From positions 1-42,158 of the IMG/VR virus record IMGVR_UViG_3300050021_000189: DNA of 42,158 bases. One strand, written 5' to 3'. This document shows positions 1 through 42,158 of this stretch, piece by piece; position 1 is the first letter of the stretch, and each line of letters opens with the position of its first letter. This DNA is from a virus. The translations under genes were made by a program, and so were the position numbers. The notes beneath the pieces were generated by a model. It saw only the letters and a list, made by a program, of their open reading frames with translations, was not told the DNA's origin and did not search any database.

Positions 1-3000
1 AGCCACCACCGCCTCGAGCCTCGTAGACCGTAGGTACCTTGATCTGCCCCAGGTTGAACTGGCCCTGCATCTGATCGGCCAAACCCTTCAGGGCCTGATC
101 CACCTGGTTGAGCTCATCCACCTGTTGGCGCGTCTTGTTCTTGACGCTGGTCAGGTAGAGGTGCTGGGCATTCAGGTAAGACAGGTAGGCACTCAGGGAG
201 GTCCGCTGCAGTTGGTAGTTGGTCTGCTCATCGGAGAACTGCTGGTCGAAGGCTGTCTTCTGGGCAGCACTGGTGGCATTGCGAAGAGCCACCATGTCAT
301 TGTTGATGACGTTCTGCCCGACCCCACGGTTCTGGTCCATGCTCAAGGTGCGAGCCGCCTCACGGACCTTCTCCTGGGCCATGAGCAACGGGTTGGTCAT
401 GTCGATGTTCAGCAGATCGATGTTGTTGGCATCGGCCAACTGCGCCTGTGCCAAGGCGTACTGCGCATCGTGCACGCCCTTCAGGGCGGTGTAATAGGCA
501 GTACTACCAACGGCATTGGCAAGCTGGTTCTGAGCGACCTGCAGGGCCACCGTCGCAGCACTGATGGGGTCACCGGGAATCACGCTGGCCTGGACCTGGG
601 CGTTAGCGCCAGCCTCTTGGGCCTGAGCCAGAGCGTACTGAGCGTCGTGCAGACCCTTCAAATTCTGCCAGTACACCGCGCCAACGGACGTTGACTCGGT
701 CATCTTGAATTCGGCAACCGCAAGGGCGGCAGAAGCCTGACTGATCGGATCGCCAGAGATGGCTTGCGCTGCCAGCATGGCCTCTTGGGTCGCATAGGCA
801 TCGGCGGCAGCCTTGCCGGGCTGGAACGCCGAGCCGGTAGGAGCAGAGATCGAAGCCGCGCCAGTCTCGGTGTTGAGAATCTGGAGCTGGATGGCCAGCG
901 ATGCCTGATCTGCTGCAAGCTTCTTTTCCGCGGCGATGACCTTGGGGTCCTTGGAGGCATCAACCGCCGCATTCGGCGCCGCCGCACCGAAGTCCGCCGC
1001 CGCACCCGCGGGCCCGGCAGTTGCCGTTGAAGGCTTTGACACCATCCCGCCGAGAATGGCCTGCTCGTTAGCCAAGTCAATATTCGACTGATCAATGGCA
1101 GACAGCTGCTTGAAGAGAATGGCCTTCTGGGTCTCAATGTTGGTCTGAACCGTCAAGAGCCATTCGGCATTAGTGTCAGGACCGCTCGGGTTAACTTGGA
1201 AGGACCGTAGTGTCGCATCACGCGCCCGATTAGCAGCCTCCTCCACATTAAAGGCATCTACCTGACTCTGAATACTCTTCTTCTTCTTGTCGATGATCGC
1301 TTGCTGGGCCGGGTCGAAGGAGGCTGGCGCCTGCATTCCCGGCCTCGACGGGTCGCCGGCCTTGATGATCGCCGCATTAGCCGCAGCGGTAGCCACGATG
1401 ACGGCTGCCTTGTCTGCAGCAATGTCCGTCTTCACTGAATTGTCGATGACCGTAAGCCTGGCTTGGCTCTCGGCAATGGTTCGATCCATGAACGCCTTGT
1501 CGCCCAGAGCGAACAACGCGACCACCGTGTTGGTGTCGCCACCTTGGGCAGCCTCGGTGATAGACGACGTGAGTAGCGCCTTGATCTGCGTGAGGTTCTG
1601 ACCTTGGTTACTGCTCAACGCCTTGATCGAATCGATCTTGTCGGTGGTCAGTTTCAGCAGCGCGGGGTAGTACGCCCCGCTGATCGAATCAGAGATGGCC
1701 TGAGCAGCCTCAAGATCAGCCGCCCTCTGCGCCGGGTCGCCCACCTTGGCGGCCATGGCCGTCAGCTCAGCAGCCACCGGCAACAATGACTTGAGATCAG
1801 ACAGCATTGTCAGAGGACTGAGTGCCTTCTTGGCCAAGGTGATCTCTCGAGCAACCTCGACGGCGACGCCCTTGTCACCCGATGCCGGGGTGAGCATGGC
1901 GCCGATATTAACGTCGCCCCCAATGGTGCCAGCCGGGGTATTGGCAATCAGATCCCGAAGCTTCTGTGAAGAGGCCGGGACGCTCATCTGCTGAGCGGCC
2001 ATCGTGGTAACGCCCGTGTTGATGTTCGCGTAGCCGGGCCCGAACAGCGCGCTACTCGGGGTAGCGGCGTTCATCTTATTCTGGGCAGCAGTGGCCGCCG
2101 TGATCCAGTCCGTCAGCTTCTTGTGCTCGTCGATCATGGACTGGATGGCCGCCACCTGCGCCTTGGCGGTGGATTGCCAGTCTTGTCCACTGACAACGTC
2201 CTTGATGATGCCGACACCACTCAAGAAGGTGCCCCAGAATCCCGTGTTGGCATTCAGAACCTTCGAGGCGCCAGCCATATCCAAGTTCGCTGCAGATTGA
2301 GCCAAGGGGATATTGCCGGTCTTCATGGCGTTGGTACCAGCCGTATTGGCGGAGGTACCTTCCGCCCGTCCCGCACCCTGCGTGTCAAGAGTTGTCTTGA
2401 CCGCCGAAGCGGCCATGACCGCAAGAATGATGGCCACCAAGGGTGCGATTGCCAAGGCGGCAGCACCCGCCGTCGCGGCGAGCCCGGTCATCGCGACACC
2501 TAGCCCACCGGCAGCCGTCTCGGCCTCGGTCATCGTTGTCGCTACGGCGGCTTCCTGCTGGCCAGCAATGAGCCCCTTCGTTGCCTCACCCTGCAGCACC
2601 GTGGTGGCAGTCACTTCTCTGCTGGCTAGCGCCAGCTTTTCCTTAGCGCTCGTCTCGGCAAGGGCATCCGCAACCGAGGCGTCCTTTTGTGCCTTCGTGC
2701 CATCTGTGGCGAGAATTAGAGACGCCGCCGCTTTGTCATTAGCCTCTGCGAACGCCAGTTGAGCCGCCGCTTCTGTCCTAAGCGCCGCAGTGGCGTCTAC
2801 GGAAGTCTTGGCAACGAGCGTTTCCGCCTCGCTGAGGGGGGCCGCCTTCACGGGAGTGGCAAGGCCACCCAGCCAACCTCCAGCACTGAACTGTCCCCTC
2901 GTGCCGCCGAGCGCCCCGGTCACCTTACCGGCTGCAGCCTCGAGCCCCGCCTTATCCAGCGAACCACCCAGCAACTTCACCGCGAGAGCCAGCGTGCCAA

Positions 3001-5359
3001 GGAAAAGGGCCCCATTGTCGACGACAGGACCAAGGGCATTGAACCCCTTGATCAAGTCATCCAGTCCCCGGATGAGGGGATCCACGCTCTTGAGTATTAG
3101 GCCGAGAATGGTACCCAGACCGGCCTGTCCGAGATCAGTGGCAAAGGCGAGCAGGTCTGTCCTGATGGACTCCATCTGGCCGCCGACGGTGGCCAACTTC
3201 AACTGAGCCTGCTGCTCCGCGGCCTGCGGGTTGGCCTTGGCCTTGTTGCCCTCCGCGATGATGTCTTGGAAGTTAACGATCGTTGCCAGAGCCGCCGCAC
3301 CAGCACGACCACCACCGAGCTTGGTAATGATGGTGTCCTGCTGGGTTGGGGTCAGGTCCTGGAACTTCAGGGACAGTTGACCAAGTTCCTTACTCGTGCT
3401 CTGGTTCGGGTTGATGCCGTACTCACCGAACAAGGACTGGAAGGTGTTAGAACCGGTACGGCCCAGCAAGCGCTTCAGGTCGCCAGCTGCCATCTCGCCA
3501 GTGGTGCCGGTCGCCTGGGAGACCTGCCCGACCAAGGCCAGACCTTGCTCCGGGGAGAAGCCCGCCTGCTTGAGCAGGTCGGCAATCTGGGCGGTGCCCT
3601 GAGTGATGGCACTACCACCGCCTTGGCCATAGTGCTGGGCGATGACAGTGGCTGCGCTGTAAAGATCCTGGGCTCCCGAAGCACCCAAGCCATAGTTCTG
3701 GGCGATGGCACCAAGTTCGTCCATGGCCTTGGTGATCATGGCCTCTTCTTGGCCCTGCTGGAAGCTCTTGCCCTCCAGCAAGTTAATGGTCGATCCGAGC
3801 TGGGCACCGATGTTGCCGGCGGCACCGGAGGTGTCTTGGAAGAAGCGGGTGTACTGGGTTGCCGCCGTGACTGCCACCGCTGGCGGGGTGGCCAAGCTCT
3901 GGCCAACAGTGGCATAGGTCTGAGCAGTCGCAGCCGCCTCCGTGTTATTCACACCTAGAGCGATAGACAGCTGGTTGACCGCCAAGGAGTAGTCCTCGGT
4001 GGCCTTCATGAGCGTGCCAATGCCCTGTTGCACAACAGAGAAGGCTTGGTACAGCAGCATGTACTTGGCGACCATCAGACCTTGGGCGAGCGGATCGCTA
4101 GTGCCATACCCGTGACGCCCGTGGGCGGTACCACTGCTGCCACTGCCGCCGCCGCCGCTAGCCTCCTCGTCGGTCAGATTGACGAGTCGCTCCTCGCCAG
4201 CAAGCAAGCGCTCAACGGCGACAATGCGCCGCTGCTCAAGAGTGGCAATATCCGCCTTAAGTTTTGCAGTCCGTTCGTCCGTAGCCCCCTGAGTGGTTTC
4301 TGCGTCAAGGACCTTATACCCCGCCGCCAAGTTCAGCTGAGATTGTTCGTTTTGTATCTGAAGGACCTGGACCTTTAGTGCCTGCGCCTTCGCCGCAGCA
4401 CTAATATTGGGATCAACAAGAGCCGCCTGCACTTCTTGCGGAGTCCCAGTCATCGCCTGACGATGAGCACTCTCCGCCTGCATCCGAGTGAGTTGCTCTT
4501 GGGTAGCCGCCTGAGTCCGAACTCCCTCGCTGAGCTTCCACTCTGCCTGCGACGTAGCCTTCAAAGCCGCTATTTGATCCTGCTCCGCCGTCAACTGCTC
4601 AGCCAAAAAAGTCTCAGAGGCAGGATTTGTCGAGTACAGTCCTGCCGCTGGCACAGGTGGCCATGCCCCAGTCGGCCCCGATGGTGGCGCCGCTGGCCCC
4701 ATGGCGATCGCCCGTTGGTGCGGTATCAGCCCCGCAACTTGCGCCTCCAAAGCGGCGGTGTATTGCGACTGGGCTGCGATCTGGCGATCAGCAGCCACGC
4801 CAAGACGACGTTGAACATCCGCCGGCGACTCCCCAACGGGCGTTGCCGTATAGAACGGACTCGCAGCGACAGCCCTCTGCGCAGCCGCCTGCTGCGCCGC
4901 CACCTGCTCTTCAGAAGTAATGGCAGCAGGCGCACGTGAACCGACAATCGCAGGGAACTCTTGCGCATAGGCCCCAGCCCGCTCGGCGGGCGGGATCGCC
5001 CATACCGGACGAGAAGCAAGAGCTTGGTACTCCAGCACCTTGGCAATGAGCGCGTCGTACCCAACGATCGTCGCCTCGACAAAGGCGAGCTGCATGGACG
5101 TTCCACTGCCACCCGCCAACTGCAACTGGGCGATCGATAACTGCTCTATCCGGCGTTGGAGATATTCAGCGGCAGCAGCGGCAGACCCCAGAGCGGCAGT
5201 GAGCCCTTCAACCCCCGCAGACATATTGACGCCAGTCATGGCGTTAATACGGTTCATCTGGGTCTGCAGTTGGTCTATGGCTGTGACGAGGCCAGGCCCA
5301 GCGTTGTCTACGAGATTGAGCTCAACGATCCCTTGGAAGACCGTTTCCCCGCCAGCCAT
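1..5359 (-). CDS. Tail tape measure protein (3' end outside window)
   Basis: The frame is open for 1786 codons and runs off the left edge without a stop. The protein is Ala/Gln-rich and mostly helical, as tape measure proteins are. A TP901-core-like stretch (AFSVVQQGIGTLMKATEDYS) lies near residues 438-465, and a long hydrophobic Ala/Ile/Val segment near residues 955-985 is the typical membrane-active part. The start ATG at 5359 follows GGGAGG with five bases between, one base after the chaperone extension stop, exactly the place a tape measure gene takes in siphophages. Tape measure length sets tail length, so more than 1786 residues implies a long tail. It acts inside the tail tube during assembly and probably in DNA delivery. 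The identity is inferred from composition and gene order; nothing enzymatic was seen in the visible part. Confidence 0.9.
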   Translation of the reverse strand, partial: MAGGETVFQGIVELNLVDNAGPGLVTAIDQLQTQMNRINAMTGVNMSAGVEGLTAALGSAAAAAEYLQRRIEQLSIAQLQLAGGSGTSMQLAFVEATIVGYDALIAKVLEYQALASRPVWAIPPAERAGAYAQEFPAIVGSRAPAAITSEEQVAAQQAAAQRAVAASPFYTATPVGESPADVQRRLGVAADRQIAAQSQYTAALEAQVAGLIPHQRAIAMGPAAPPSGPTGAWPPVPAAGLYSTNPASETFLAEQLTAEQDQIAALKATSQAEWKLSEGVRTQAATQEQLTRMQAESAHRQAMTGTPQEVQAALVDPNISAAAKAQALKVQVLQIQNEQSQLNLAAGYKVLDAETTQGATDERTAKLKADIATLEQRRIVAVERLLAGEERLVNLTDEEASGGGGSGSSGTAHGRHGYGTSDPLAQGLMVAKYMLLYQAFSVVQQGIGTLMKATEDYSLAVNQLSIALGVNNTEAAATAQTYATVGQSLATPPAVAVTAATQYTRFFQDTSGAAGNIGAQLGSTINLLEGKSFQQGQEEAMITKAMDELGAIAQNYGLGASGAQDLYSAATVIAQHYGQGGGSAITQGTAQIADLLKQAGFSPEQGLALVGQVSQATGTTGEMAAGDLKRLLGRTGSNTFQSLFGEYGINPNQSTSKELGQLSLKFQDLTPTQQDTIITKLGGGRAGAAALATIVNFQDIIAEGNKAKANPQAAEQQAQLKLATVGGQMESIRTDLLAFATDLGQAGLGTILGLILKSVDPLIRGLDDLIKGFNALGPVVDNGALFLGTLALAVKLLGGSLDKAGLEAAAGKVTGALGGTRGQFSAGGWLGGLATPVKAAPLSEAETLVAKTSVDATAALRTEAAAQLAFAEANDKAAASLILATDGTKAQKDASVADALAETSAKEKLALASREVTATTVLQGEATKGLIAGQQEAAVATTMTEAETAAGGLGVAMTGLAATAGAAALAIAPLVAIILAVMAASAVKTTLDTQGAGRAEGTSANTAGTNAMKTGNIPLAQSAANLDMAGASKVLNANTGFWGTFLSGVGIIKDVVSGQDWQSTAKAQVAAIQSMIDEHKKLTDWITAATAAQNKMNAATPSSALFGPGYANINTGVTTMAAQQMSVPASSQKLRDLIANTPAGTIGGDVNIGAMLTPASGDKGVAVEVAREITLAKKALSPLTMLSDLKSLLPVAAELTAMAAKVGDPAQRAADLEAAQAISDSISGAYYPALLKLTTDKIDSIKALSSNQGQNLTQIKALLTSSITEAAQGGDTNTVVALFALGDKAFMDRTIAESQARLTVIDNSVKTDIAADKAAVIVATAAANAAIIKAGDPSRPGMQAPASFDPAQQAIIDKKKKSIQSQVDAFNVEEAANRARDATLRSFQVNPSGPDTNAEWLLTVQTNIETQKAILFKQLSAIDQSNIDLANEQAILGGMVSKPSTATAGPAGAAADFGAAAPNAAVDASKDPKVIAAEKKLAADQASLAIQLQILNTETGAASISAPTGSAFQPGKAAADAYATQEAMLAAQAISGDPISQASAALAVAEFKMTESTSVGAVYWQNLKGLHDAQYALAQAQEAGANAQVQASVIPGDPISAATVALQVAQNQLANAVGSTAYYTALKGVHDAQYALAQAQLADANNIDLLNIDMTNPLLMAQEKVREAARTLSMDQNRGVGQNVINNDMVALRNATSAAQKTAFDQQFSDEQTNYQLQRTSLSAYLSYLNAQHLYLTSVKNKTRQQVDELNQVDQALKGLADQMQGQFNLGQIKVPTVYEARGGGG

Positions 5360-5360
5360 G

Positions 5361-5549
5361 TCAGCCTCCCAGTAGGTCTGCGGTGAGCGCGTTCTGCGTC
5401 ATGGGCGCATCCTGGATGGGCTCCATGTGGGGGTTATCACGACGCAACTTGACGTCGGCGAACCACTTCTCCAGAGCGTCGTCATTGCCCCAGATCAACT
5501 GCGGAGGCTGCTCATCCTCGAGAAGCTCGAAGTACCCCAGCACTGTCAA
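5361..5549 (-). CDS. Tail assembly chaperone, -1 frame extension (G-T type)
   Basis: This is a short acidic reading frame between the chaperone gene and the tape measure gene. It lies in the -1 frame relative to the chaperone and stays open upstream of 5549 across the chaperone stop, back to a TGA near 5735, so a -1 slip could fuse the two as in lambda gpG-gpGT. The only possible starts are TTG at 5549 or GTG at 5543; the GTG is eight bases after GGAGG (5552-5556), so separate initiation is a real alternative. Upstream in-frame residues (AGYDLVLAVSEALTVL) look coding, which favours the fusion. I found no canonical XXXYYYZ heptamer in the overlap. Confidence 0.7.
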   Translation of the reverse strand: MTVLGYFELLEDEQPPQLIWGNDDALEKWFADVKLRRDNPHMEPIQDAPMTQNALTADLLGG

Positions 5550-5563
5550 CGCCTCCGATACCG

Positions 5564-6442
5564 CTAGGACGAGGTCGTAACCGGCTCGGCGGGCGTTGCC
5601 ACCGGGCCAGATTCCGCCGAGTCCGCCTGCTTGCTTGAAGGTCCTGACGACGCGGAGGAATTCGCCGGACCTTCCGAGAAACGCGCGGTGTCCGGAGACA
5701 TCACCATCTCGGCATAGGCCCTTCTGAACTGGTCAAGCAGGGTCTGTGGCAGCGACTTGACCTCGTTGCGATCAGCCAGCCAATGCTGACTGTGATCACA
5801 TGCCGTGTGGTCCCACGTCTTGTCCTCGCGCCGAACTCCCTCGCAGCGACGAAGCGCAAAAAAGACCTGAGTCAACTGCTGCTCGGCACTGAAGGCTGCC
5901 AGCCCCCGCTCCTCGACATAAGAGAGGCGGTAACGCTCTCGCAGAGCCTTGTCGGGCAACGACTTCAGTTCTTCGCGAGCCGCGTTACGCATTGCCTTGG
6001 TGCGCTTGTCCATCTCGGCGGTGTACTCCGACAGGACCTTCTCCACCGCCAAGACTTCGGGGTCGTCTGGCGGCTTGCCGGCGATCTGGTCGCTGGAGAA
6101 CTGGATGATCTCCAAGCGTTCTTTCCATACTTCCTCCGAGCGCAGTTCGCCGACCGTGTCGGAGATGTACTTGTTCGCGTTGTTGGCCAGCAGAGACTCA
6201 ATCACTGCATGAGCAGGAATGCCCTGAATGCCCGCACGGAACAAGTCGTACTCCGGGGTGCCGATCTCGTTGATGGCCAACATCATGCGGGCCCGAGCGA
6301 TCCGGCCCTCTTGGTTGGCCTCCTCCTGCTCGAAGGGTGTCAGTTTGTTGATCCAGATCGTCATCTCGTCGCCAACGGTCGTTCGCAAAGGAAGGGTCAC
6401 CCCCTCCTCAAACAGGTCGGTCAGCCGATGCAGTTTCGCCAT
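5564..6442 (-). CDS. Tail assembly chaperone (gpG-like)
   Basis: A 292-residue protein directly between the major tail protein and the tape measure gene, the conserved place for tail assembly chaperones, which bind the tape measure protein and guide tail-tube polymerisation. ATG 6442 (MAKLHRLTDLFEEG) is chosen over an upstream in-frame start at 6478 because AAGGAG sits five bases before it. The body is charged and helical; the last 35 residues are a low-complexity Ser/Pro/Ala/Glu linker, as often seen just before the frameshift region of this family. It overlaps a -1 frame that continues into the 5361-5549 extension. Family assignment rests on position and frame arrangement rather than on a motif. 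Confidence 0.8.
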   Translation of the reverse strand: MAKLHRLTDLFEEGVTLPLRTTVGDEMTIWINKLTPFEQEEANQEGRIARARMMLAINEIGTPEYDLFRAGIQGIPAHAVIESLLANNANKYISDTVGELRSEEVWKERLEIIQFSSDQIAGKPPDDPEVLAVEKVLSEYTAEMDKRTKAMRNAAREELKSLPDKALRERYRLSYVEERGLAAFSAEQQLTQVFFALRRCEGVRREDKTWDHTACDHSQHWLADRNEVKSLPQTLLDQFRRAYAEMVMSPDTARFSEGPANSSASSGPSSKQADSAESGPVATPAEPVTTSS

Positions 6443-6494
6443 CTCTTCTCCTTCTCCAGTTCCCACCCGTATCGACAACCGATATGGGTACCGC

Positions 6495-6537
6495 CGAGCC
6501 CATCCTCAAACTGGGTCGAGCCCATCCTCAAACTGGG
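6495..6537. repeat. 21-bp tandem repeat inside a long dyad
   Basis: Two perfect 21-bp copies (6495-6515 and 6517-6537) lie one base apart in the gap between the major tail protein and the chaperone gene. Each copy can form a small GCCCA/TGGGC-type hairpin, and an outer stem ACCGCCG (6490-6496) with CGGCGGT (6540-6546) encloses both. No T-run follows on the minus strand, so this is not a plain intrinsic terminator. It may be a processing or attenuation structure between the very abundant tail protein message and the chaperone message. Confidence 0.7.
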
Positions 6538-6566
6538 CCCGGCGGTCATCCTGTTCCCGTTTTTAC

Positions 6567-6576
6567 AACGCGCGTT
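6567..6576. promoter_or_regulatory. AACGCGCGTT palindrome, site 1
   Basis: An exact ten-base palindrome in the 145-base gap between the major tail protein stop and the chaperone start. It is one of seven exact copies in this window and a candidate binding site for a phage regulator. The binding protein is unknown. Confidence 0.5.
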
Positions 6577-6587
6577 ACAAACCGACT

Positions 6588-8309
6588 TCAGCTGTCCTGA
6601 ACCGTGAGCAACCCCATGTCCGAAGTGAACGCGGCGGTGAAATCGAGCTTGGTCTGGACCTTGCCGGAGTAGCCCGGCAGGGAGAAGCGGGCATCCGGGC
6701 ACCAGAGACGCTTCAGAACCCGGCCATCAAGCGGGTTCTTCAATGCGACCTGGACATCCAGCAATGGCGCATCAGTGGGATTGGCCGACTTCAGCGGATC
6801 CGACTCACCCGACATATCCCGCATCAACGTCAGCATCTCCGAGACCAACTGAGGCTTGAAGTCAATCGAACCCGAGACCACCGGCACGTCGAAGTCGATG
6901 GCAACGTAGTGGTAATTACCCAGCTCCTCGTCGTTCTGCAGGGTGACCTTCCAGTCCATAGAGGCGGTCTGGACGCCGTGACGCTTGGTGCCTCGAGCCG
7001 CGGCTGCCGTGGCCGCGCCTGGGACGTACGGGCCGATATAGATGTCGATGTCCCGGCCCCGAATAGCCGCAGGCTTGACAGTTGGCACGTACTGGGCGAA
7101 CGGCGCACCCTTGAGGTGACTGTTCACCAACGGAGAGACGGTCGCCGCCGACCAACCCTGCCTGATGATCGAGGTGGAGGTGCCAGAGGTGGTGGTGGCA
7201 ATGGCCGTCCCACCAGGAGTGGCTGCCAAGGTCAGGTCAGGGGTGCTTGACGTCTCGACATAGTAGGTCGTGCCCGCAACCAATGGTGCGCCACCGGTCA
7301 TGGTGCCCAGTTTGACCGGATCTCCGACAGCCAGCGTATGAGGTGCCGAGACCGTCAGAATGCCCGTGGTGATCGCCACGGCGACCGTACCCAAGGTCAC
7401 CGGAGCAGTGACAACCCCGGCGACAATCGTCTCGGTGACGGCACTGCCAGAGACGTCATCCAGAATGACCACATCGCCAGCAACGACCGGTGTTGACAGA
7501 TCCAGAACGCTCGTTGTCGAAGTTGCCGCCGACAGCAGCGTGCCCGAGACGCCCGAGACCAGTGCGTGGACGCTCTGCGGGAACTCCTCGATGGTCGAGG
7601 AGGCGTAGGTCACATAGATCGTGTCGGTGGTCGGCACTGCAGCCGCAATCGTGACAGTGGTAACTGCCGCACCATCGGTGATCGCCCCGTAGGCCTCGGT
7701 GTAGTCGATATCGAAGAGCAGTCGCTGAGCACCCGCGGTGATCGCCAAGGTGCGACGAGTGACACCAGCCTCAGTGACCGCATACGCCGGATAGGTCGTG
7801 ACGATGGTCTGACCAGCCGAAGCCGTCCCGGTCGCCTTCTGGATGTACGTCGAACCGGGGTTGTAGTACAGACTGTCACCCTTGAGGGTGGCCGTCTGAG
7901 AGGCATTCGTGGTCCCGACGCCGTACTTGTACGACACGGACTCCAGGGTCAGGCAAGGGACAGCTGCCGACCCTACCGTCTTGAACTCATCGGTCATGCC
8001 CTGACCAGGCTTGAACGCACTCTTGACGTTGAGCACATGCGCCTTGGACAAATCGAAGGTGTGGTTGGTCTCGACAGACTTGTCCAGAAGCAGAGCTTCC
8101 ATGGCGCAGGAGACGTCGAGACTCTCCATGGTGAACGACAGGTCCGGAATGTCCGAGACCTGACCCACCGACTTGTAGTTGCCCAGCTCGTAGACCTGGG
8201 TTCGCTTGACATTGACAGTACCGGGGCCAGCGGTCTGCAAGCGATCGAGCAGAACCGCGTCATTTCCGACGTGCAGCAGATTGCCACCCTTGATGCTCAG
8301 TGGAACCAC
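6588..8309 (-). CDS. Major tail protein (tail tube)
   Basis: A 573-residue protein that sits after the connector genes and before the tail assembly chaperone, the usual place of the tail tube subunit. The N-terminal 100 residues and the C-terminal 170 residues look like the tube fold. The middle (about residues 130-400) is a Thr/Ala/Val-rich beta insertion with Ig-like composition, probably displayed on the tail surface, which explains the length above the usual 200-300 residues. The start is GTG 8309, because TGA occurs in frame just upstream; its RBS, GAGAGGAA, is unusually close. Assignment is from gene order and composition. Confidence 0.8.
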   Translation of the reverse strand: MVPLSIKGGNLLHVGNDAVLLDRLQTAGPGTVNVKRTQVYELGNYKSVGQVSDIPDLSFTMESLDVSCAMEALLLDKSVETNHTFDLSKAHVLNVKSAFKPGQGMTDEFKTVGSAAVPCLTLESVSYKYGVGTTNASQTATLKGDSLYYNPGSTYIQKATGTASAGQTIVTTYPAYAVTEAGVTRRTLAITAGAQRLLFDIDYTEAYGAITDGAAVTTVTIAAAVPTTDTIYVTYASSTIEEFPQSVHALVSGVSGTLLSAATSTTSVLDLSTPVVAGDVVILDDVSGSAVTETIVAGVVTAPVTLGTVAVAITTGILTVSAPHTLAVGDPVKLGTMTGGAPLVAGTTYYVETSSTPDLTLAATPGGTAIATTTSGTSTSIIRQGWSAATVSPLVNSHLKGAPFAQYVPTVKPAAIRGRDIDIYIGPYVPGAATAAAARGTKRHGVQTASMDWKVTLQNDEELGNYHYVAIDFDVPVVSGSIDFKPQLVSEMLTLMRDMSGESDPLKSANPTDAPLLDVQVALKNPLDGRVLKRLWCPDARFSLPGYSGKVQTKLDFTAAFTSDMGLLTVQDS

Positions 8310-8420
8310 TTCCTCTCAGATGTGCTTCCAGCGATGCCGGAGAGCAACTCAACACGAGGCGCCGGAGCGCCAGCATTACGTCCTACGTCATCGGCTTGCA
8401 TTGTCGGGATCTCACGACAG

Positions 8421-9251
8421 TCACCTCGGGTAACGGTTACGTGGATCCCGCGCCGCCGCCACGAGGTCATTGGTCCGGGGCCGCAGGTACTTGTCAGCCT
8501 CCATGAGCGCGACAACCTCCTCCTGAACTGTGGTCGCAACCTTGATATTGATCTCGCGAATGGAATTTTTCATCCACTGACCCTTGAGATTGCGGTACTT
8601 GACGGTGGAGGTTGTGGTGATCATCGACAAGCCGGGAGCAAGACGTGCCGCCGCCTTTACCTCCTCCACCAGGTCGACCGCCCCGATCACTGCACCCACC
8701 GCTTGGCTCAGGAATTGGAGCTCCAGTGCTCCTGGATTGATGTTGTTGACAGCGTGCTCGTAGTGACGGTGTGCAATATGGCTAGGGTTATGCTTACTGC
8801 CGATCCTGCCCTGGACGAACGGGATCTTTTCCAGAGGAGCCTGGCTCATTAACCAGCGAAACATCTGCTTCCGTCGATGCTGAAGGCTCCCCTTACCATC
8901 CTTGGGGGTGAGCAGCGTCATGTTTGGTCCATTACCGCCACCCATGAAATACCACAAAGCGCGACGAGCCGCCTTTAGAGCAATGGCCTTCTCATTGGTT
9001 CTGAAGGGAACAAACTTCTGAGCATCAAAGCCACCGAATTCAGCCAGGTTGCCACCGATCAGCGAGTTCGGCCTGAAGTTCGTCCCGGCCCGCGGTCCCC
9101 ATAAACCAATGAGATACCGTCCCGCGTTCTCCCCACCGCCTTGCTCAATCAGACGCCAGTACCGACTCACCTTAGAGCTGGGACCGTTCAGCCACTCGAA
9201 GATGCCAACAGTCCAGCCTTGCTTACCGCCGAACTCGCTATTGCCTGCCAT
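8421..9251 (-). CDS. Virion-associated protein of the connector-tail region
   Basis: A 276-residue protein of no family I recognise. ATG 9251 (MAGNSEFGGKQGW) is chosen because AGGGAGG lies five bases upstream; the upstream frame lacks an RBS and is Cys/Ser/Trp-rich noise. The first half is rich in Gly and aromatic residues, and the second half is basic and helical with a possible amphipathic segment near residues 160-190 (VGAVIGAVDLVEEVKAA). It overlaps the end of the 95-residue gene upstream by 14 bases and precedes the major tail protein, so a tail completion or minor tail role is likely. A HK97 gp10-type neck protein is possible but the length is about twice the usual. Confidence 0.6.
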   Translation of the reverse strand: MAGNSEFGGKQGWTVGIFEWLNGPSSKVSRYWRLIEQGGGENAGRYLIGLWGPRAGTNFRPNSLIGGNLAEFGGFDAQKFVPFRTNEKAIALKAARRALWYFMGGGNGPNMTLLTPKDGKGSLQHRRKQMFRWLMSQAPLEKIPFVQGRIGSKHNPSHIAHRHYEHAVNNINPGALELQFLSQAVGAVIGAVDLVEEVKAAARLAPGLSMITTTSTVKYRNLKGQWMKNSIREINIKVATTVQEEVVALMEADKYLRPRTNDLVAAARDPRNRYPR

Positions 9252-9525
9252 CACGCCTCCCTGCAACCACCACGACGCGATGCATCTGCTCAACCAACTC
9301 GAGCATGTGCTGGTTGACCACCTCGCTATCACTGGGCGAGGTCGCCTTCAGGCAGTCCAATGCCGTGTCGTGATAGGCCCCAATCGCCCGGACGACCACC
9401 TCACGCAACTCGCGACGAGCATCTGGCGACAGGTGGGGATAGACGTCTCTTTCGACGTAACCCATGATCGAGGCGACAAGTCGCTTATGCGAGCTCGAGA
9501 GCAGACTGCTCAGTTCCTGGCCCAC
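9238..9525 (-). CDS. Small helical protein, connector cluster
   Basis: A 95-residue protein predicted almost wholly helical, with charged surfaces (SSHKRLVASIMGYVERDVYP). It starts with GTG 9525, four bases after the stop of the preceding gene, with no strong RBS, which suggests translation coupled to that gene. It overlaps the next gene by 14 bases. No family is recognised. Its place among the head-tail connector genes suggests a small structural or assembly role. Confidence 0.6.
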   Translation of the reverse strand: MGQELSSLLSSSHKRLVASIMGYVERDVYPHLSPDARRELREVVVRAIGAYHDTALDCLKATSPSDSEVVNQHMLELVEQMHRVVVVAGRRDGRQ

Positions 9526-9528
9526 AGG

Positions 9529-10053
9529 TCAATCACGCTTCGTGAATAGGAGCGCGAAAATGTCACTAGTCAAAGAGCCCGCACCACCCGTGAGCGCGAC
9601 CTCAAGGGCAACTGAACATGCAGGTGTTACCACACCGATCACTGACCGATTATCAATGAGGTAGGTAGCAACCATCGCAGTCACCGGTATTGAACAGAGA
9701 ATCTCAGCAGCCAGAGGTATAAAACTGCCACTACTGCCGAGCATAAGTACGAGATCTTGCGCCCCGCTGATCCCATTGATTTTGAACCAGCAGGTGATGT
9801 CATACACCCCAGCCGGAAGGGTGATGACAACCCCGTCCAATGCCAGTGACGCACCCATGATCGTGTTGGTGACCACCGCTAGCGCCGGATAGGTGTCGCC
9901 AGAACTCAAGTCCGTGTCAGCTACCAGATTGAGCAAGAGTTGCTCGACCGCGACAGCATCGAAGATGCCCTGCTCGATATGGTCGAGCGAGGGCGCATCG
10001 ATGGGCGTGCCACCTTCAGATCCATTCGCCCAAACCTGTTTCGTGTAGCTCAT
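9529..10053 (-). CDS. Minor virion protein with TPxxAxxLxxIExGI motif
   Basis: A 174-residue protein. ATG 10053 (MSYTKQVWANGSEGGTPID) has GCGGAG six bases upstream; the longer upstream frame has no RBS. The N-terminal motif VWANGSEGGTPIDAPSLDHI followed by EQGI recurs at the head of many phage tail-fibre and surface proteins, where it lies before a trimerising or receptor-binding domain. The remaining 130 residues are beta-rich with alternating hydrophobics (VVITLPAGVYDITCWFKING), which resembles a TNF/C1q-like jelly roll. It is therefore a likely surface or receptor-contact protein, although it sits inside the connector cluster. The fold is an inference from pattern only. Confidence 0.65.
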   Translation of the reverse strand: MSYTKQVWANGSEGGTPIDAPSLDHIEQGIFDAVAVEQLLLNLVADTDLSSGDTYPALAVVTNTIMGASLALDGVVITLPAGVYDITCWFKINGISGAQDLVLMLGSSGSFIPLAAEILCSIPVTAMVATYLIDNRSVIGVVTPACSVALEVALTGGAGSLTSDIFALLFTKRD

Positions 10054-10054
10054 G

Positions 10055-10672
10055 TCAAACTCCGCTCGGATAGACGGCTGGGCCCGGATAAACAGCCGGA
10101 CCCGGATAGAGTGCAAATACCGCGCCCTCCAAGGCGTTTTCGGTAGCAGTGAACTCGTGGACACAGGTCAGTTTCACGATCTCCCAGTGCAGTTTGTACA
10201 TCGACATCTCTGGGCGGGTAACCTCCACGTCCTCGAAATGAAGAAGATGACCCACTGCTGGTACAGCAGGGAAGACCGAGTAATCCATGAGGCGCTGATA
10301 CCTGCTCGTCCCCGGCAGGCGCCCCGTCAGTACCGCTCGAACATCACCGGCAATCGCCTTACCCACGCCGACATTCTCGCCGTAGATGTCGATGAAAAAG
10401 GTGTGATCGGTCGTCCACAGGCCACCCTCACTGGCCCCGAGTTCAGCCTCGACATCATCAGGGGTGGCGCCCTGAGTGAACGCCACGGTATTCGGAGCCA
10501 AGGTGGTTAGCTTGGGATCTGGAACGTCCTCGATCATGGTGATGGGCGATGTCGCGCCATAAGGCAGATCAGCTACAGCGCTCGCCATCCAGTCCAGAAT
10601 GGTCAGTTGAACCGTCACGTAGTCGTACACAGATCGATAGAGCATCCGGTCCTGGTTGCGAAGATATGCCAC
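10055..10672 (-). CDS. Tail terminator / tail completion candidate
   Basis: A protein of about 205 residues. I prefer GTG 10672, which has AGGGG about six bases upstream and begins five bases after the preceding stop; an ATG at 10702 would add ten residues but has no RBS. The sequence (YRSVYDYVTVQLTILDWMASAV at the N terminus, then HTFFIDIYGENVGVGKAIAGD) resembles the size and pattern of tail terminator proteins, which cap the tail tube and join it to the connector. It is fourth in a connector-type gene row and precedes the tail genes. The C terminus holds a short repeat, YPGPAV twice, matched by a small tandem duplication in the DNA. Confidence 0.55.
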   Translation of the reverse strand: MAYLRNQDRMLYRSVYDYVTVQLTILDWMASAVADLPYGATSPITMIEDVPDPKLTTLAPNTVAFTQGATPDDVEAELGASEGGLWTTDHTFFIDIYGENVGVGKAIAGDVRAVLTGRLPGTSRYQRLMDYSVFPAVPAVGHLLHFEDVEVTRPEMSMYKLHWEIVKLTCVHEFTATENALEGAVFALYPGPAVYPGPAVYPSGV

Positions 10673-10676
10673 GCCA

Positions 10677-11129
10677 TCACCCCTGGTCGTCCGAAGCGAC
10701 ATGCACTTTATAGATACCCACGCTGACTAAGCCCTTCGGAGTTTCTGTTGACCTGTACTCGTATTTGACCCCACCAATGACCACATAGGAGAAACCCCTG
10801 ATGGCCCGGTAATCCAGATCTAAAAGCGTCAGTACAGCCTTACTTGGGGTGGTACTACCCCAAGATTCCAAAATGCCCTCGGCATCTTGGTACTCCACCC
10901 CACACGGCACTCGCTTGGTGGTCGGCACCGAACGAACTGGCCGGTAGCTCGAATTGAAAGGAGTGCCATTCTGGTCGAGGTTATGAGCCCCGTCGTCGGT
11001 CACGTCCATCGGCATGTAGAACGTCGGCTGATCTCCGGAGTCCACCGGCAGGCCGATCATCATGGCCAACCGCAGTCCGGCCCGTACATCATCGGGATTG
11101 AAATCACCGACGGATGGATCCGTAGCCAT
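10677..11129 (-). CDS. Head closure / stopper candidate
   Basis: A 150-residue protein starting at ATG 11129, two bases after the previous stop. Its second half is beta-rich (AIRGFSYVVIGGVKYEYRST), as in gp16/gpFII-like stoppers that seal the portal after DNA packaging. Its place after the adaptor-like gene and before the tail terminator candidate fits the adaptor-stopper-terminator order of siphophages. No diagnostic motif is visible, so the function follows from position and size. Confidence 0.5.
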   Translation of the reverse strand: MATDPSVGDFNPDDVRAGLRLAMMIGLPVDSGDQPTFYMPMDVTDDGAHNLDQNGTPFNSSYRPVRSVPTTKRVPCGVEYQDAEGILESWGSTTPSKAVLTLLDLDYRAIRGFSYVVIGGVKYEYRSTETPKGLVSVGIYKVHVASDDQG

Positions 11130-11131
11130 GA

Positions 11132-11665
11132 TTACCAGCTCAGTTCATAGGGGAAGAATCCGCCCGCGATACCCATCTGAAGCGCGGCAAAGTTGTAACC
11201 CCATGGAGGCATCAGGGTCCGGGCGAGATAGGCGTCAGTCATGGTGATCGCCTGGCTGGCGCGAGCAATCCGCAACGCCTGAGCAATGAGCTGATCCCTG
11301 CGAGCCTGGAGCATCTTGAGCTCCTGGACAAGAACCGTCACGCCGAAGTCCTTCTCGTACTTCGAGCCAGCAGACTCATACGCCGTCCGAGACGGCGTGG
11401 CGCGAATCTTGGAGATCAGGACGCTCTCGGCAGCATAGAAGGCGATCAGAGCGCCGCCGGCAGCTGACAGGTCCGGAGTGACAACGCCCGTTGAAGTATC
11501 CAAGGTCTGCGTACCGAAGTAGCCATCCAGCTTCGCCTTGGCGAAAGCATCGCCCAACGTACCCAGTAGGTCGGAGTCCTCGGTACTGGGATAGGTGGCG
11601 TCAAACTCGCCAGGAACAGCAAGATCGCGCTTCAAACCCTCGGTCAGTGTCGCCAGGTCGGTCAT
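11132..11665 (-). CDS. Head-tail adaptor (gp6/gp15-like) candidate
   Basis: A 177-residue protein with a helical body; AGGAAG precedes ATG 11665. The pattern of a helical N-terminal half (LATLTEGLKRDLAVPGEF), a central helix with AALIAFYAAESVL-like composition and a long charged helix (VLVQELKMLQARRDQLIAQA) is typical of head-tail adaptor rings, which bind the underside of the portal. It is the first of the connector genes after the repeat protein. The evidence is gene order and secondary-structure pattern. Confidence 0.55.
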   Translation of the reverse strand: MTDLATLTEGLKRDLAVPGEFDATYPSTEDSDLLGTLGDAFAKAKLDGYFGTQTLDTSTGVVTPDLSAAGGALIAFYAAESVLISKIRATPSRTAYESAGSKYEKDFGVTVLVQELKMLQARRDQLIAQALRIARASQAITMTDAYLARTLMPPWGYNFAALQMGIAGGFFPYELSW

Positions 11666-11683
11666 GATCTTCCTTGTCGGCGC

Positions 11684-12031
11684 CTAGGCGGAAGAGACGA
11701 GGATGACAGCAGGACTGGTACGAATAATGACCTCTGGAGCACTGGTCAATCGCAACTGTGGCGTGGTGCTGCTCCCCGCCGCCAGAACCACCCCACCTAC
11801 AGAACCAACGTTGGGCCCAGCCACAAGAACTCGTACATGCGTCGGTGCTCCTATCCCATTCCAGACCGAGAAGGACCCGTCATTGGTCTCGACAACCCAG
11901 TCCATCTCTACCCATGTCGCAGATGGAGGGAACCGAATCTCCATATGGCCCGTGACGGGCGATGGCAGTCCAGAAACCGGAAAGTGCAGATACTCCCTAC
12001 CCGCAAGATTGAGCTTGACCCTGACGGCCAT
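11684..12031 (-). CDS. Small beta-rich protein next to the repeat protein
   Basis: A 115-residue protein with an excellent RBS (GGGAGG, five bases before ATG 12031). It is nearly all beta by pattern (VEMDWVVETNDGSFSVWNG), with no Cys and few charged residues. It lies ten bases after the end of the 2309-residue gene, so the two are probably made together; it may cap or anchor that fibre or decorate the capsid. No family is recognised. Confidence 0.55.
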   Translation of the reverse strand: MAVRVKLNLAGREYLHFPVSGLPSPVTGHMEIRFPPSATWVEMDWVVETNDGSFSVWNGIGAPTHVRVLVAGPNVGSVGGVVLAAGSSTTPQLRLTSAPEVIIRTSPAVILVSSA

Positions 12032-12040
12032 CGTGCCTCC

Positions 12041-15000
12041 CTACAGTGTTGCCATGTCGATGCTCAATGAGTTGTCGGCAGCATTGTCCACGAGCAGAGG
12101 GTCGAAGGTCGGCGCATCAAGCACCCAAAGAACAGGAGCGCCTATCACCAACTGGGATTCCAGACTCCCGGTGGGCACCTCCATACTGAACGGCACACCT
12201 AGCGTCAATGGGTTGCCGATCGGGATGGCGACCTCCAGGGGGGCAACGGTCGCCACCTCCAGCACCATCAAGGGCGGGACGCCCACCGCCAGCAGCGAGT
12301 CCACACTGGCCGCCAGCAACTCCAACAGGGGCAACGGAGCCCCTACGACAACGGTGACGTCCTGACCAAGAGCGCCAATCACCGTGATAATGCCCGAGCC
12401 ACCCAAAGTGACAATGCTGGACACTGCCGCGATGGCCACCATTGCGAGCCCACCGGAGCCGCTGAGCGCAACAGTGCCGCCCAGTTCCAGTGCACCAGCA
12501 GCGCCCAGTGAGCCTGAACCGGTCAAATGTGCCGCGGTCCCGACTTCTGGTATACCCCCGGTCGCAAGCCCACCGGAGCCATTGAAGCTCACCGCACCGC
12601 TGGGCCAAGGCGCTCCAATGAAAGACAGAACGCCGGAACCATTCAGGACTGCCGGGCCGCGGTAACCCAAGACGCCAATGGTGACCAACACGCCAACACC
12701 ATCGAGGTTGACAATCCCCCCGATCCGCAGCACGCCCGCCAAGCCAAGAGTGCCAGAGCCGGTCAGTGGGACGATTGCGAACCTCGTCCCAACGGGACGG
12801 AGGTGACCCGCACCCATCAACTCGACAGAACTAGCGATGGCCGGACTCTGGCCCACACCCAGAGCACCAGAGCCACCAAGAGTGCACGCGCCGACATGGC
12901 CATAGACCCCGGTCAGCGTCAGAGCACCCTCACCACTCAGGGTGACACCGCCCGACAGTCGCGAGACACCCGCAGTTGCCAGAATGCCCGCGCCGGCCAG
13001 AACTGCAGAACCCGAGAATCCTGCAACGCGCGTTGTAGTCAAGGTTCCAACGCCACCGAGCGTGAGCTCGGTATGGATCTTCGGCAGGCCAGTCACAGAC
13101 AGGGAGCCCGCACCGCTCAGGGTGATCAACTCGTGACAGTGCACGACGCCCGCGACGCTCAGGCTGCCACCGCCAGCAAGAGTGGCTACGCCAACGAAAG
13201 CTGGCGTTCCGGTAATAACCAGGGCCCCGGCACCACCGAAGGTCGCCACCTCGGAAAGAACCGGCATTCCTACGGTGGCCAGCTGCCCAGATCCGGCCAG
13301 GTCCGCCGCCGTAAGAATGGCGGGCACACCAACCACGGTCAAGACACCCAAGCCCGACAGCCCCGCCGCACCGATCTGACCTACCGCACCCAGAGAGCCT
13401 GAACCATCCAGCGTGACCACGACAGTCAGGTCAGGTGCGGCAATCGCACCAAGCGCACCCTTACCCGACAGCGCTACCGTGCTGGAAATCGCCGGGAGGG
13501 TAACGACACCAAGAACGCCCTCGCTAGACAGGTCAACCTGACCTGGTAGCGCGGGAACCTCGGTGACAACGAGCGTTCCAGAACCGGCAAGGTCGACCCA
13601 GATGGCCCAGTCGGGCTCAACTGCCAGCGTCAGTGTTCCAGGACCCGACAGTGCGGCAGTTGTGACGATCCCAGGCACGCCTACGGCATCAAGGATGCCC
13701 GAACCAGCCAAAATGACCGCAGTTGTGACATCCGGCGCACCGACAGCATCCAGAGAACCGCTGCCGCTCAGCGACGACCCAGCCACAAGTGCCGGTACGC
13801 CAGACACGGCGAGGATACCGGCACTAGACAGGGAAGCAACACCCTCGAAGCCGATAATCTGCGCGACGCCGGAAACTTCCAGCAGGCCCGATCCGGACAG
13901 GTCGACAGTACCGGAAACTGCAACAACAGCGACAAGTTCGAGAACACCAGACCCGCTCAATGACGCGACACTGGGAATCGAAACGATCCCTGTGGTCACC
14001 AACAATCCCTGACCGGTCAACGCCAGGGCACTAACAATGGCCGGGACGCCCGTGCCGCCGAGCAATCCCGATCCAGTGAGGTCCGCGGCCCCGAAACCAC
14101 TCGCAACGCCAGTAGTGATGAGAGTTCCATTGCCAGAGAGCGTGGCGATACCAGAGATCGCAGGGACGCTAGTAGCAGCGAGAGCCCCCGAGCTAGCCAA
14201 GCTAACAACGCCCGTTATGGCGGGAGCCTGCACAGCTGCAAGCAGGCCCGCACCGCCCAGTGCAGCGATCCCGGTGATGGCTGGCACGCCCCCGGCCACC
14301 AGGGCACCACTACCACTCAATCCTTCAGGGATCGGTATAGCCGGTGCCCCAACACCAATCAGAGTGCCGGACCCAGACAAAGCCACCGGGGTCGAGAAGC
14401 CATTGACCACGCCGGTCATAGCGAGAATGCCGGATCCAGTTAATGCCACCACTGCCAAGATCGCTGGAACCCCAGCAGCCGCCAATGAGCCAGAGCCAGT
14501 CAGCGCTACCGAGACTGAAACGGCAGGCACGCCTGCAAGCACAAGCGCGCCCGAACCGGACAGTCCTACCGCAACAGGGATGGACGGGGCGCCGACGAGG
14601 ACCAGCGTTCCAGAACCAGACAAAGCTATCGAGATTGGAATGGCCGGGACACCTATTACCCCGAGAGTTCCCGAGCCAGCCAGAGTCACGGAGCCGATGA
14701 ATCCAACACCAGTAAGGATGCCAACGCCCGTGAGGGTGGCCGTGCCGGTGAGAGCTGGGACGCACGCCAACGTGAGAGTGCCCGTGCCCGTAAGGGCAGA
14801 CGAACCGGAAATCCAAGGCGCTCCGATGACACCAAGCGATCCAGTGCCAGAGAGGGTAACCGCGCCAATAAATCCAACCGCCGTCAGAGCACCGGACCCA
14901 CTCAGTCCAGCCGTACTAGAGAGAGAGGGAGCGCCTACGACGCCCAGCGAGCCTGAGCCACCGAGAGTTGCTACTCCAATGAATCCGACCGCACTGAAGA

Positions 15001-18000
15001 CTCCAGACCCGCTCAGCGCAGCCGTACCAATAATGGACGGCGCAGCGGTCGCACCAAGAGTGCCAGATCCACTCAACGCCTGAGTTGTACTCGACCACGG
15101 TGCTCCTGTCAGGACCAGCAAACCGGAGCCGCTGAGCGTAGTAATGCTGGAGGTGGTCAGGGACGACGTGAATGTCAGAGTGCCGGAACCACTCAATACC
15201 GCTGTGGACGGAAGTGCAGGCAGACCCGTCTCGCTCAGAGTTCCCGCACCCGAGAGGACAGCGGTACCTGTGATTGAGGGCACGCCCGACGAGCCGAGCG
15301 AGCCGGTACCGCTCAGAACAGCGGACCCGATGAACCCTACTGCGATGAACGTCCCCGAGCCGGACAGAGCCACAGTCGAGGTGATCGAGGGCAGCCCGAT
15401 CAGGCTCAGTGTTCCGCTACCGCTGAGAGCAGCCGTACCTGGTATGGCCGGAACCGGAGTCAGGCCCATCGTGCCGACACCGGACAGAATGACGGTGCCT
15501 GTGACAGCCGGGACGCCCGTCGAGCTCAGTGAGCCTCCACCGCTTAGCGCTGCTACCGCCATAATTACAGGGACGACGGTCAGACCGAGCGCACCTGAGC
15601 CGGTCAGCGGGACTGGCGTCGAGAAGCCATTGACCACGCCCAAGGCAGCGAGCAGACCACTGCCGCTCAGAGACTCGAGCCCAGGGAGAGCCGGAGCGCC
15701 TGTCGAGGTCAGAGATCCGCTGCCCGTCAGCACGACGGAAGTCGAGAACCCGTTGACTACTCCAGTCACAGTCAGCAAACCGCTACCGCTGAGCCCTTCG
15801 ACGCCAGGCACGGCAAGAGTGGCGACAGCAGTCAGCGTACCAGATCCGGACAGGGCCACGGGGATTGAGAGTCGTGGCAGGCCAGAGAGAGACAGTAATC
15901 CACTGCCGGTCAGTGCGGCCATGCCCGGAACAGCAAGAGTGACGCTGGACCCGAGCGTGCCCGTTCCGCTTAGCGCCGCAGTTCCGATCACCGTCAGCAC
16001 ACCAGACAAGCCCAGCGTTCCACCACCACTGAGCGCTGCAGAGCCGATAAACCCTACTCCTGTAAGGGTTCCCGTCCCTGTCAGTGCAACCATGCCCGTG
16101 ATCGAGGGAGCGCCAAGGACGCCCAGCGTACCTACGCCACTCAGGCTCTCGAGTCCAGGTAACGCCGGGGCACCCACGGCAAGGAGGGTGCCGGAACCGC
16201 TCAACGTGGCCGAGCTAAATGGGTGAGGAGAACCGCTCACCGTCAGGAGGCTTGAGCCTGTCAGTACCGCTGCACCGATGAACCCAACGCCAGTCAGAAC
16301 ACCGGTCCCGGCCAGGCTAGCGACACCAGTGATAGCCGGGACGCCAGATGTGACCAGGGTACCTGTGCCGCTCAGAGCCCGCAAAATAGGAAGTGACGGA
16401 GTACCGACCGCCGTGAGTGTGCCCGACCCCGTGAGAGTGGTCGTCCCGCCTTTGGGCCAGGGCAGCCCGACAGCGGCAAGAGTGCCAGACCCGGACAAAG
16501 TGGAACTACCGGTAATCGCAGGACTACCTGCAGTGCTTAACGCTCCAGACCCCGAGAGCGCGCTTCCACTGACGGTACTGGTGGCATTGAAGTGGGCGAG
16601 CACCTGTGCGCTGGTCAACGCGTAGGGATAGAACGCCACCTCGTCAATCGAGCCGTCGAATCCCAGGTTGACGGGGTCCACTTGGCGGCCAATGGAGTAG
16701 CCGTAGCCTGATGAACCTACTATCGGAGCAGCCGTAGAGCCGTAGATATAGGGAGCGTTCGACCGCTCAACCCCGTCCACATACAGGTGCATGTGCGTCG
16801 CGGGATCAATCGACACCCCGGCAACACCATTCAGAACCCCGACAACATGATGCCATGCGCCATCATTAACCAAGGTGGCACCAGAGCCGAGGTGCGCCCA
16901 AATTGAGTCACCATTGACCGTCAGGATCAATGAGCCGTTCGTCGGACTTCCCAGCCAACTGGAGTAACCCACGCCGAGAAGAAGCCCCGTATGGTGTCCA
17001 CTCAGCCAGTCTCGGTCGCCCACAATCCAGCGACCGTAAGCGGTGGTCTTGATCCAAGCTTCGAGGCTGAACTTAGAATGGTTTAGTACGACACTCGGTG
17101 CTAAAACCTTGTCGAGAGTTGCATCGGCAAACGTCATTGAGTAGCTAGACCCGACATGAGCAGGACTCTGATGAGTAAGCGTCGAGCCACTGATCTTTCC
17201 ACTGCCAGCAGTAACACTGCTATCAGCAGCTCCTGTGTTCCCTAGCGTGATCTCAGCAATAGAGGTGTAGAAGGCATCACCGTTGTTCGCGGTGATAAAG
17301 ATCCGATAGTAGAGGAACACTACAACATTGGCGAACGCAAAACTCTGAATCTGTCCCGGCGTAGGCCAGGCGATCCCTGTCCGAGAATCCAGAGTGGTCC
17401 ATGTGCTGCCATTATTGGAGCCCTGAAAGACCCAGTTCATAGGGTTACGGTTCGGAAGATCATCACGACGCGTAATCGAATACGAGGTCAATGCCGTAGC
17501 CGAGACCAGTTGCGCTCTCCACCACTGTGGCAGGGCAGAACCGTTAGTCGTCCAGAACGTCAGAGGACTACCATCCACCGCCATACTGGGTATTTCCGAG
17601 TACCACCATTCCGAGGCGGTCGTCGCGGCAATAGCAGCCTGCCCGTAGTAATCATCCAGCTCAAAATAACCGAGAGGTGCATCAGCCAGAACAACACTCG
17701 CATAGGAAGTTCCGCTACGGATCGCAGGCACGCCTACCGCACTGAGCGTGCCTCCACCTGACAAGGTGGCCGCGCTGGAAATAGCCAGGAACCCAGAGAC
17801 ATGGAAGTTATCGACGTAGCAGAGTTGTCCGGCCGTGGCGGCGGAAGCCGCAAGCTGGACACTCATGTAATGCATGGTGTTCTTGGATGCGACGAAGTCC
17901 GGCAGAGTCAACGTCTGCCAGGCGTCATAGATGGTCTGCTGCACATTTGAAGAGAAGCCGAAGCACTCAAGGAAGGACACCTGTGGATTGCCGCTCGGCA

Positions 18001-18970
18001 CATAAACATCGACCTGGAACGAGTACGTCTGACCGATAACCAGGCCATCTACGCCGACCACCGCTCCGCAGTAACCAGAAACAGTGGGCCAGGTAATTAG
18101 CAGTGACTTCGTGCCATCGCTGGCCCGCACTGAGCTATTGGCGATAGCACAGGCCGCTGCTGCACCATAGAAGTTATTGCCCCAAGCCCCGGTCGTGCCG
18201 CCCTCGAATGAGTTGTTCTCAGCGCCGATGTCCGGGAGAGCGACAAGGGTTCCGCTGCCGCTGAGGGTACAGGTACCGGTGTGGTCCTCGGACGGGATCA
18301 GAGCCGCGACAACCAGGCCCTGATAGTTAGCGCCGGCTGTCGGGTTGAATGTCTGAACACCGGTAGCATTGACAATCTTGTACTGGAGCAGGCTAGAGCC
18401 AAAAGTGGATGTGTTTTGAGAACCAGCGCTCCATGACCCGGCCAGGGCGTCAGCGTCCGCGGTGAAACCCATACCGCCCTGTAGACCTGCTCCACCGATC
18501 ACCAGATCGCCAGAGACCAAGGCAGTACCTGACGTGGAACAGGTGCCGTTACCATTGGTACTGCTACGTGTCCCTACTGTGCCTCGCAGAGTGGCTGAGA
18601 CACCTGAATACTCGTTGAGAATTATCACCGAGCCAAGAGTGAACGCCCCAGGAGTCCCAGACCACGTAACCGTGACGCTGTACCCAACACTCCATGGGAC
18701 GGTGGTCTTGATCGCCCACAGTTCACCCACGCAGCCAGCACCGGGAGTGCTGGTCGAACAGGTATGTCCTGCAAGTTTCACCCACGACGCTGTCTCACCA
18801 GTGGGCTTGCTGATACTGCTGACAGTTGGTGTCGTTGTTGATAGGTTGCTACATGCGTTCCAGCAGACGAGGGTATTCAATGCCGAAACTGCCGAAGTCG
18901 CTATGCTAACCGAGACAGTGGCAGTTCCGGATTGGGTCTTGCCGACGTTACGGACAAACGCGACCGTCAT
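12041..18970 (-). CDS. Giant repeat protein with carbohydrate-binding-like domains (virion fibre candidate)
   Basis: A 2309-residue uninterrupted protein with a strong RBS (AAGGGAGG before ATG 18970). In order: a beta-rich domain with many Cys/Thr (1-230); one copy of a LSGSGTL repeat (233-249); a CBM4/9-like jelly roll (251-395, beginning ENNSFEGGTTGAW); a second lone repeat (398-418); a discoidin/F5-8C-like domain (426-578; PSMAVDGSPLTFWTT, then WVFQGSNNGSTWTTL); a LamG/concanavalin-like domain (580-795; FSLEAWIKT, AWHHVVGVLNG, GSIDEVAFY); about 71 tandem 20-residue repeats (800-2205); and a hydrophobic Leu/Val/Pro-rich tail. The lectin-type folds suggest binding to host-surface or environmental glycans; the array suggests an extended beta-solenoid or fibre. 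It lies between the capsid and connector genes rather than among tail fibres. No signal peptide or enzyme motif was seen. Confidence 0.85.
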   Translation of the reverse strand: MTVAFVRNVGKTQSGTATVSVSIATSAVSALNTLVCWNACSNLSTTTPTVSSISKPTGETASWVKLAGHTCSTSTPGAGCVGELWAIKTTVPWSVGYSVTVTWSGTPGAFTLGSVIILNEYSGVSATLRGTVGTRSSTNGNGTCSTSGTALVSGDLVIGGAGLQGGMGFTADADALAGSWSAGSQNTSTFGSSLLQYKIVNATGVQTFNPTAGANYQGLVVAALIPSEDHTGTCTLSGSGTLVALPDIGAENNSFEGGTTGAWGNNFYGAAAACAIANSSVRASDGTKSLLITWPTVSGYCGAVVGVDGLVIGQTYSFQVDVYVPSGNPQVSFLECFGFSSNVQQTIYDAWQTLTLPDFVASKNTMHYMSVQLAASAATAGQLCYVDNFHVSGFLAISSAATLSGGGTLSAVGVPAIRSGTSYASVVLADAPLGYFELDDYYGQAAIAATTASEWWYSEIPSMAVDGSPLTFWTTNGSALPQWWRAQLVSATALTSYSITRRDDLPNRNPMNWVFQGSNNGSTWTTLDSRTGIAWPTPGQIQSFAFANVVVFLYYRIFITANNGDAFYTSIAEITLGNTGAADSSVTAGSGKISGSTLTHQSPAHVGSSYSMTFADATLDKVLAPSVVLNHSKFSLEAWIKTTAYGRWIVGDRDWLSGHHTGLLLGVGYSSWLGSPTNGSLILTVNGDSIWAHLGSGATLVNDGAWHHVVGVLNGVAGVSIDPATHMHLYVDGVERSNAPYIYGSTAAPIVGSSGYGYSIGRQVDPVNLGFDGSIDEVAFYPYALTSAQVLAHFNATSTVSGSALSGSGALSTAGSPAITGSSTLSGSGTLAAVGLPWPKGGTTTLTGSGTLTAVGTPSLPILRALSGTGTLVTSGVPAITGVASLAGTGVLTGVGFIGAAVLTGSSLLTVSGSPHPFSSATLSGSGTLLAVGAPALPGLESLSGVGTLGVLGAPSITGMVALTGTGTLTGVGFIGSAALSGGGTLGLSGVLTVIGTAALSGTGTLGSSVTLAVPGMAALTGSGLLSLSGLPRLSIPVALSGSGTLTAVATLAVPGVEGLSGSGLLTVTGVVNGFSTSVVLTGSGSLTSTGAPALPGLESLSGSGLLAALGVVNGFSTPVPLTGSGALGLTVVPVIMAVAALSGGGSLSSTGVPAVTGTVILSGVGTMGLTPVPAIPGTAALSGSGTLSLIGLPSITSTVALSGSGTFIAVGFIGSAVLSGTGSLGSSGVPSITGTAVLSGAGTLSETGLPALPSTAVLSGSGTLTFTSSLTTSSITTLSGSGLLVLTGAPWSSTTQALSGSGTLGATAAPSIIGTAALSGSGVFSAVGFIGVATLGGSGSLGVVGAPSLSSTAGLSGSGALTAVGFIGAVTLSGTGSLGVIGAPWISGSSALTGTGTLTLACVPALTGTATLTGVGILTGVGFIGSVTLAGSGTLGVIGVPAIPISIALSGSGTLVLVGAPSIPVAVGLSGSGALVLAGVPAVSVSVALTGSGSLAAAGVPAILAVVALTGSGILAMTGVVNGFSTPVALSGSGTLIGVGAPAIPIPEGLSGSGALVAGGVPAITGIAALGGAGLLAAVQAPAITGVVSLASSGALAATSVPAISGIATLSGNGTLITTGVASGFGAADLTGSGLLGGTGVPAIVSALALTGQGLLVTTGIVSIPSVASLSGSGVLELVAVVAVSGTVDLSGSGLLEVSGVAQIIGFEGVASLSSAGILAVSGVPALVAGSSLSGSGSLDAVGAPDVTTAVILAGSGILDAVGVPGIVTTAALSGPGTLTLAVEPDWAIWVDLAGSGTLVVTEVPALPGQVDLSSEGVLGVVTLPAISSTVALSGKGALGAIAAPDLTVVVTLDGSGSLGAVGQIGAAGLSGLGVLTVVGVPAILTAADLAGSGQLATVGMPVLSEVATFGGAGALVITGTPAFVGVATLAGGGSLSVAGVVHCHELITLSGAGSLSVTGLPKIHTELTLGGVGTLTTTRVAGFSGSAVLAGAGILATAGVSRLSGGVTLSGEGALTLTGVYGHVGACTLGGSGALGVGQSPAIASSVELMGAGHLRPVGTRFAIVPLTGSGTLGLAGVLRIGGIVNLDGVGVLVTIGVLGYRGPAVLNGSGVLSFIGAPWPSGAVSFNGSGGLATGGIPEVGTAAHLTGSGSLGAAGALELGGTVALSGSGGLAMVAIAAVSSIVTLGGSGIITVIGALGQDVTVVVGAPLPLLELLAASVDSLLAVGVPPLMVLEVATVAPLEVAIPIGNPLTLGVPFSMEVPTGSLESQLVIGAPVLWVLDAPTFDPLLVDNAADNSLSIDMATL
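12360..16575 (-). repeat. About 71 tandem ~60-bp (20-residue) coding repeats
   Basis: Counted by eye in the translation: about 71 consecutive units of form xxxLSGSGTLxxxGxPxIxx, with 17-residue variants ending GFIG and a variant ending VVNGFS. LSGSG/LTGSG/LAGSG is the fixed core and the spacer residues vary. DNA copies have diverged, so the array is not a recent slippage product, yet near-identical neighbouring variants suggest segmental duplication. Confidence 0.85.
13025..13034. promoter_or_regulatory. AACGCGCGTT palindrome, site 2 (within CDS)
   Basis: An exact copy of the ten-base palindrome, inside the repeat-protein gene, where it encodes Thr-Arg-Val in place of the usual repeat residues. 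Confidence 0.4.
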
Positions 18971-19005
18971 GTGCCGCCTCCCTTAGTGCGGGTCGGCGGA
19001 AAGAC

Positions 19006-19362
19006 CTAGCTCTGCGTGTAGGTGAACGTCACCGTGAAGGTGCCCTGCGACGCGAACGCCTGGCTGGTGATCGCAGCGGAGTCACGCACGTCAGCGGTGG
19101 TCTTGGTGGCACCGACGCAGACACCCGCGTAGGTCACCGTCACGCCTGCACCGACGTTGAAGACGGGTGCGCCAGTGATCGCTGAAGCTGCTGCAGCTCC
19201 CCATGCCATCGCCACCCGGTTGTAGACCGGGGACCCGCCAGCGACCTCATTGGTCGCCGCATCCGCAGTACCGGGATCGGCCGTGAAGAGCGCGCCATAG
19301 GGAGCAGCAGCACCATAGGCGGTCGCCATCGCGTTGCGCTGGGTCAGGTTGCGAATTGCCAT
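19006..19362 (-). CDS. gp80-like small virion protein
   Basis: A 118-residue protein with the pattern of a short phage structural family common in actinophages (mycobacteriophage gp80-like): RNAMATAYGAAAPYGALFTA, then a TNEVAGGSPVYNRVAMAWGA block, an AGVCVGAT core and a C-terminal FTVTFTYTQS strand. Such proteins are single beta domains, often annotated as tail-fibre-associated or decoration proteins. It directly precedes the giant repeat gene (35 bases apart), so it may form the attachment base for that protein. The family match is from memory of the pattern. Confidence 0.6.
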   Translation of the reverse strand: MAIRNLTQRNAMATAYGAAAPYGALFTADPGTADAATNEVAGGSPVYNRVAMAWGAAAASAITGAPVFNVGAGVTVTYAGVCVGATKTTADVRDSAAITSQAFASQGTFTVTFTYTQS

Positions 19363-19375
19363 GTGCGTACTCCTT

Positions 19376-19627
19376 TTAGATCAGATGAGCCGGGATAACT
19401 GTTTCGCCGTCCGGCCCACCTGGGCCGTAGTCCGGCTCGTCACTGATGACGACCGAAGACCACTTCTGGCGGGCGTCCTTGACGTAGGCCTCCAAAATCG
19501 AGGCGGGCACGTAATCCACCGCCTGGTGATTCGCAGCGGTCATCGTCACCCGGTATTTCTCGTCGGTGACCGTTGCTAGGGCGTCCTGCCATCCTGGTTC
19601 CTTTGTCATGGCCACAGTCATCGGCAT
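19376..19627 (-). CDS. Small acidic protein
   Basis: An 83-residue protein with no recognised family. Three in-frame ATGs (19627, 19621, 19609) are possible, none with a strong RBS. The C-terminal part (SDEPDYGPGGPDGETVIP) is acidic and Gly/Pro-rich. It lies 13 bases before the gp80-like gene and after a gap containing two inverted repeats, so it may be the first gene of a re-initiated transcript. Confidence 0.5.
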   Translation of the reverse strand: MPMTVAMTKEPGWQDALATVTDEKYRVTMTAANHQAVDYVPASILEAYVKDARQKWSSVVISDEPDYGPGGPDGETVIPAHLI

Positions 19628-19648
19628 TCTCTGGCGTTATCCAGTGAC

Positions 19649-19707
19649 GTCAACGGGAGTCAGGTCCACGAGCCCTCGCCTGGCCCGACCCCATGACTCC
19701 CGTTGAC
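19649..19707. repeat. Perfect 14-bp inverted repeat
   Basis: GTCAACGGGAGTCA (19649-19662) pairs perfectly with TGACTCCCGTTGAC (19694-19707), with a 31-base spacer. It lies in the 122-base gap between two minus-strand genes. The arms end in GTTGAC, similar to the ends of the dispersed AACGCGCGTT sites. It could be a protein-binding site or an RNA stem ahead of the 83-residue gene. Confidence 0.7.
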
Positions 19708-19713
19708 AATTAA

Positions 19714-19746
19714 CCACGCCGCCCGCCTCGGATTCAGACGGCGTGG
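19714..19746 (-). terminator. GC-rich hairpin after the 66-residue gene
   Basis: On the minus strand, CCACGCCG and CGGCGTGG (8-bp stem, 17-base loop) begin four bases after a stop codon and are followed by TTAATT. It is a possible weak terminator or transcript-end stabiliser; the U-tract is poor. Confidence 0.4.
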
Positions 19747-19749
19747 AGC

Positions 19750-19950
19750 TCAGTTAGGCCATGCACCCACGTAGTCCAGAAGCGCACTTACCGAAACACG
19801 CATCGTGGCCTTATTCGCCTCGGGCACGTCAGCCCACGGCTTCCGACTCGCCGGATTGGTATCCCACCCAGCACCAACAGCCGCCGCCTCGTAGGCATCG
19901 TGCATGACCTCGCAGCACAATTCGACGTACTGCTCCTTGGTAACGATCAC
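19750..19950 (-). CDS. RyR-domain-like small protein
   Basis: A 66-residue protein with the pattern MHDAYEAAAVGAGWDTNPAS followed by PWADVPEANKATMRVSVSAL, which resembles the RyR repeat fold seen as short stand-alone proteins in phages (E/H...A...GW...P...V...K...). GTG 19950 overlaps the TGA of the upstream gene (GTGA), so translation is coupled. The function of such phage proteins is not known. Confidence 0.5.
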   Translation of the reverse strand: MIVTKEQYVELCCEVMHDAYEAAAVGAGWDTNPASRKPWADVPEANKATMRVSVSALLDYVGAWPN

Positions 19951-20543
19951 GACAGTTGCTCGCTCTTGTTGTCACCAAGAGTGGTCTGAGGACCACCGGT
20001 AACCGTGTAGCGATCCCGGAGCGCCTCTTCAAGCAGCGCGATCTTCTTGTGGCCGACATCCATGGAGATGCCGATCTCCACCATCCTGCGCATCACCACC
20101 TCGCCCCACTTCTCGACATTGGCGGTGAACTGGGTCATCGGAAGATCGAAGGCATCCAAGATCCCCTCAGTCGTCAGTGCATCGGCGCTAGCCGTGCTGG
20201 GATCATCCTGCTGATCGGCGTCAACGCGCGTTAGCATCCCATTCAGGAACGGATCCAGAGCAGGGTTCATGCATCGTGACTGGTTCTCCTCCCGGTCCAC
20301 CGTCTTCAGCTTGAACTGCTGTCCCTGACGGTTGGGGCCATAGGACAGCTCACCTTCGACCAGCTGACCAAACCTGTTGGTAATCAGCACCCGCAGATGA
20401 ATGGTGCCAGGCACCTCGATCAGCCAGATCTCTTCACCCGCACCAGCCTTCAGTCCGGGCTTGACGAACTGAGGCCAGACCCTGCTCGCCGCGGTGTCGG
20501 TCTGGTCATCCAGCCTCAGGTTGCGATCGGTGGGAATGCTCAT
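19947..20543 (-). CDS. Hypothetical protein following the hydrolase
   Basis: A 198-residue protein whose ATG overlaps the stop of the peptidoglycan hydrolase gene (ATGA). The first half is beta-rich (GEEIWLIEVPGTIHLRVLIT) and the second half helical (EKWGEVVMRRMVEIGISMD). No family is recognised. Tight coupling to the hydrolase suggests a shared lysis or virion-entry role, but nothing in the sequence shows it. Confidence 0.55.
   Translation of the reverse strand: MSIPTDRNLRLDDQTDTAASRVWPQFVKPGLKAGAGEEIWLIEVPGTIHLRVLITNRFGQLVEGELSYGPNRQGQQFKLKTVDREENQSRCMNPALDPFLNGMLTRVDADQQDDPSTASADALTTEGILDAFDLPMTQFTANVEKWGEVVMRRMVEIGISMDVGHKKIALLEEALRDRYTVTGGPQTTLGDNKSEQLS
20223..20232. promoter_or_regulatory. 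AACGCGCGTT palindrome, site 3 (within CDS)
   Basis: An exact ten-base palindrome in the 198-residue gene, again encoding Thr-Arg-Val. Confidence 0.4.
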
Positions 20544-21289
20544 GCCAGATGTCCTTCCACTAGAGCGATGTACTGCTTCACGTTGGCCGTCCCCCAGAAG
20601 TCAGGACGCCCCGCCTTTACCCACCCCATCGCACCGGTAATCCCCAGGTTGTAGGCAGCGATGGCGTCGCCCTGCACGTAACTCATGGCCTTGAGGTTGC
20701 TGTCGATGAATCCGACGATCCACTTGATCGCCTTGATCGGATCCAGACGGTCATCCACACTCAGGGCAGGATGTGACGGGCCACTAATCTGGCCGATCCC
20801 GAGATCATGGGGATCGGCATAACCGACCGCACCGGGGTCGATCATGGACTCCGCGAAGAGGGTGCCCATGGCCAGCCCGTACAGCTGATCGACATGCAGC
20901 GCGTTTTGCAGCTTCGCGGCAACCTTGACCACGGGGGCGAACAGAGAATGGCAGGTCTGCGGACCCACCACGCCGTCAACCTCCAGACCGCTCCTCTGCT
21001 GGTACGCCTTGACGCTGGCGCCAGTCAATGGGCCGAAGTAACCATCAGCATCGGCGCCGACCAGAAACTGGATCCCCTTGACTGCCATGTAGACGGCATA
21101 GACATCGATCGAGCAAGACGTCTGATGCTGAATGGCATAGGCACCCGCCTCACCGGCCTGGCTCGTAGCGATGGTCGGTGTCCGGTAGTACGGACCGCGG
21201 CCATTGCCCGATTCGTTGAAGGTGCCACCGAGGCCGCTGTCAGGAAATGCACCGCGTCCATGAGCTGGGTAGGTCAAAGCAAATGTCAT
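20540..21289 (-). CDS. Peptidoglycan hydrolase: PG-binding plus SLT-type transglycosylase domain
   Basis: A 249-residue protein. ATG 21289 is chosen for GGGGAGA seven bases upstream; the longer frame has none. Residues 70-115 match PG_binding_1 (VKGIQFLVGADADGYFGPLT, then VDGVVGPQT). Residues 132-245 match a lysozyme/SLT transglycosylase: LFAESMIDP with Glu147 as the likely catalytic acid, GIGQIS, and AAYNLG. It should cut the glycan strand of peptidoglycan, either as endolysin or as a virion-borne entry enzyme. Its place between capsid and virion genes favours the latter, but no other lysin is visible in the window. No signal peptide was seen. A terminator and an opposite-strand gene separate it from the capsid gene, so it likely has its own promoter, which I could not identify. 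Confidence 0.75.
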   Translation of the reverse strand: MTFALTYPAHGRGAFPDSGLGGTFNESGNGRGPYYRTPTIATSQAGEAGAYAIQHQTSCSIDVYAVYMAVKGIQFLVGADADGYFGPLTGASVKAYQQRSGLEVDGVVGPQTCHSLFAPVVKVAAKLQNALHVDQLYGLAMGTLFAESMIDPGAVGYADPHDLGIGQISGPSHPALSVDDRLDPIKAIKWIVGFIDSNLKAMSYVQGDAIAAYNLGITGAMGWVKAGRPDFWGTANVKQYIALVEGHLA

Positions 21290-21374
21290 CCGAGTCTCCC
21301 CTGGCGAGTAGGTGAGGGAAGTCTCGGCACAAGTTCCACAGTTCCGACTCCAGTCATGCCGAAACTCAGAACCT

Positions 21375-21410
21375 CCTCCCGCGATGGGAGGTAGACGGCG
21401 TGAAGCCGTC
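21375..21410 (+). other. Two adjacent short hairpins
   Basis: CCTCCC-gcgat-GGGAGG (21375-21391) and GACGGC-gtgaa-GCCGTC (21394-21410) are perfect 6-bp stems with 5-base loops, three bases apart. They lie 22 bases ahead of the plus-strand gene at 21433 and opposite the upstream side of the hydrolase gene. They may form the leader of the plus-strand message. Confidence 0.5.
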
Positions 21411-21432
21411 AACCGTGAAGGTAGGTAGCGTG

Positions 21433-21708
21433 ATGCCCAAAGAGATCATCAACAGCAGGTACTACGGCCAAGAGGTCCCCGCCATCGATGGTGGTTCGCC
21501 CATTCGAGTTGAGCCAACACACCTGCACGTCGGGTGGACCAAGGACCGCGAGCATGTCGAGGTCGCGGTAATCAACACGGACATCAAGTCCGAACACCCC
21601 GGCGACATGTCACCCGGTTGGTTCATGCAGTTGGACCGCGCTGGCTGCAACAGGGCCATCCGCGCACTTCGTAAGGCCAGGGACGACGCCTTCGGGCACG
21701 ATGAGTAA
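21433..21708 (+). CDS. Conserved-looking small protein on the opposite strand
   Basis: A 91-residue protein, the only plus-strand gene inside the structural block. ATG 21433 (or GTG 21430) follows AGGTAGG. The sequence (HLHVGWTKDREHVEVAVINT, then GWFMQLDRAGCNRAIRALRK, ARDDAFGHDE) reads like a genuine soluble protein with a C-terminal basic helix; similar GWF..LDRAG..R.IR.LR.ARD proteins occur in actinophages as hypotheticals. It ends next to a bidirectional terminator. Placement on the opposite strand suggests separate, perhaps early or lysogenic, expression. Confidence 0.65.
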   Translation: MPKEIINSRYYGQEVPAIDGGSPIRVEPTHLHVGWTKDREHVEVAVINTDIKSEHPGDMSPGWFMQLDRAGCNRAIRALRKARDDAFGHDE

Positions 21709-21716
21709 CCGAACAT

Positions 21717-21752
21717 GACAAGGCCCCGACCTCAGGGAGTCGGGGCCTTGTC
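21717..21752. terminator. Bidirectional hairpin terminator after the capsid gene
   Basis: GACAAGGCCCCGAC (21717-21730) and GTCGGGGCCTTGTC (21739-21752) form a perfect 14-bp stem with an 8-base loop. It sits between the convergent ends of the major capsid gene (minus, stop at 21765) and the 91-residue gene (plus, stop at 21708) and can serve both. No long U-tract follows, as is common for high-GC phages. Confidence 0.85.
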
Positions 21753-21764
21753 AGTCCTGTCAGA

Positions 21765-22739
21765 TTACGGCGTAACCGACGAGTCCACCACCCGGCGAGC
21801 TTGCTCCGGGTGATGCACCAGACCGCCGATGTCCTTGCGGGTCCGGTAGTGCCGGTAATCGACCGTGTTCTCGTCCCACGCCTTGACGACGAGGCCGCCA
21901 TACAAGGCGAACTTGCCGACCGTGCCGCCGAACACCCACAGCTCATTGGCCGGGATGAACGACAGACCAGCGTCGTCGGTGTAGTTGACGACCTGGTTGA
22001 CGTTGCACGCACGGTAGACGCCCAGGCGTCCCTTTGCGCGGATCTCAGCGGTCGCCTCGGGGTCGAAACCGAGGTTGAAGTCGCTGATCTGGTCGACCAT
22101 GGAGGCCCGACCGATGACCGTCACAGGCACGGGGCCCATGCCGTTGGGCTTGATCGCGTCCTTGACCTCGCGAATCGCGGTGTCGAGCTGGGACTTGGTG
22201 AGCCCAGCGGTGGCGACGTAGTTCGGAGAGGTGGACGGAACCGCAGCCTGAAGCAGGTTGAACATGCGCCGATTGACCTCAGCTTCGAGGCGCTGGCCGC
22301 CGAGGGACACGAGGTCCTCGATGGTCTCCGCGAAATTCATCCTGAGCTTGTCGATGTGCTCGCTGACGTGGAAGCCCAGCGTGTCTCGGGGGAGTTCCCA
22401 CTCCTCAGAGCGCAACTGGCTCTCTTCGATGTAGCCACCACGAGAGGTGTAGAACACCTTGAGGCCCCGGCGCTCGCGCAGGATCACGCGGTCGAACTCG
22501 CCGACGTTCTCGACGTTCAAGTAGGTGCTGAACAGGTTCTCGAAGGTGAACTGGTAGTCCAGGATGCTCTCGAGATCCGCTGCGATCTCACGGTGAAAGT
22601 CCGGGTTGTCCCATTCGGCACGCGCCCGGTCGTTGAGCTCCTGCTTGGCTGCCTGGTAGGCGTCCATGGACTCCGCGGAGCGGCCCCATGGATCAACAGC
22701 TGCCTTTGTCTTGGCCAAGGTCTTGACTGCACTGGTCAT
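21765..22739 (-). CDS. Major capsid protein (HK97 fold)
   Basis: A 324-residue protein. AAGGAG lies nine bases before ATG 22739. After a charged N-terminal helix come an E-loop-like stretch (RRGLKVFYTSRGGYIEESQL), a spine helix with AETIEDLVSLGGQRLEAEVN, and a P-domain/A-domain-like end (FGGTVGKFALYGGLVVKAWD), which together suit the HK97 fold. Gene order (protease, scaffold, decoration, capsid) confirms it. It should form the icosahedral shell. The strong terminator immediately downstream suggests that message levels for capsid are set separately from the later genes. Confidence 0.85.
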   Translation of the reverse strand: MTSAVKTLAKTKAAVDPWGRSAESMDAYQAAKQELNDRARAEWDNPDFHREIAADLESILDYQFTFENLFSTYLNVENVGEFDRVILRERRGLKVFYTSRGGYIEESQLRSEEWELPRDTLGFHVSEHIDKLRMNFAETIEDLVSLGGQRLEAEVNRRMFNLLQAAVPSTSPNYVATAGLTKSQLDTAIREVKDAIKPNGMGPVPVTVIGRASMVDQISDFNLGFDPEATAEIRAKGRLGVYRACNVNQVVNYTDDAGLSFIPANELWVFGGTVGKFALYGGLVVKAWDENTVDYRHYRTRKDIGGLVHHPEQARRVVDSSVTP

Positions 22740-22754
22740 TTGTGGTCACTCCTT

Positions 22755-23294
22755 TCAGTGAACGAGGACGGCTTCGACGTAACCGGTGGTTACGTTGACT
22801 TCCGTGACTTGGAGCATGGAGTCAGCGGCACTGGCTCCCTTGATGTACTGAGCGGCGCTCTCGTCCCACTTGAGGAAGTCGAGAATGCCAACATCGGTCA
22901 GATCCACCGGGGTTACCGCTGCGATCACGCGGCCATCGGCGCGCGTCTGGGCTCCCGTGTTCTGATACCAGACCTTGGTACCCGGTCCTGCCGTGATCAC
23001 CGACTGGCAGTTGTTCTTGGCCTCACCGAGGAAGAACGAGTCGAGATGCTGGGCGTCGGGGCCGTAGATCGACCTCCACCAGACCTCTTCTTGAACGAGC
23101 AGACCGACGGTGCCACCATCGCCGACCTGACCATCTGCTGCCGCCGTCAGGAAGCCGGGGCTGGCTGGGTCGAAAGCGACCAAGTCCCCGAGACGGAAAG
23201 TTCCCGCAACAGGAGTCCTGAGCCGACCCTCCGAGATCCGGGTGCTCTCATCGGAGCGTCGGAACCCAAAGTTGAGTCCATAGTTGGATGCCAT
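22755..23294 (-). CDS. Capsid decoration-type protein
   Basis: A 179-residue beta-rich protein with a very strong RBS (AAAGGAGG before ATG 23294), just upstream of the major capsid gene. The first part (GTFRLGDLVAFDPASPGFLT) resembles small trimeric capsid-stabilising proteins, and a strong RBS next to the capsid gene suggests high copy number. Decoration protein is the best guess; a minor capsid or head-fibre role is possible. Confidence 0.55.
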   Translation of the reverse strand: MASNYGLNFGFRRSDESTRISEGRLRTPVAGTFRLGDLVAFDPASPGFLTAAADGQVGDGGTVGLLVQEEVWWRSIYGPDAQHLDSFFLGEAKNNCQSVITAGPGTKVWYQNTGAQTRADGRVIAAVTPVDLTDVGILDFLKWDESAAQYIKGASAADSMLQVTEVNVTTGYVEAVLVH

Positions 23295-23310
23295 TTCGTG
23301 GTGCCTCCTT

Positions 23311-23997
23311 TCAGGCGTGGTTCGTGGATGTCAGAGCGCGGCCAGCACCGATGAGGGCCTTGACCGTTCCCTTGGGGGTACTGGTGGCGGAGTCGCCATG
23401 GAAAGCAGCGGACTCGCGAGGAACGGCGACGGAAGCCTTCTGCTTGTCGTCCGCATCGGGCTCAGGTGGATCGGCCGCCGCCTTGACGGGCGTGGCCGCA
23501 CCGCACTTCTCACACTTGGCGGTGGCGGGATCGGTCTTCGCTCCGCACTTCGCACAGGCTGGCCATGCGGCGATGCCCGCCGCTTTGGCAACCTCACGAA
23601 GATCACTGAGGTAGGACTCGAAGCCCTCGTCGTCCATCGCAACGATGCGAGCGGAACGCTCGTCGGTCATCTCGAGATCAGGAGCGGCGTCGGCCACCTT
23701 GCCGGTGCGGTCGACACGCCTGAGCTCGCTCGCCTTCTCGTTCTCGATGTCCGTCTTGAAGTCGGTCAGTGCCGTCTCCGCCAGTCCTGCGCGCTCCACT
23801 GCAGCCGCCTTCTCCGTCTCCAGGACGTCGATACGGTTGTGCAGCTCCGTCTCCGTCTCGGTGATACGGGTCTGCAGGTCCGAATTCTCGGCCTGCAGAG
23901 CGGTGATGCGCTCAGTGGCAGCGGCGGTCTCACGAGCGACGTTGTCCGCAACCAGTGCGTACGCCTCGCCTTCAGTGAAGGTTCGTCCGTCTGTCAT
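23311..23997 (-). CDS. Scaffolding protein with a zinc-ribbon motif
   Basis: A 228-residue protein with RBS GAGGAGGG. Residues 25-95 are a long coiled coil (ETAAATERITALQAENSDLQ and onward), and the protein lies between the protease and the capsid genes, as scaffolds do; it would guide procapsid assembly and then be cleaved or released. Unusually it also holds CAKCG (148-152) and CEKCG (162-166), a CxxC-x10-CxxC zinc-ribbon pattern, before a low-complexity Pro/Asp/Ala region. The C-terminal 25 residues (GTVKALIGAGRALTSTNHA) could be the capsid-binding end. Confidence 0.7.
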   Translation of the reverse strand: MTDGRTFTEGEAYALVADNVARETAAATERITALQAENSDLQTRITETETELHNRIDVLETEKAAAVERAGLAETALTDFKTDIENEKASELRRVDRTGKVADAAPDLEMTDERSARIVAMDDEGFESYLSDLREVAKAAGIAAWPACAKCGAKTDPATAKCEKCGAATPVKAAADPPEPDADDKQKASVAVPRESAAFHGDSATSTPKGTVKALIGAGRALTSTNHA

Positions 23998-24075
23998 CAG
24001 CCCTCCTCAGCTATCGCCGGCGAAGAACCGGGTCGACAGGGGGCATCGGCAGAGAAATCGAAATACTTACCCGAC

Positions 24076-24085
24076 AACGGGCGTT
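24076..24085. promoter_or_regulatory. AACGGGCGTT, variant of the palindrome
   Basis: A one-mismatch variant of AACGCGCGTT in the 98-base gap between the protease and scaffold genes. The overlapping TTGACA (24084-24089) on the plus strand gives it the same GTTGACAG flank as the copy at 37643. Confidence 0.35.
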
Positions 24086-24095
24086 GACAGACGAC

Positions 24096-25289
24096 TTATG
24101 CGTCCAGATCCAACGACGCCAAAATCTCAGCAACCATCAGTTCAGATTCCGCGGTCGTCATTCCGGTGAAACTGGCAGCCTGACGCTCCACCAAGGCAGC
24201 CGCCTGCGGCATCAGCACATGAGCATCGGCATTGGCCCAGCCAGGACGAACCGGAGGGACAATGATCCCGGCCCCACCAAAGACGGGATCAACAAAGCGC
24301 CGCGGCATTCCCTCCTTCATGTGCTCGCAACGCTTCGACTGGTCCATGTAGTCGGCGTACGACAACTCCCTGTCGCACGTCAGGCAAGCGACTTCCTTGG
24401 AGACACACTCCATCGAAAACCACAGTCGCTGGGCATCCGAGGCTTGAGCGATGATGCGAGTCTCCTGCGGGTAGATGTACGGCCACAAGGCGCCCAGGAT
24501 GACAATGTGATTGCCGATCCCGTCATCGGGAGCCGACACGTCCAACGGATCAGCTGGCTCGGGAACGTCTGTACCATCCGCCGCCGCCTGAGGGTGAGAG
24601 ACGACCATCGCACTCGCGGCGATCGCGCCGATCACGTGCTTCTCCTTGTGAAGCCAGTTGATCGGCCCATGAGCCACGGAAGCCTGCCCCAGCTCGAGAT
24701 CGGCGGTCGACCAGTAGGCCGCATTGCGATTGGGGTGATTGGCCTCGACATAGCGCCCGGCAAGCCAGAGATTGTGAGGGTTGGCATTGCTGGCCGTCTG
24801 GAAGGCTGAGGCCACCTCGGATGGCAGAGCCGAAGTCTTGAACGAGGTACTGGCTGGAGCCGCAAAGATCAGTCTCGGGCCCACCTCTGCCACGAACGCC
24901 TGCTGGGTGGCCAGCGGATCCCCGTCGTCAGACGCCAAGGTGGCCGGGGTCCAGCCACCGCCGTAGCCGCCGCCATACATATCGGAATTGGACGACGACG
25001 GCATGACCCCCGAAGGCAGGCCAACCGCATGGACCCCGTTGTCGATGGTTTGACCGCAGGCCAAGCACTGGATCTGGCTGACCAGCGTCGGGACATTCAT
25101 CATGTAGGCATGGCTGCGCATCGGCAACTGCGGCGAGGCCGTCTTGTCAGCCGCTATCCGCATCGGCATCTGGATAGGCCGGTGCCGACTGGGGGTGATG
25201 TGCACGGTGTCATTGGCAGCCCGATCGCACAGGACGCACTTGGGCAGTTTGTCGGGCCAGACGAAACCATGGATCTGGGAGATGCTCAT
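24096..25289 (-). CDS. Prohead maturation protease candidate with Cys pairs
   Basis: A 397-residue protein between portal and scaffold. The segment INWLHKEKHVIGAIAAS (His214) and LWFSMECVSKEV (Ser292) match the His and Ser blocks of phage prohead serine proteases (H....VIG and a later S in a beta strand). The GRYVEANHPNRNAAYWSTAD stretch also suits the capsid-protease families of large actinophages. It should cleave scaffold and capsid N termini inside the procapsid. CxxC pairs at 18-21, 75-78 and 302-305 plus Cys321 suggest zinc sites, which is odd for this family. ATG 25289 overlaps the portal stop (ATGA). The catalytic assignment is from motif spacing only. Confidence 0.6.
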   Translation of the reverse strand: MSISQIHGFVWPDKLPKCVLCDRAANDTVHITPSRHRPIQMPMRIAADKTASPQLPMRSHAYMMNVPTLVSQIQCLACGQTIDNGVHAVGLPSGVMPSSSNSDMYGGGYGGGWTPATLASDDGDPLATQQAFVAEVGPRLIFAAPASTSFKTSALPSEVASAFQTASNANPHNLWLAGRYVEANHPNRNAAYWSTADLELGQASVAHGPINWLHKEKHVIGAIAASAMVVSHPQAAADGTDVPEPADPLDVSAPDDGIGNHIVILGALWPYIYPQETRIIAQASDAQRLWFSMECVSKEVACLTCDRELSYADYMDQSKRCEHMKEGMPRRFVDPVFGGAGIIVPPVRPGWANADAHVLMPQAAALVERQAASFTGMTTAESELMVAEILASLDLDA

Positions 25290-27058
25290 GTCGTACCACC
25301 CTTACTGGGTCGGGTCACAGGTTTCGTCGGGTTCTGGTTCGGCTTACCGCCGCCAGGGGGCCGACCACCACGAGCGCCATGAGGAGCCTGAACCACAGGA
25401 GGCACCGGAGTCGTAGTGTCCTTCAGGGCAGGCTTACCCGCTGGGGGAACCTCCGGCTTCCCTTTGTTGGGAGGAGCGCCAGCAGGAGGAGCCTCAAGAG
25501 GATGAGGACCCTCAAGAAGGGGATCACCGCCACCACCAGTACCGGGGCTCGAGAACGGGATGCGCGTCTCGAACACGTCGTCGTACCTGAGCTTCTCCAT
25601 CGAACGACGCATAGCCTCGACATCCTGGTCGAAGCCGAGGTACTCCAGGTAGGACTCCCTGGAGATTTCGTTCATAGTGCGCGCCTGGGCGATGGCGTTG
25701 ACCACAGCTGCATCCTGGTCGAGCTGGATGTTTGGCGGCGAGAACGTCAGGCTCGGCACAACATCGAACTGACCCGCATTGTCCGGGTGCTCGACCACCG
25801 CCTTGGATAGTTCCCTCTCCAGGAAACGCCGCATCATGTGACGGCGGTTTTCCATACCTCGCGCGACCGGTCGACCCATTGCCAGCGCAGTCTTGCTGCT
25901 CGCACCGCCGCTGCTCGAAGGAGCGGTCATGGTGTTCAGCACCCGCTGGGCGATCCGGACATCCAAGGTCTCGTACTTGTCCTTGTGCAGCGTGAAGTCC
26001 TGCTTGGGCGTGATGATCTCCACGGACAGTCGATGGTCGGAGAAGATCACCGGGAGCTTGGCTAGGGTCTGGTAATTCTCCTTGAGGTTGGTGATCTCTT
26101 CGGGGTAAGCCGGGTCGGCCGCGTCACCCTTCTTGACCAAGAGGATGTAGTTGGCGGCCCCGATTAGAGAAACTCGGTCGGCCTCCATGAGCTGCTGCTT
26201 CATGTCGAGCAGACGGAAGATCGACTTGAGCCGGACATCGGGGAAGCGCTCATAGTCGGCGCGCGTGAGGCAGTGCCGCTTGACGTAGCGATCGTCCAGC
26301 AGAAGAAGTCGCTGAATGTCGATCCGCAGTTGAGTGAGCTCGAGAAGCTCATCCTCATCACGCACCATGTACTGGCCCGAGTAGAACCGGGTCATCAGCT
26401 CATCCTGAAGCTCCCCGAGGGTGACGGCGTTGTAGGACCCGATCTCATTACGGGTCGCCTGCCACGCAAAGCGCTCCTGACCGAACGCCAGAAGCCCGAC
26501 CGGCACGATCTTGGTGGCATCGAGCACGGTGACCGCACGCGGGAACCAGACCTTGAAGGTCTTCTTCTTCTTGTTACCCGCACTGGTCTTACCGCGAACG
26601 GTGAAGGTGCCCCAGTCCCACCAGAAGCCGAGATAGCACTGACTGTAGGTGTACTCCTCCTTCCAGATCTGGCGCACGATCTTGTCGAGATTCTGTTCGG
26701 CGGCCATCTGGTTGAAGACATCGGTGGTGTCGAAATCGTCGCACTCCCACTTGACCCCCTCCAAGGCCAAGCCCTCGGTGACCTCGCTCATGTTGGCAAC
26801 AACGTCGTCATCCTTGACGGCGGCCCGCGCGGTCCTCATCTGGTCATACACGTTGTCGCTAGAGACCCACTTGCCGCGCTGGAACATGCTGGAGCGGTTC
26901 GTGGCAGCACGCGAATCCTCGACCCACTGCTGCAGTTGATAGGCCACTTCCCGCACACCGCTGCGGGCGCCAGGAACCGTCTCAGTGTCCCCACCCCAGG
27001 CGATACTGATCCGCTCGTCAACGCGCTCCATGTGCTCGCTGGTACCGTGCTCTCGCAT
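25286..27058 (-). CDS. Portal protein
   Basis: A 590-residue protein of typical portal length, between TerL and the protease. The first 510 residues show the portal pattern: an N-terminal helical part, a central beta/helix stem (LTRADYERFPDVRLKSIFRL) and a wing/crown part (ARTMNEISRESYLEYLGFDQ). The last 75 residues are Pro/Gly-rich and probably disordered. The portal forms the dodecameric DNA gate at the capsid vertex and binds TerL. ATG 27058 shares one base with the TAA of the previous gene (TAATG) and follows GGGGGA. No intein is present here. Confidence 0.85.
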   Translation of the reverse strand: MREHGTSEHMERVDERISIAWGGDTETVPGARSGVREVAYQLQQWVEDSRAATNRSSMFQRGKWVSSDNVYDQMRTARAAVKDDDVVANMSEVTEGLALEGVKWECDDFDTTDVFNQMAAEQNLDKIVRQIWKEEYTYSQCYLGFWWDWGTFTVRGKTSAGNKKKKTFKVWFPRAVTVLDATKIVPVGLLAFGQERFAWQATRNEIGSYNAVTLGELQDELMTRFYSGQYMVRDEDELLELTQLRIDIQRLLLLDDRYVKRHCLTRADYERFPDVRLKSIFRLLDMKQQLMEADRVSLIGAANYILLVKKGDAADPAYPEEITNLKENYQTLAKLPVIFSDHRLSVEIITPKQDFTLHKDKYETLDVRIAQRVLNTMTAPSSSGGASSKTALAMGRPVARGMENRRHMMRRFLERELSKAVVEHPDNAGQFDVVPSLTFSPPNIQLDQDAAVVNAIAQARTMNEISRESYLEYLGFDQDVEAMRRSMEKLRYDDVFETRIPFSSPGTGGGGDPLLEGPHPLEAPPAGAPPNKGKPEVPPAGKPALKDTTTPVPPVVQAPHGARGGRPPGGGKPNQNPTKPVTRPSKGGTT

Positions 27059-27585
27059 TAGGTCCCCCGATTCAGATCAAGGTCTTGGCGCATCATGGCG
27101 ATCCTGGACTGATTGATTTTGTACTGCCGGTCAATCTCGTCCAGTACGGGCTGAACCTGCATGGTCCGCAGTTGGGAGTAGGTGCGGTCGTACTGCTCCA
27201 GCAACCGCAGTTCGGTCCAGACTTCAGTGAGACGGGCGCTGTACGCCGACGCCTCCCGGAGCACCTCATCGGGCTGCTTGTTGTACCAGGTCCTGATGGC
27301 AGCCTTGATGCCAGCCAACTCGAGGAGCACCTGGGCACGACTGCCAACGGACGTTGGCAGAGGACTGGGCCCACCCTGGGCAAACGCACCCGGCTGACTG
27401 GGCTGCAGAGGGGCCATGTCATTGGCCAGCGCCGCCAGCAAAAGCGGGTCAGGTGCAGAGGCTGGCAGGTAGCCAACCTCGTCGTTGCCGGTCACGGTGC
27501 TTTTCACAGTGGGTGAACCTTTCTCGTTGGTCGATTTTGTCGGCTTATTGCTGCAGAATCCGCCGTTCTGCTTCATTTTGACCAC
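27058..27585 (-). CDS. Helical protein between TerL and portal
   Basis: A 175-residue protein with an unstructured Ser/Thr/Pro/Gln-rich first half and a charged helical second half (RLTEVWTELRLLEQYDRTYS). The start is GTG 27585 or ATG 27576; neither has a clear RBS. It lies between TerL and portal and overlaps the portal start by one base, so it may assist packaging or portal assembly. No family is recognised. Confidence 0.55.
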   Translation of the reverse strand: MVKMKQNGGFCSNKPTKSTNEKGSPTVKSTVTGNDEVGYLPASAPDPLLLAALANDMAPLQPSQPGAFAQGGPSPLPTSVGSRAQVLLELAGIKAAIRTWYNKQPDEVLREASAYSARLTEVWTELRLLEQYDRTYSQLRTMQVQPVLDEIDRQYKINQSRIAMMRQDLDLNRGT

Positions 27586-27594
27586 GAAACGGGC

Positions 27595-30500
27595 TCAGCT
27601 CACGAACTGCTCCAACACCGGCCCGCGGCGACGCTTGGGGGCGAGAGCCGCCTCGATCGACTCCAGCTCCTTGCCCAGGATCATCACCTTGGCGCTGTCT
27701 AAGGTGTGATAAGAGCCAGCGCCGAACTTGATCTGAGATCCCGTCTTGGAATCCCCGTCATTGCGGCTGTAGACCACAACCTGGCCCTGGAATTCAGTCA
27801 ACAATTCCTTGTCGTAGGGCAGTTCAAGCATCTGGGCATCGACATACTCGCGCAGTTTGTCCGTGGCGAACATGATGATGTTCTTCTCGATCATCGCGTC
27901 CTCAGGAACCTCCCTGCCCACCAGTGGCCGGTCGTCATACTCCACGGCTCGCTTCTCACTGAAGCCGTAGCCCTTCACTCGGTCACGGATCCCCTTATGA
28001 GCCGGATCCTTGTCCATGTGCTGCCACACCGGCAGACCGGCACCCGACTTGTCCATCGACAGGGCCCGCAACCGATCCCCATAGAACCCGAACACCTTGG
28101 CGATAACCTTCTCCTGGTCCACCGCCGAGACCCGCATGAGGTGAATCCTGGCGAGCAAACGCAGCAGGTCGACATCCTCGCCATTGCGCTTCGCTTTAGT
28201 CACCCCGAAGATCAACAGCTCGCTCGGGTCTCTGGTGAAGCCGATATCCATCCCGGCCCAGTAGGACGAGTAGGACTTGTTCAGGTGACTTAGAGGCAGG
28301 TTGATGAAGGACTCGATCGGACGCCGCTCGAGCGACTCACCTTCGACCTTGATGAGCGTGTAGACGTTCTCGTTGTAGTCGGTGGCCCAGGTGGACTCGT
28401 TGATCCGCACACAGTTGTGGTTCAACAAAGGTGCATCTCCAGCGAAATATGAAGGGTGCCCAGAAACCGTCAAGTCATAAACTGTGACCTGATCTTCTCC
28501 ACCACTGAGTCGATCGAAGACCTCACTTCCGCGTTCGTGAACCTCAACACAGTCCACCCTTGCAAACATAGCCATTCGTCGCGAATACGATCCCGCGCCA
28601 TGGCCCTCTCCGTGAAGTGTTCCGGCCCGTCCACCTCGACGGCAATCTTCATCGACTGATGGGCCAGATCCAGCTGAAACCGAATCAGATCCTCCCCAAG
28701 AGCCCCCAAGGGGCTGATCCACAACTCGGGTTGCCACTCGTCGCCCAACGCCCGCCAGAGCACGAACTGATCCATGGGCAACCCGCCCCGCTCGCTCCTG
28801 CGCATATGGTGAGACTGCTTGAGAGGTCTGAGCTTTACCTTGCTCGCATACCAGCACACCTTCGAGCAAAAGCGATGCGTCCGACGCAATGGTTGAAACA
28901 TCACCGAGCAATGAGCGCACGACGCCATCGGCAATCGCGCGTCCGTCTGACGTGCGTTCGCGCACGCCTTGGAGCAGAACTTCACCTTCTTGTCCGCACG
29001 ATAGAACTCGGTCCCGCAACGCACACAGAACTTCGACACCTTGGTCTGCAATGGCCTGAAGGTCAGACCCGCCCACTTCGAGGAGCAGGTTCGCGAGCAA
29101 AACTTCCGGTCCAACTTCGCCATAAAGGTCGTTCCGCACTGGCGGCACACCTTCGGCCCAGTCGCAGGTTGACGGCTGGCGTTCCAGCACTCTTGATTGC
29201 AATAGTGATAGCTGTTCTTCCCCTCCAAAAGCTTCCCGCAATAACGGCATTCCATCTCGCGATGTGGGTTGGCTTCCCGCTTCTGTCGAGCCGCACATTC
29301 CCGCGAGCATGTCGTCCGTTGCGGAACTAGGATCTCCTTGCTGCACATGGGGCACGCCCCATAGGTCCTGTGACCAGCCGTTCGGCATTCCGTACTGCAG
29401 TACTTCGCCACCCAGCGAGACTGAAACAGAGTCCCGCAGGTCTGACACACCTGCGAGGGACGCTCCACTCGCCTCGCCATCCCCGCGCATTTTCGTGAAC
29501 AGTATTTGAGCTGACTTGGTAAGGTCAGCGTCTTGCCACAGACCTCGCAAGCCTTCAAGGGTGAAGATCCGATCCCCTGGCTGGAGTCGATCGGCATGGC
29601 GCCAACCGTGGTCGGTAAAGAAGGGGTGCTCCGGGGTGCAGTATTCGTCATGGCCATCAAGTCCGATCACGAGGATATGGTCACGCCTGCTCGGGATCAC
29701 GTCAGTGACGGTTCCAGTGCCGATCGCGTTGAGGACACTATCACCAACTCGTATGTTCTCAACAGACGTAGCGCGAACCTGACCATCTACTTCTTGATAG
29801 ATAGACGTGCCGGGAGTTCGACAGGCCATGAGTCGAGCCAGCACGAACACCCGGTTACTGACATCCCCGGCCTCGCCGTAGATATTGCGTTTGTAGTCCG
29901 GGTTGTCTCGCGACCCTCCATAGATCGCGATCTTTTGCCTACGCTCCTCCGGGGACCATGTGGGCCGGTACATGGCGGGGTAATGATGGACGAAGAACGG
30001 CAGATCAGCGTCCCCAGAGGTGACCCGGTGGTACATATCCCGGACCCCATTACTCACGCCGTGAGCACGCCACTGGGCCCCTGGGATGCCGTGCTTCATC
30101 GTCTCGATGAGTTCGACCCAGCCTGCCTGAACGTAATCCTGACCCTCGTCGAGCTCAAGAATCAAAGGGTGCTGGTTGTGGCTAATGAGCCCGTCAGCCA
30201 GATAGGAGTGATCATCCTTGACGTGCAAGTCGTAAACCATCTGCGGCTCAGCAGGCATGATCGAGCGAACCCGCATCCACTGCTGATGCTTTTCCATAAC
30301 AGCTTGATTCTTGGAGCCACTGAGCGTGACCCGGTGGGCCCGCATCGGCTTGACCTTCAGGGCCCGACCACAGATATGAGTGACATCCGGATCGACCCAG
30401 CTATATGACCCGGCCCAGCCCAGTGACTGACCCAGTAGACGAAGTCCGATCGCCAGTTCCTTGGAGGCGCTACTGAACGTCCAGCGCTGCTTCTGCTCAT

Positions 30501-31680
30501 CCCACCAGCCATCACCACTGAGATAGCCCTCAAGAAAGGCCCTACGGTGCTCCTCGGAAGCCCCAAGCAACCACGTCGGGATGCACTTGCCATCAGAGTG
30601 CTGGCCGAACTCATCCCGCCATATCCTGGCAAGATCAGTACTACAGAAGCCCGTCTGGATGGAGCCATTGTCGCGAACGACCACAGCTGCTGGATGCAAA
30701 CCTGCGTTTGCAACGCGCGTTGTTAGGTCGACGACCTCGTGAGCCTCGGCGACAATCATCACGCGGCGCGGCACGCGCCTCTCTGCGCCTGACTTCATCA
30801 TCTGGAACATGAGGTGGCCATCAGCGACATACCGCCCGGCCAGCCATAGCAACTCCGGCGTAGCCCACACGGGCGTGATCTCCGGCTCGAACTGGGTAGG
30901 CGAGCCAAAGTAGAACCGGGTATCCGGCTCCTCGGCAGGAATGAGGAACTGCGACTGAGCAAGATCCCGCTTCTGCTTGGGCCCATTCAGAGCCCTACGG
31001 GCAAGCATCCGGTGATTGGCGCTCATCACGAGACCACGATGACCACCGCCATTGACGGTAACGACCTCTGGATTGAAGTAGGAGACGACGTGCTCCACCG
31101 GACGCCAGCGACCCATATGAGTGAACACCTCGTCACCGACATGGATATCCTCGACCTTCACCTGTCCACGACGGGTCAGGATGAGGGCTCCGGCGCCAAT
31201 GCTGCCTTTCACTCCACGTCCATCGTGGTTCGGCAGACGCCCCATAATCCTTGAGCTGTTCATGAAAGTGGCCTGAAACTGGGGCTGGTGCTTAATCCCA
31301 CCGCCTTTCTGGGGTGGCAGCATTTCCCGCAGTAGGCGGTACTCATTGAACCGTTCCTCCACCTTGTCCACGATCGGACTGAGGTGGTTGAGTTCGGGCG
31401 CAGTGATCAGCATCTCCTGGCCAGGGAAGTTGAACGGGAAGGCACACGCCCGCATGATGATGCCCACGGACTTACCCAGAGCTCGCGCCATCTTGTCGGC
31501 CTGATAGGTGTTCTCATTCCAGTAAAGCGAGTACTGGAAGTCCCAGAGTCGATACCTACGGTGGGCCCGACCTGGCGTGTCATCAGTCCAGATCATCTCC
31601 GCCAGATCGATACCCGAGGGATCATCCAGCAGGGCCGCCAGATACATCTCCTCGTCGTCCAACGCCATAATGGCTGGCAT
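27595..31680 (-). CDS. Terminase large subunit interrupted by two inteins
   Basis: A 1361-codon frame. Removing the two inteins leaves about 548 residues, the normal TerL length. The ATPase has a Walker-A-like ARALGKS (residues 65-71) and Walker B LILELDEGQD (506-515). The nuclease domain follows the second intein: MDIGFTRDP and MDKSGAGLP carry RuvC-type Asp residues, with LDSAKV near the end. TerL packages DNA through the portal and cuts it at headful or cos ends. Intein 1 (residues 160-502) sits just before Walker B; intein 2 (620-1089) sits before the nuclease. Both sites are in conserved stretches, as usual for inteins. ATG 31680 shares a base with the upstream TGA. Assignment is firm; splicing competence is inferred. 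Confidence 0.92.
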   Translation of the reverse strand: MPAIMALDDEEMYLAALLDDPSGIDLAEMIWTDDTPGRAHRRYRLWDFQYSLYWNENTYQADKMARALGKSVGIIMRACAFPFNFPGQEMLITAPELNHLSPIVDKVEERFNEYRLLREMLPPQKGGGIKHQPQFQATFMNSSRIMGRLPNHDGRGVKGSIGAGALILTRRGQVKVEDIHVGDEVFTHMGRWRPVEHVVSYFNPEVVTVNGGGHRGLVMSANHRMLARRALNGPKQKRDLAQSQFLIPAEEPDTRFYFGSPTQFEPEITPVWATPELLWLAGRYVADGHLMFQMMKSGAERRVPRRVMIVAEAHEVVDLTTRVANAGLHPAAVVVRDNGSIQTGFCSTDLARIWRDEFGQHSDGKCIPTWLLGASEEHRRAFLEGYLSGDGWWDEQKQRWTFSSASKELAIGLRLLGQSLGWAGSYSWVDPDVTHICGRALKVKPMRAHRVTLSGSKNQAVMEKHQQWMRVRSIMPAEPQMVYDLHVKDDHSYLADGLISHNQHPLILELDEGQDYVQAGWVELIETMKHGIPGAQWRAHGVSNGVRDMYHRVTSGDADLPFFVHHYPAMYRPTWSPEERRQKIAIYGGSRDNPDYKRNIYGEAGDVSNRVFVLARLMACRTPGTSIYQEVDGQVRATSVENIRVGDSVLNAIGTGTVTDVIPSRRDHILVIGLDGHDEYCTPEHPFFTDHGWRHADRLQPGDRIFTLEGLRGLWQDADLTKSAQILFTKMRGDGEASGASLAGVSDLRDSVSVSLGGEVLQYGMPNGWSQDLWGVPHVQQGDPSSATDDMLAGMCGSTEAGSQPTSRDGMPLLREAFGGEEQLSLLQSRVLERQPSTCDWAEGVPPVRNDLYGEVGPEVLLANLLLEVGGSDLQAIADQGVEVLCALRDRVLSCGQEGEVLLQGVRERTSDGRAIADGVVRSLLGDVSTIASDASLLLEGVLVCEQGKAQTSQAVSPYAQERAGRVAHGSVRALAGVGRRVATRVVDQPLGGSWGGSDSVSAGSGPSVDEDCRRGGRAGTLHGEGHGAGSYSRRMAMFARVDCVEVHERGSEVFDRLSGGEDQVTVYDLTVSGHPSYFAGDAPLLNHNCVRINESTWATDYNENVYTLIKVEGESLERRPIESFINLPLSHLNKSYSSYWAGMDIGFTRDPSELLIFGVTKAKRNGEDVDLLRLLARIHLMRVSAVDQEKVIAKVFGFYGDRLRALSMDKSGAGLPVWQHMDKDPAHKGIRDRVKGYGFSEKRAVEYDDRPLVGREVPEDAMIEKNIIMFATDKLREYVDAQMLELPYDKELLTEFQGQVVVYSRNDGDSKTGSQIKFGAGSYHTLDSAKVMILGKELESIEAALAPKRRRGPVLEQFVS
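28414..29823 (-). mobile_element. TerL intein 2 (class 1, canonical splice residues)
   Basis: A 470-residue insert. It begins Cys620 (CRTPGTSIY, block A), has block B YCTPEHPFFTD (Thr682, His685), block F VTVYDLTVSGHPSYFAG and ends LLNHN, with Cys1090 at +1: all canonical. The extein rejoins as LMA-CVRINES. Between blocks B and F, residues about 711-1055 are a Gly/Ser/Leu/Val-rich stretch with no known domain and no LAGLIDADG motif. Exactly this stretch is the shadow of the nuclease gene at 28470-29657 in another frame. Confidence 0.88.
28470..29657 (-). CDS. Homing endonuclease nested in intein 2: seven Zn modules plus Vsr/DUF559-type nuclease
   Basis: A 395-codon frame on the same strand as TerL but one base out of phase (+1), wholly inside intein 2. 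Seven modules of form CxxC-x9to12-CxxxC (numbering from TTG 29660: residues 38-58, 72-92, 103-122, 138-158, 172-192, 212-233, 248-269) read like a DNA-binding treble-clef array. The C terminus (323-375) matches the DUF559/Vsr-like PD-(D/E)xK nuclease: GED, IAVEVDGPEHF, RDRIRDEWLCLQGWTVLRF. EDxHD/Vsr-type homing enzymes are known beside split inteins, so this most likely cuts intein-free terL. Start ATG 29657 or 29651 with a weak RBS, overlapping intein block B; its stop overlaps block F. The recognised domains leave little doubt that this frame is coding. Confidence 0.88.
   Translation of the reverse strand: MAMTNTAPRSTPSLPTTVGAMPIDSSQGIGSSPLKACEVCGKTLTLPSQLKYCSRKCAGMARRVERPSQVCQTCGTLFQSRWVAKYCSTECRTAGHRTYGACPMCSKEILVPQRTTCSRECAARQKREANPHREMECRYCGKLLEGKNSYHYCNQECWNASRQPATGPKVCRQCGTTFMAKLDRKFCSRTCSSKWAGLTFRPLQTKVSKFCVRCGTEFYRADKKVKFCSKACANARQTDARLPMASCAHCSVMFQPLRRTHRFCSKVCWYASKVKLRPLKQSHHMRRSERGGLPMDQFVLWRALGDEWQPELWISPLGALGEDLIRFQLDLAHQSMKIAVEVDGPEHFTERAMARDRIRDEWLCLQGWTVLRFTNAEVRSSIDSVVEKIRSQFMT
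30175..31203 (-). mobile_element. TerL intein 1 with in-frame LAGLIDADG endonuclease; Gln at +1
   Basis: A 343-residue insert from Ser160 to Asn502. Block A aligns as SIGAGALILT against CxxGDTxVxT; a block-B-like SANHRML (Ser220, His223) follows; block F/G reads MVYDLHVKDDHSYLADG then LISHN. Two LAGLIDADG helices are visible, LAGRYVADGH (280-289) and FLEGYLSGDG (382-391), so the homing enzyme is in frame. The next residue is Gln503 where Cys, Ser or Thr is expected, and the rejoined extein would read GVKG-QHPLILELDEG. Known splicing chemistry needs a +1 nucleophile, so this is either an atypical intein, a cleavage-only element, or a splice point placed elsewhere. Confidence 0.85.
30712..30721. 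promoter_or_regulatory. AACGCGCGTT palindrome, site 4 (within intein 1)
   Basis: An exact ten-base palindrome inside intein 1, encoding Thr-Arg-Val. Its presence in the mobile intein may be chance or may make the intein subject to the same binding protein. Confidence 0.35.
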
Positions 31681-31907
31681 CAGAAGCCCCGCAGACGATT
31701 ACCGGCCCAGATGCGAGCCTTGGTCCAAACAGAGAGCTTCCGCGTCCTGTACCCGCACCGCGCGCACTCATTGGGGCCATAGACGTCGTCGTAGACGTGA
31801 TGACCAGGACGTTCGTCAGTACCCAAGCAGATGGATGCGAACAAGCCTTCGATCCGCTCGACGGGACGCCTGCCGCCAGTCAAATTCCAGAAGGGCTCGA
31901 CACTCAT
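31680..31907 (-). CDS. Small protein upstream of TerL
   Basis: A 75-residue basic protein with a single CARCG motif near residue 50. ATG 31907 overlaps the previous stop (ATGA) and its TGA overlaps the TerL ATG, so it is translated in a coupled chain with the terminase genes. No family is recognised; half of a zinc site is visible. Confidence 0.55.
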   Translation of the reverse strand: MSVEPFWNLTGGRRPVERIEGLFASICLGTDERPGHHVYDDVYGPNECARCGYRTRKLSVWTKARIWAGNRLRGF

Positions 31908-32488
31908 GGATGCAACTGCTTCAGGAGGGTGATCGACAGATTCGGCTGGGCCTCCAGAGCCACAGCCACGAGATCCTCAAGGATCATGATCCGCCACTCC
32001 AGGAAGTAGGCGGGATGGACATCGCCAGCCTTGGCAATGGCCTCAAGAATCTGACGGGTCAAGTACTTCGGCTCCTTGGCACACCGGGAGAGCTGACGGT
32101 GGTCGATACCCGAACGAATGGCGAACTGGCGCAGCCCGCGCGGCCCGCGCAGTTCCGTAAACGCCTGCGGAAAGGTGAGCACAGAGAACCGCGGGGTCAT
32201 GATCGACCAGAGCTCATCGAGATTCCCATTGATATGTGACTTACGCCGCCCGCCGGCGGGGTTGGCGATCCCTCTCCTCTTGTCGTCCTCGCTGCGATAG
32301 ACCCGGTAGAGATCCCCGAGCATCTGAGTCAGTACGTCCGGATGGTCAAGATAATGCTGGGCCCACTCCAGCGACCCGTACTCTTCGGGTTTGGCCAGCA
32401 AACGCACCGCCGTCCAGTTGGCACTGTTGGCCTTGACAGGTGCAACGCGAGGACTGATAGCGGCTGCCCGATCTGCCCGATCTGCCAT
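31904..32488 (-). CDS. HTH protein, small terminase candidate A
   Basis: A 194-residue protein two genes upstream of TerL. Residues 113-137 (LRGPRGLRQFAIRSGIDHRQ) look like a helix-turn-helix with the turn at SGID, followed by a helical C-terminal part (YFLEWRIMILEDLVAVALEA) that could oligomerise. DNA binding plus oligomerisation next to TerL suits a small terminase subunit, which recognises the packaging site. A transcription regulator is the alternative. ATG 32488 has GGAG nine bases upstream and shares a base with the preceding TGA. Confidence 0.5.
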   Translation of the reverse strand: MADRADRAAAISPRVAPVKANSANWTAVRLLAKPEEYGSLEWAQHYLDHPDVLTQMLGDLYRVYRSEDDKRRGIANPAGGRRKSHINGNLDELWSIMTPRFSVLTFPQAFTELRGPRGLRQFAIRSGIDHRQLSRCAKEPKYLTRQILEAIAKAGDVHPAYFLEWRIMILEDLVAVALEAQPNLSITLLKQLHP

Positions 32489-33186
32489 CACAGATCACTC
32501 CAGTAACGCTGTTGGTTCTGCACAAAGTACGCATCGACCTTGTCGAACTCTGGCCGCATGATGGTCCTGATCCAGTCCACGATGTCGACCTCGGTCTCGA
32601 ATCCGATCTTGGTCTTCTCCGCCTCATCGGAGCGATCGAAGGCGCCGATGATGGCAAACAACTGCTGACAGAGAGTGATGCCGGTCGCCAGCTGTTTTTC
32701 TCGATGTACCCCGAACTCCTTGGCGCGCATCTTGAGCTGGGTGATGTAGGTGCCCACATCGGAAAACTGAGACTTCTCCCGCTGGGTCTTGGTCATCCCC
32801 AGGTCGTTCTTGATGGTCGAGATGATCGCGCTGTTCTCCTTGAGCGCCTTGCGGCAGTCAGCCTCACGCGCGTCGGACAACTGCATCCCGTCGTAGTTCA
32901 CACCACTGCCCAGCCATGAGGTCGCCCGGTAAATCAACAGCTCAAGGAATACCAACCGGTCAAGGTCGAGCAGGTCGGAGGTGTTGGTGAACTTGTTCTC
33001 GGAGAAGTAGCGCTTAGCCTGCCCCTCATAGAACACCCGCTCGCCATCGCCAAGAACGGAGATGGTCTGGCCCGAGAGGGTCTTGACCTCTATCGGGACA
33101 ATGGGCGCCGGTAAGTTAGCAGTCGCCGCAACCGTGGCCGCAGACAGGCCATGAGGAGTGATGGTCACGCTTCTAGTATTCGGCAC
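32488..33186 (-). CDS. Small terminase candidate B (P27-like pattern)
   Basis: A 232-residue helical protein. The middle (SDLLDLDRLVFLELLIYRAT, later SAIISTIKNDLGMTKTQREK) follows the P27-type small terminase pattern: a large-residue helix pair, then an LG..P/T..R turn. The C-terminal part is acidic and helical. Between this and the HTH gene I favour this one as TerS, with low certainty. GTG 33186 is the outermost start and has no strong RBS; GTG 33168 is an alternative. Confidence 0.5.
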   Translation of the reverse strand: MPNTRSVTITPHGLSAATVAATANLPAPIVPIEVKTLSGQTISVLGDGERVFYEGQAKRYFSENKFTNTSDLLDLDRLVFLELLIYRATSWLGSGVNYDGMQLSDAREADCRKALKENSAIISTIKNDLGMTKTQREKSQFSDVGTYITQLKMRAKEFGVHREKQLATGITLCQQLFAIIGAFDRSDEAEKTKIGFETEVDIVDWIRTIMRPEFDKVDAYFVQNQQRYWSDL

Positions 33187-33192
33187 GACCCG

Positions 33193-33220
33193 GACAAGAA
33201 CTGGCGCAAACCGCGCGCCA
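33193..33220. promoter_or_regulatory. Dyad TGGCGC-N7-GCGCCA preceded by GACAAGAAC
   Basis: A short inverted repeat just upstream of the GTG at 33186. The 16-base stretch 33193-33208 matches 37653-37668 with one or two differences and both begin a GGCGC dyad in front of a minus-strand gene. It is a candidate operator shared by two promoters. Confidence 0.45.
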
Positions 33221-33266
33221 CTTTCAAAAGGCTAGGAGAGTCCACTGTCGCCACATCGGCGACGAT

Positions 33267-33752
33267 TCACCAGATAATTGCGTCCAATGCGCGCAGATGC
33301 TTCTTGGGTAAGCCCAACTCGCACTCCCCTAGATGCTGCAGACCCAACTGACGCAGCCACCAGGCATCCACCTGGTTGTCGTCCCTGATGTCGATCCCCG
33401 TACGCTTGAAGGTCTCCATGCGCATATCAGGCTTAGTAGCATTGCCGCTGCCGGTGGCGAACATCTTGAGGCCCGCCGGCGTCACGATCACATACCTGAT
33501 CCCACCCATAACCAGCGCGAGCCGCACGGCCCCCTGGGACATCCCGGTTATACCTGCAGCCTGTGCGTGTTTGGGCAGGTCCTCAATCATCACGAGGACG
33601 GGATTCAGCGCCACGACATCGAGCATGGCATCGAAGATGATCTCCAGACGCCTGTCCCCCACCTTGGAGAGGCCACCGACTGTCCGCATCCAGTCAGGGG
33701 TGGCGATACCCGTACCAGTCATGGAGGGGTCTATACCAGCGACTACGGACAT
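33267..33752 (-). CDS. RuvC-like Holliday junction resolvase
   Basis: A 161-residue protein. ATG 33752 is preceded by AGGGAAG. The fold markers of the RuvC/RNase-H superfamily are in order: GIDPSMTGTG (Asp8), a beta strand ending MIEDL (Glu57/Asp58), and RDDNQVDAWWL (Asp125, Asp129). It would resolve branched DNA left by replication or recombination so that TerL can package it, which explains its place just upstream of the terminase genes. The length matches stand-alone phage RuvC-like enzymes. Confidence 0.8.
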   Translation of the reverse strand: MSVVAGIDPSMTGTGIATPDWMRTVGGLSKVGDRRLEIIFDAMLDVVALNPVLVMIEDLPKHAQAAGITGMSQGAVRLALVMGGIRYVIVTPAGLKMFATGSGNATKPDMRMETFKRTGIDIRDDNQVDAWWLRQLGLQHLGECELGLPKKHLRALDAIIW

Positions 33753-34012
33753 AGATCTTCCCTGGTTGCGATGTAGTCCTTGACGGCCGTCTCTGCCTCG
33801 GCGCGAGTGTCGAACATCCCAAGTTCCACATTGTCGCCAGGGGTGCTCTTGCCATACCCCAGAGCGCACCAGTGAGTAGGAGTGTGACTGCCGAACGGCT
33901 GTGGACTCACAGCACCAGCACTCTTGCCATCAAAACGCCAAAGCCAATAGGACGTGTGACGTCGATCCTGCGGGCTGCGAACTCGCTCAACGCTCACCCG
34001 ACTAGACCTCAT
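33743..34012 (-). CDS. Small hypothetical protein
   Basis: An 89-residue protein starting at ATG 34012, which has GAGGAGGG six bases upstream. It contains aromatic/Gly stretches (TSYWLWRFDGKSAG) and a C-terminal helix (DTRAEAETAVKDYIATREDL) like those in short phage proteins of unknown role. It overlaps the genes on both sides by about ten bases. Confidence 0.6.
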   Translation of the reverse strand: MRSSRVSVERVRSPQDRRHTSYWLWRFDGKSAGAVSPQPFGSHTPTHWCALGYGKSTPGDNVELGMFDTRAEAETAVKDYIATREDLCP

Positions 34013-34196
34013 CGGAACCCTCCTCATTGACAGCGGTCTCAACGTCAGCCGACGCCATCAGTTCGATGACCTCGGTGTTATAGCCCTTGAGCGTCAACTC
34101 CTCTGACACCTCTGATGCACGATCCCGAGACCGGAACGGCCCGCACGCGATAGAGGTGTCAACGAAGGGACTGATACCCACAACAACGAGAGTCAT
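34002..34196 (-). CDS. Small hypothetical protein
   Basis: A 64-residue acidic protein (MTLVVVGISPFVDTSIACGP). ATG 34196 shares a base with the TGA of the preceding gene (TGATG), so the start at 34208 is not needed. Function unknown. Confidence 0.55.
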   Translation of the reverse strand: MTLVVVGISPFVDTSIACGPFRSRDRASEVSEELTLKGYNTEVIELMASADVETAVNEEGSDEV

Positions 34197-34636
34197 CAGT
34201 CGAGCCACCGTTCGAGCATCCCCTGCACGGCATCGATCTGGCCAGCTGCCGCATTGAGCTGATCCAGCACGCCATCACGCCAACGCAGAATGTTCTGGTA
34301 ACTGCGAATGAAGGTCGCCAACTGCTCGGGGCTGGGTGGATTCGCGGTGGAATACTGGCGCATCTGCTGCGCCAGCTTCTCGGTGGCGATCTTTATCCGC
34401 CCGAAGTCAGCGATATTGGCGGTCTTGGCCTTCACGGCATCTGACATATCGCTCTCTTCGGTGATGTTGGGAGTGCGGACCTCGTGGCCACCATCCAGAT
34501 ACTGAGTCTCGACCCGCTGGACCCACTTACCTGACATCTGGAACCTCTGGGAGTCCACCGCCAGGGGCACGCGCTGCACGAGAAGGCGATCGAAATCATG
34601 TTGCGGCAGAATAGTGGTGACGGTGGCCTTAACCAT
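34196..34636 (-). CDS. Hypothetical protein with helical C terminus
   Basis: A 146-residue protein. ATG 34636 overlaps the end of the LexA-like gene by eight bases. The N-terminal half is mixed, and the C-terminal half (QLATFIRSYQNILRWRDGVL) is a helical region that could dimerise. No family is recognised. It is second in the unit that leads to the terminase. Confidence 0.55.
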   Translation of the reverse strand: MVKATVTTILPQHDFDRLLVQRVPLAVDSQRFQMSGKWVQRVETQYLDGGHEVRTPNITEESDMSDAVKAKTANIADFGRIKIATEKLAQQMRQYSTANPPSPEQLATFIRSYQNILRWRDGVLDQLNAAAGQIDAVQGMLERWLD

Positions 34637-34868
34637 GAGGGAACCGCAGAGTGCGCGACATCTTGCCGTCCACGAACTCGATCTTGCCATCCCTGCGCAG
34701 TCGCTTGAGGTGGTAGCCAATACCGTTGCGATACATCCCCACAGAGCTGGCGATCTCGTCGATGAGCGGCATGTAGCCATGCTCCTTCTCGAACTTCACC
34801 ATGAACGCCAGGACCCGCTCGCGAGCGAGGTCGCCCTCAACGGTATGTCCACCGGCTGGCATCGGCAT
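34629..34868 (-). CDS. LexA-type winged-helix regulator
   Basis: A 79-residue protein that is one winged helix: ERVLAFMVKFEKEHGYMPLI, DEIASSVGMYRNGIGYHLKR and LRRDGKIEFVDGKMSRTLRF follow the LexA N-terminal domain (Y.P...EIA..VG......YHLK.L...G.I.......R). There is no protease domain. ATG 34868 has GGAG seven bases upstream; upstream in-frame starts overlap the promoter itself. It is the first gene of the structural transcription unit, so it could autoregulate it, and it is a candidate reader of the dispersed AACGCGCGTT sites. Confidence 0.7.
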   Translation of the reverse strand: MPMPAGGHTVEGDLARERVLAFMVKFEKEHGYMPLIDEIASSVGMYRNGIGYHLKRLRRDGKIEFVDGKMSRTLRFPHG

Positions 34869-34905
34869 GTCGATCTCCATCTCTTGATCTATTGTCTCAC
34901 TGCCA

Positions 34906-34935
34906 ATTATACGCACACTAGGACGACAGGGTCAA
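34906..34935 (-). promoter_or_regulatory. Promoter TTGACC-N18-TATAAT for the structural unit
   Basis: On the minus strand TTGACC (34930-34935) and TATAAT (34906-34911) are 18 bases apart. Transcription would start near 34899, about 30 bases before the LexA-like ATG at 34868. Confidence 0.75.
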
Positions 34936-34982
34936 TGCCTGCCGCACTGCCAATTCCACCACGACTATGCCACCATCACGAC

Positions 34983-35019
34983 TGCGCCGATGCGCCGACC
35001 TGCGCCGGCAGCTGCGCCG
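34983..35019. repeat. Four TGCGCCG units
   Basis: TGCGCCG begins at 34983, 34991, 35001 and 35013, spaced 8, 10 and 12 bases. The half-site resembles the TGCGCCA arm of the dyads at 33193 and 37661, so one protein may bind all of them. Confidence 0.7.
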
Positions 35020-35070
35020 GCGAAGTGACATTCTGGCAACGCACGTTGATGGACGAGTCTCCAGCGGCCT

Positions 35071-35100
35071 GGACGCGCAAATAACGGACGCGCAAATAAC
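35071..35100. repeat. 15-bp tandem repeat, two copies
   Basis: GGACGCGCAAATAAC occurs twice in direct succession (35071-35085, 35086-35100). It is AT-containing and iteron-like. Confidence 0.8.
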
Positions 35101-35109
35101 GCAGCGTTG

Positions 35110-35119
35110 AACGCGCGTT
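35110..35119. promoter_or_regulatory. AACGCGCGTT palindrome, site 5
   Basis: An exact palindrome in the control region, between the 15-bp and 22-bp repeats and downstream of the 35321-35350 promoter in the direction of transcription. Confidence 0.5.
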
Positions 35120-35125
35120 AGGATC

Positions 35126-35169
35126 TCTGGACGAGTGGCGAGGAGATTCTGGACGAGTGGCGAGGAGAT
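35126..35169. repeat. 22-bp tandem repeat, two copies
   Basis: A perfect 22-bp unit beginning TCTGGACGAGTGG is repeated directly (35126-35147, 35148-35169). Its core GGACGAGT also occurs at 35051-35058. Confidence 0.85.
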
Positions 35170-35320
35170 TCTCGTCGTGCCGCGGTCGTGGCCGCGAATG
35201 GATCTTCGTCTTCGTCAGGACCCGGTGGCGAGACACAGGTGTGGTCAAAGAGAAGAAGAAGGAAAGTCATGCTGGGAGAAGAAGTGAACCTCCGGTGGCG
35301 CCTCAATCGTCGGCGTGGCT

Positions 35321-35350
35321 AGCCTAGTAGTGCGAATTTCAAAAAGTCAA
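35321..35350 (-). promoter_or_regulatory. Promoter candidate TTGACT-N18-TAGGCT
   Basis: On the minus strand TTGACT (35345-35350) and TAGGCT (35321-35326) are 18 bases apart, a good actinobacterial-type match. It would transcribe through the repeat region toward the LexA-like gene, giving a leader of over 400 bases or a non-coding RNA. Confidence 0.5.
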
Positions 35351-35397
35351 GCGCAAGCCGACTGCTGAGCCCAGAAGATTTTAGATGTCTTCCCGTA

Positions 35398-35544
35398 TCA
35401 GCTCTGGATGACTGGAATCAGAACAGCCACAACCCAAAACAGCAGTCCAAGACCGATGAAGCTAACCTGCGCCTTGACCTTGATGACCTCAGCAAGGAAG
35501 CAGACTGCCGCCAGGATGAGCAAAACGATCACAAGGGTATACAT
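35398..35544 (-). CDS. 48-residue two-TM membrane protein
   Basis: ATG 35544 shares a base with the TGA of the previous gene (TGATG) and has GGAG six bases upstream, so the start is well supported. The protein has two hydrophobic segments (MYTLVIVLLILAAVCFL and IGLGLLFWVVAVLIPVI) joined by a short EVIKVKAQ loop, and almost nothing outside the membrane. Size and topology allow a small holin-like, antiholin or superinfection-exclusion protein. The lysin gene is 14 kb away, so a holin role is not supported by context. Confidence 0.7.
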   Translation of the reverse strand: MYTLVIVLLILAAVCFLAEVIKVKAQVSFIGLGLLFWVVAVLIPVIQS

Positions 35545-35831
35545 CAGTTCTCCGGACGGTTCTGGATGGGAGGAACCCCTTCGGGGCCCTCCTGGATAGG
35601 CATGGGAGCCTCGTCAAGGATTGTGGTGATCTCCGGATACTGCGCGGGAGCGTGCTCCTCGATCTCGACCTCCTCAGGAGCTTCCTTGGGAGCTTCGCCG
35701 CCACAAGAACAGGCAGCTGGCACCAGAGAGCCATAGGGCGTCAACTCGAGCTCACGACGCTTGCCGCAGACCGAACAGTCGACTGCACCGAAGTCAGCGC
35801 CAGTCTCGTGGGGTTGGGTTAGGTCAGTCAT
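35544..35831 (-). CDS. 95-residue Cys-containing acidic protein
   Basis: ATG 35831 overlaps the TGA of the 585-residue gene (ATGA) and has GGAG seven bases upstream. CSVCGKRRELELTPYG and AACSCGG form a CxxC...CxC zinc-ribbon-like pair in the first half; the second half is Glu/Pro-rich and disordered. No family is recognised; it is a partner gene of the beta-repeat protein by coupling. Confidence 0.6.
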   Translation of the reverse strand: MTDLTQPHETGADFGAVDCSVCGKRRELELTPYGSLVPAACSCGGEAPKEAPEEVEIEEHAPAQYPEITTILDEAPMPIQEGPEGVPPIQNRPEN

Positions 35832-37585
35832 GAATTGACTCCGTGAGTTGTCTTGGCAGGCGCTGGAACGGGATCGCCCGTGGTGTTGGTGGCGGCTGGT
35901 GTCGCAGAGGTGCCAACCGTGCCGTTGTCGGTGTAGGTCAGACCGGTGACCGTGGCGATGCAGTGATTCTCGGTAGCCGTCACGACACCTCGGTAGACCT
36001 TGTAGGCCGCCTTGTGGGGCACTGCGGTCCACGACAGTACCTGGCTGTCATGCAGGATCAATGAAGCGGTGACCTCGTTGGACTTGACCTCTCCGCCGAA
36101 CTCGTCCACAACAGTGACCACCCAGAAGTAGTTGCCTGCAACGAAGAGGCCACCAGGGAAGGTGTTGTTGGTCGTGAACAGCGCACGAGGACCAGCCGTG
36201 TCGAAGGTGACCGTAAATGGCCCGCCAGCATCACCGGCCACGGTGACACCAGGGAAGCCTGCCAGCGCATTCAGCGCGGCCTCGACATCCACAGCCGTGA
36301 CATCAATGGCCAGCTCGGCGGTAGTCACTCCACCGAAGCTCAGGTCCCATGTCCCACTGGGAGGCGGTCCCGTGATCGTCACGGACTGCTCGGCGATCAC
36401 CGCGGCCACTCCCGGTGTCCGGGTAGCGGCAGTGACTTCAGGGGTCGTTCCGCCACTCAAAGAGACACCGCTGGCGGTGACTTGGGCAACGTTGGTGGCA
36501 GCCAATGCGCCACCGAACGTCAAGGTATAGGCGCCGGGGGTGCCGGTGACCGCTACCTTGTCGGGAGTCAGATTCGACAGTGCCTGCAATGCGGTCTGGA
36601 CGTCGGCAGTGCTGGCGTCGAAAGCCAGTGCCCCGGTGGTCTGACCGGCGTAGGTGACAGTGAAGGTGCCACCGCGAGCCAGCGCCACCGTGACGGTCTG
36701 AATTTCATCAACCGGCACTACGCCCGTGTTGACCGGGGCGATGATGACATCAGAACTCGTGCCACCCGTAAGTCCGCCACCATTGGCAGTGATGGCTGTC
36801 TGTGGGGCCGAACTGAGGGTTCCGCCGAAAGTCAGGGTGAAGGCAGGGTTGCTACCCGATGCCACGATATTGCCGGCGCCGATACTGGACAGCAGTTCCA
36901 GTGCCGCCGTCACCGCTGGTCCGTCAGCGCTGAAAGCGATCGGAGCGGTGGTCTGTCCACCGAAACTGAGGGTGAAATCACCGCCGTCAGGGATACCGGT
37001 GATCGTGGCGGACTGGACTTCGTCTTCTGCCGAAACTCCACCACGGGAAGTGTCCGGAGTCACTGTTGGGGTCTGGAGGGTCAGGGAAGACGTTGCGGTG
37101 ACCTGGGCGACATCACCGGTCAATGCCCCACTGAAGGTCAGGATGTAGGCGCCAGGATCCCCGGTGACCACGACATCTCCGGGAGCGACGTTGTTCAGAG
37201 CGACCAGAGCCGCTTGCAGATCCGCTGTGTTCACCGTTGGAGCCAGAGCTCCGGTGGTCTGGCCAGCGTAGGTGAGGGTGAAGGTGCCACCATCTGCGTC
37301 GCCAGTGACGGTCACCGTCTGCACTTCGGGGGCTGCGGTGACTCCAGTTCGCACGCTGGCCACCGTGACCACACCGACGCCATTGATGACGGCACCCTTG
37401 GTCAGTACAGGAGCAGTCAGGATCACCCCCCGATGCCCGTCGTACTTGATCCCCTTCTGAGGGAAGGCGATCGGGTCGAAGCGTTGACGCAGCGTGCCGT
37501 CAGCAACGGTGGTCGGCGAGATCGTCTCGTCCTGAAACTGATTCGCGTGCTCAGCCTGAACGTAGGTGTGCTTGGTCAGCGCCAT
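35828..37585 (-). CDS. Beta-repeat virion protein with FN3-like end
   Basis: A 585-residue protein with an ideal RBS (AAAGGAGG) before ATG 37585. After an 85-residue N-terminal part come four repeats of about 80 residues (87-167, 189-268, 294-373, 398-470), each of form VQTVTVTG...GGTFTLTYAGQTTGAL...AALxAL...VVVTGDPGAYILTF. An FN3-like domain follows (480-560, SWTAVPHKAAYKVYRG). Such repeats occur in phage head-fibre and surface proteins. It may bind or decorate the capsid, or act as a long fibre. It lies at the head of its own unit, apart from the structural block, and downstream of an AACGCGCGTT site, so its production is probably controlled separately. Confidence 0.75.
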   Translation of the reverse strand: MALTKHTYVQAEHANQFQDETISPTTVADGTLRQRFDPIAFPQKGIKYDGHRGVILTAPVLTKGAVINGVGVVTVASVRTGVTAAPEVQTVTVTGDADGGTFTLTYAGQTTGALAPTVNTADLQAALVALNNVAPGDVVVTGDPGAYILTFSGALTGDVAQVTATSSLTLQTPTVTPDTSRGGVSAEDEVQSATITGIPDGGDFTLSFGGQTTAPIAFSADGPAVTAALELLSSIGAGNIVASGSNPAFTLTFGGTLSSAPQTAITANGGGLTGGTSSDVIIAPVNTGVVPVDEIQTVTVALARGGTFTVTYAGQTTGALAFDASTADVQTALQALSNLTPDKVAVTGTPGAYTLTFGGALAATNVAQVTASGVSLSGGTTPEVTAATRTPGVAAVIAEQSVTITGPPPSGTWDLSFGGVTTAELAIDVTAVDVEAALNALAGFPGVTVAGDAGGPFTVTFDTAGPRALFTTNNTFPGGLFVAGNYFWVVTVVDEFGGEVKSNEVTASLILHDSQVLSWTAVPHKAAYKVYRGVVTATENHCIATVTGLTYTDNGTVGTSATPAATNTTGDPVPAPAKTTHGVNS

Positions 37586-37642
37586 CGCCGACCTCCTTTC
37601 TCCGAGGTCTCCTATCGGCCAATTGCCCTTGGATCTACGCCT

Positions 37643-37652
37643 AACGCGCGTT
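37643..37652. promoter_or_regulatory. AACGCGCGTT palindrome, site 6
   Basis: An exact copy in the 150-base divergent region between the 585-residue gene (minus) and the Zn/HTH gene (plus). It runs into TTGACA (37651-37656) on the plus strand, so binding could block a promoter. Confidence 0.6.
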
Positions 37653-37660
37653 GACAGGAA

Positions 37661-37681
37661 CTGGCGCACGATCTGCGCCAG
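37661..37681. promoter_or_regulatory. Perfect 8-bp dyad CTGGCGCA-N5-TGCGCCAG
   Basis: A perfect inverted repeat beside site 6, between divergent genes. The preceding bases and left arm are shared with 33193-33208. It is a candidate operator for the divergent pair. Confidence 0.6.
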
Positions 37682-37735
37682 CTCTTCGGATTATCAGACC
37701 GATAGTTCAATCCTGTATGGCCCGACATTGAGGGC

Positions 37736-38248
37736 ATGGTGCTCATGGCCATTTGCCCCGTGGATGGCACGCCGATGCCTGCCTTCTGGCCAGGCACGAA
37801 GAAGAAACTGCGCTACTACTGCTCTGAGCACTGCCGGAGCAAAGGAACGATGCAGCTTCGACTGGAGCGAGAGCAAGCCGACATGGACGAGATTGCGGTG
37901 GAGCGTCTTGTCCAAGGTGATCACTCGATCGTCTCTACTCAGGCTGAGCGCATGGAAGCGGCGCTTCGCCTGTCCCGTCATGTCGATACCGGACTAAACG
38001 CGGCTGGTCACTATCGAGGTGGTCGGTGGGGTGTCGTCTCGGTCAACCCCACTGCGCTGATGACAGCCACCGAGATAGGTAATCGGATCGGAGTTTCAGC
38101 TTCGACCGCGGCTAGGTACCTGCGGTTGCTTGCCGAGCCTCGATCAATCCTGACCGCAGAGCAGGCCAGGACCAAGGCTGAGCACCTATTCGCTCGCTGT
38201 CTGCACCGTATGACGCTGGTCGGCTGGTACGTCGAAGGGAGCAGATGA
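37736..38248 (+). CDS. Zn/HTH regulator candidate
   Basis: A 170-residue protein divergent from the 585-residue gene. The N terminus has CPVDG (Cys7) and YYCSEHCRS (Cys29, Cys33), a zinc-module pattern; residues 109-132 (MTATEIGNRIGVSASTAARY) are a clear helix-turn-helix. The divergent placement next to a palindrome and a dyad suggests a local transcription regulator, perhaps an autorepressor. ATG 37736 is close to GAGGG; ATG 37745 has the same element ten bases upstream and is equally possible. Confidence 0.6.
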   Translation: MVLMAICPVDGTPMPAFWPGTKKKLRYYCSEHCRSKGTMQLRLEREQADMDEIAVERLVQGDHSIVSTQAERMEAALRLSRHVDTGLNAAGHYRGGRWGVVSVNPTALMTATEIGNRIGVSASTAARYLRLLAEPRSILTAEQARTKAEHLFARCLHRMTLVGWYVEGSR

Positions 38249-38460
38249 TGACGAATCAACCTGCAGACATTGGATGGTTCGCTGGCTTGGACAAGGTTGA
38301 GGATGTGTTCTATCCGGCCCTGGCGACCAAGGCGCACGTCTTGGTCTTGCCCTTGAAATTTGGTACTCGAGCGGAGTGTGATCTCTTCCTCGCCACGCAC
38401 GTTCTGGGCAAGGACCGGATCAGCACTGACGAGATCCTGGCCATCGAGATCCCGAAATGA
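38245..38460 (+). CDS. Small hypothetical protein
   Basis: A 71-residue protein; ATGATG at 38245/38248 overlaps the preceding stop, and GAAGGGAG favours the second ATG. The fold looks alpha/beta (HVLVLPLKFGTRAECDLFLA). It couples the regulator gene to the membrane and fibre genes. No family recognised. Confidence 0.6.
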   Translation: MMTNQPADIGWFAGLDKVEDVFYPALATKAHVLVLPLKFGTRAECDLFLATHVLGKDRISTDEILAIEIPK

Positions 38461-38549
38461 GCGAGGTCAAGAAGGCGCTTCTGGCCGTAGCCAGCGGTCT
38501 GATGTCCGGCCTGGTCCTCGTGCTGGTCCTGAGCCGGGTGCTCGCATGA
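38457..38549 (+). CDS. 30-residue single-TM protein
   Basis: A tiny gene overlapping both neighbours by ATGA. It has a charged start (MSEVKKALLAVAS) and one hydrophobic segment (GLVLVLVLSRVLA). The perfect ATGA overlaps at both ends support it as real. Its end resembles that of the 35-residue protein at 39285. Confidence 0.6.
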   Translation: MSEVKKALLAVASGLMSGLVLVLVLSRVLA

Positions 38550-39079
38550 GTGACGGGAACGATGTCGTCTATTGGTTCGATGGCAAGCATTGGACGCACG
38601 GCTCGGCGCCGGTCCCCGACTGCCCTGGTCCACCGAAGCCAGGCGGGGTCATCTACTGCGGGCTGAACACCTGGTGGATCTCTGATCCTGGTCCCGAAGG
38701 CTACAAACTGACCTCACACGGCGAGAACACGCCTACCTTTGAGCCACCACCTTCGGCACCGCTGTTCACTGAGGCGACCCTAGTGAACGGGTGGGTCAAC
38801 TTCGGGTCTGGATTCGACACGGCCGGGTTCAGGCGGCACACCGATGGGACCACCGAGCTCAAGGGGACTGTCTGCCTGGGCAAGATAGCTGTGGCTGTAT
38901 TCGTCCTTCCTCCGAAGCTTGCGCCAATTCTCCAGCAGCAACGACTGGTCCTGTCCGGCACCGGGGCGGCTCGGGTGGATGTCGGCAAGTCGGGCTCAGT
39001 CATCGTCCAGCTCTACCAGGGCACTGGCAGCAATGGGCGCGTGGACCTTGGTGGCTATCGGTTCCCAGCTGTTCCGTGA
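38546..39079 (+). CDS. Tail-fibre-type binding protein
   Basis: A 177-residue protein; ATG 38546 overlaps the previous stop (ATGA). The C-terminal 105 residues (VNGWVNFGSGFDTAGFRRHT, GTTELKGTVCLGK, IAVAVFVLPPKLAP, GSVIVQLYQGTGSNG, VDLGGYRFPA) match the small beta domain that ends many actinophage fibres and some lysins: GW.N.G.GF....R....G...L.G.......F.LP...P........G.V.....G..G.V.L....F.A. The N-terminal 70 residues are Trp/Pro-rich. It probably binds cell-surface glycan or attaches to the virion as a receptor-binding part. It is encoded away from the tail genes seen here. Confidence 0.7.
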   Translation: MSDGNDVVYWFDGKHWTHGSAPVPDCPGPPKPGGVIYCGLNTWWISDPGPEGYKLTSHGENTPTFEPPPSAPLFTEATLVNGWVNFGSGFDTAGFRRHTDGTTELKGTVCLGKIAVAVFVLPPKLAPILQQQRLVLSGTGAARVDVGKSGSVIVQLYQGTGSNGRVDLGGYRFPAVP

Positions 39080-39080
39080 A

Positions 39081-39096
39081 GGTTTCCCGTGAAACA
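39081..39096. promoter_or_regulatory. parS-like element
   Basis: GGTTTCCCGTGAAACA differs at two of sixteen positions from the bacterial parS palindrome TGTTTCACGTGAAACA. It lies directly after the fibre-gene stop and is flanked by GTTCCCAGC direct repeats (39061-39069, 39101-39109). It could bind host ParB; chance is not excluded. Confidence 0.35.
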
Positions 39097-39123
39097 CGAA
39101 GTTCCCAGCCGTATGCAAGAGCA

Positions 39124-39243
39124 ATGACTGGGAACCACGTGCCTGCGACGGACCTTGCAGAGGACGCAAGCGTCTTGGAGGTGCCGGAGTCAGTGGGTTC
39201 ATCCTACGCGCAACTCCAGTTGGAAGCACCCGATCTGAGATAA
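39124..39243 (+). CDS. 39-residue acidic hypothetical protein
   Basis: A short frame (MTGNHVPATDLAEDASVLEV) after the fibre gene. The RBS is weak (CAAGAG). Composition is Glu/Val/Ser-rich. It may be real or chance; it fills the gap before the convergent cluster. Confidence 0.35.
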   Translation: MTGNHVPATDLAEDASVLEVPESVGSSYAQLQLEAPDLR

Positions 39244-39252
39244 CCGTCCGTC

Positions 39253-39262
39253 AACGCGCGTT
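39253..39262. promoter_or_regulatory. AACGCGCGTT palindrome, site 7
   Basis: An exact copy between convergent genes, followed at 39266-39275 by a second palindrome, CCGCCGGCGG. Between convergent ends a stop-type role is more likely than promoter control. Confidence 0.55.
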
Positions 39263-39284
39263 CAACCGCCGGCGGGCGTGTTGT

Positions 39285-39392
39285 TCATGCGAGCACGACT
39301 CCAAAAAAGCAGAAGGTGATGATCAGCAATGCCAACAGCAGGATGAACGGGTCATATTCAAGCAATCTCTTCACGATTTTCTCTGCCCCCAT
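39285..39392 (-). CDS. 35-residue single-TM protein
   Basis: ATG 39392 overlaps the end of the 158-residue gene. A basic N terminus (MGAEKIVKRLLEYDP) is followed by one strong hydrophobic segment (FILLLALLIITFCFFGVVLA). A small inner-membrane protein of unknown role; short TM proteins are typical of phage accessory regions. Confidence 0.6.
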   Translation of the reverse strand: MGAEKIVKRLLEYDPFILLLALLIITFCFFGVVLA

Positions 39393-39847
39393 CTTCTGGC
39401 GTCCATCAGTGCTCTCTCGTGATCGGCGTTACGTTCAGCTACGACCTTCTCGTGACACCAGTCCGCGAAGGGGCGTTCAGCCGCCTGTCTCACCGCGTCT
39501 GCCAGGTTCCAAGCCCGCTCGGTGACCGTGAATGGTATGGCGATATCATCCATGTTCGGGCTAGCGGTTGCTCCGCGCACCGTGACGGTGATCGTGAAGA
39601 TGTGCTTGCCTCCATCGTCCTGATGGCGATCAGGGACCGGCTCAGGGATTAGCGTCTGGGACTTGTCGGCATCCCTCCATGACTGCTCCGTGTGACCCTG
39701 CCAGCCCTCCACGACCGCCGTGCCATGCACAGGACAAGAAGGGCTCGTACTTACTCGCACCCGGCCCTTGCCCATCGAGACTCCATGGAGCCTGCCCAGT
39801 TCCTTGATCTCAAACGGGCAGATGCATCCTGCCCACGGGTCACTCAT
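39371..39847 (-). CDS. Hypothetical protein with Cys/His pairs
   Basis: A 158-residue protein; ATG 39847 has GAGG six bases upstream. CICPF near residue 8 and CPVH near residue 38 could bind metal. The middle is beta-rich (GGKHIFTITVTVRGATASPN) and the C terminus helical and charged (VVAERNADHERALMDARRWG). No family is recognised. Confidence 0.6.
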   Translation of the reverse strand: MSDPWAGCICPFEIKELGRLHGVSMGKGRVRVSTSPSCPVHGTAVVEGWQGHTEQSWRDADKSQTLIPEPVPDRHQDDGGKHIFTITVTVRGATASPNMDDIAIPFTVTERAWNLADAVRQAAERPFADWCHEKVVAERNADHERALMDARRWGQRKS

Positions 39848-39855
39848 GGAGATCC

Positions 39856-39993
39856 TCACAGTGCATCGCGATGGTGAACCTTGCATATCCACATTGGCTC
39901 ACCGCAGATTGAGGTCCCAATCTTCTGAGCGCAGCCCAGTTGCTTATGCCGCCACTGGAAGCGCAGAAGGAATCGGTACCAGCGCAACCTCAT
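39856..39993 (-). CDS. 45-residue basic Cys protein
   Basis: ATG 39993 overlaps the TGA of the preceding gene (ATGA), the main support for it. The sequence is very basic and aromatic at the N terminus (MRLRWYRFLLRFQWRHKQLG), with three Cys afterwards (GCAQ, ICGE, ICKVHH). Unknown function; metal or nucleic-acid binding is possible. Confidence 0.5.
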   Translation of the reverse strand: MRLRWYRFLLRFQWRHKQLGCAQKIGTSICGEPMWICKVHHRDAL

Positions 39994-40169
39994 GGCTTGG
40001 CAAGGATCTTGGCCACGATAGTCCTGTCGACACGTCCGGTGAGGATGGCGATGGCACCACCAATATCGTTGCGCGCCATCGCCAAGTGAGCGCCGCGGAG
40101 CGCCTCGTCGTCGGAGAGCATCTTGTATCCATCGGTGTAGCCAGGGTGATCCTGGATACGATCGTTCAT
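39990..40169 (-). CDS. 59-residue hypothetical protein
   Basis: ATG 40169 follows AGGTGG by five to six bases and overlaps the stop of the next upstream gene (ATGA), so it is preferred over ATG 40253. The protein is helical (MLSDDEALRGAHLAMARNDI). Function unknown. Confidence 0.6.
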   Translation of the reverse strand: MNDRIQDHPGYTDGYKMLSDDEALRGAHLAMARNDIGGAIAILTGRVDRTIVAKILAKP

Positions 40170-40324
40170 TCGGACCACCTGGGGATGAGAGTAAGGATCG
40201 AACGGGAAGGGCGGGCTGCCTTGGCCACAGCAAGCGCGATGCAATCCGGGCATAACACGTCAGTAATCGCTCGCTTGCTCAGCTCGTCCATCAACTCGAC
40301 ATCTGTCAGATCCTCAAGGGCCAA
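40166..40324 (-). CDS. 52-residue protein with CPDC motif
   Basis: A TTG start (40324) seven bases after GGAG, beginning 14 bases after the methyltransferase-like frame stops; its stop overlaps the next ATG (ATGA). The sequence is MALEDLTDVELMDELSKRAI, then TDVLCPDCIALAVAKAARPS. Short and helical with one Cys pair. The frame of the longer 40253 ORF is not used here. Confidence 0.6.
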   Translation of the reverse strand: MALEDLTDVELMDELSKRAITDVLCPDCIALAVAKAARPSRSILTLIPRWSE

Positions 40325-40337
40325 CGGGTATCTCCAG

Positions 40338-40895
40338 CTATCTCGTCAGGGCGGCCATCAACTGCGCGCCAACGTACTCGGCATAAAGGGGCGGCACCGC
40401 CTCGGCGATCTCCTTGCGAACGTCGGTCCAGTCGATGCCCATTGCGGACTGCCACTGGGCGACCGTTCCCTTGCCACCGCCATCACCATAGACCGCGAAG
40501 TAGGGTCCAGTGAACCACTGTCCATGCCTCATGCCCGCCACTCGACCACGATGGGCCCGGTGAGCAGGCTGAATGACAGGGAAGCCCTCAATCTCGAAAT
40601 ATCGGTGACGAATCACACTGAGCTCGAACATCTCCCCACAGAGGGTGAGGTCGCGGCGCAGGTCGGAGCCCTGCACGTTCTCCATAATGGTCGGCAGGCC
40701 GGTGGCAGCCAGAGCGGCGCGAGTGGCTGGGATGAGTTGCTGGTACTGCCTGCCAGCGTTGGTGCCGGTGGTCAGATTACAGCTGGCCTGGCAGGGTGGA
40801 GAACCAGCAACGGCGTCAAACTCTCGCCAGTGTGCGGCCAGGTAGTCGAGAGCGTCACCTCGACGGGCTCGATCGCAGTCACCCGTGCGTACTCG
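40338..40895 (-). pseudogene. C5-cytosine DNA methyltransferase lacking its N terminus
   Basis: The frame reads GDALDYLAAHWREFDAVAGS-PPCQ, then TGLPTIMENVQGSDLRRDLT, LCGEMFELSVIRHRYFEIEG and a C-terminal MGIDWTDVRKEIAEAVPP: the catalytic PCQ (Cys codon at 40791-40793), the ENV motif and the C-terminal part of phage C5 methyltransferases. No ATG, GTG or TTG exists between the in-frame TGA at 40896 and PCQ; the first ATG lies in IMENV. The motif-I SAM-binding part (F.G.GG) is not found upstream. It is either a decayed gene or the -1 frame end of the 40772-41026 frame. Confidence 0.7.
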
Positions 40896-41026
40896 TCACC
40901 GGTAGCGGCCACCACCACCACGGCATAGCCGACCATCAGCAACTCGATCTCCCGATCAGTGAAGCTGAGCATGACCGTCCCCTGCGCCGGGATCATACTG
41001 AGGATGGTTCCGACTTTCGGGATCAA
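40772..41026 (-). CDS. Hypothetical protein overlapping the methyltransferase fragment
   Basis: An 84-residue frame; TTG 41026 overlaps the previous stop, and ATG 40996 or 40972 are alternatives. It contains FTDREIELLMVGYAVVVVAA. It overlaps the methyltransferase-like frame by over 100 bases in the +1 direction, so one of the two is not independently expressed, or they are joined by a -1 shift. No family is recognised. Confidence 0.4.
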   Translation of the reverse strand: MIPKVGTILSMIPAQGTVMLSFTDREIELLMVGYAVVVVAATGDEYARVTAIEPVEVTLSTTWPHTGESLTPLLVLHPARPAVI

Positions 41027-41361
41027 TGCCCGCTCGCGTCCTGGTTCACGGGGTTCAGTTCAATGCCACCGAATACGGCAGTACGAACGTCTGCGGGGTC
41101 GACGTATCCCTCTGGCGGAGCCTCGAACGGCGCACTGGTCACCAGGACGGGGTTCCTGGCCAGATATGAGCACTCAGCCACCAGCTTCTCGCGCGCAGCG
41201 AGCAGGGTAGCGACCTCCGCCCTGGCCTTGACGATCCGTAGGTCCATGTTGAAGAGTTTGCTCTTGGCCATGTCAAGGGCGGCTTGAGCCTTGTCTGCTG
41301 CGGTCTTGCGAACTCTCTTGATGGGTGCCGGTGTGTCTGTCTCTTGCTCTGGTTGCGTCAT
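41023..41361 (-). CDS. Coiled-coil hypothetical protein
   Basis: A protein of about 112 residues. ATG 41361 or 41370 could be the start; neither has a strong RBS. The N terminus is charged and Pro-rich, and residues 20-70 form a helix with heptad character (ADKAQAALDMAKSKLFNMDL). The C-terminal third is extended. It leads the minus-strand small-gene cluster, divergent from the plus-strand unit at 41443. Confidence 0.55.
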   Translation of the reverse strand: MTQPEQETDTPAPIKRVRKTAADKAQAALDMAKSKLFNMDLRIVKARAEVATLLAAREKLVAECSYLARNPVLVTSAPFEAPPEGYVDPADVRTAVFGGIELNPVNQDASGH

Positions 41362-41442
41362 GTGGATCATCCAACCACGCCGCACCTACCAATTCGAGGT
41401 ATTGTCAGCGTGTCAATCGAAACATCGATCTTGGAGGGGTGT

Positions 41443-42054
41443 ATGGCCAAGGTAAAGATCAAGAAGCGGATCTGCGAGCGGTGCCCGGTCGGCAGGGAGC
41501 AGCCCGCTACCCGTGTGGAAACCATCAGCCTAGGTAGTACTCGATGGCGGCTCGAACTCTGCGAGAACTGCGGCAGGCGACTGGAGCAAGACATGTGGTC
41601 GTGGGGGCGCCTCGGTAAACCGCTGGACAACGAAGAGTCCAGGCCATTCGGCACCTACGACATCGCTGGTCAGCGCCGGGCCGCCGAACTACGCTCCGTG
41701 CAAGTCAACGCCGAGCGCCCCAAGCGGCCAGACACTCCGGAGGAGAGTATTGACCTCGGTCCCGGTAGACGTTGGGTATTCAGTGCGAACGCCATGGAAC
41801 GATTAGACGAATTCCACATCCGTGCCGTAGATGTCCTACGCGCAGCCGATGATCCCTTCGACATACGAGACGCCAATATCGATGACGGCATTCTTGCCAC
41901 CTTAGCCGGACATTCCAAGGTCTATGAAGGTCATGGAGTGAAGTTTGTCGTCGACCTGAAAAGCAACCAGATTCTCACCGTAGCCAAATCAACAAGCGAA
42001 AAGGATAGTAATGACCACAATGGAAGCAGAAGTGAGCACTACCGAGTTGGCTGA
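41443..42054 (+). CDS. Zinc-ribbon protein with DUF4258-like domain
   Basis: A 203-residue protein; GGAGGGG lies three bases before ATG 41443. MAKVKIKKRI-CERC (11-14) and LELCENC (40-43) form a zinc ribbon. Residues about 118-185 (VFSANAMERLDEFHIRAVDV, then GHGVKFVVDLKSNQILTVAK) follow the DUF4258 pattern (F...H/N A..R......DV...L.......V...V....ILTV). The role is unknown. Its 3' end overlaps the next gene by 44 bases. Confidence 0.55.
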   Translation: MAKVKIKKRICERCPVGREQPATRVETISLGSTRWRLELCENCGRRLEQDMWSWGRLGKPLDNEESRPFGTYDIAGQRRAAELRSVQVNAERPKRPDTPEESIDLGPGRRWVFSANAMERLDEFHIRAVDVLRAADDPFDIRDANIDDGILATLAGHSKVYEGHGVKFVVDLKSNQILTVAKSTSEKDSNDHNGSRSEHYRVG

Positions 42055-42158
42055 TCTGAGTGAATCAGATCTAGTTGAAGCAACCGGGAGTCGACGCCCC
42101 GAGGTCGAAGATGAGTTGACCAACAGGTACCACGTCAAGTGGACCTATCACACCGATG
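42011..42158 (+). CDS. Partial hypothetical protein (runs off right edge)
   Basis: ATG 42011 has AAAAGGA six bases upstream. The first 49 residues (MTTMEAEVSTTELADLSESD, later YHVKWTYHTD) are acidic and then more ordered. The rest lies outside the window; it is the next gene of the plus-strand unit. Confidence 0.55.
   Translation, partial: MTTMEAEVSTTELADLSESDLVEATGSRRPEVEDELTNRYHVKWTYHTD

Follow-up and report, generated by a model that had tools for sequence, protein, structure and literature searches.

A minus-strand gene in the viral DNA stretch analysed here encodes a repeat protein of 2309 residues which is probably, with a likelihood that we put at about 0.6, the extra-long shaft of a Gp80-type virion fibre with its C-terminus on the virion and its N-terminus distal. 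The window, by which we mean the whole stretch of 42,158 bases, is a linear IMG/VR record and is thus a genome fragment, where a preliminary description of the sequence had spoken of a phage genome. In the proposed module the small protein encoded at 19376, a Gp80-like bead protein encoded at 19006, the giant protein and a C-terminal partner encoded at 11684 would together build a long virion fibre. The C-terminal tail and the 11684 product would anchor this fibre, with the neck or the capsid vertex around it as the likeliest site on the virion, the 20-residue array would form the shaft, and the distal CBM-, discoidin- and LamG-like domains would bind glycans of the host surface or its environment. 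The Gp80-like protein would be the regular partner of the shaft and the N-terminus would be exchangeable. Virion presence, attachment place, glycan binding and contact between repeat and bead are what we infer on these grounds, and the polarity is suggested by gene and domain order, in which the N-termini vary and the C-terminal partner can be fused.

The giant protein and its repeat

The open reading frame at 12041-18970 has an ATG start preceded by a strong ribosome site (GGGAGGC) and runs without internal stop, which bears out the earlier claim of a single giant repeat protein. Its parts are as follows.

12041..18970 (-): giant repeat protein, proposed fibre shaft or rope, ORF of 2309 aa
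18281..18970 (-): N-terminal stretch, residues 1-230, without family or PDB match
18245..18265 (-): lone repeat core LSGSGTL, residues 236-242, motif scan
17981..18220 (-): CBM_4_9-like domain, residues 251-330, Pfam E 2.5e-4, below cut-off
17744..17764 (-): lone repeat core LSGGGTL, residues 403-409, motif scan
17249..17626 (-): F5/8 type C (discoidin) domain, residues 449-574, F5_F8_type_C E 3.7e-11
16601..17113 (-): Laminin_G_3 / ConA-like lectin domain, residues 620-790, Pfam E 1.4e-19
12347..16558 (-): 20-residue repeat in a 71-copy tandem array, residues 805-2208, motif scan
12044..12346 (-): C-terminal tail, residues 2209-2309, proposed virion anchor, resembling the end of the repeat protein at the related locus L006

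Three glycan-binding-like domains had been described at first sight and two of them stand, with Laminin_G_3 at 71.1 bits against a Pfam cut-off of 27.6 and F5_F8_type_C at 43.7 bits against 28.2, while the CBM_4_9 match is weak (21.9 bits, under the cut-off of 25.9). The discoidin domain also resembles PDB 7nsn (E 2.9e-20, residues 452-578) and is matched by phrog_17517, a 'tail protein'. The preliminary count of about 71 repeats and its lone repeats among the N-terminal domains were both recovered, and to its layout can be added the N-terminal 230 residues that match no family and a final stretch of about 100 residues that does not follow the 20-residue repeat. A tblastn search of the giant protein against named phages returned 15 records, all to the discoidin/LamG region only and none to residues 1-233, and in viral contigs its direct relatives came down to one LamG-type locus (L002). 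It is the longest among the repeat proteins found, with the next named here at 1900 aa (L017); in the pattern-search set 31 repeat ORFs are complete and have at least six cores in a chain, and the longest of these is 1190 aa.

Each repeat unit opens with L-S-G-S-G-T-L, and L1, G3, G5 and L7 are nearly invariant across the 40 units of exactly 20 residues. The core expression gave 78 matches, from which five that overlapped in the wrong register were excluded, leaving 73 (71 in the array and the two lone cores). Spacing between cores is 20 residues in most steps of the array, the longest in-phase chain reaches 40 cores compared with at most 2 in 10 shuffles, and at lag 20 the autocorrelation (1.26) exceeds every one of 200 shuffles, whose maximum is -0.19. 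The invariant leucines and glycines are encoded by many synonymous codons and the 40 strictly 20-residue units share a mean pairwise identity of 38.5% with a maximum of 70%, from which we conclude that the array is ancient and has been maintained by selection at the protein level, not produced by a recent expansion of DNA. A frame-shift was considered as the origin of the odd C-terminus and dropped, the other two frames holding no continuation of the repeat and the proteins of L006 and L092 ending alike.

The repeat is not unique to the window, since dozens of phage contigs carry it. A DNA pattern for three in-phase repeats found 67 stretches on 65 contigs of the viral collection, 47 of them with a chain of at least six cores, and only 9 stretches in a far larger collection of cellular genomes. 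Two of the nine, both from Phycicoccus sp. HDW14, carry a chain of 14 cores, one with a bead gene in view; among the others, which have no bead gene, the repeats of L109 (chain of 8) and L111 (chain of 4) are of another look and the remaining five chains are of 1-2 cores. The array is mainly a phage feature. A query with the array of L057 found zero matches in named phages, a search in which the BLAST low-complexity filter may hide such arrays, and in the literature we found neither the motif string LSGSGTL nor a glycine-rich repeat capsid fiber of a phage. Arrays with 20-residue spacing of another flavour (such as FGQTGALTGSGALAGTAAL) and with unlike C-terminal regions were seen at L036/L042/L071, L065 and L087.

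Neighbouring genes and the variable slot

The genes that flank the giant gene and figure in the proposed module are listed here.

19947..20543 (-): conserved gene, one border of the slot, by synteny
19376..19627 (-): 83-aa protein travelling with the bead gene, homologues directly before the bead gene in L091-L094
19006..19362 (-): Gp80-like bead protein of 118 aa, putative fibre partner, PF23140 E 6.1e-7
11684..12031 (-): 115-aa partner of the C-terminus, present in L094 and L113 as a fused end of the repeat protein
11132..11665 (-): conserved gene, other border of the slot by synteny, head-tail adaptor as its position suggests

The bead gene ends 35 bp ahead of the start of the giant gene and its Pfam match is to 'Podophage GP4 fiber I protein gp80', a family matched by 21 of the 32 members of the 19006 family; it also matches phrog_240 'head protein' (E 5.4e-11). 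A profile built from the 32 relatives leads to chain a of PDB 8jou (E 1.8e-11), an entry entitled 'Fiber I and fiber-tail-adaptor of phage GP4', and with less strength to 9c39_K (1.9e-3) and 9mt4_I (9.1e-3). The AlphaFold2 model of the protein (pLDDT 91, pTM 0.82) was placed by VIA on the Bas63 connector chain 9mt4_L and the Sf14 neck chain 9c39_K with Z 11.8 and on GP4 fibre I (8jou_a) with Z 8.7, followed by the baseplate arm proteins of phi812 and A511 (Z 7.0-7.4).

Linkage between repeat and bead genes recurs. Across the 67 viral stretches a gene found by the 19006-family profile lies on the same strand within 4 kb upstream in 35, downstream in 4 and in neither place in 28, many of which end just before the expected position of the gene. 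When only loci with a chain of at least six cores and at least 4 kb of sequence are counted the bead gene is upstream on the same strand in 13 of 19, none of the 13 being near-identical to another, and absent there in six; downstream it occurs in 0 of 16. A reverse search with 19006 gave five loci, three of which have a repeat protein downstream and four a 19376 homologue ahead of the bead gene; two of the five lie on contigs already found through the repeat (L091 = L053, L094 = L041). The Slicko01 stretch 1-40000 has no bead gene. In L093 the bead gene is separated from another fibre-like gene by one for a 655-aa protein (8392-10356), the N-terminus of which resembles by eye a secreted phosphoesterase.

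In L094 and in Phycicoccus HDW14 the repeat protein carries the 11684 domain at its C-terminus as part of a single polypeptide, from which we argue that the two work together. The HDW14 chromosome holds two much-alike repeat proteins of 765 aa with the fused domain, at about 0.85 and 4.05 Mb (L113 and L115). The 11684 protein itself gave zero Pfam matches and hhalign against Gp77 found nothing. The C-terminal tail of the giant protein resembles the end of the L006 protein with 48% identity over 33 aa (E 0.012). A period of 9-10 residues in such tails stands out in L092, PBC5, Lacusarx and Mae-JY04 (0-1 of 500 shuffles as high) but is weak in the window (lag 10, reached by 32 of 500 shuffles) and in L006, POI1126, JC1, BcepIL02 and DC1 (12, 23, 51, 92 and 195 of 500); no argument is based on it.

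Searching with the capsid protein (21765-22739) yielded 19 viral loci and the named phage GX15bay, whose capsid protein is 42% identical to that of the window. The common order is portal, protease, scaffold, decoration, capsid, 19947, the slot, 11132, 10677, 10055, 8421 and 6588, with several of the loci ending early at contig ends and with roles named by gene order except where Pfam or PHROG matches exist. This synteny supports the location between capsid and connector genes given in the preliminary description. Both border genes were seen in 9 of the 20 relatives and in those nine the slot lies between head genes; it holds no fibre gene in at least four of the 20 (L007, L008, L014 and L015), the homologues of 19947 and 11132 being only 171 bp apart in L007 and L008. 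In other relatives fibre-like genes of many kinds fill the slot: a 957-aa protein with the same kind of repeat (L006), the 1900-aa protein of L017, a 575-aa protein with similar repeats (L018), a collagen-like protein of 1806 aa (L016) and a 532-aa protein (L003). Only 3 and 6 of 2000 column permutations scored better than the units of L006 and L017 against the unit profile of the window, and L006 also carries a homologue of 11684 (63%) behind its repeat gene.

Several further features of this region were noted. Collagen-like GxT repeat proteins of up to 1806 aa occupy or adjoin the slot at L016:13373-18790 and L018:14735-16240. Between capsid and slot the window encodes a protein with transglycosylase SLT and peptidoglycan-binding domains (20540-21412, minus strand), perhaps a virion-borne lysin, and in the connector cluster a second fibre-like gene (9529-10164, minus strand) whose short N-terminal part resembles PHROG 5711 'head fiber protein' (E 1.2e-7). 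The large terminase (27595-31680, minus strand, 1361 aa) has two apparent inteins, one with Intein_splicing, Hint_2 and LAGLIDADG matches at about residues 163-502 and one with a Hint-type match (PT-HINT) from about residue 640. A 613-aa protein at 35828-37669 on the minus strand carries several copies of a GGTFTLTFGGQTT-type domain with four matches to the PHROGs 'major tail protein' and 'tail sheath', though it lies upstream of the terminase.

Fold of the repeat and alternative readings

Structure prediction bears on how the array would build a shaft. With ten repeat units and 25 sequences AlphaFold2 gave a regular beta-solenoid with an E-E-E pattern of three strands per unit (pLDDT 74.7, pTM 0.66), as a single chain without a Gp80-like partner and from a repeat alignment in a register that we chose and that favours a regular solenoid. 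The preliminary description had expected a beta-solenoid, which the model provides at only middling confidence, and the disorder of the repeats that it had named as speaking against its proposal was not predicted. VIA-align placed the model on beta-helix chains such as 8cpk, 7o9p, 4opw and 3lyc (Z 15-18, rmsd 2.1-3.4), and the repeat profile matches the DUF2807-like PDB entry 3jx8 at E 7.7e-5 and 3lyc at E 1.6e-3. These results would fit an array that is a self-standing beta-solenoid rod like the autotransporter-type or DUF2807 adhesins, with the Gp80-like protein a mere neighbour or the fibre base, and we hold this to be a serious contender at somewhat less than even odds; at three strands per coil, 71 coils of 0.48 nm would come to about 34 nm. 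The DUF2807 or head-GIN beta-helix adhesins have a similar SGSG-type repeat with spacing of about 20 residues, but their PDB members are Bacteroidota proteins of about 250 residues. PF10988 was matched by 5 of 25 array stretches but not by that of the window, whose own 10-unit stretch hit zero Pfam families, and Foldseek of the model against PDB returned nothing at E <= 0.001; this and the chosen register count against the rod. So does a warning in the accessible text of PMC13243795, which calls AlphaFold beta-helices poor and possibly hallucinated for the repetitive part of a module in phage LSH1 that seems to be the same.

The site of the fibre is open to a different reading, in which the gene merely happens to lie among head genes and its product sits at the tail tip as a tail fibre or minor tail protein. 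The mycobacterial prophage prophiFSQJ01-1 has its repeat gene in the tail/lysis region behind the tape measure gene, annotated as minor tail protein and with the bead gene downstream, and the module of L094 is also in a tail/lysis region, near a gene that looks lysin-like by eye; gene position alone thus cannot fix the site of the fibre. The phrog_17517 match of the discoidin domain and the likeness of the bead fold to baseplate arm proteins point the same way. We nevertheless regard a tail-tip position as unlikely, given that the bead protein is closest in fold to neck proteins and that the slot lies between head genes wherever both borders were seen. Far more improbable is a role outside the virion, in which the lysogen or infected host would secrete the protein or carry it on the cell surface. 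Bacterial adhesins also combine lectin-like domains and repeats, which lends this idea some plausibility, but the N-terminus of the giant protein shows no evident signal peptide by eye, the pattern is concentrated in viral stretches and the gene sits within a structural cluster. Of the capsid fibre or very long adhesive filament proposed earlier, the long virion fibre is favoured by synteny and by the homologue of the GP4 fibre partner; attachment over the capsid surface is not, the neck or head vertex being likelier.

Within the preferred reading of a Gp80-type fibre shaft, we put forward only tentatively, and as something that we would sooner doubt than expect, that each 20-residue repeat captures one Gp80-like subunit, so that the chain would string about 70 of them (about 35 dimers) into a giant neck fibre of beads threaded on a rope, and the number of repeats would set the length. 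The gp80-adjacent proteins of GP4-like phages have about 10-11 repeats by eye, with five in PBC5, and PDB 8jou contains 10 chains of gp80 sequence, which is consistent with one bead per repeat, if weakly so. Were it true, the lone repeats between the N-terminal domains would bind beads as well, one rule would cover actinobacterial, proteobacterial and cyanobacterial phages and extend to the short Sf14 whisker, and fibre length would be measured off by the number of repeats as by a molecular ruler, with the array usable as a scaffold.

Comparison with known fibres and whiskers

In phage GP4, an elongated rope protein reportedly connects gp80 dimers at the head vertex that bears the tail. The window shares with GP4 fibre I a homologous bead protein whose gene immediately precedes that of the long protein, and with GP4-like phages a next protein that often has a 20-residue period and a small protein encoded after it. 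A gp80 homologue followed by a protein of 246-625 aa occurs in BcepMigl, JC1, BcepIL02, DC1, CSP3, Itty13, POI1126, Lacusarx and Mae-JY04; in BcepIL02 the corresponding trio gp55-gp57 is annotated as virion-associated, and among the Pfam-checked phages Gp77 is next or close by in BcepMigl, Lacusarx and Mae-JY04. In five of the nine long proteins (BcepIL02, DC1, CSP3, POI1126 and Mae-JY04) the autocorrelation peaks at lag 20 and there exceeds all 200 shuffles; in the other four the leading lag is 22 then 20 (JC1), 10 then 20 (Itty13), and 20 (BcepMigl) or 18-20 (Lacusarx), both within the range of the shuffles. The long proteins of GP4-like phages had no convincing sequence match in PDB.

The differences from GP4 fibre I are equally plain. 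The window has about 71 repeats against about 5-11 by eye in GP4-like phages, its protein bears large lectin-like N-terminal domains, it lacks Gp77 (PF23148), whose place in the gene order is taken by 11684, and its repeats have no detectable sequence homology to those of GP4 fibre I. With hhalign the array of the window against the gp80-adjacent repeat proteins of Lessievirus-type phages reached a probability of 0.1%, and in the unit-profile test 1039 of 2000 permutations were as good (181 of 2000 for POI1126). Period, position and partner are common to the two systems, and shared descent of the repeats lacks support because both tests were negative. Our profile recovered Gp77 in only five of the loci searched, including an overlapping frame in L068 that is doubtful, and Gp77 is accordingly not general to the fibre class; the gene in its place in L018 has a weak BppU_N match below cut-off. 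Since Gp77 is missing and homology of the repeats was not detected, we do not file the window protein as a member of GP4 fibre I, although as proposed it would work in the same way.

The neck whiskers of Sf14 and Bas63 are alike in their bead, the model superposing on 9c39_K and 9mt4_L over 103 residues with rmsd 2.3 and 2.1. According to the accessible part of PMC11821841 a whisker set in Sf14 consists of two gp30 and two gp31 chains, with one gp30 threading two whiskers. The gene order of Bas63 suggests that its 110-aa bead is the counterpart of Sf14 gp31. Unlike the proposed shaft these whiskers are short, and the adjacent protein of Bas63 has 166 aa and no such array. The available text of PMC13243795 describes gp34-gp36 of the Alishewanella phage LSH1 as an 'extra structural module' of three co-occurring virion genes, and this looks like the same module as that of the window: the large protein has an N-terminal domain that looks glycan-active and a C-terminal part that is predicted poorly and may be repetitive, the middle protein matches 8JOU_g and the third has an Ig fold. 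Compared by description, the same text differs in giving neither a 20-residue repeat nor a function for the C-terminal part. The five neck fibres of Anabaena phage A-1(L), made by gp80-gp82, are also built of repeated beads and are about 100 nm long, but they are head-to-tail gp81 trimers for which the accessible account (PMC10966104) describes no rope protein. The name gp80 is in that phage a coincidence of numbering with gp80 of GP4.

The preliminary description did not recognise the design, a view that no longer holds with the repeat in dozens of phage contigs and a module related to GP4 fibre I and to neck whiskers. The fibre class is already known from single structures, and what is new, as far as our searches go, is how long the protein is, the lectin-like domains that it bears as payload and how generally bead and repeat are paired. 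A 20-residue period beside a gene of the Gp80 family would serve as a sequence rule for finding members of a widespread class of phage fibres, most of which lack annotation; what such phages hold on to would be read from the variable N-terminal part. The finding also joins three things that had been described separately: GP4 fibre I, the neck whiskers of Sf14 and Bas63 and the unexplained LSH1 module with its badly predicted domain.

Follow-up and report, generated by a model that had tools for sequence, protein, structure and literature searches.

A phage terL intein with a putative homing endonuclease gene nested in its +1 reading frame

Canonical LAGLIDADG inteins carry their endonuclease between two Hint halves, in the same frame and the same polypeptide. 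A different arrangement is found in fractured genes, where a Vsr-like/EDxHD nuclease that is free-standing reportedly accompanies split inteins (Dassa et al. 2009, NAR 37:2560; via PMC10448857). In these, phage replication genes are broken by the intein, the nuclease lies between the Hint halves, and the host gene is left in two. The EDxHD family of homing endonucleases is established (PMC3943268), and one of its members, I-Bth0305I (PDB 3r3p), is encoded in a group I intron with no overlapping coding frame. Finally, a 2025 report on the ShiLan domain (PMC11855218) described HNH endonucleases encoded out of frame within open insertions in phage methylases, with no intein.

We analyzed a viral DNA of 42,158 nucleotides (the window; IMG/VR record IMGVR_UViG_3300050021_000189, positions 1 to 42,158) whose terL gene contains two inteins. 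Intein 2 shares with canonical inteins, e.g., TerL intein 1, an endonuclease placed as usual between two Hint halves and the expectation of homing, but its endonuclease is in a separate frame and would be a separate protein. Like the fractured genes, it has an EDxHD nuclease between its Hint halves; unlike them, its frame stays open through the nuclease, cis splicing is possible, and the DNA is dual-coded. As with ShiLan, the nuclease occupies another frame of an insert, which in the host frame is open and without a recognizable domain. However, ShiLan nucleases are HNH enzymes with no splicing and no functional domain overlapped, whereas intein 2 combines an EDxHD nuclease with a predicted splicing intein and codons shared with a Hint strand. 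The nuclease resembles I-Bth0305I in its Vsr-like catalytic fold and elongated modular DNA-binding arrangement, but differs in using seven zinc modules for DNA binding.

The window does not meet the criterion for a canonical intein (endonuclease in the Hint frame), the nuclease being +1 here and in 124/124 nonredundant relatives, nor that for a ShiLan-type insert (no splicing domain), as Hint halves are present. The fractured-gene criterion (two ORFs) is not met in the window and is met in L126 and a few other relatives. No paper on an out-of-frame nuclease in an intein was found in the literature searched, which excluded a preprint on actinobacteriophage inteins (Gosselin et al. 2025, 10.1101/2025.01.02.630785). 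Its title mentions non-canonical architecture, and it may overlap with the dual-frame finding; priority is open.

Anatomy of intein 2 and the nested nuclease

The features of the locus, all on the minus strand, are as follows.

27595-31680 (-): terL ORF, 1361 aa with two inteins; spliced exteins 548 aa
30175-31203 (-): TerL intein 1, 343 aa, LAGLIDADG in frame
28414-29823 (-): TerL intein 2, 470 aa, Cys1 through His-Asn, then Cys+1
29554-29823 (-): N-terminal Hint half, intein residues 1-90
28567-29553 (-): intein-frame linker, residues 91-419 (329 residues)
28414-28566 (-): C-terminal Hint half, intein residues 420-470
28470-29660 (-): nested ORF, putative homing endonuclease, 396 codons, +1 frame of the terL ORF
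28847-29549 (-): seven CxxC...CxxxC zinc modules, nested frame
28473-28877 (-): DUF559/EDxHD (Vsr-like) nuclease domain, nested frame
28473-28566 (-): dual-coded segment, read as GWTVLRFTN... of the nuclease (+1 frame) and as RVDCVEVHE... of a Hint strand (TerL frame)

Over 99% of their length, the spliced TerL exteins share 38.8% identity with the TerL of Caudovirales GX15bay. Intein 2 begins with a Cys1 codon at 29823 and ends with an Asn codon at 28414, giving class-1-type residues at the HN/C junction (slashes mark splice junctions throughout); the corresponding empty site in TerL relatives is LARLMA/CVRIN. Its N-terminal Hint half (AlphaFold pLDDT, 94 to 98) and C-terminal Hint half (mostly 94 to 97) together give a Hint fold. 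They matched the hintN and hintC profiles that we built at 4.8e-23 and 3.9e-20, respectively, and intein 2 matched Pfam PT-HINT at 8.1e-06. The linker between them has no confident fold (pLDDT mostly 29 to 62), and its DNA is the same DNA that encodes the zinc modules and most of the nuclease. Intein 2 is likely a contiguous class-1-like intein, with splicing inferred from its anatomy, conservation, and family.

TerL intein 1 matched Pfam Intein_splicing (5.5e-14) and LAGLIDADG_3 (2.9e-05). Its C terminus is SHN followed by Gln (junction at 30174) rather than Cys, Ser, or Thr, and its apparent first residue is Ser. The same intein, also with +1 Gln, is present in L104, and that of L116 has Cys1 and is followed by +1 Met. 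At this +1 position, native TerL residues vary (Q, S, M, T, or I). Intein 1 and the L104 and L116 inteins form a group without a +1 nucleophile.

In the nested frame, zinc modules are at residues 38, 72, 103, 138, 172, 212, and 248, with parts of the region modeled at a pLDDT of >80. The nuclease domain follows, with conserved E, D, H, and D residues and a GW.VLRF.N motif. Pfam DUF559 matched nested residues 327 to 392 at 2.2e-13, and all 69 aligned relatives matched DUF559 as well. Across these 69 proteins, D297, D310, H314, and D323 are invariant, and E308 is conserved in at least 90%. An AlphaFold model of the nuclease (362 aa, from an alignment led by the window protein) had a pLDDT of 94 to 98 over most of residues 262 to 361. 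Three rows taken from annotated phage records were omitted from the alignments used for structure modeling. With Foldseek, this model matched the Neisseria endonuclease-like protein 3hrl (probability 1.00, target TM 0.74) and I-Bth0305I (3r3p; probability 0.94). A profile search of PDB sequences returned the same two proteins at 1.2e-13 and 0.0094, respectively. These data support assignment of the nested protein as an EDxHD (Vsr/DUF559) homing endonuclease; there are no cleavage data, and the homing role is inferred from family and anatomy.

Candidate nested starts in the window are ATG 29657, ATG 29591, and TTG 29558, the last of which lines up with start codons in relatives. The window lacks a strong Shine-Dalgarno match. 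A start codon lies just upstream of the first zinc module in 74/74 nested ORFs examined (ATG in 69). A Shine-Dalgarno-like match of at least 5 nt precedes 23 of these 74 starts versus 2.5% of other ATGs in the same genes, though the former figure is raised by picking the best of several candidate starts. The nested frame was unannotated in every annotated phage record that we examined.

The first-pass annotation, made from sequence alone, had proposed a +1-frame nuclease inside intein 2 with seven zinc modules and a Vsr/DUF559-type domain. This held: the ORF and the presence of an ATG at 29657 were confirmed, as were the seven modules, and the nuclease was supported by its fold and by profile search, where lack of a match would have counted against the idea. 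It had also described the overlapping TerL frame as a Gly/Ser-rich, domainless stretch coextensive with the zinc modules and nuclease. The stretch does start with zinc module 1 (linker at 29553, module at 29549). It does not end with the nuclease, as the linker stops at 28567, about 95 nt before the nuclease end. Its Gly/Ser enrichment is no more than moderate (G, 15%; L, 11%; S, 10%), and that part of the claim held only partly.

Relatives of the intein and selection on the two frames

Using tblastn with the nested protein, we identified phage helicase genes, in Corynebacterium phage phi673 and in Pseudomonas phage MR14, and searches from these led to Vibrio phages including CP-T1, K391, and 1.088.O. 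All of these helicases have an intein at DE/C...HN/CHH with the nuclease in its +1 frame. Scans of viral contigs with a single protein (the window nuclease or the MR14 nuclease) gave nothing usable, but alignment-led scans of viral contigs and bacterial genomes succeeded. We classified the resulting loci with our own Hint-half and nuclease profiles. The nuclease was found at 176 loci, mostly viral, with both Hint halves detected in 170. In every one of those 170 the nuclease is exactly +1 (124/124 after removal of redundancy). As the loci were collected via nuclease similarity, these counts do not give the share of such inteins among all inteins.

Insertion sites are mostly helicase Walker B motifs (DE/C-H in SF2 helicases), and some resemble clamp-loader genes. 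Three loci (L125, L127, and L128) have this architecture in terL, at the very site that intein 2 occupies in the window. Fifteen TerL relatives (L099 to L113), with identity of up to 79% in the C-terminal extein, are uninterrupted at the intein 2 position (LARLMAC/VRIN). In Vibrio phages K453, 268E42.1, and 13VV501A (L119 to L121), the helicase-site mini-inteins are intact while the nuclease segment is gone. These have the same site and Hint fold as the DEAH helicase inteins, with a short loop instead of the nuclease, and presumably represent a decayed or empty stage. Empty sites and nuclease-less mini-inteins are consistent with homing and loss, the usual intein life cycle, with homing itself inferred.

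Several other loci were noted along the way. The 13VV501A helicase (L121, 1652-4153) has two mini-inteins, at the P-loop (GAGK/CHRKGT...) and at the DEAH motif. Related nucleases in L054, L092, and L098 have no Hint halves or Rfam introns detected nearby and are possibly free-standing homing genes. Mycobacterium phage Malithi (L003, 2971-3768) has a zinc-module DUF559-like ORF antisense to gene 54 and beside methyltransferase genes; either the gene 54 annotation is on the wrong strand or the two overlap in antisense. We did not use the Malithi/Camster mycobacteriophage matches, which were weak (2e-6), antisense to an annotated gene, and outside any intein. The portal intein of mycobacteriophage ET08 was rejected as a further case; its endonuclease region is LAGLIDADG-like and in frame, i.e., a normal intein.

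The TerL frame has no stops across the whole nested ORF. We shuffled synonymous codons of the nested ORF and counted stops in the other frames. For the window, the TerL frame had 0 stops against 12.1 expected, and the third frame had 12 against 11.9. Summed over 118 open nonredundant loci, the intein frame had 0 stops against 1,197.7 expected, with 2,080 against 1,906 in the third frame. Loci were labeled open before the test; however, the intein frame is open in 118 of the 124 nonredundant loci with both Hint halves, so this labeling cannot account for the deficit. The deficit was seen from 28% to 62% GC.

Substitution tests were performed on close pairs of helicase-intein relatives, as the intein-bearing TerL relatives were too diverged. 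Between the Vibrio phage loci L007 and L010, changes at nested codon positions 1, 2, and 3 numbered 4, 1, and 31. The pN/pS values were 0.012/0.254 for the nested frame and 0.075/0.039 for the intein frame (linker). Other close pairs mostly agreed, and the least diverged pairs were noisy. The nested frame is thus under purifying selection in these pairs. With changes concentrated at the nested third position, the sequence of the linker simply follows from that of the nuclease, limited only to staying stop-free. By sequence analysis, both frames are maintained by selection in at least 118 distinct loci.

The 3' end of the nuclease is under a further constraint. Its last ~30 residues overlap a folded Hint strand (intein residues 420 to 430), such that GWxVLRFxN of the nuclease and R[VL][DE]S[VI]E[IV]x[EK] of the Hint strand are read from the same bases, one position apart. 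This register was identical in 66/66 loci in which the motif was found, including both TerL and helicase inteins. We compared intein-frame conservation with the synonymous expectation given the nested protein and no stops. Most linker columns did not exceed this expectation. The dual-coded motif did, with z = 40 at a Val column and 22 at a downstream Tyr column; kinship among loci inflates these values, which are a guide and not probabilities. The glycine before the motif tryptophan is GGG in 58/71 cases, giving Val in the intein frame. In our reading, the +1 phase is locked because GWxVLRFxN and R[VL][DE]S[VI]E share codons one base apart. That the register is fixed points to a single origin, and the N-terminal Hint half and the nuclease core show correlated divergence (Mantel r = 0.57, p = 0.001).

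These results bear on the remaining initial claims. That the TerL frame stays open through the nuclease region held, and it does so more than chance allows by synonymous shuffling. The view of the linker as a by-product of the nuclease code also held with refinement, in that the linker is selected to be stop-free and its 3' end is dual-coded rather than domainless. A proposed comparison of synonymous and nonsynonymous change, run on close helicase-intein pairs, showed nested purifying selection and a linker free in the intein frame. A broken nested frame within an intact intein, which would have refuted the idea, was not met; the Vibrio mini-intein relatives lost the entire nuclease segment. 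That one DNA segment carries two proteins is supported by anatomy and two-frame selection, with nested translation inferred, and the homing endonuclease identity is supported by family and anatomy in the absence of cleavage data.

Proposed mechanism and alternative readings

Taken together, intein 2 is very likely a dual-frame homing intein with a separate +1 endonuclease gene, a layout that we consider ancestral. Anatomy, phase conservation, two-frame selection, empty sites, and homology are shown by sequence analysis; splicing, nested translation, cleavage, and homing are inferred. In our model, the two Hint halves of the TerL frame, separated by the long disordered linker, would fold and self-excise. 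The linker DNA and the start of the C-terminal Hint half would, in the +1 frame, form a separate gene for a zinc-module EDxHD endonuclease, most likely made by independent initiation within the terL message. This endonuclease would cut intein-free terL at LARLMA/CVRIN, and repair of the cut site would copy the whole intein across. The layout would be ancestral to a large phage intein family located mostly at the DE/C-H Walker B site of SF2 helicases.

An alternative is that programmed +1 frameshifting fuses the nuclease to the N-terminal Hint half. In support, the nested frame is open well 5' of the first zinc module in some loci, by 35 codons in the window. Against it, all 74 loci have start codons, and in several a nested stop lies immediately or 1 to 4 codons before an ATG next to a Shine-Dalgarno-like match, e.g., L097 (AGGAGGTATATAAATG), L080, L005, and L020. 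A stop just before the ATG would confine any shift to a few codons. We consider frameshifting unlikely.

Second, the locus could be a misread fractured gene, i.e., a split intein acting in trans with a free-standing nuclease gene between its halves. Five loci favor this reading, L126 (at the same TerL site), L051, L060, L070, and L091, which have stops between the Hint halves and an intact nuclease. The C-half of L126 has its own ATG within the nuclease 3' end, and the UvsW genes of T4-like phages S16 and PM2 are so arranged with another nuclease. Against it, the intein frame is open against the odds in the window and 117 other nonredundant loci, which makes cis splicing of one polypeptide the simplest reading. 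A fractured window locus is therefore very unlikely, although cis and trans splicing could possibly coexist if the C-half also initiates internally.

Third, the nested ORF could be a nonfunctional relic, arising from chance insertion of a homing endonuclease gene into a mini-intein or from an in-frame domain shifted by two indels. Long spurious ORFs are indeed common in other frames of GC-rich DNA. However, 124/124 diverse loci, ranging from 28 to 62% GC, have the same phase, the catalytic E, D, H, and D are invariant or nearly so, the nested frame is under purifying selection, and there are 0 versus ~1,198 expected intein-frame stops. This too is very unlikely.

The insert as a self-splicing intron is all but excluded. 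EDxHD nucleases are also known in group I introns (I-Bth0305I; PMC3943268), but the Hint halves fold and the C1 and HN/C junctions are canonical. An Rfam search of 27600-31700 gave no group I intron match at E values up to 1, and none was found in a search of the non-intein and fractured relatives. A sequencing-frameshift artifact is excluded by the identical phase in 124 nonredundant loci, and a chance open frame in GC-rich DNA is excluded by synonymous shuffling, including loci at 28 to 35% GC.

Relation to fractured genes and meaning for phage inteins

The TerL site of the window also occurs in fractured form. In L126 (3739-5154), a nested-type nuclease is intact, with 31 stops between the Hint halves. 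We believe that the nested form is best viewed as the unbroken counterpart of the fractured genes, with no direction of change implied. Separately, in Salmonella phage S16 (L118, 1814-4540) and Proteus phage PM2 (L124, 1814-4546), an intein splits UvsW, and the nuclease ORF in between is a different one; the two halves share one frame, and the intervening nuclease overlaps both.

The dual-frame organization of intein 2 implies that an intein can overlap with its homing endonuclease and yet be a separate protein, provided that the nested frame is translated as we infer. As both forms occur at this one TerL site, contiguous inteins are concretely linked to naturally split ones. The locus is also a rare, clean example of a long overlap on one strand where two unrelated folds use the same codons, which allows constraint on two frames to be measured. 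In practice, a nuclease gene is overlooked when these helicase and terminase genes are annotated.

A bolder reading, toward which we lean with reservation, is that dual-frame inteins make up a class of mobile elements that is widespread, ancient, and undescribed, phase-locked at +1 by a codon-sharing strand and interconverting with fractured genes by gain or loss of intein-frame stops. If this is true, contiguous and naturally split inteins would have a path by which to evolve into one another.

Follow-up and report, generated by a model that had tools for sequence, protein, structure and literature searches.

A LAGLIDADG intein family at one site of phage terminase large subunits that may do without a side-chain nucleophile at position +1

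The window analysed here is a stretch of 42,158 nucleotides (positions 1 to 42,158 of IMG/VR virus record IMGVR_UViG_3300050021_000189), a 42-kb virus whose gene for the terminase large subunit (TerL) is located on the minus strand. The gene is one open frame of 1361 aa (27595..31680, minus strand, as are all features of the window given below) and contains two inteins. The protein without inteins is 39% identical over 99% to the terminase of Caudovirales GX15bay, and an empty-site relative used as query (L023; L numbers denote the loci collected) matched the PHROG terminase large subunit at E 3e-4. The N-extein of 159 aa (31204..31680) ends with GRGVKG and carries, in translation, RALGKS (31468..31485), which we take to be a Walker A-like motif; its R, G and K are invariant in a four-row extein alignment. 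Beyond the first intein and one Gln follow His-Pro at +2 and +3 (30166..30171), both invariant in the same alignment, intein-less TerL included, and the Walker B strand with the motif LILELDE (30145..30165, from translation). A preliminary description of this DNA had placed the intein nine residues before Walker B, and the Walker B Asp is indeed residue +9 of the C-extein. A model of the intein-free TerL of L023, built from a 25-row alignment, is of moderate confidence (pLDDT 72.5, pTM 0.50) and gave 27 matches at E up to 0.001, all of them large terminases or their domains with T4 gp17 first. In this model residues 159 and 160, which flank the insertion site, are part of a loop (149-163) joining two strands; directly past this loop, at residue 164, the Walker B strand starts.

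Intein 1 (30175..31203, TerL residues 160-502) is 343 aa long, combines a HINT with a LAGLIDADG endonuclease domain and spans from Ser1 (SIGAGALILT...) to ...GLISHN. Along its sequence are found the N-terminal nucleophile Ser1 (A:1, 31201..31203), block B with S-A-N-H (31012..31023; SxxH with His B:10, Ser and His being present in 7/7 rows examined), the LAGLIDADG motifs LAGRYVADG (30817..30843) and LEGYLSGDG (30508..30534, PF14528), block F with VYDLHVKDDHSYLADG (30190..30237; Asp F:4 and His332) and His342-Asn343 with the C-terminal cyclising Asn (30175..30180). Pfam matches were obtained for Hint_2 (E 2e-8), Intein_splicing (E 1.9e-8, slightly below the curated cut-off) and LAGLIDADG_3 (E 4.5e-6, both motifs intact). 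An AlphaFold model of intein 1 with seven same-site sequences reached pLDDT 82.7 and pTM 0.84, and its top PDB match in Foldseek was the TliVMA intein, which carries a homing endonuclease too (TM 0.70 by query). The HINT fold is thus not a chance assignment, since the Pfam matches stand beside a confident model with TliVMA as best match; a search of solved structures by sequence gave 0 hits. A substitute nucleophile was looked for and not found: all three Cys of intein 1 lie within the endonuclease region, and the HINT part has no conserved Cys. Position G:5 is Ser in intein 1 of the window and Gln in L092.

The residue at +1 (30172..30174) is Gln, encoded by CAG at 30174-30172 and followed by His-Pro, as had been described before, so that neither Cys, Ser nor Thr is present. 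Alignment with intein-less TerL, proposed earlier as a check of the junction, fixes it at VKG|x with Gln at +1. The intein-free TerL of GX15bay reads NGTGVKG-I-HPIWLELDEAQDFP at this site, with GTGVKGIHPIWLELDEAQDFP as its sequence across the junction, and an uninterrupted [x]KG-x-H, a pattern that demanded His at +2, is present in 51/56 TerL loci scanned; the remaining five (L058 and L068-L071, two of which duplicate L006 and L001) carry inteins. A shift of the junction that would bring Cys, Ser or Thr to +1 was rejected, because the empty-site TerLs fix the site and the N-junction residue of intein 1 aligns with the canonical Cys1 of L001, L069 and L071 and likewise with Cys1 of L092. A sequencing error in the +1 codon was rejected as well, because HN|Q recurs in L006 and L092. 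After removal of identical contexts, 45 empty sites showed M (13), Q (11), L (7), I (5), T (4), V (3), S (1) and P (1) at +1, with Cys, Ser or Thr in only 5/45. The empty-site TerLs carry the same mixture as the inteins; the +1 residue thus belongs to TerL itself, where it is usually not a nucleophile.

Seven further contiguous inteins at the VKG|xHP site were collected from viral contigs, for which the intein, the TerL exteins and DNA patterns spanning the junction served as queries. The TerL intein of L006 (S1/HN|Q) is 73% identical to intein 1; the others are those of L092 (C1/HN|Q), L001 (C1/HN|M), L069 (C1/HN|I), L071 (C1/HN|S), L070 (S1/KN|T) and L080 (HN|T, its N-terminus being lost at the contig end). 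With the window included, five of the eight have no Cys, Ser or Thr at +1, in a small sample of eight contiguous and two split alleles that, beyond GX15bay and the named phages, comes entirely from uncultured virus contigs. The absence of a +1 nucleophile noticed in the preliminary description is therefore real and common to relatives. A junction pattern leaving +1 unspecified returned six TerL inteins among eight hits, with Q, Q, M, I, S and T at this position; another junction scan gave TerL inteins in 5/17 stretches, the rest looking like chance, and two scans of genome contigs found no relatives. In the phylogenetic tree the same-site inteins form one clade (93/96), and a non-nucleophilic +1 occurs in all three of its subclades. 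Related inteins at other sites lack Cys, Ser or Thr at +1 in 0/35 cases (29 from the census and six from named phages). Of the 40 distinct C-terminal segments in the collected loci, ten stand at the VKG|xHP site, one ends without Asn and the 29 from other sites all show Cys or Ser at +1, as do the six inteins of named phages, each with Cys. Because related inteins elsewhere all have Cys or Ser, the unusual +1 is tied to the TerL site and is no trait of the intein family at large. Sites with an intein carry Cys, Ser or Thr in 3/8 cases vs 5/45 for empty ones, a weak, non-significant excess (Fisher p 0.09) that is indicative only, as the rows are related.

In a comparison of the window with L006, dN/dS is 0.131 in intein 1, 0.129 in the N-extein and 0.112 in the extein stretch that reaches to the intein 2 site, at a dS of ~1.5 in all three, which is rough as it is so high and comes from a single pair; for TerL after the intein 2 site dN/dS is 0.241 and dS 0.90. 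Within intein 1, blocks A-B show 0.119 and the middle part 0.159, and the lowest ratio is that of blocks F-G with a pN/pS of 0.07, synonymous sites being saturated. Intein 1 has thus been carried along with TerL for a long time, with its splicing blocks, and most of all the C-terminal ones, under constraint. As intein and exteins are under like purifying selection, it is neither decaying nor a dead copy, and this long and equal constraint argues for an excision that works.

At the same site two alleles are split. L093 (IMGVR_UViG_3300009506_000927) retains the N-extein and a Ser1 intein at the VKG|xHP site in an ORF (2223..3296) that ends with ...EDFSYIGDGVVHRGSAFLPNGDKAD-stop, after which TerL resumes in another frame as MHPKKLEMDEAQDYP... 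from 3299. L133 (IMGVR_UViG_3300005557_000021) begins inside the intein, so that Ser1 is seen in L093 only, and reads ...EDFSYVGDGIVHKGSRFLPSDDEVL-stop / MHPKKLEMDEAADYP... (1..1023, C-half from 1026). In both, the C-half starts with the +1 Met, whose ATG overlaps the stop of the preceding N-half-intein ORF by one A (TGATG) and follows a Shine-Dalgarno-like sequence, AAGG at 7 nt in L093 and GAGGTG at 5 nt in L133. A frameshift joining the two ORFs of L093 was considered, but stop codons in the frame of the C-half lie just upstream of Met, so that a restart fits better. In L133 this frame is open for ~33 codons upstream of Met, so that for this allele the argument for a restart is drawn from the overlap TGATG, from the Shine-Dalgarno-like sequence and from the likeness to L093. 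Both alleles have lost the C-terminal His-Asn (now RG/KG) and the block F His, the residues for Asn cyclisation, and both retain the SxxH of block B and the block F Asp; one Asp of LAGLIDADG motif 1 is lost in L093 (LAGRYLAGG) and kept in L133. They group with L092 in the tree (98/95). L133 came from a scan for the arrangement seen in L093 (two TerL inteins among six hits), and a further scan for split alleles found nothing beyond these two. Their intein parts are 56% identical with a dN/dS of 0.33, equal to that of the C-halves, so the split arrangement has lasted. Read in this way, L093 and L133 would be giving a two-chain TerL through translational restart at the +1 Met, and they suggest that TerL tolerates a C-half whose first residue is precisely +1, whether or not the halves are joined. 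The cut through TerL that the earlier description expected from a lack of splicing need not be lethal, as the same junction separates the two pieces of TerL encoded here.

By its anatomy intein 1 is a class 1-type LAGLIDADG intein, with Ser1, His B:10 (in SxxH for TxxH) and H342-N343, that fails the +1 requirement of this class, the branch point Cys, Ser or Thr being replaced by Gln. Class 2 (Ala1, Ser at G:6, direct attack by +1 Cys) was rejected, as intein 1 has Ser1, His at G:6 and Gln+1, and so was class 3 (Trp B:12, Cys F:4, Thr G:5), for which intein 1 has Met, Asp and Ser. To our knowledge, inteins of classes 1, 2 and 3 all transfer the N-extein to Cys, Ser or Thr at +1. Intein 1 shares with type A bacterial intein-like (BIL) domains, which as far as we know lack a homing endonuclease domain, a HINT domain ending in His-Asn with no nucleophile at +1. 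Intein 1 does carry a LAGLIDADG domain, and its location is one TerL codon before Walker B in eight contiguous and two split alleles. If the mechanism proposed below is right, it would work like a type A BIL domain without being one by location or endonuclease.

The reading that we tentatively favour, and to which we give a little less than an even chance, is that intein 1 is excised through the Ser1 acyl shift and Asn cyclisation without a branched ester, and that the freed +1 α-amine religates TerL. Both its N-side and its C-side catalytic residues are retained despite Gln+1, which argues that both ends are processed; a branched ester of the class 1-3 kind cannot form, because +1 has no side-chain nucleophile; and with classes 2 and 3, which would both still need +1, excluded on residues, aminolysis or hydrolysis of the ester remain. 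We infer the following chemical steps, with ligation as the main outcome. Intein 1 belongs to a small LAGLIDADG intein family at one TerL site (VKG|xHP), and this family would have dispensed with the +1 side-chain nucleophile. Ser1 (Cys1 in some relatives) would form the N-terminal (thio)ester, assisted by the block B His and the block F Asp, and Asn343, aided by His342 and the block F His, would cyclise and free the C-extein, the branched intermediate on residue +1 being absent. In the folded TerL-intein complex the new +1 α-amino group would then attack the Ser1 ester and religate TerL, so that any +1 side chain could serve, as proposed for type A BIL domains, and some two-chain TerL might be formed alongside and tolerated. 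We rank ligation first on two counts, the essential role of TerL as a motor protein and the expectation that its halves would stay together around the intein. Several points count against it. The oxyester of Ser1 is expected to be less readily aminolysed than a Cys1 thioester, the two-chain TerL of the split alleles probably works and would remove the need for ligation, and Ser or Thr at +1 in three of the eight alleles suggests that a nucleophile may still help. The behaviour of type A BIL domains would also speak against ligation as the main outcome, as they mostly cleave and a Magnetospirillum BIL domain spliced only after Tyr+1 was changed to Cys (PMC4031507).

An unusual route or cleavage only were the right options to name at the outset, and for regulated activity, the third one named, we found no evidence. 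Cleavage only is a serious candidate, although we rather doubt it: hydrolysis of the Ser1 ester and Asn cyclisation would leave TerL 1-159 with Walker A and a piece beginning Gln-His-Pro with Walker B, which would work non-covalently, so that splicing would be lost and excision kept. Exactly such a product is encoded by L093 and L133, with the C-half as a separate ORF, with selection on their intein parts equal to that on the C-halves and with His-Asn and the block F His gone. In the TerL model the site falls in a loop that precedes the Walker B strand, which would also suit two chains, and split phage enzymes such as Aeh1 NrdA and gp43A/B of phage 25 are described as functional (PMC2988022, accessible part). 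On the other hand, Ser or Thr at +1 persists in three alleles, Ser1 is visible in just one of the two split alleles (L133 being truncated before residue 1), and L093, with the Asp of its LAGLIDADG motif 1 lost, may be decaying. The free amine of Met+1 in L093 and L133 could moreover attack the Ser1 ester in trans. A more far-reaching idea, which we consider unlikely, is a fourth mechanistic class of intein, in an essential phage gene, in which the +1 side chain is idle, any residue is accepted and the α-amine of the C-extein ligates. L093 and L133 would go one step beyond, with restart at Met+1 in place of Asn cyclisation and the Ser1 ester of the N-half joined in trans to the free-amine C-half.

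That another group replaces the +1 side chain, either the +2 His as acyl carrier or a residue of the intein, with a new branched intermediate, seems improbable to us. The +2 His is present in 8/8 contiguous same-site inteins and in all 51 empty-site loci matched, but the empty-site pattern demanded His, and TerL itself explains the conservation because the His is invariant in the four-row extein alignment also in GX15bay, which has no intein. No conserved Cys of the HINT part is available for this role, and S-Y of block F is also present in inteins having Cys+1. Still less probable is that the intein is not removed, or is cut at one end only, and that TerL works with it attached. L093 and L133 have lost the chemistry of the C-side, and their N-half might retain the domain, but constraint in the window and L006 is strongest on the C-side residues, and the insert sits directly before the Walker B strand. 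Least probable of all, the intein could be a copy disabled not long ago in a phage lineage that is dying out, or an artefact of sequencing. The record does come from an uncultured virus, and inactive intein pseudogenes exist (PMC3196547, accessible part), but HN|Q recurs in L006 and L092, L006 already being a contradiction, dN/dS is as low as 0.13 over a dS of ~1.5, both LAGLIDADG motifs are intact and TerL is otherwise open.

The need for Cys, Ser or Thr at +1 limits where inteins can live and their use in protein engineering. With homologous inteins at one site of an essential gene, under purifying selection and with Q, M, I, S or T at +1, efficient ligation without a nucleophile becomes directly testable. 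Should intein 1 ligate, it could be a lead for ligation with a free choice of residue at the start of the C-extein; should it do no more than cleave, a terminase motor would be working in two chains, and L093 and L133 would show an evolutionary path from an intein to a gene in pieces.

The closest named relatives are class 1 LAGLIDADG inteins of phage DNA methylases, which share the block order (query cover/identity 62%/29.5% for Propionibacterium phage B22 and 65%/25.5% for P1 Dmt) but differ in that 6/6 inspected, five in methylases and one in a ribonucleotide reductase, have Cys+1. The relative in P1 Dmt is also found in 129 plasmid records, 112 of them from Escherichia; P1-like Dmt records, e.g. 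OP279344.1 61924-63030, bear the annotation methyltransferase or hypothetical protein, and none of the rows seen mentions an intein. For type A BIL domains, which mostly cleave, a ligation has been proposed in which the freed amine attacks the N-terminal thioester (PMC4031507, as far as accessible). The bacterial proteins in which they reside are described as non-conserved, and the regions they occupy as hypervariable (PMC7765530, accessible part), whereas intein 1 is located in a conserved motor protein, occupies the same codon in several phages and has Ser1 and LAGLIDADG. According to the accessible part of PMC7664689, +1 is usually Cys, Ser or Thr and BIL domains are mainly cleaving. The mycobacteriophage inteins TerL1-a to -e (Kelley et al. 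2016, PMC5050341) also lie in the ATPase domain of TerL, one set of them at Walker B; by description they have conserved catalytic residues except for the penultimate His, and the accessible text does not mention a +1 other than Cys, Ser or Thr. That of PMC9957025 holds nothing on the +1 residue, and among titles and abstract openings, with subscription papers mostly uncovered, we found no report of conserved-site inteins without Cys, Ser or Thr at +1, which is a weak negative. The split alleles resemble Aeh1 NrdA and gp43A/B of Aeromonas phage 25, where an essential phage enzyme became two chains after invasion by a homing element, as described in the accessible part of PMC2988022, but there the split is made by a free-standing endonuclease or an intercistronic sequence and in L093 and L133 by an intein minus its C-terminal junction. 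Type B BIL domains and the HINT domain of Hedgehog (Hog) are alike in keeping the N-side chemistry and losing the C-terminal Asn motif (PMC4031507, accessible part), although their position and host proteins are unlike those of L093 and L133, whose cleavage is putative.

Intein 2 of the window (28414..29823, 470 aa) has canonical ends, Cys1...HN|Cys+1, and its site is empty in L006. Inside it, in another frame of the same strand, lies an ORF of 396 aa (28470..29660) that shows numerous zinc-finger-like CxxC repeats together with an endonuclease domain of type DUF559 (E 2e-13). This hidden frame is probably the coding one, because its third-position GC is 0.73 vs 0.53 in the frame of intein 2, and it is comparable to an out-of-frame HNH insert in a phage methylase (PMC11855218, accessible part). 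The TerL genes of L067, L069, L071 and L093 carry two or three inteins each at differing sites (P-loop, the VKG|xHP site, after Walker B and the nuclease domain), among them small inteins ending GN|S or GN|T. TerL inteins at the Walker A site, GK|A...THN|S, start with Ala (L036, L064, L065, L093), and those read (L064, L093) have Cys at the apparent block F:4 and Thr at G:5, so that they look like class 3 (WCT) inteins. Elsewhere in the window an ORF of 2309 aa (12041..18970, minus strand) consists largely of repeated short LSGSGTL-like units.
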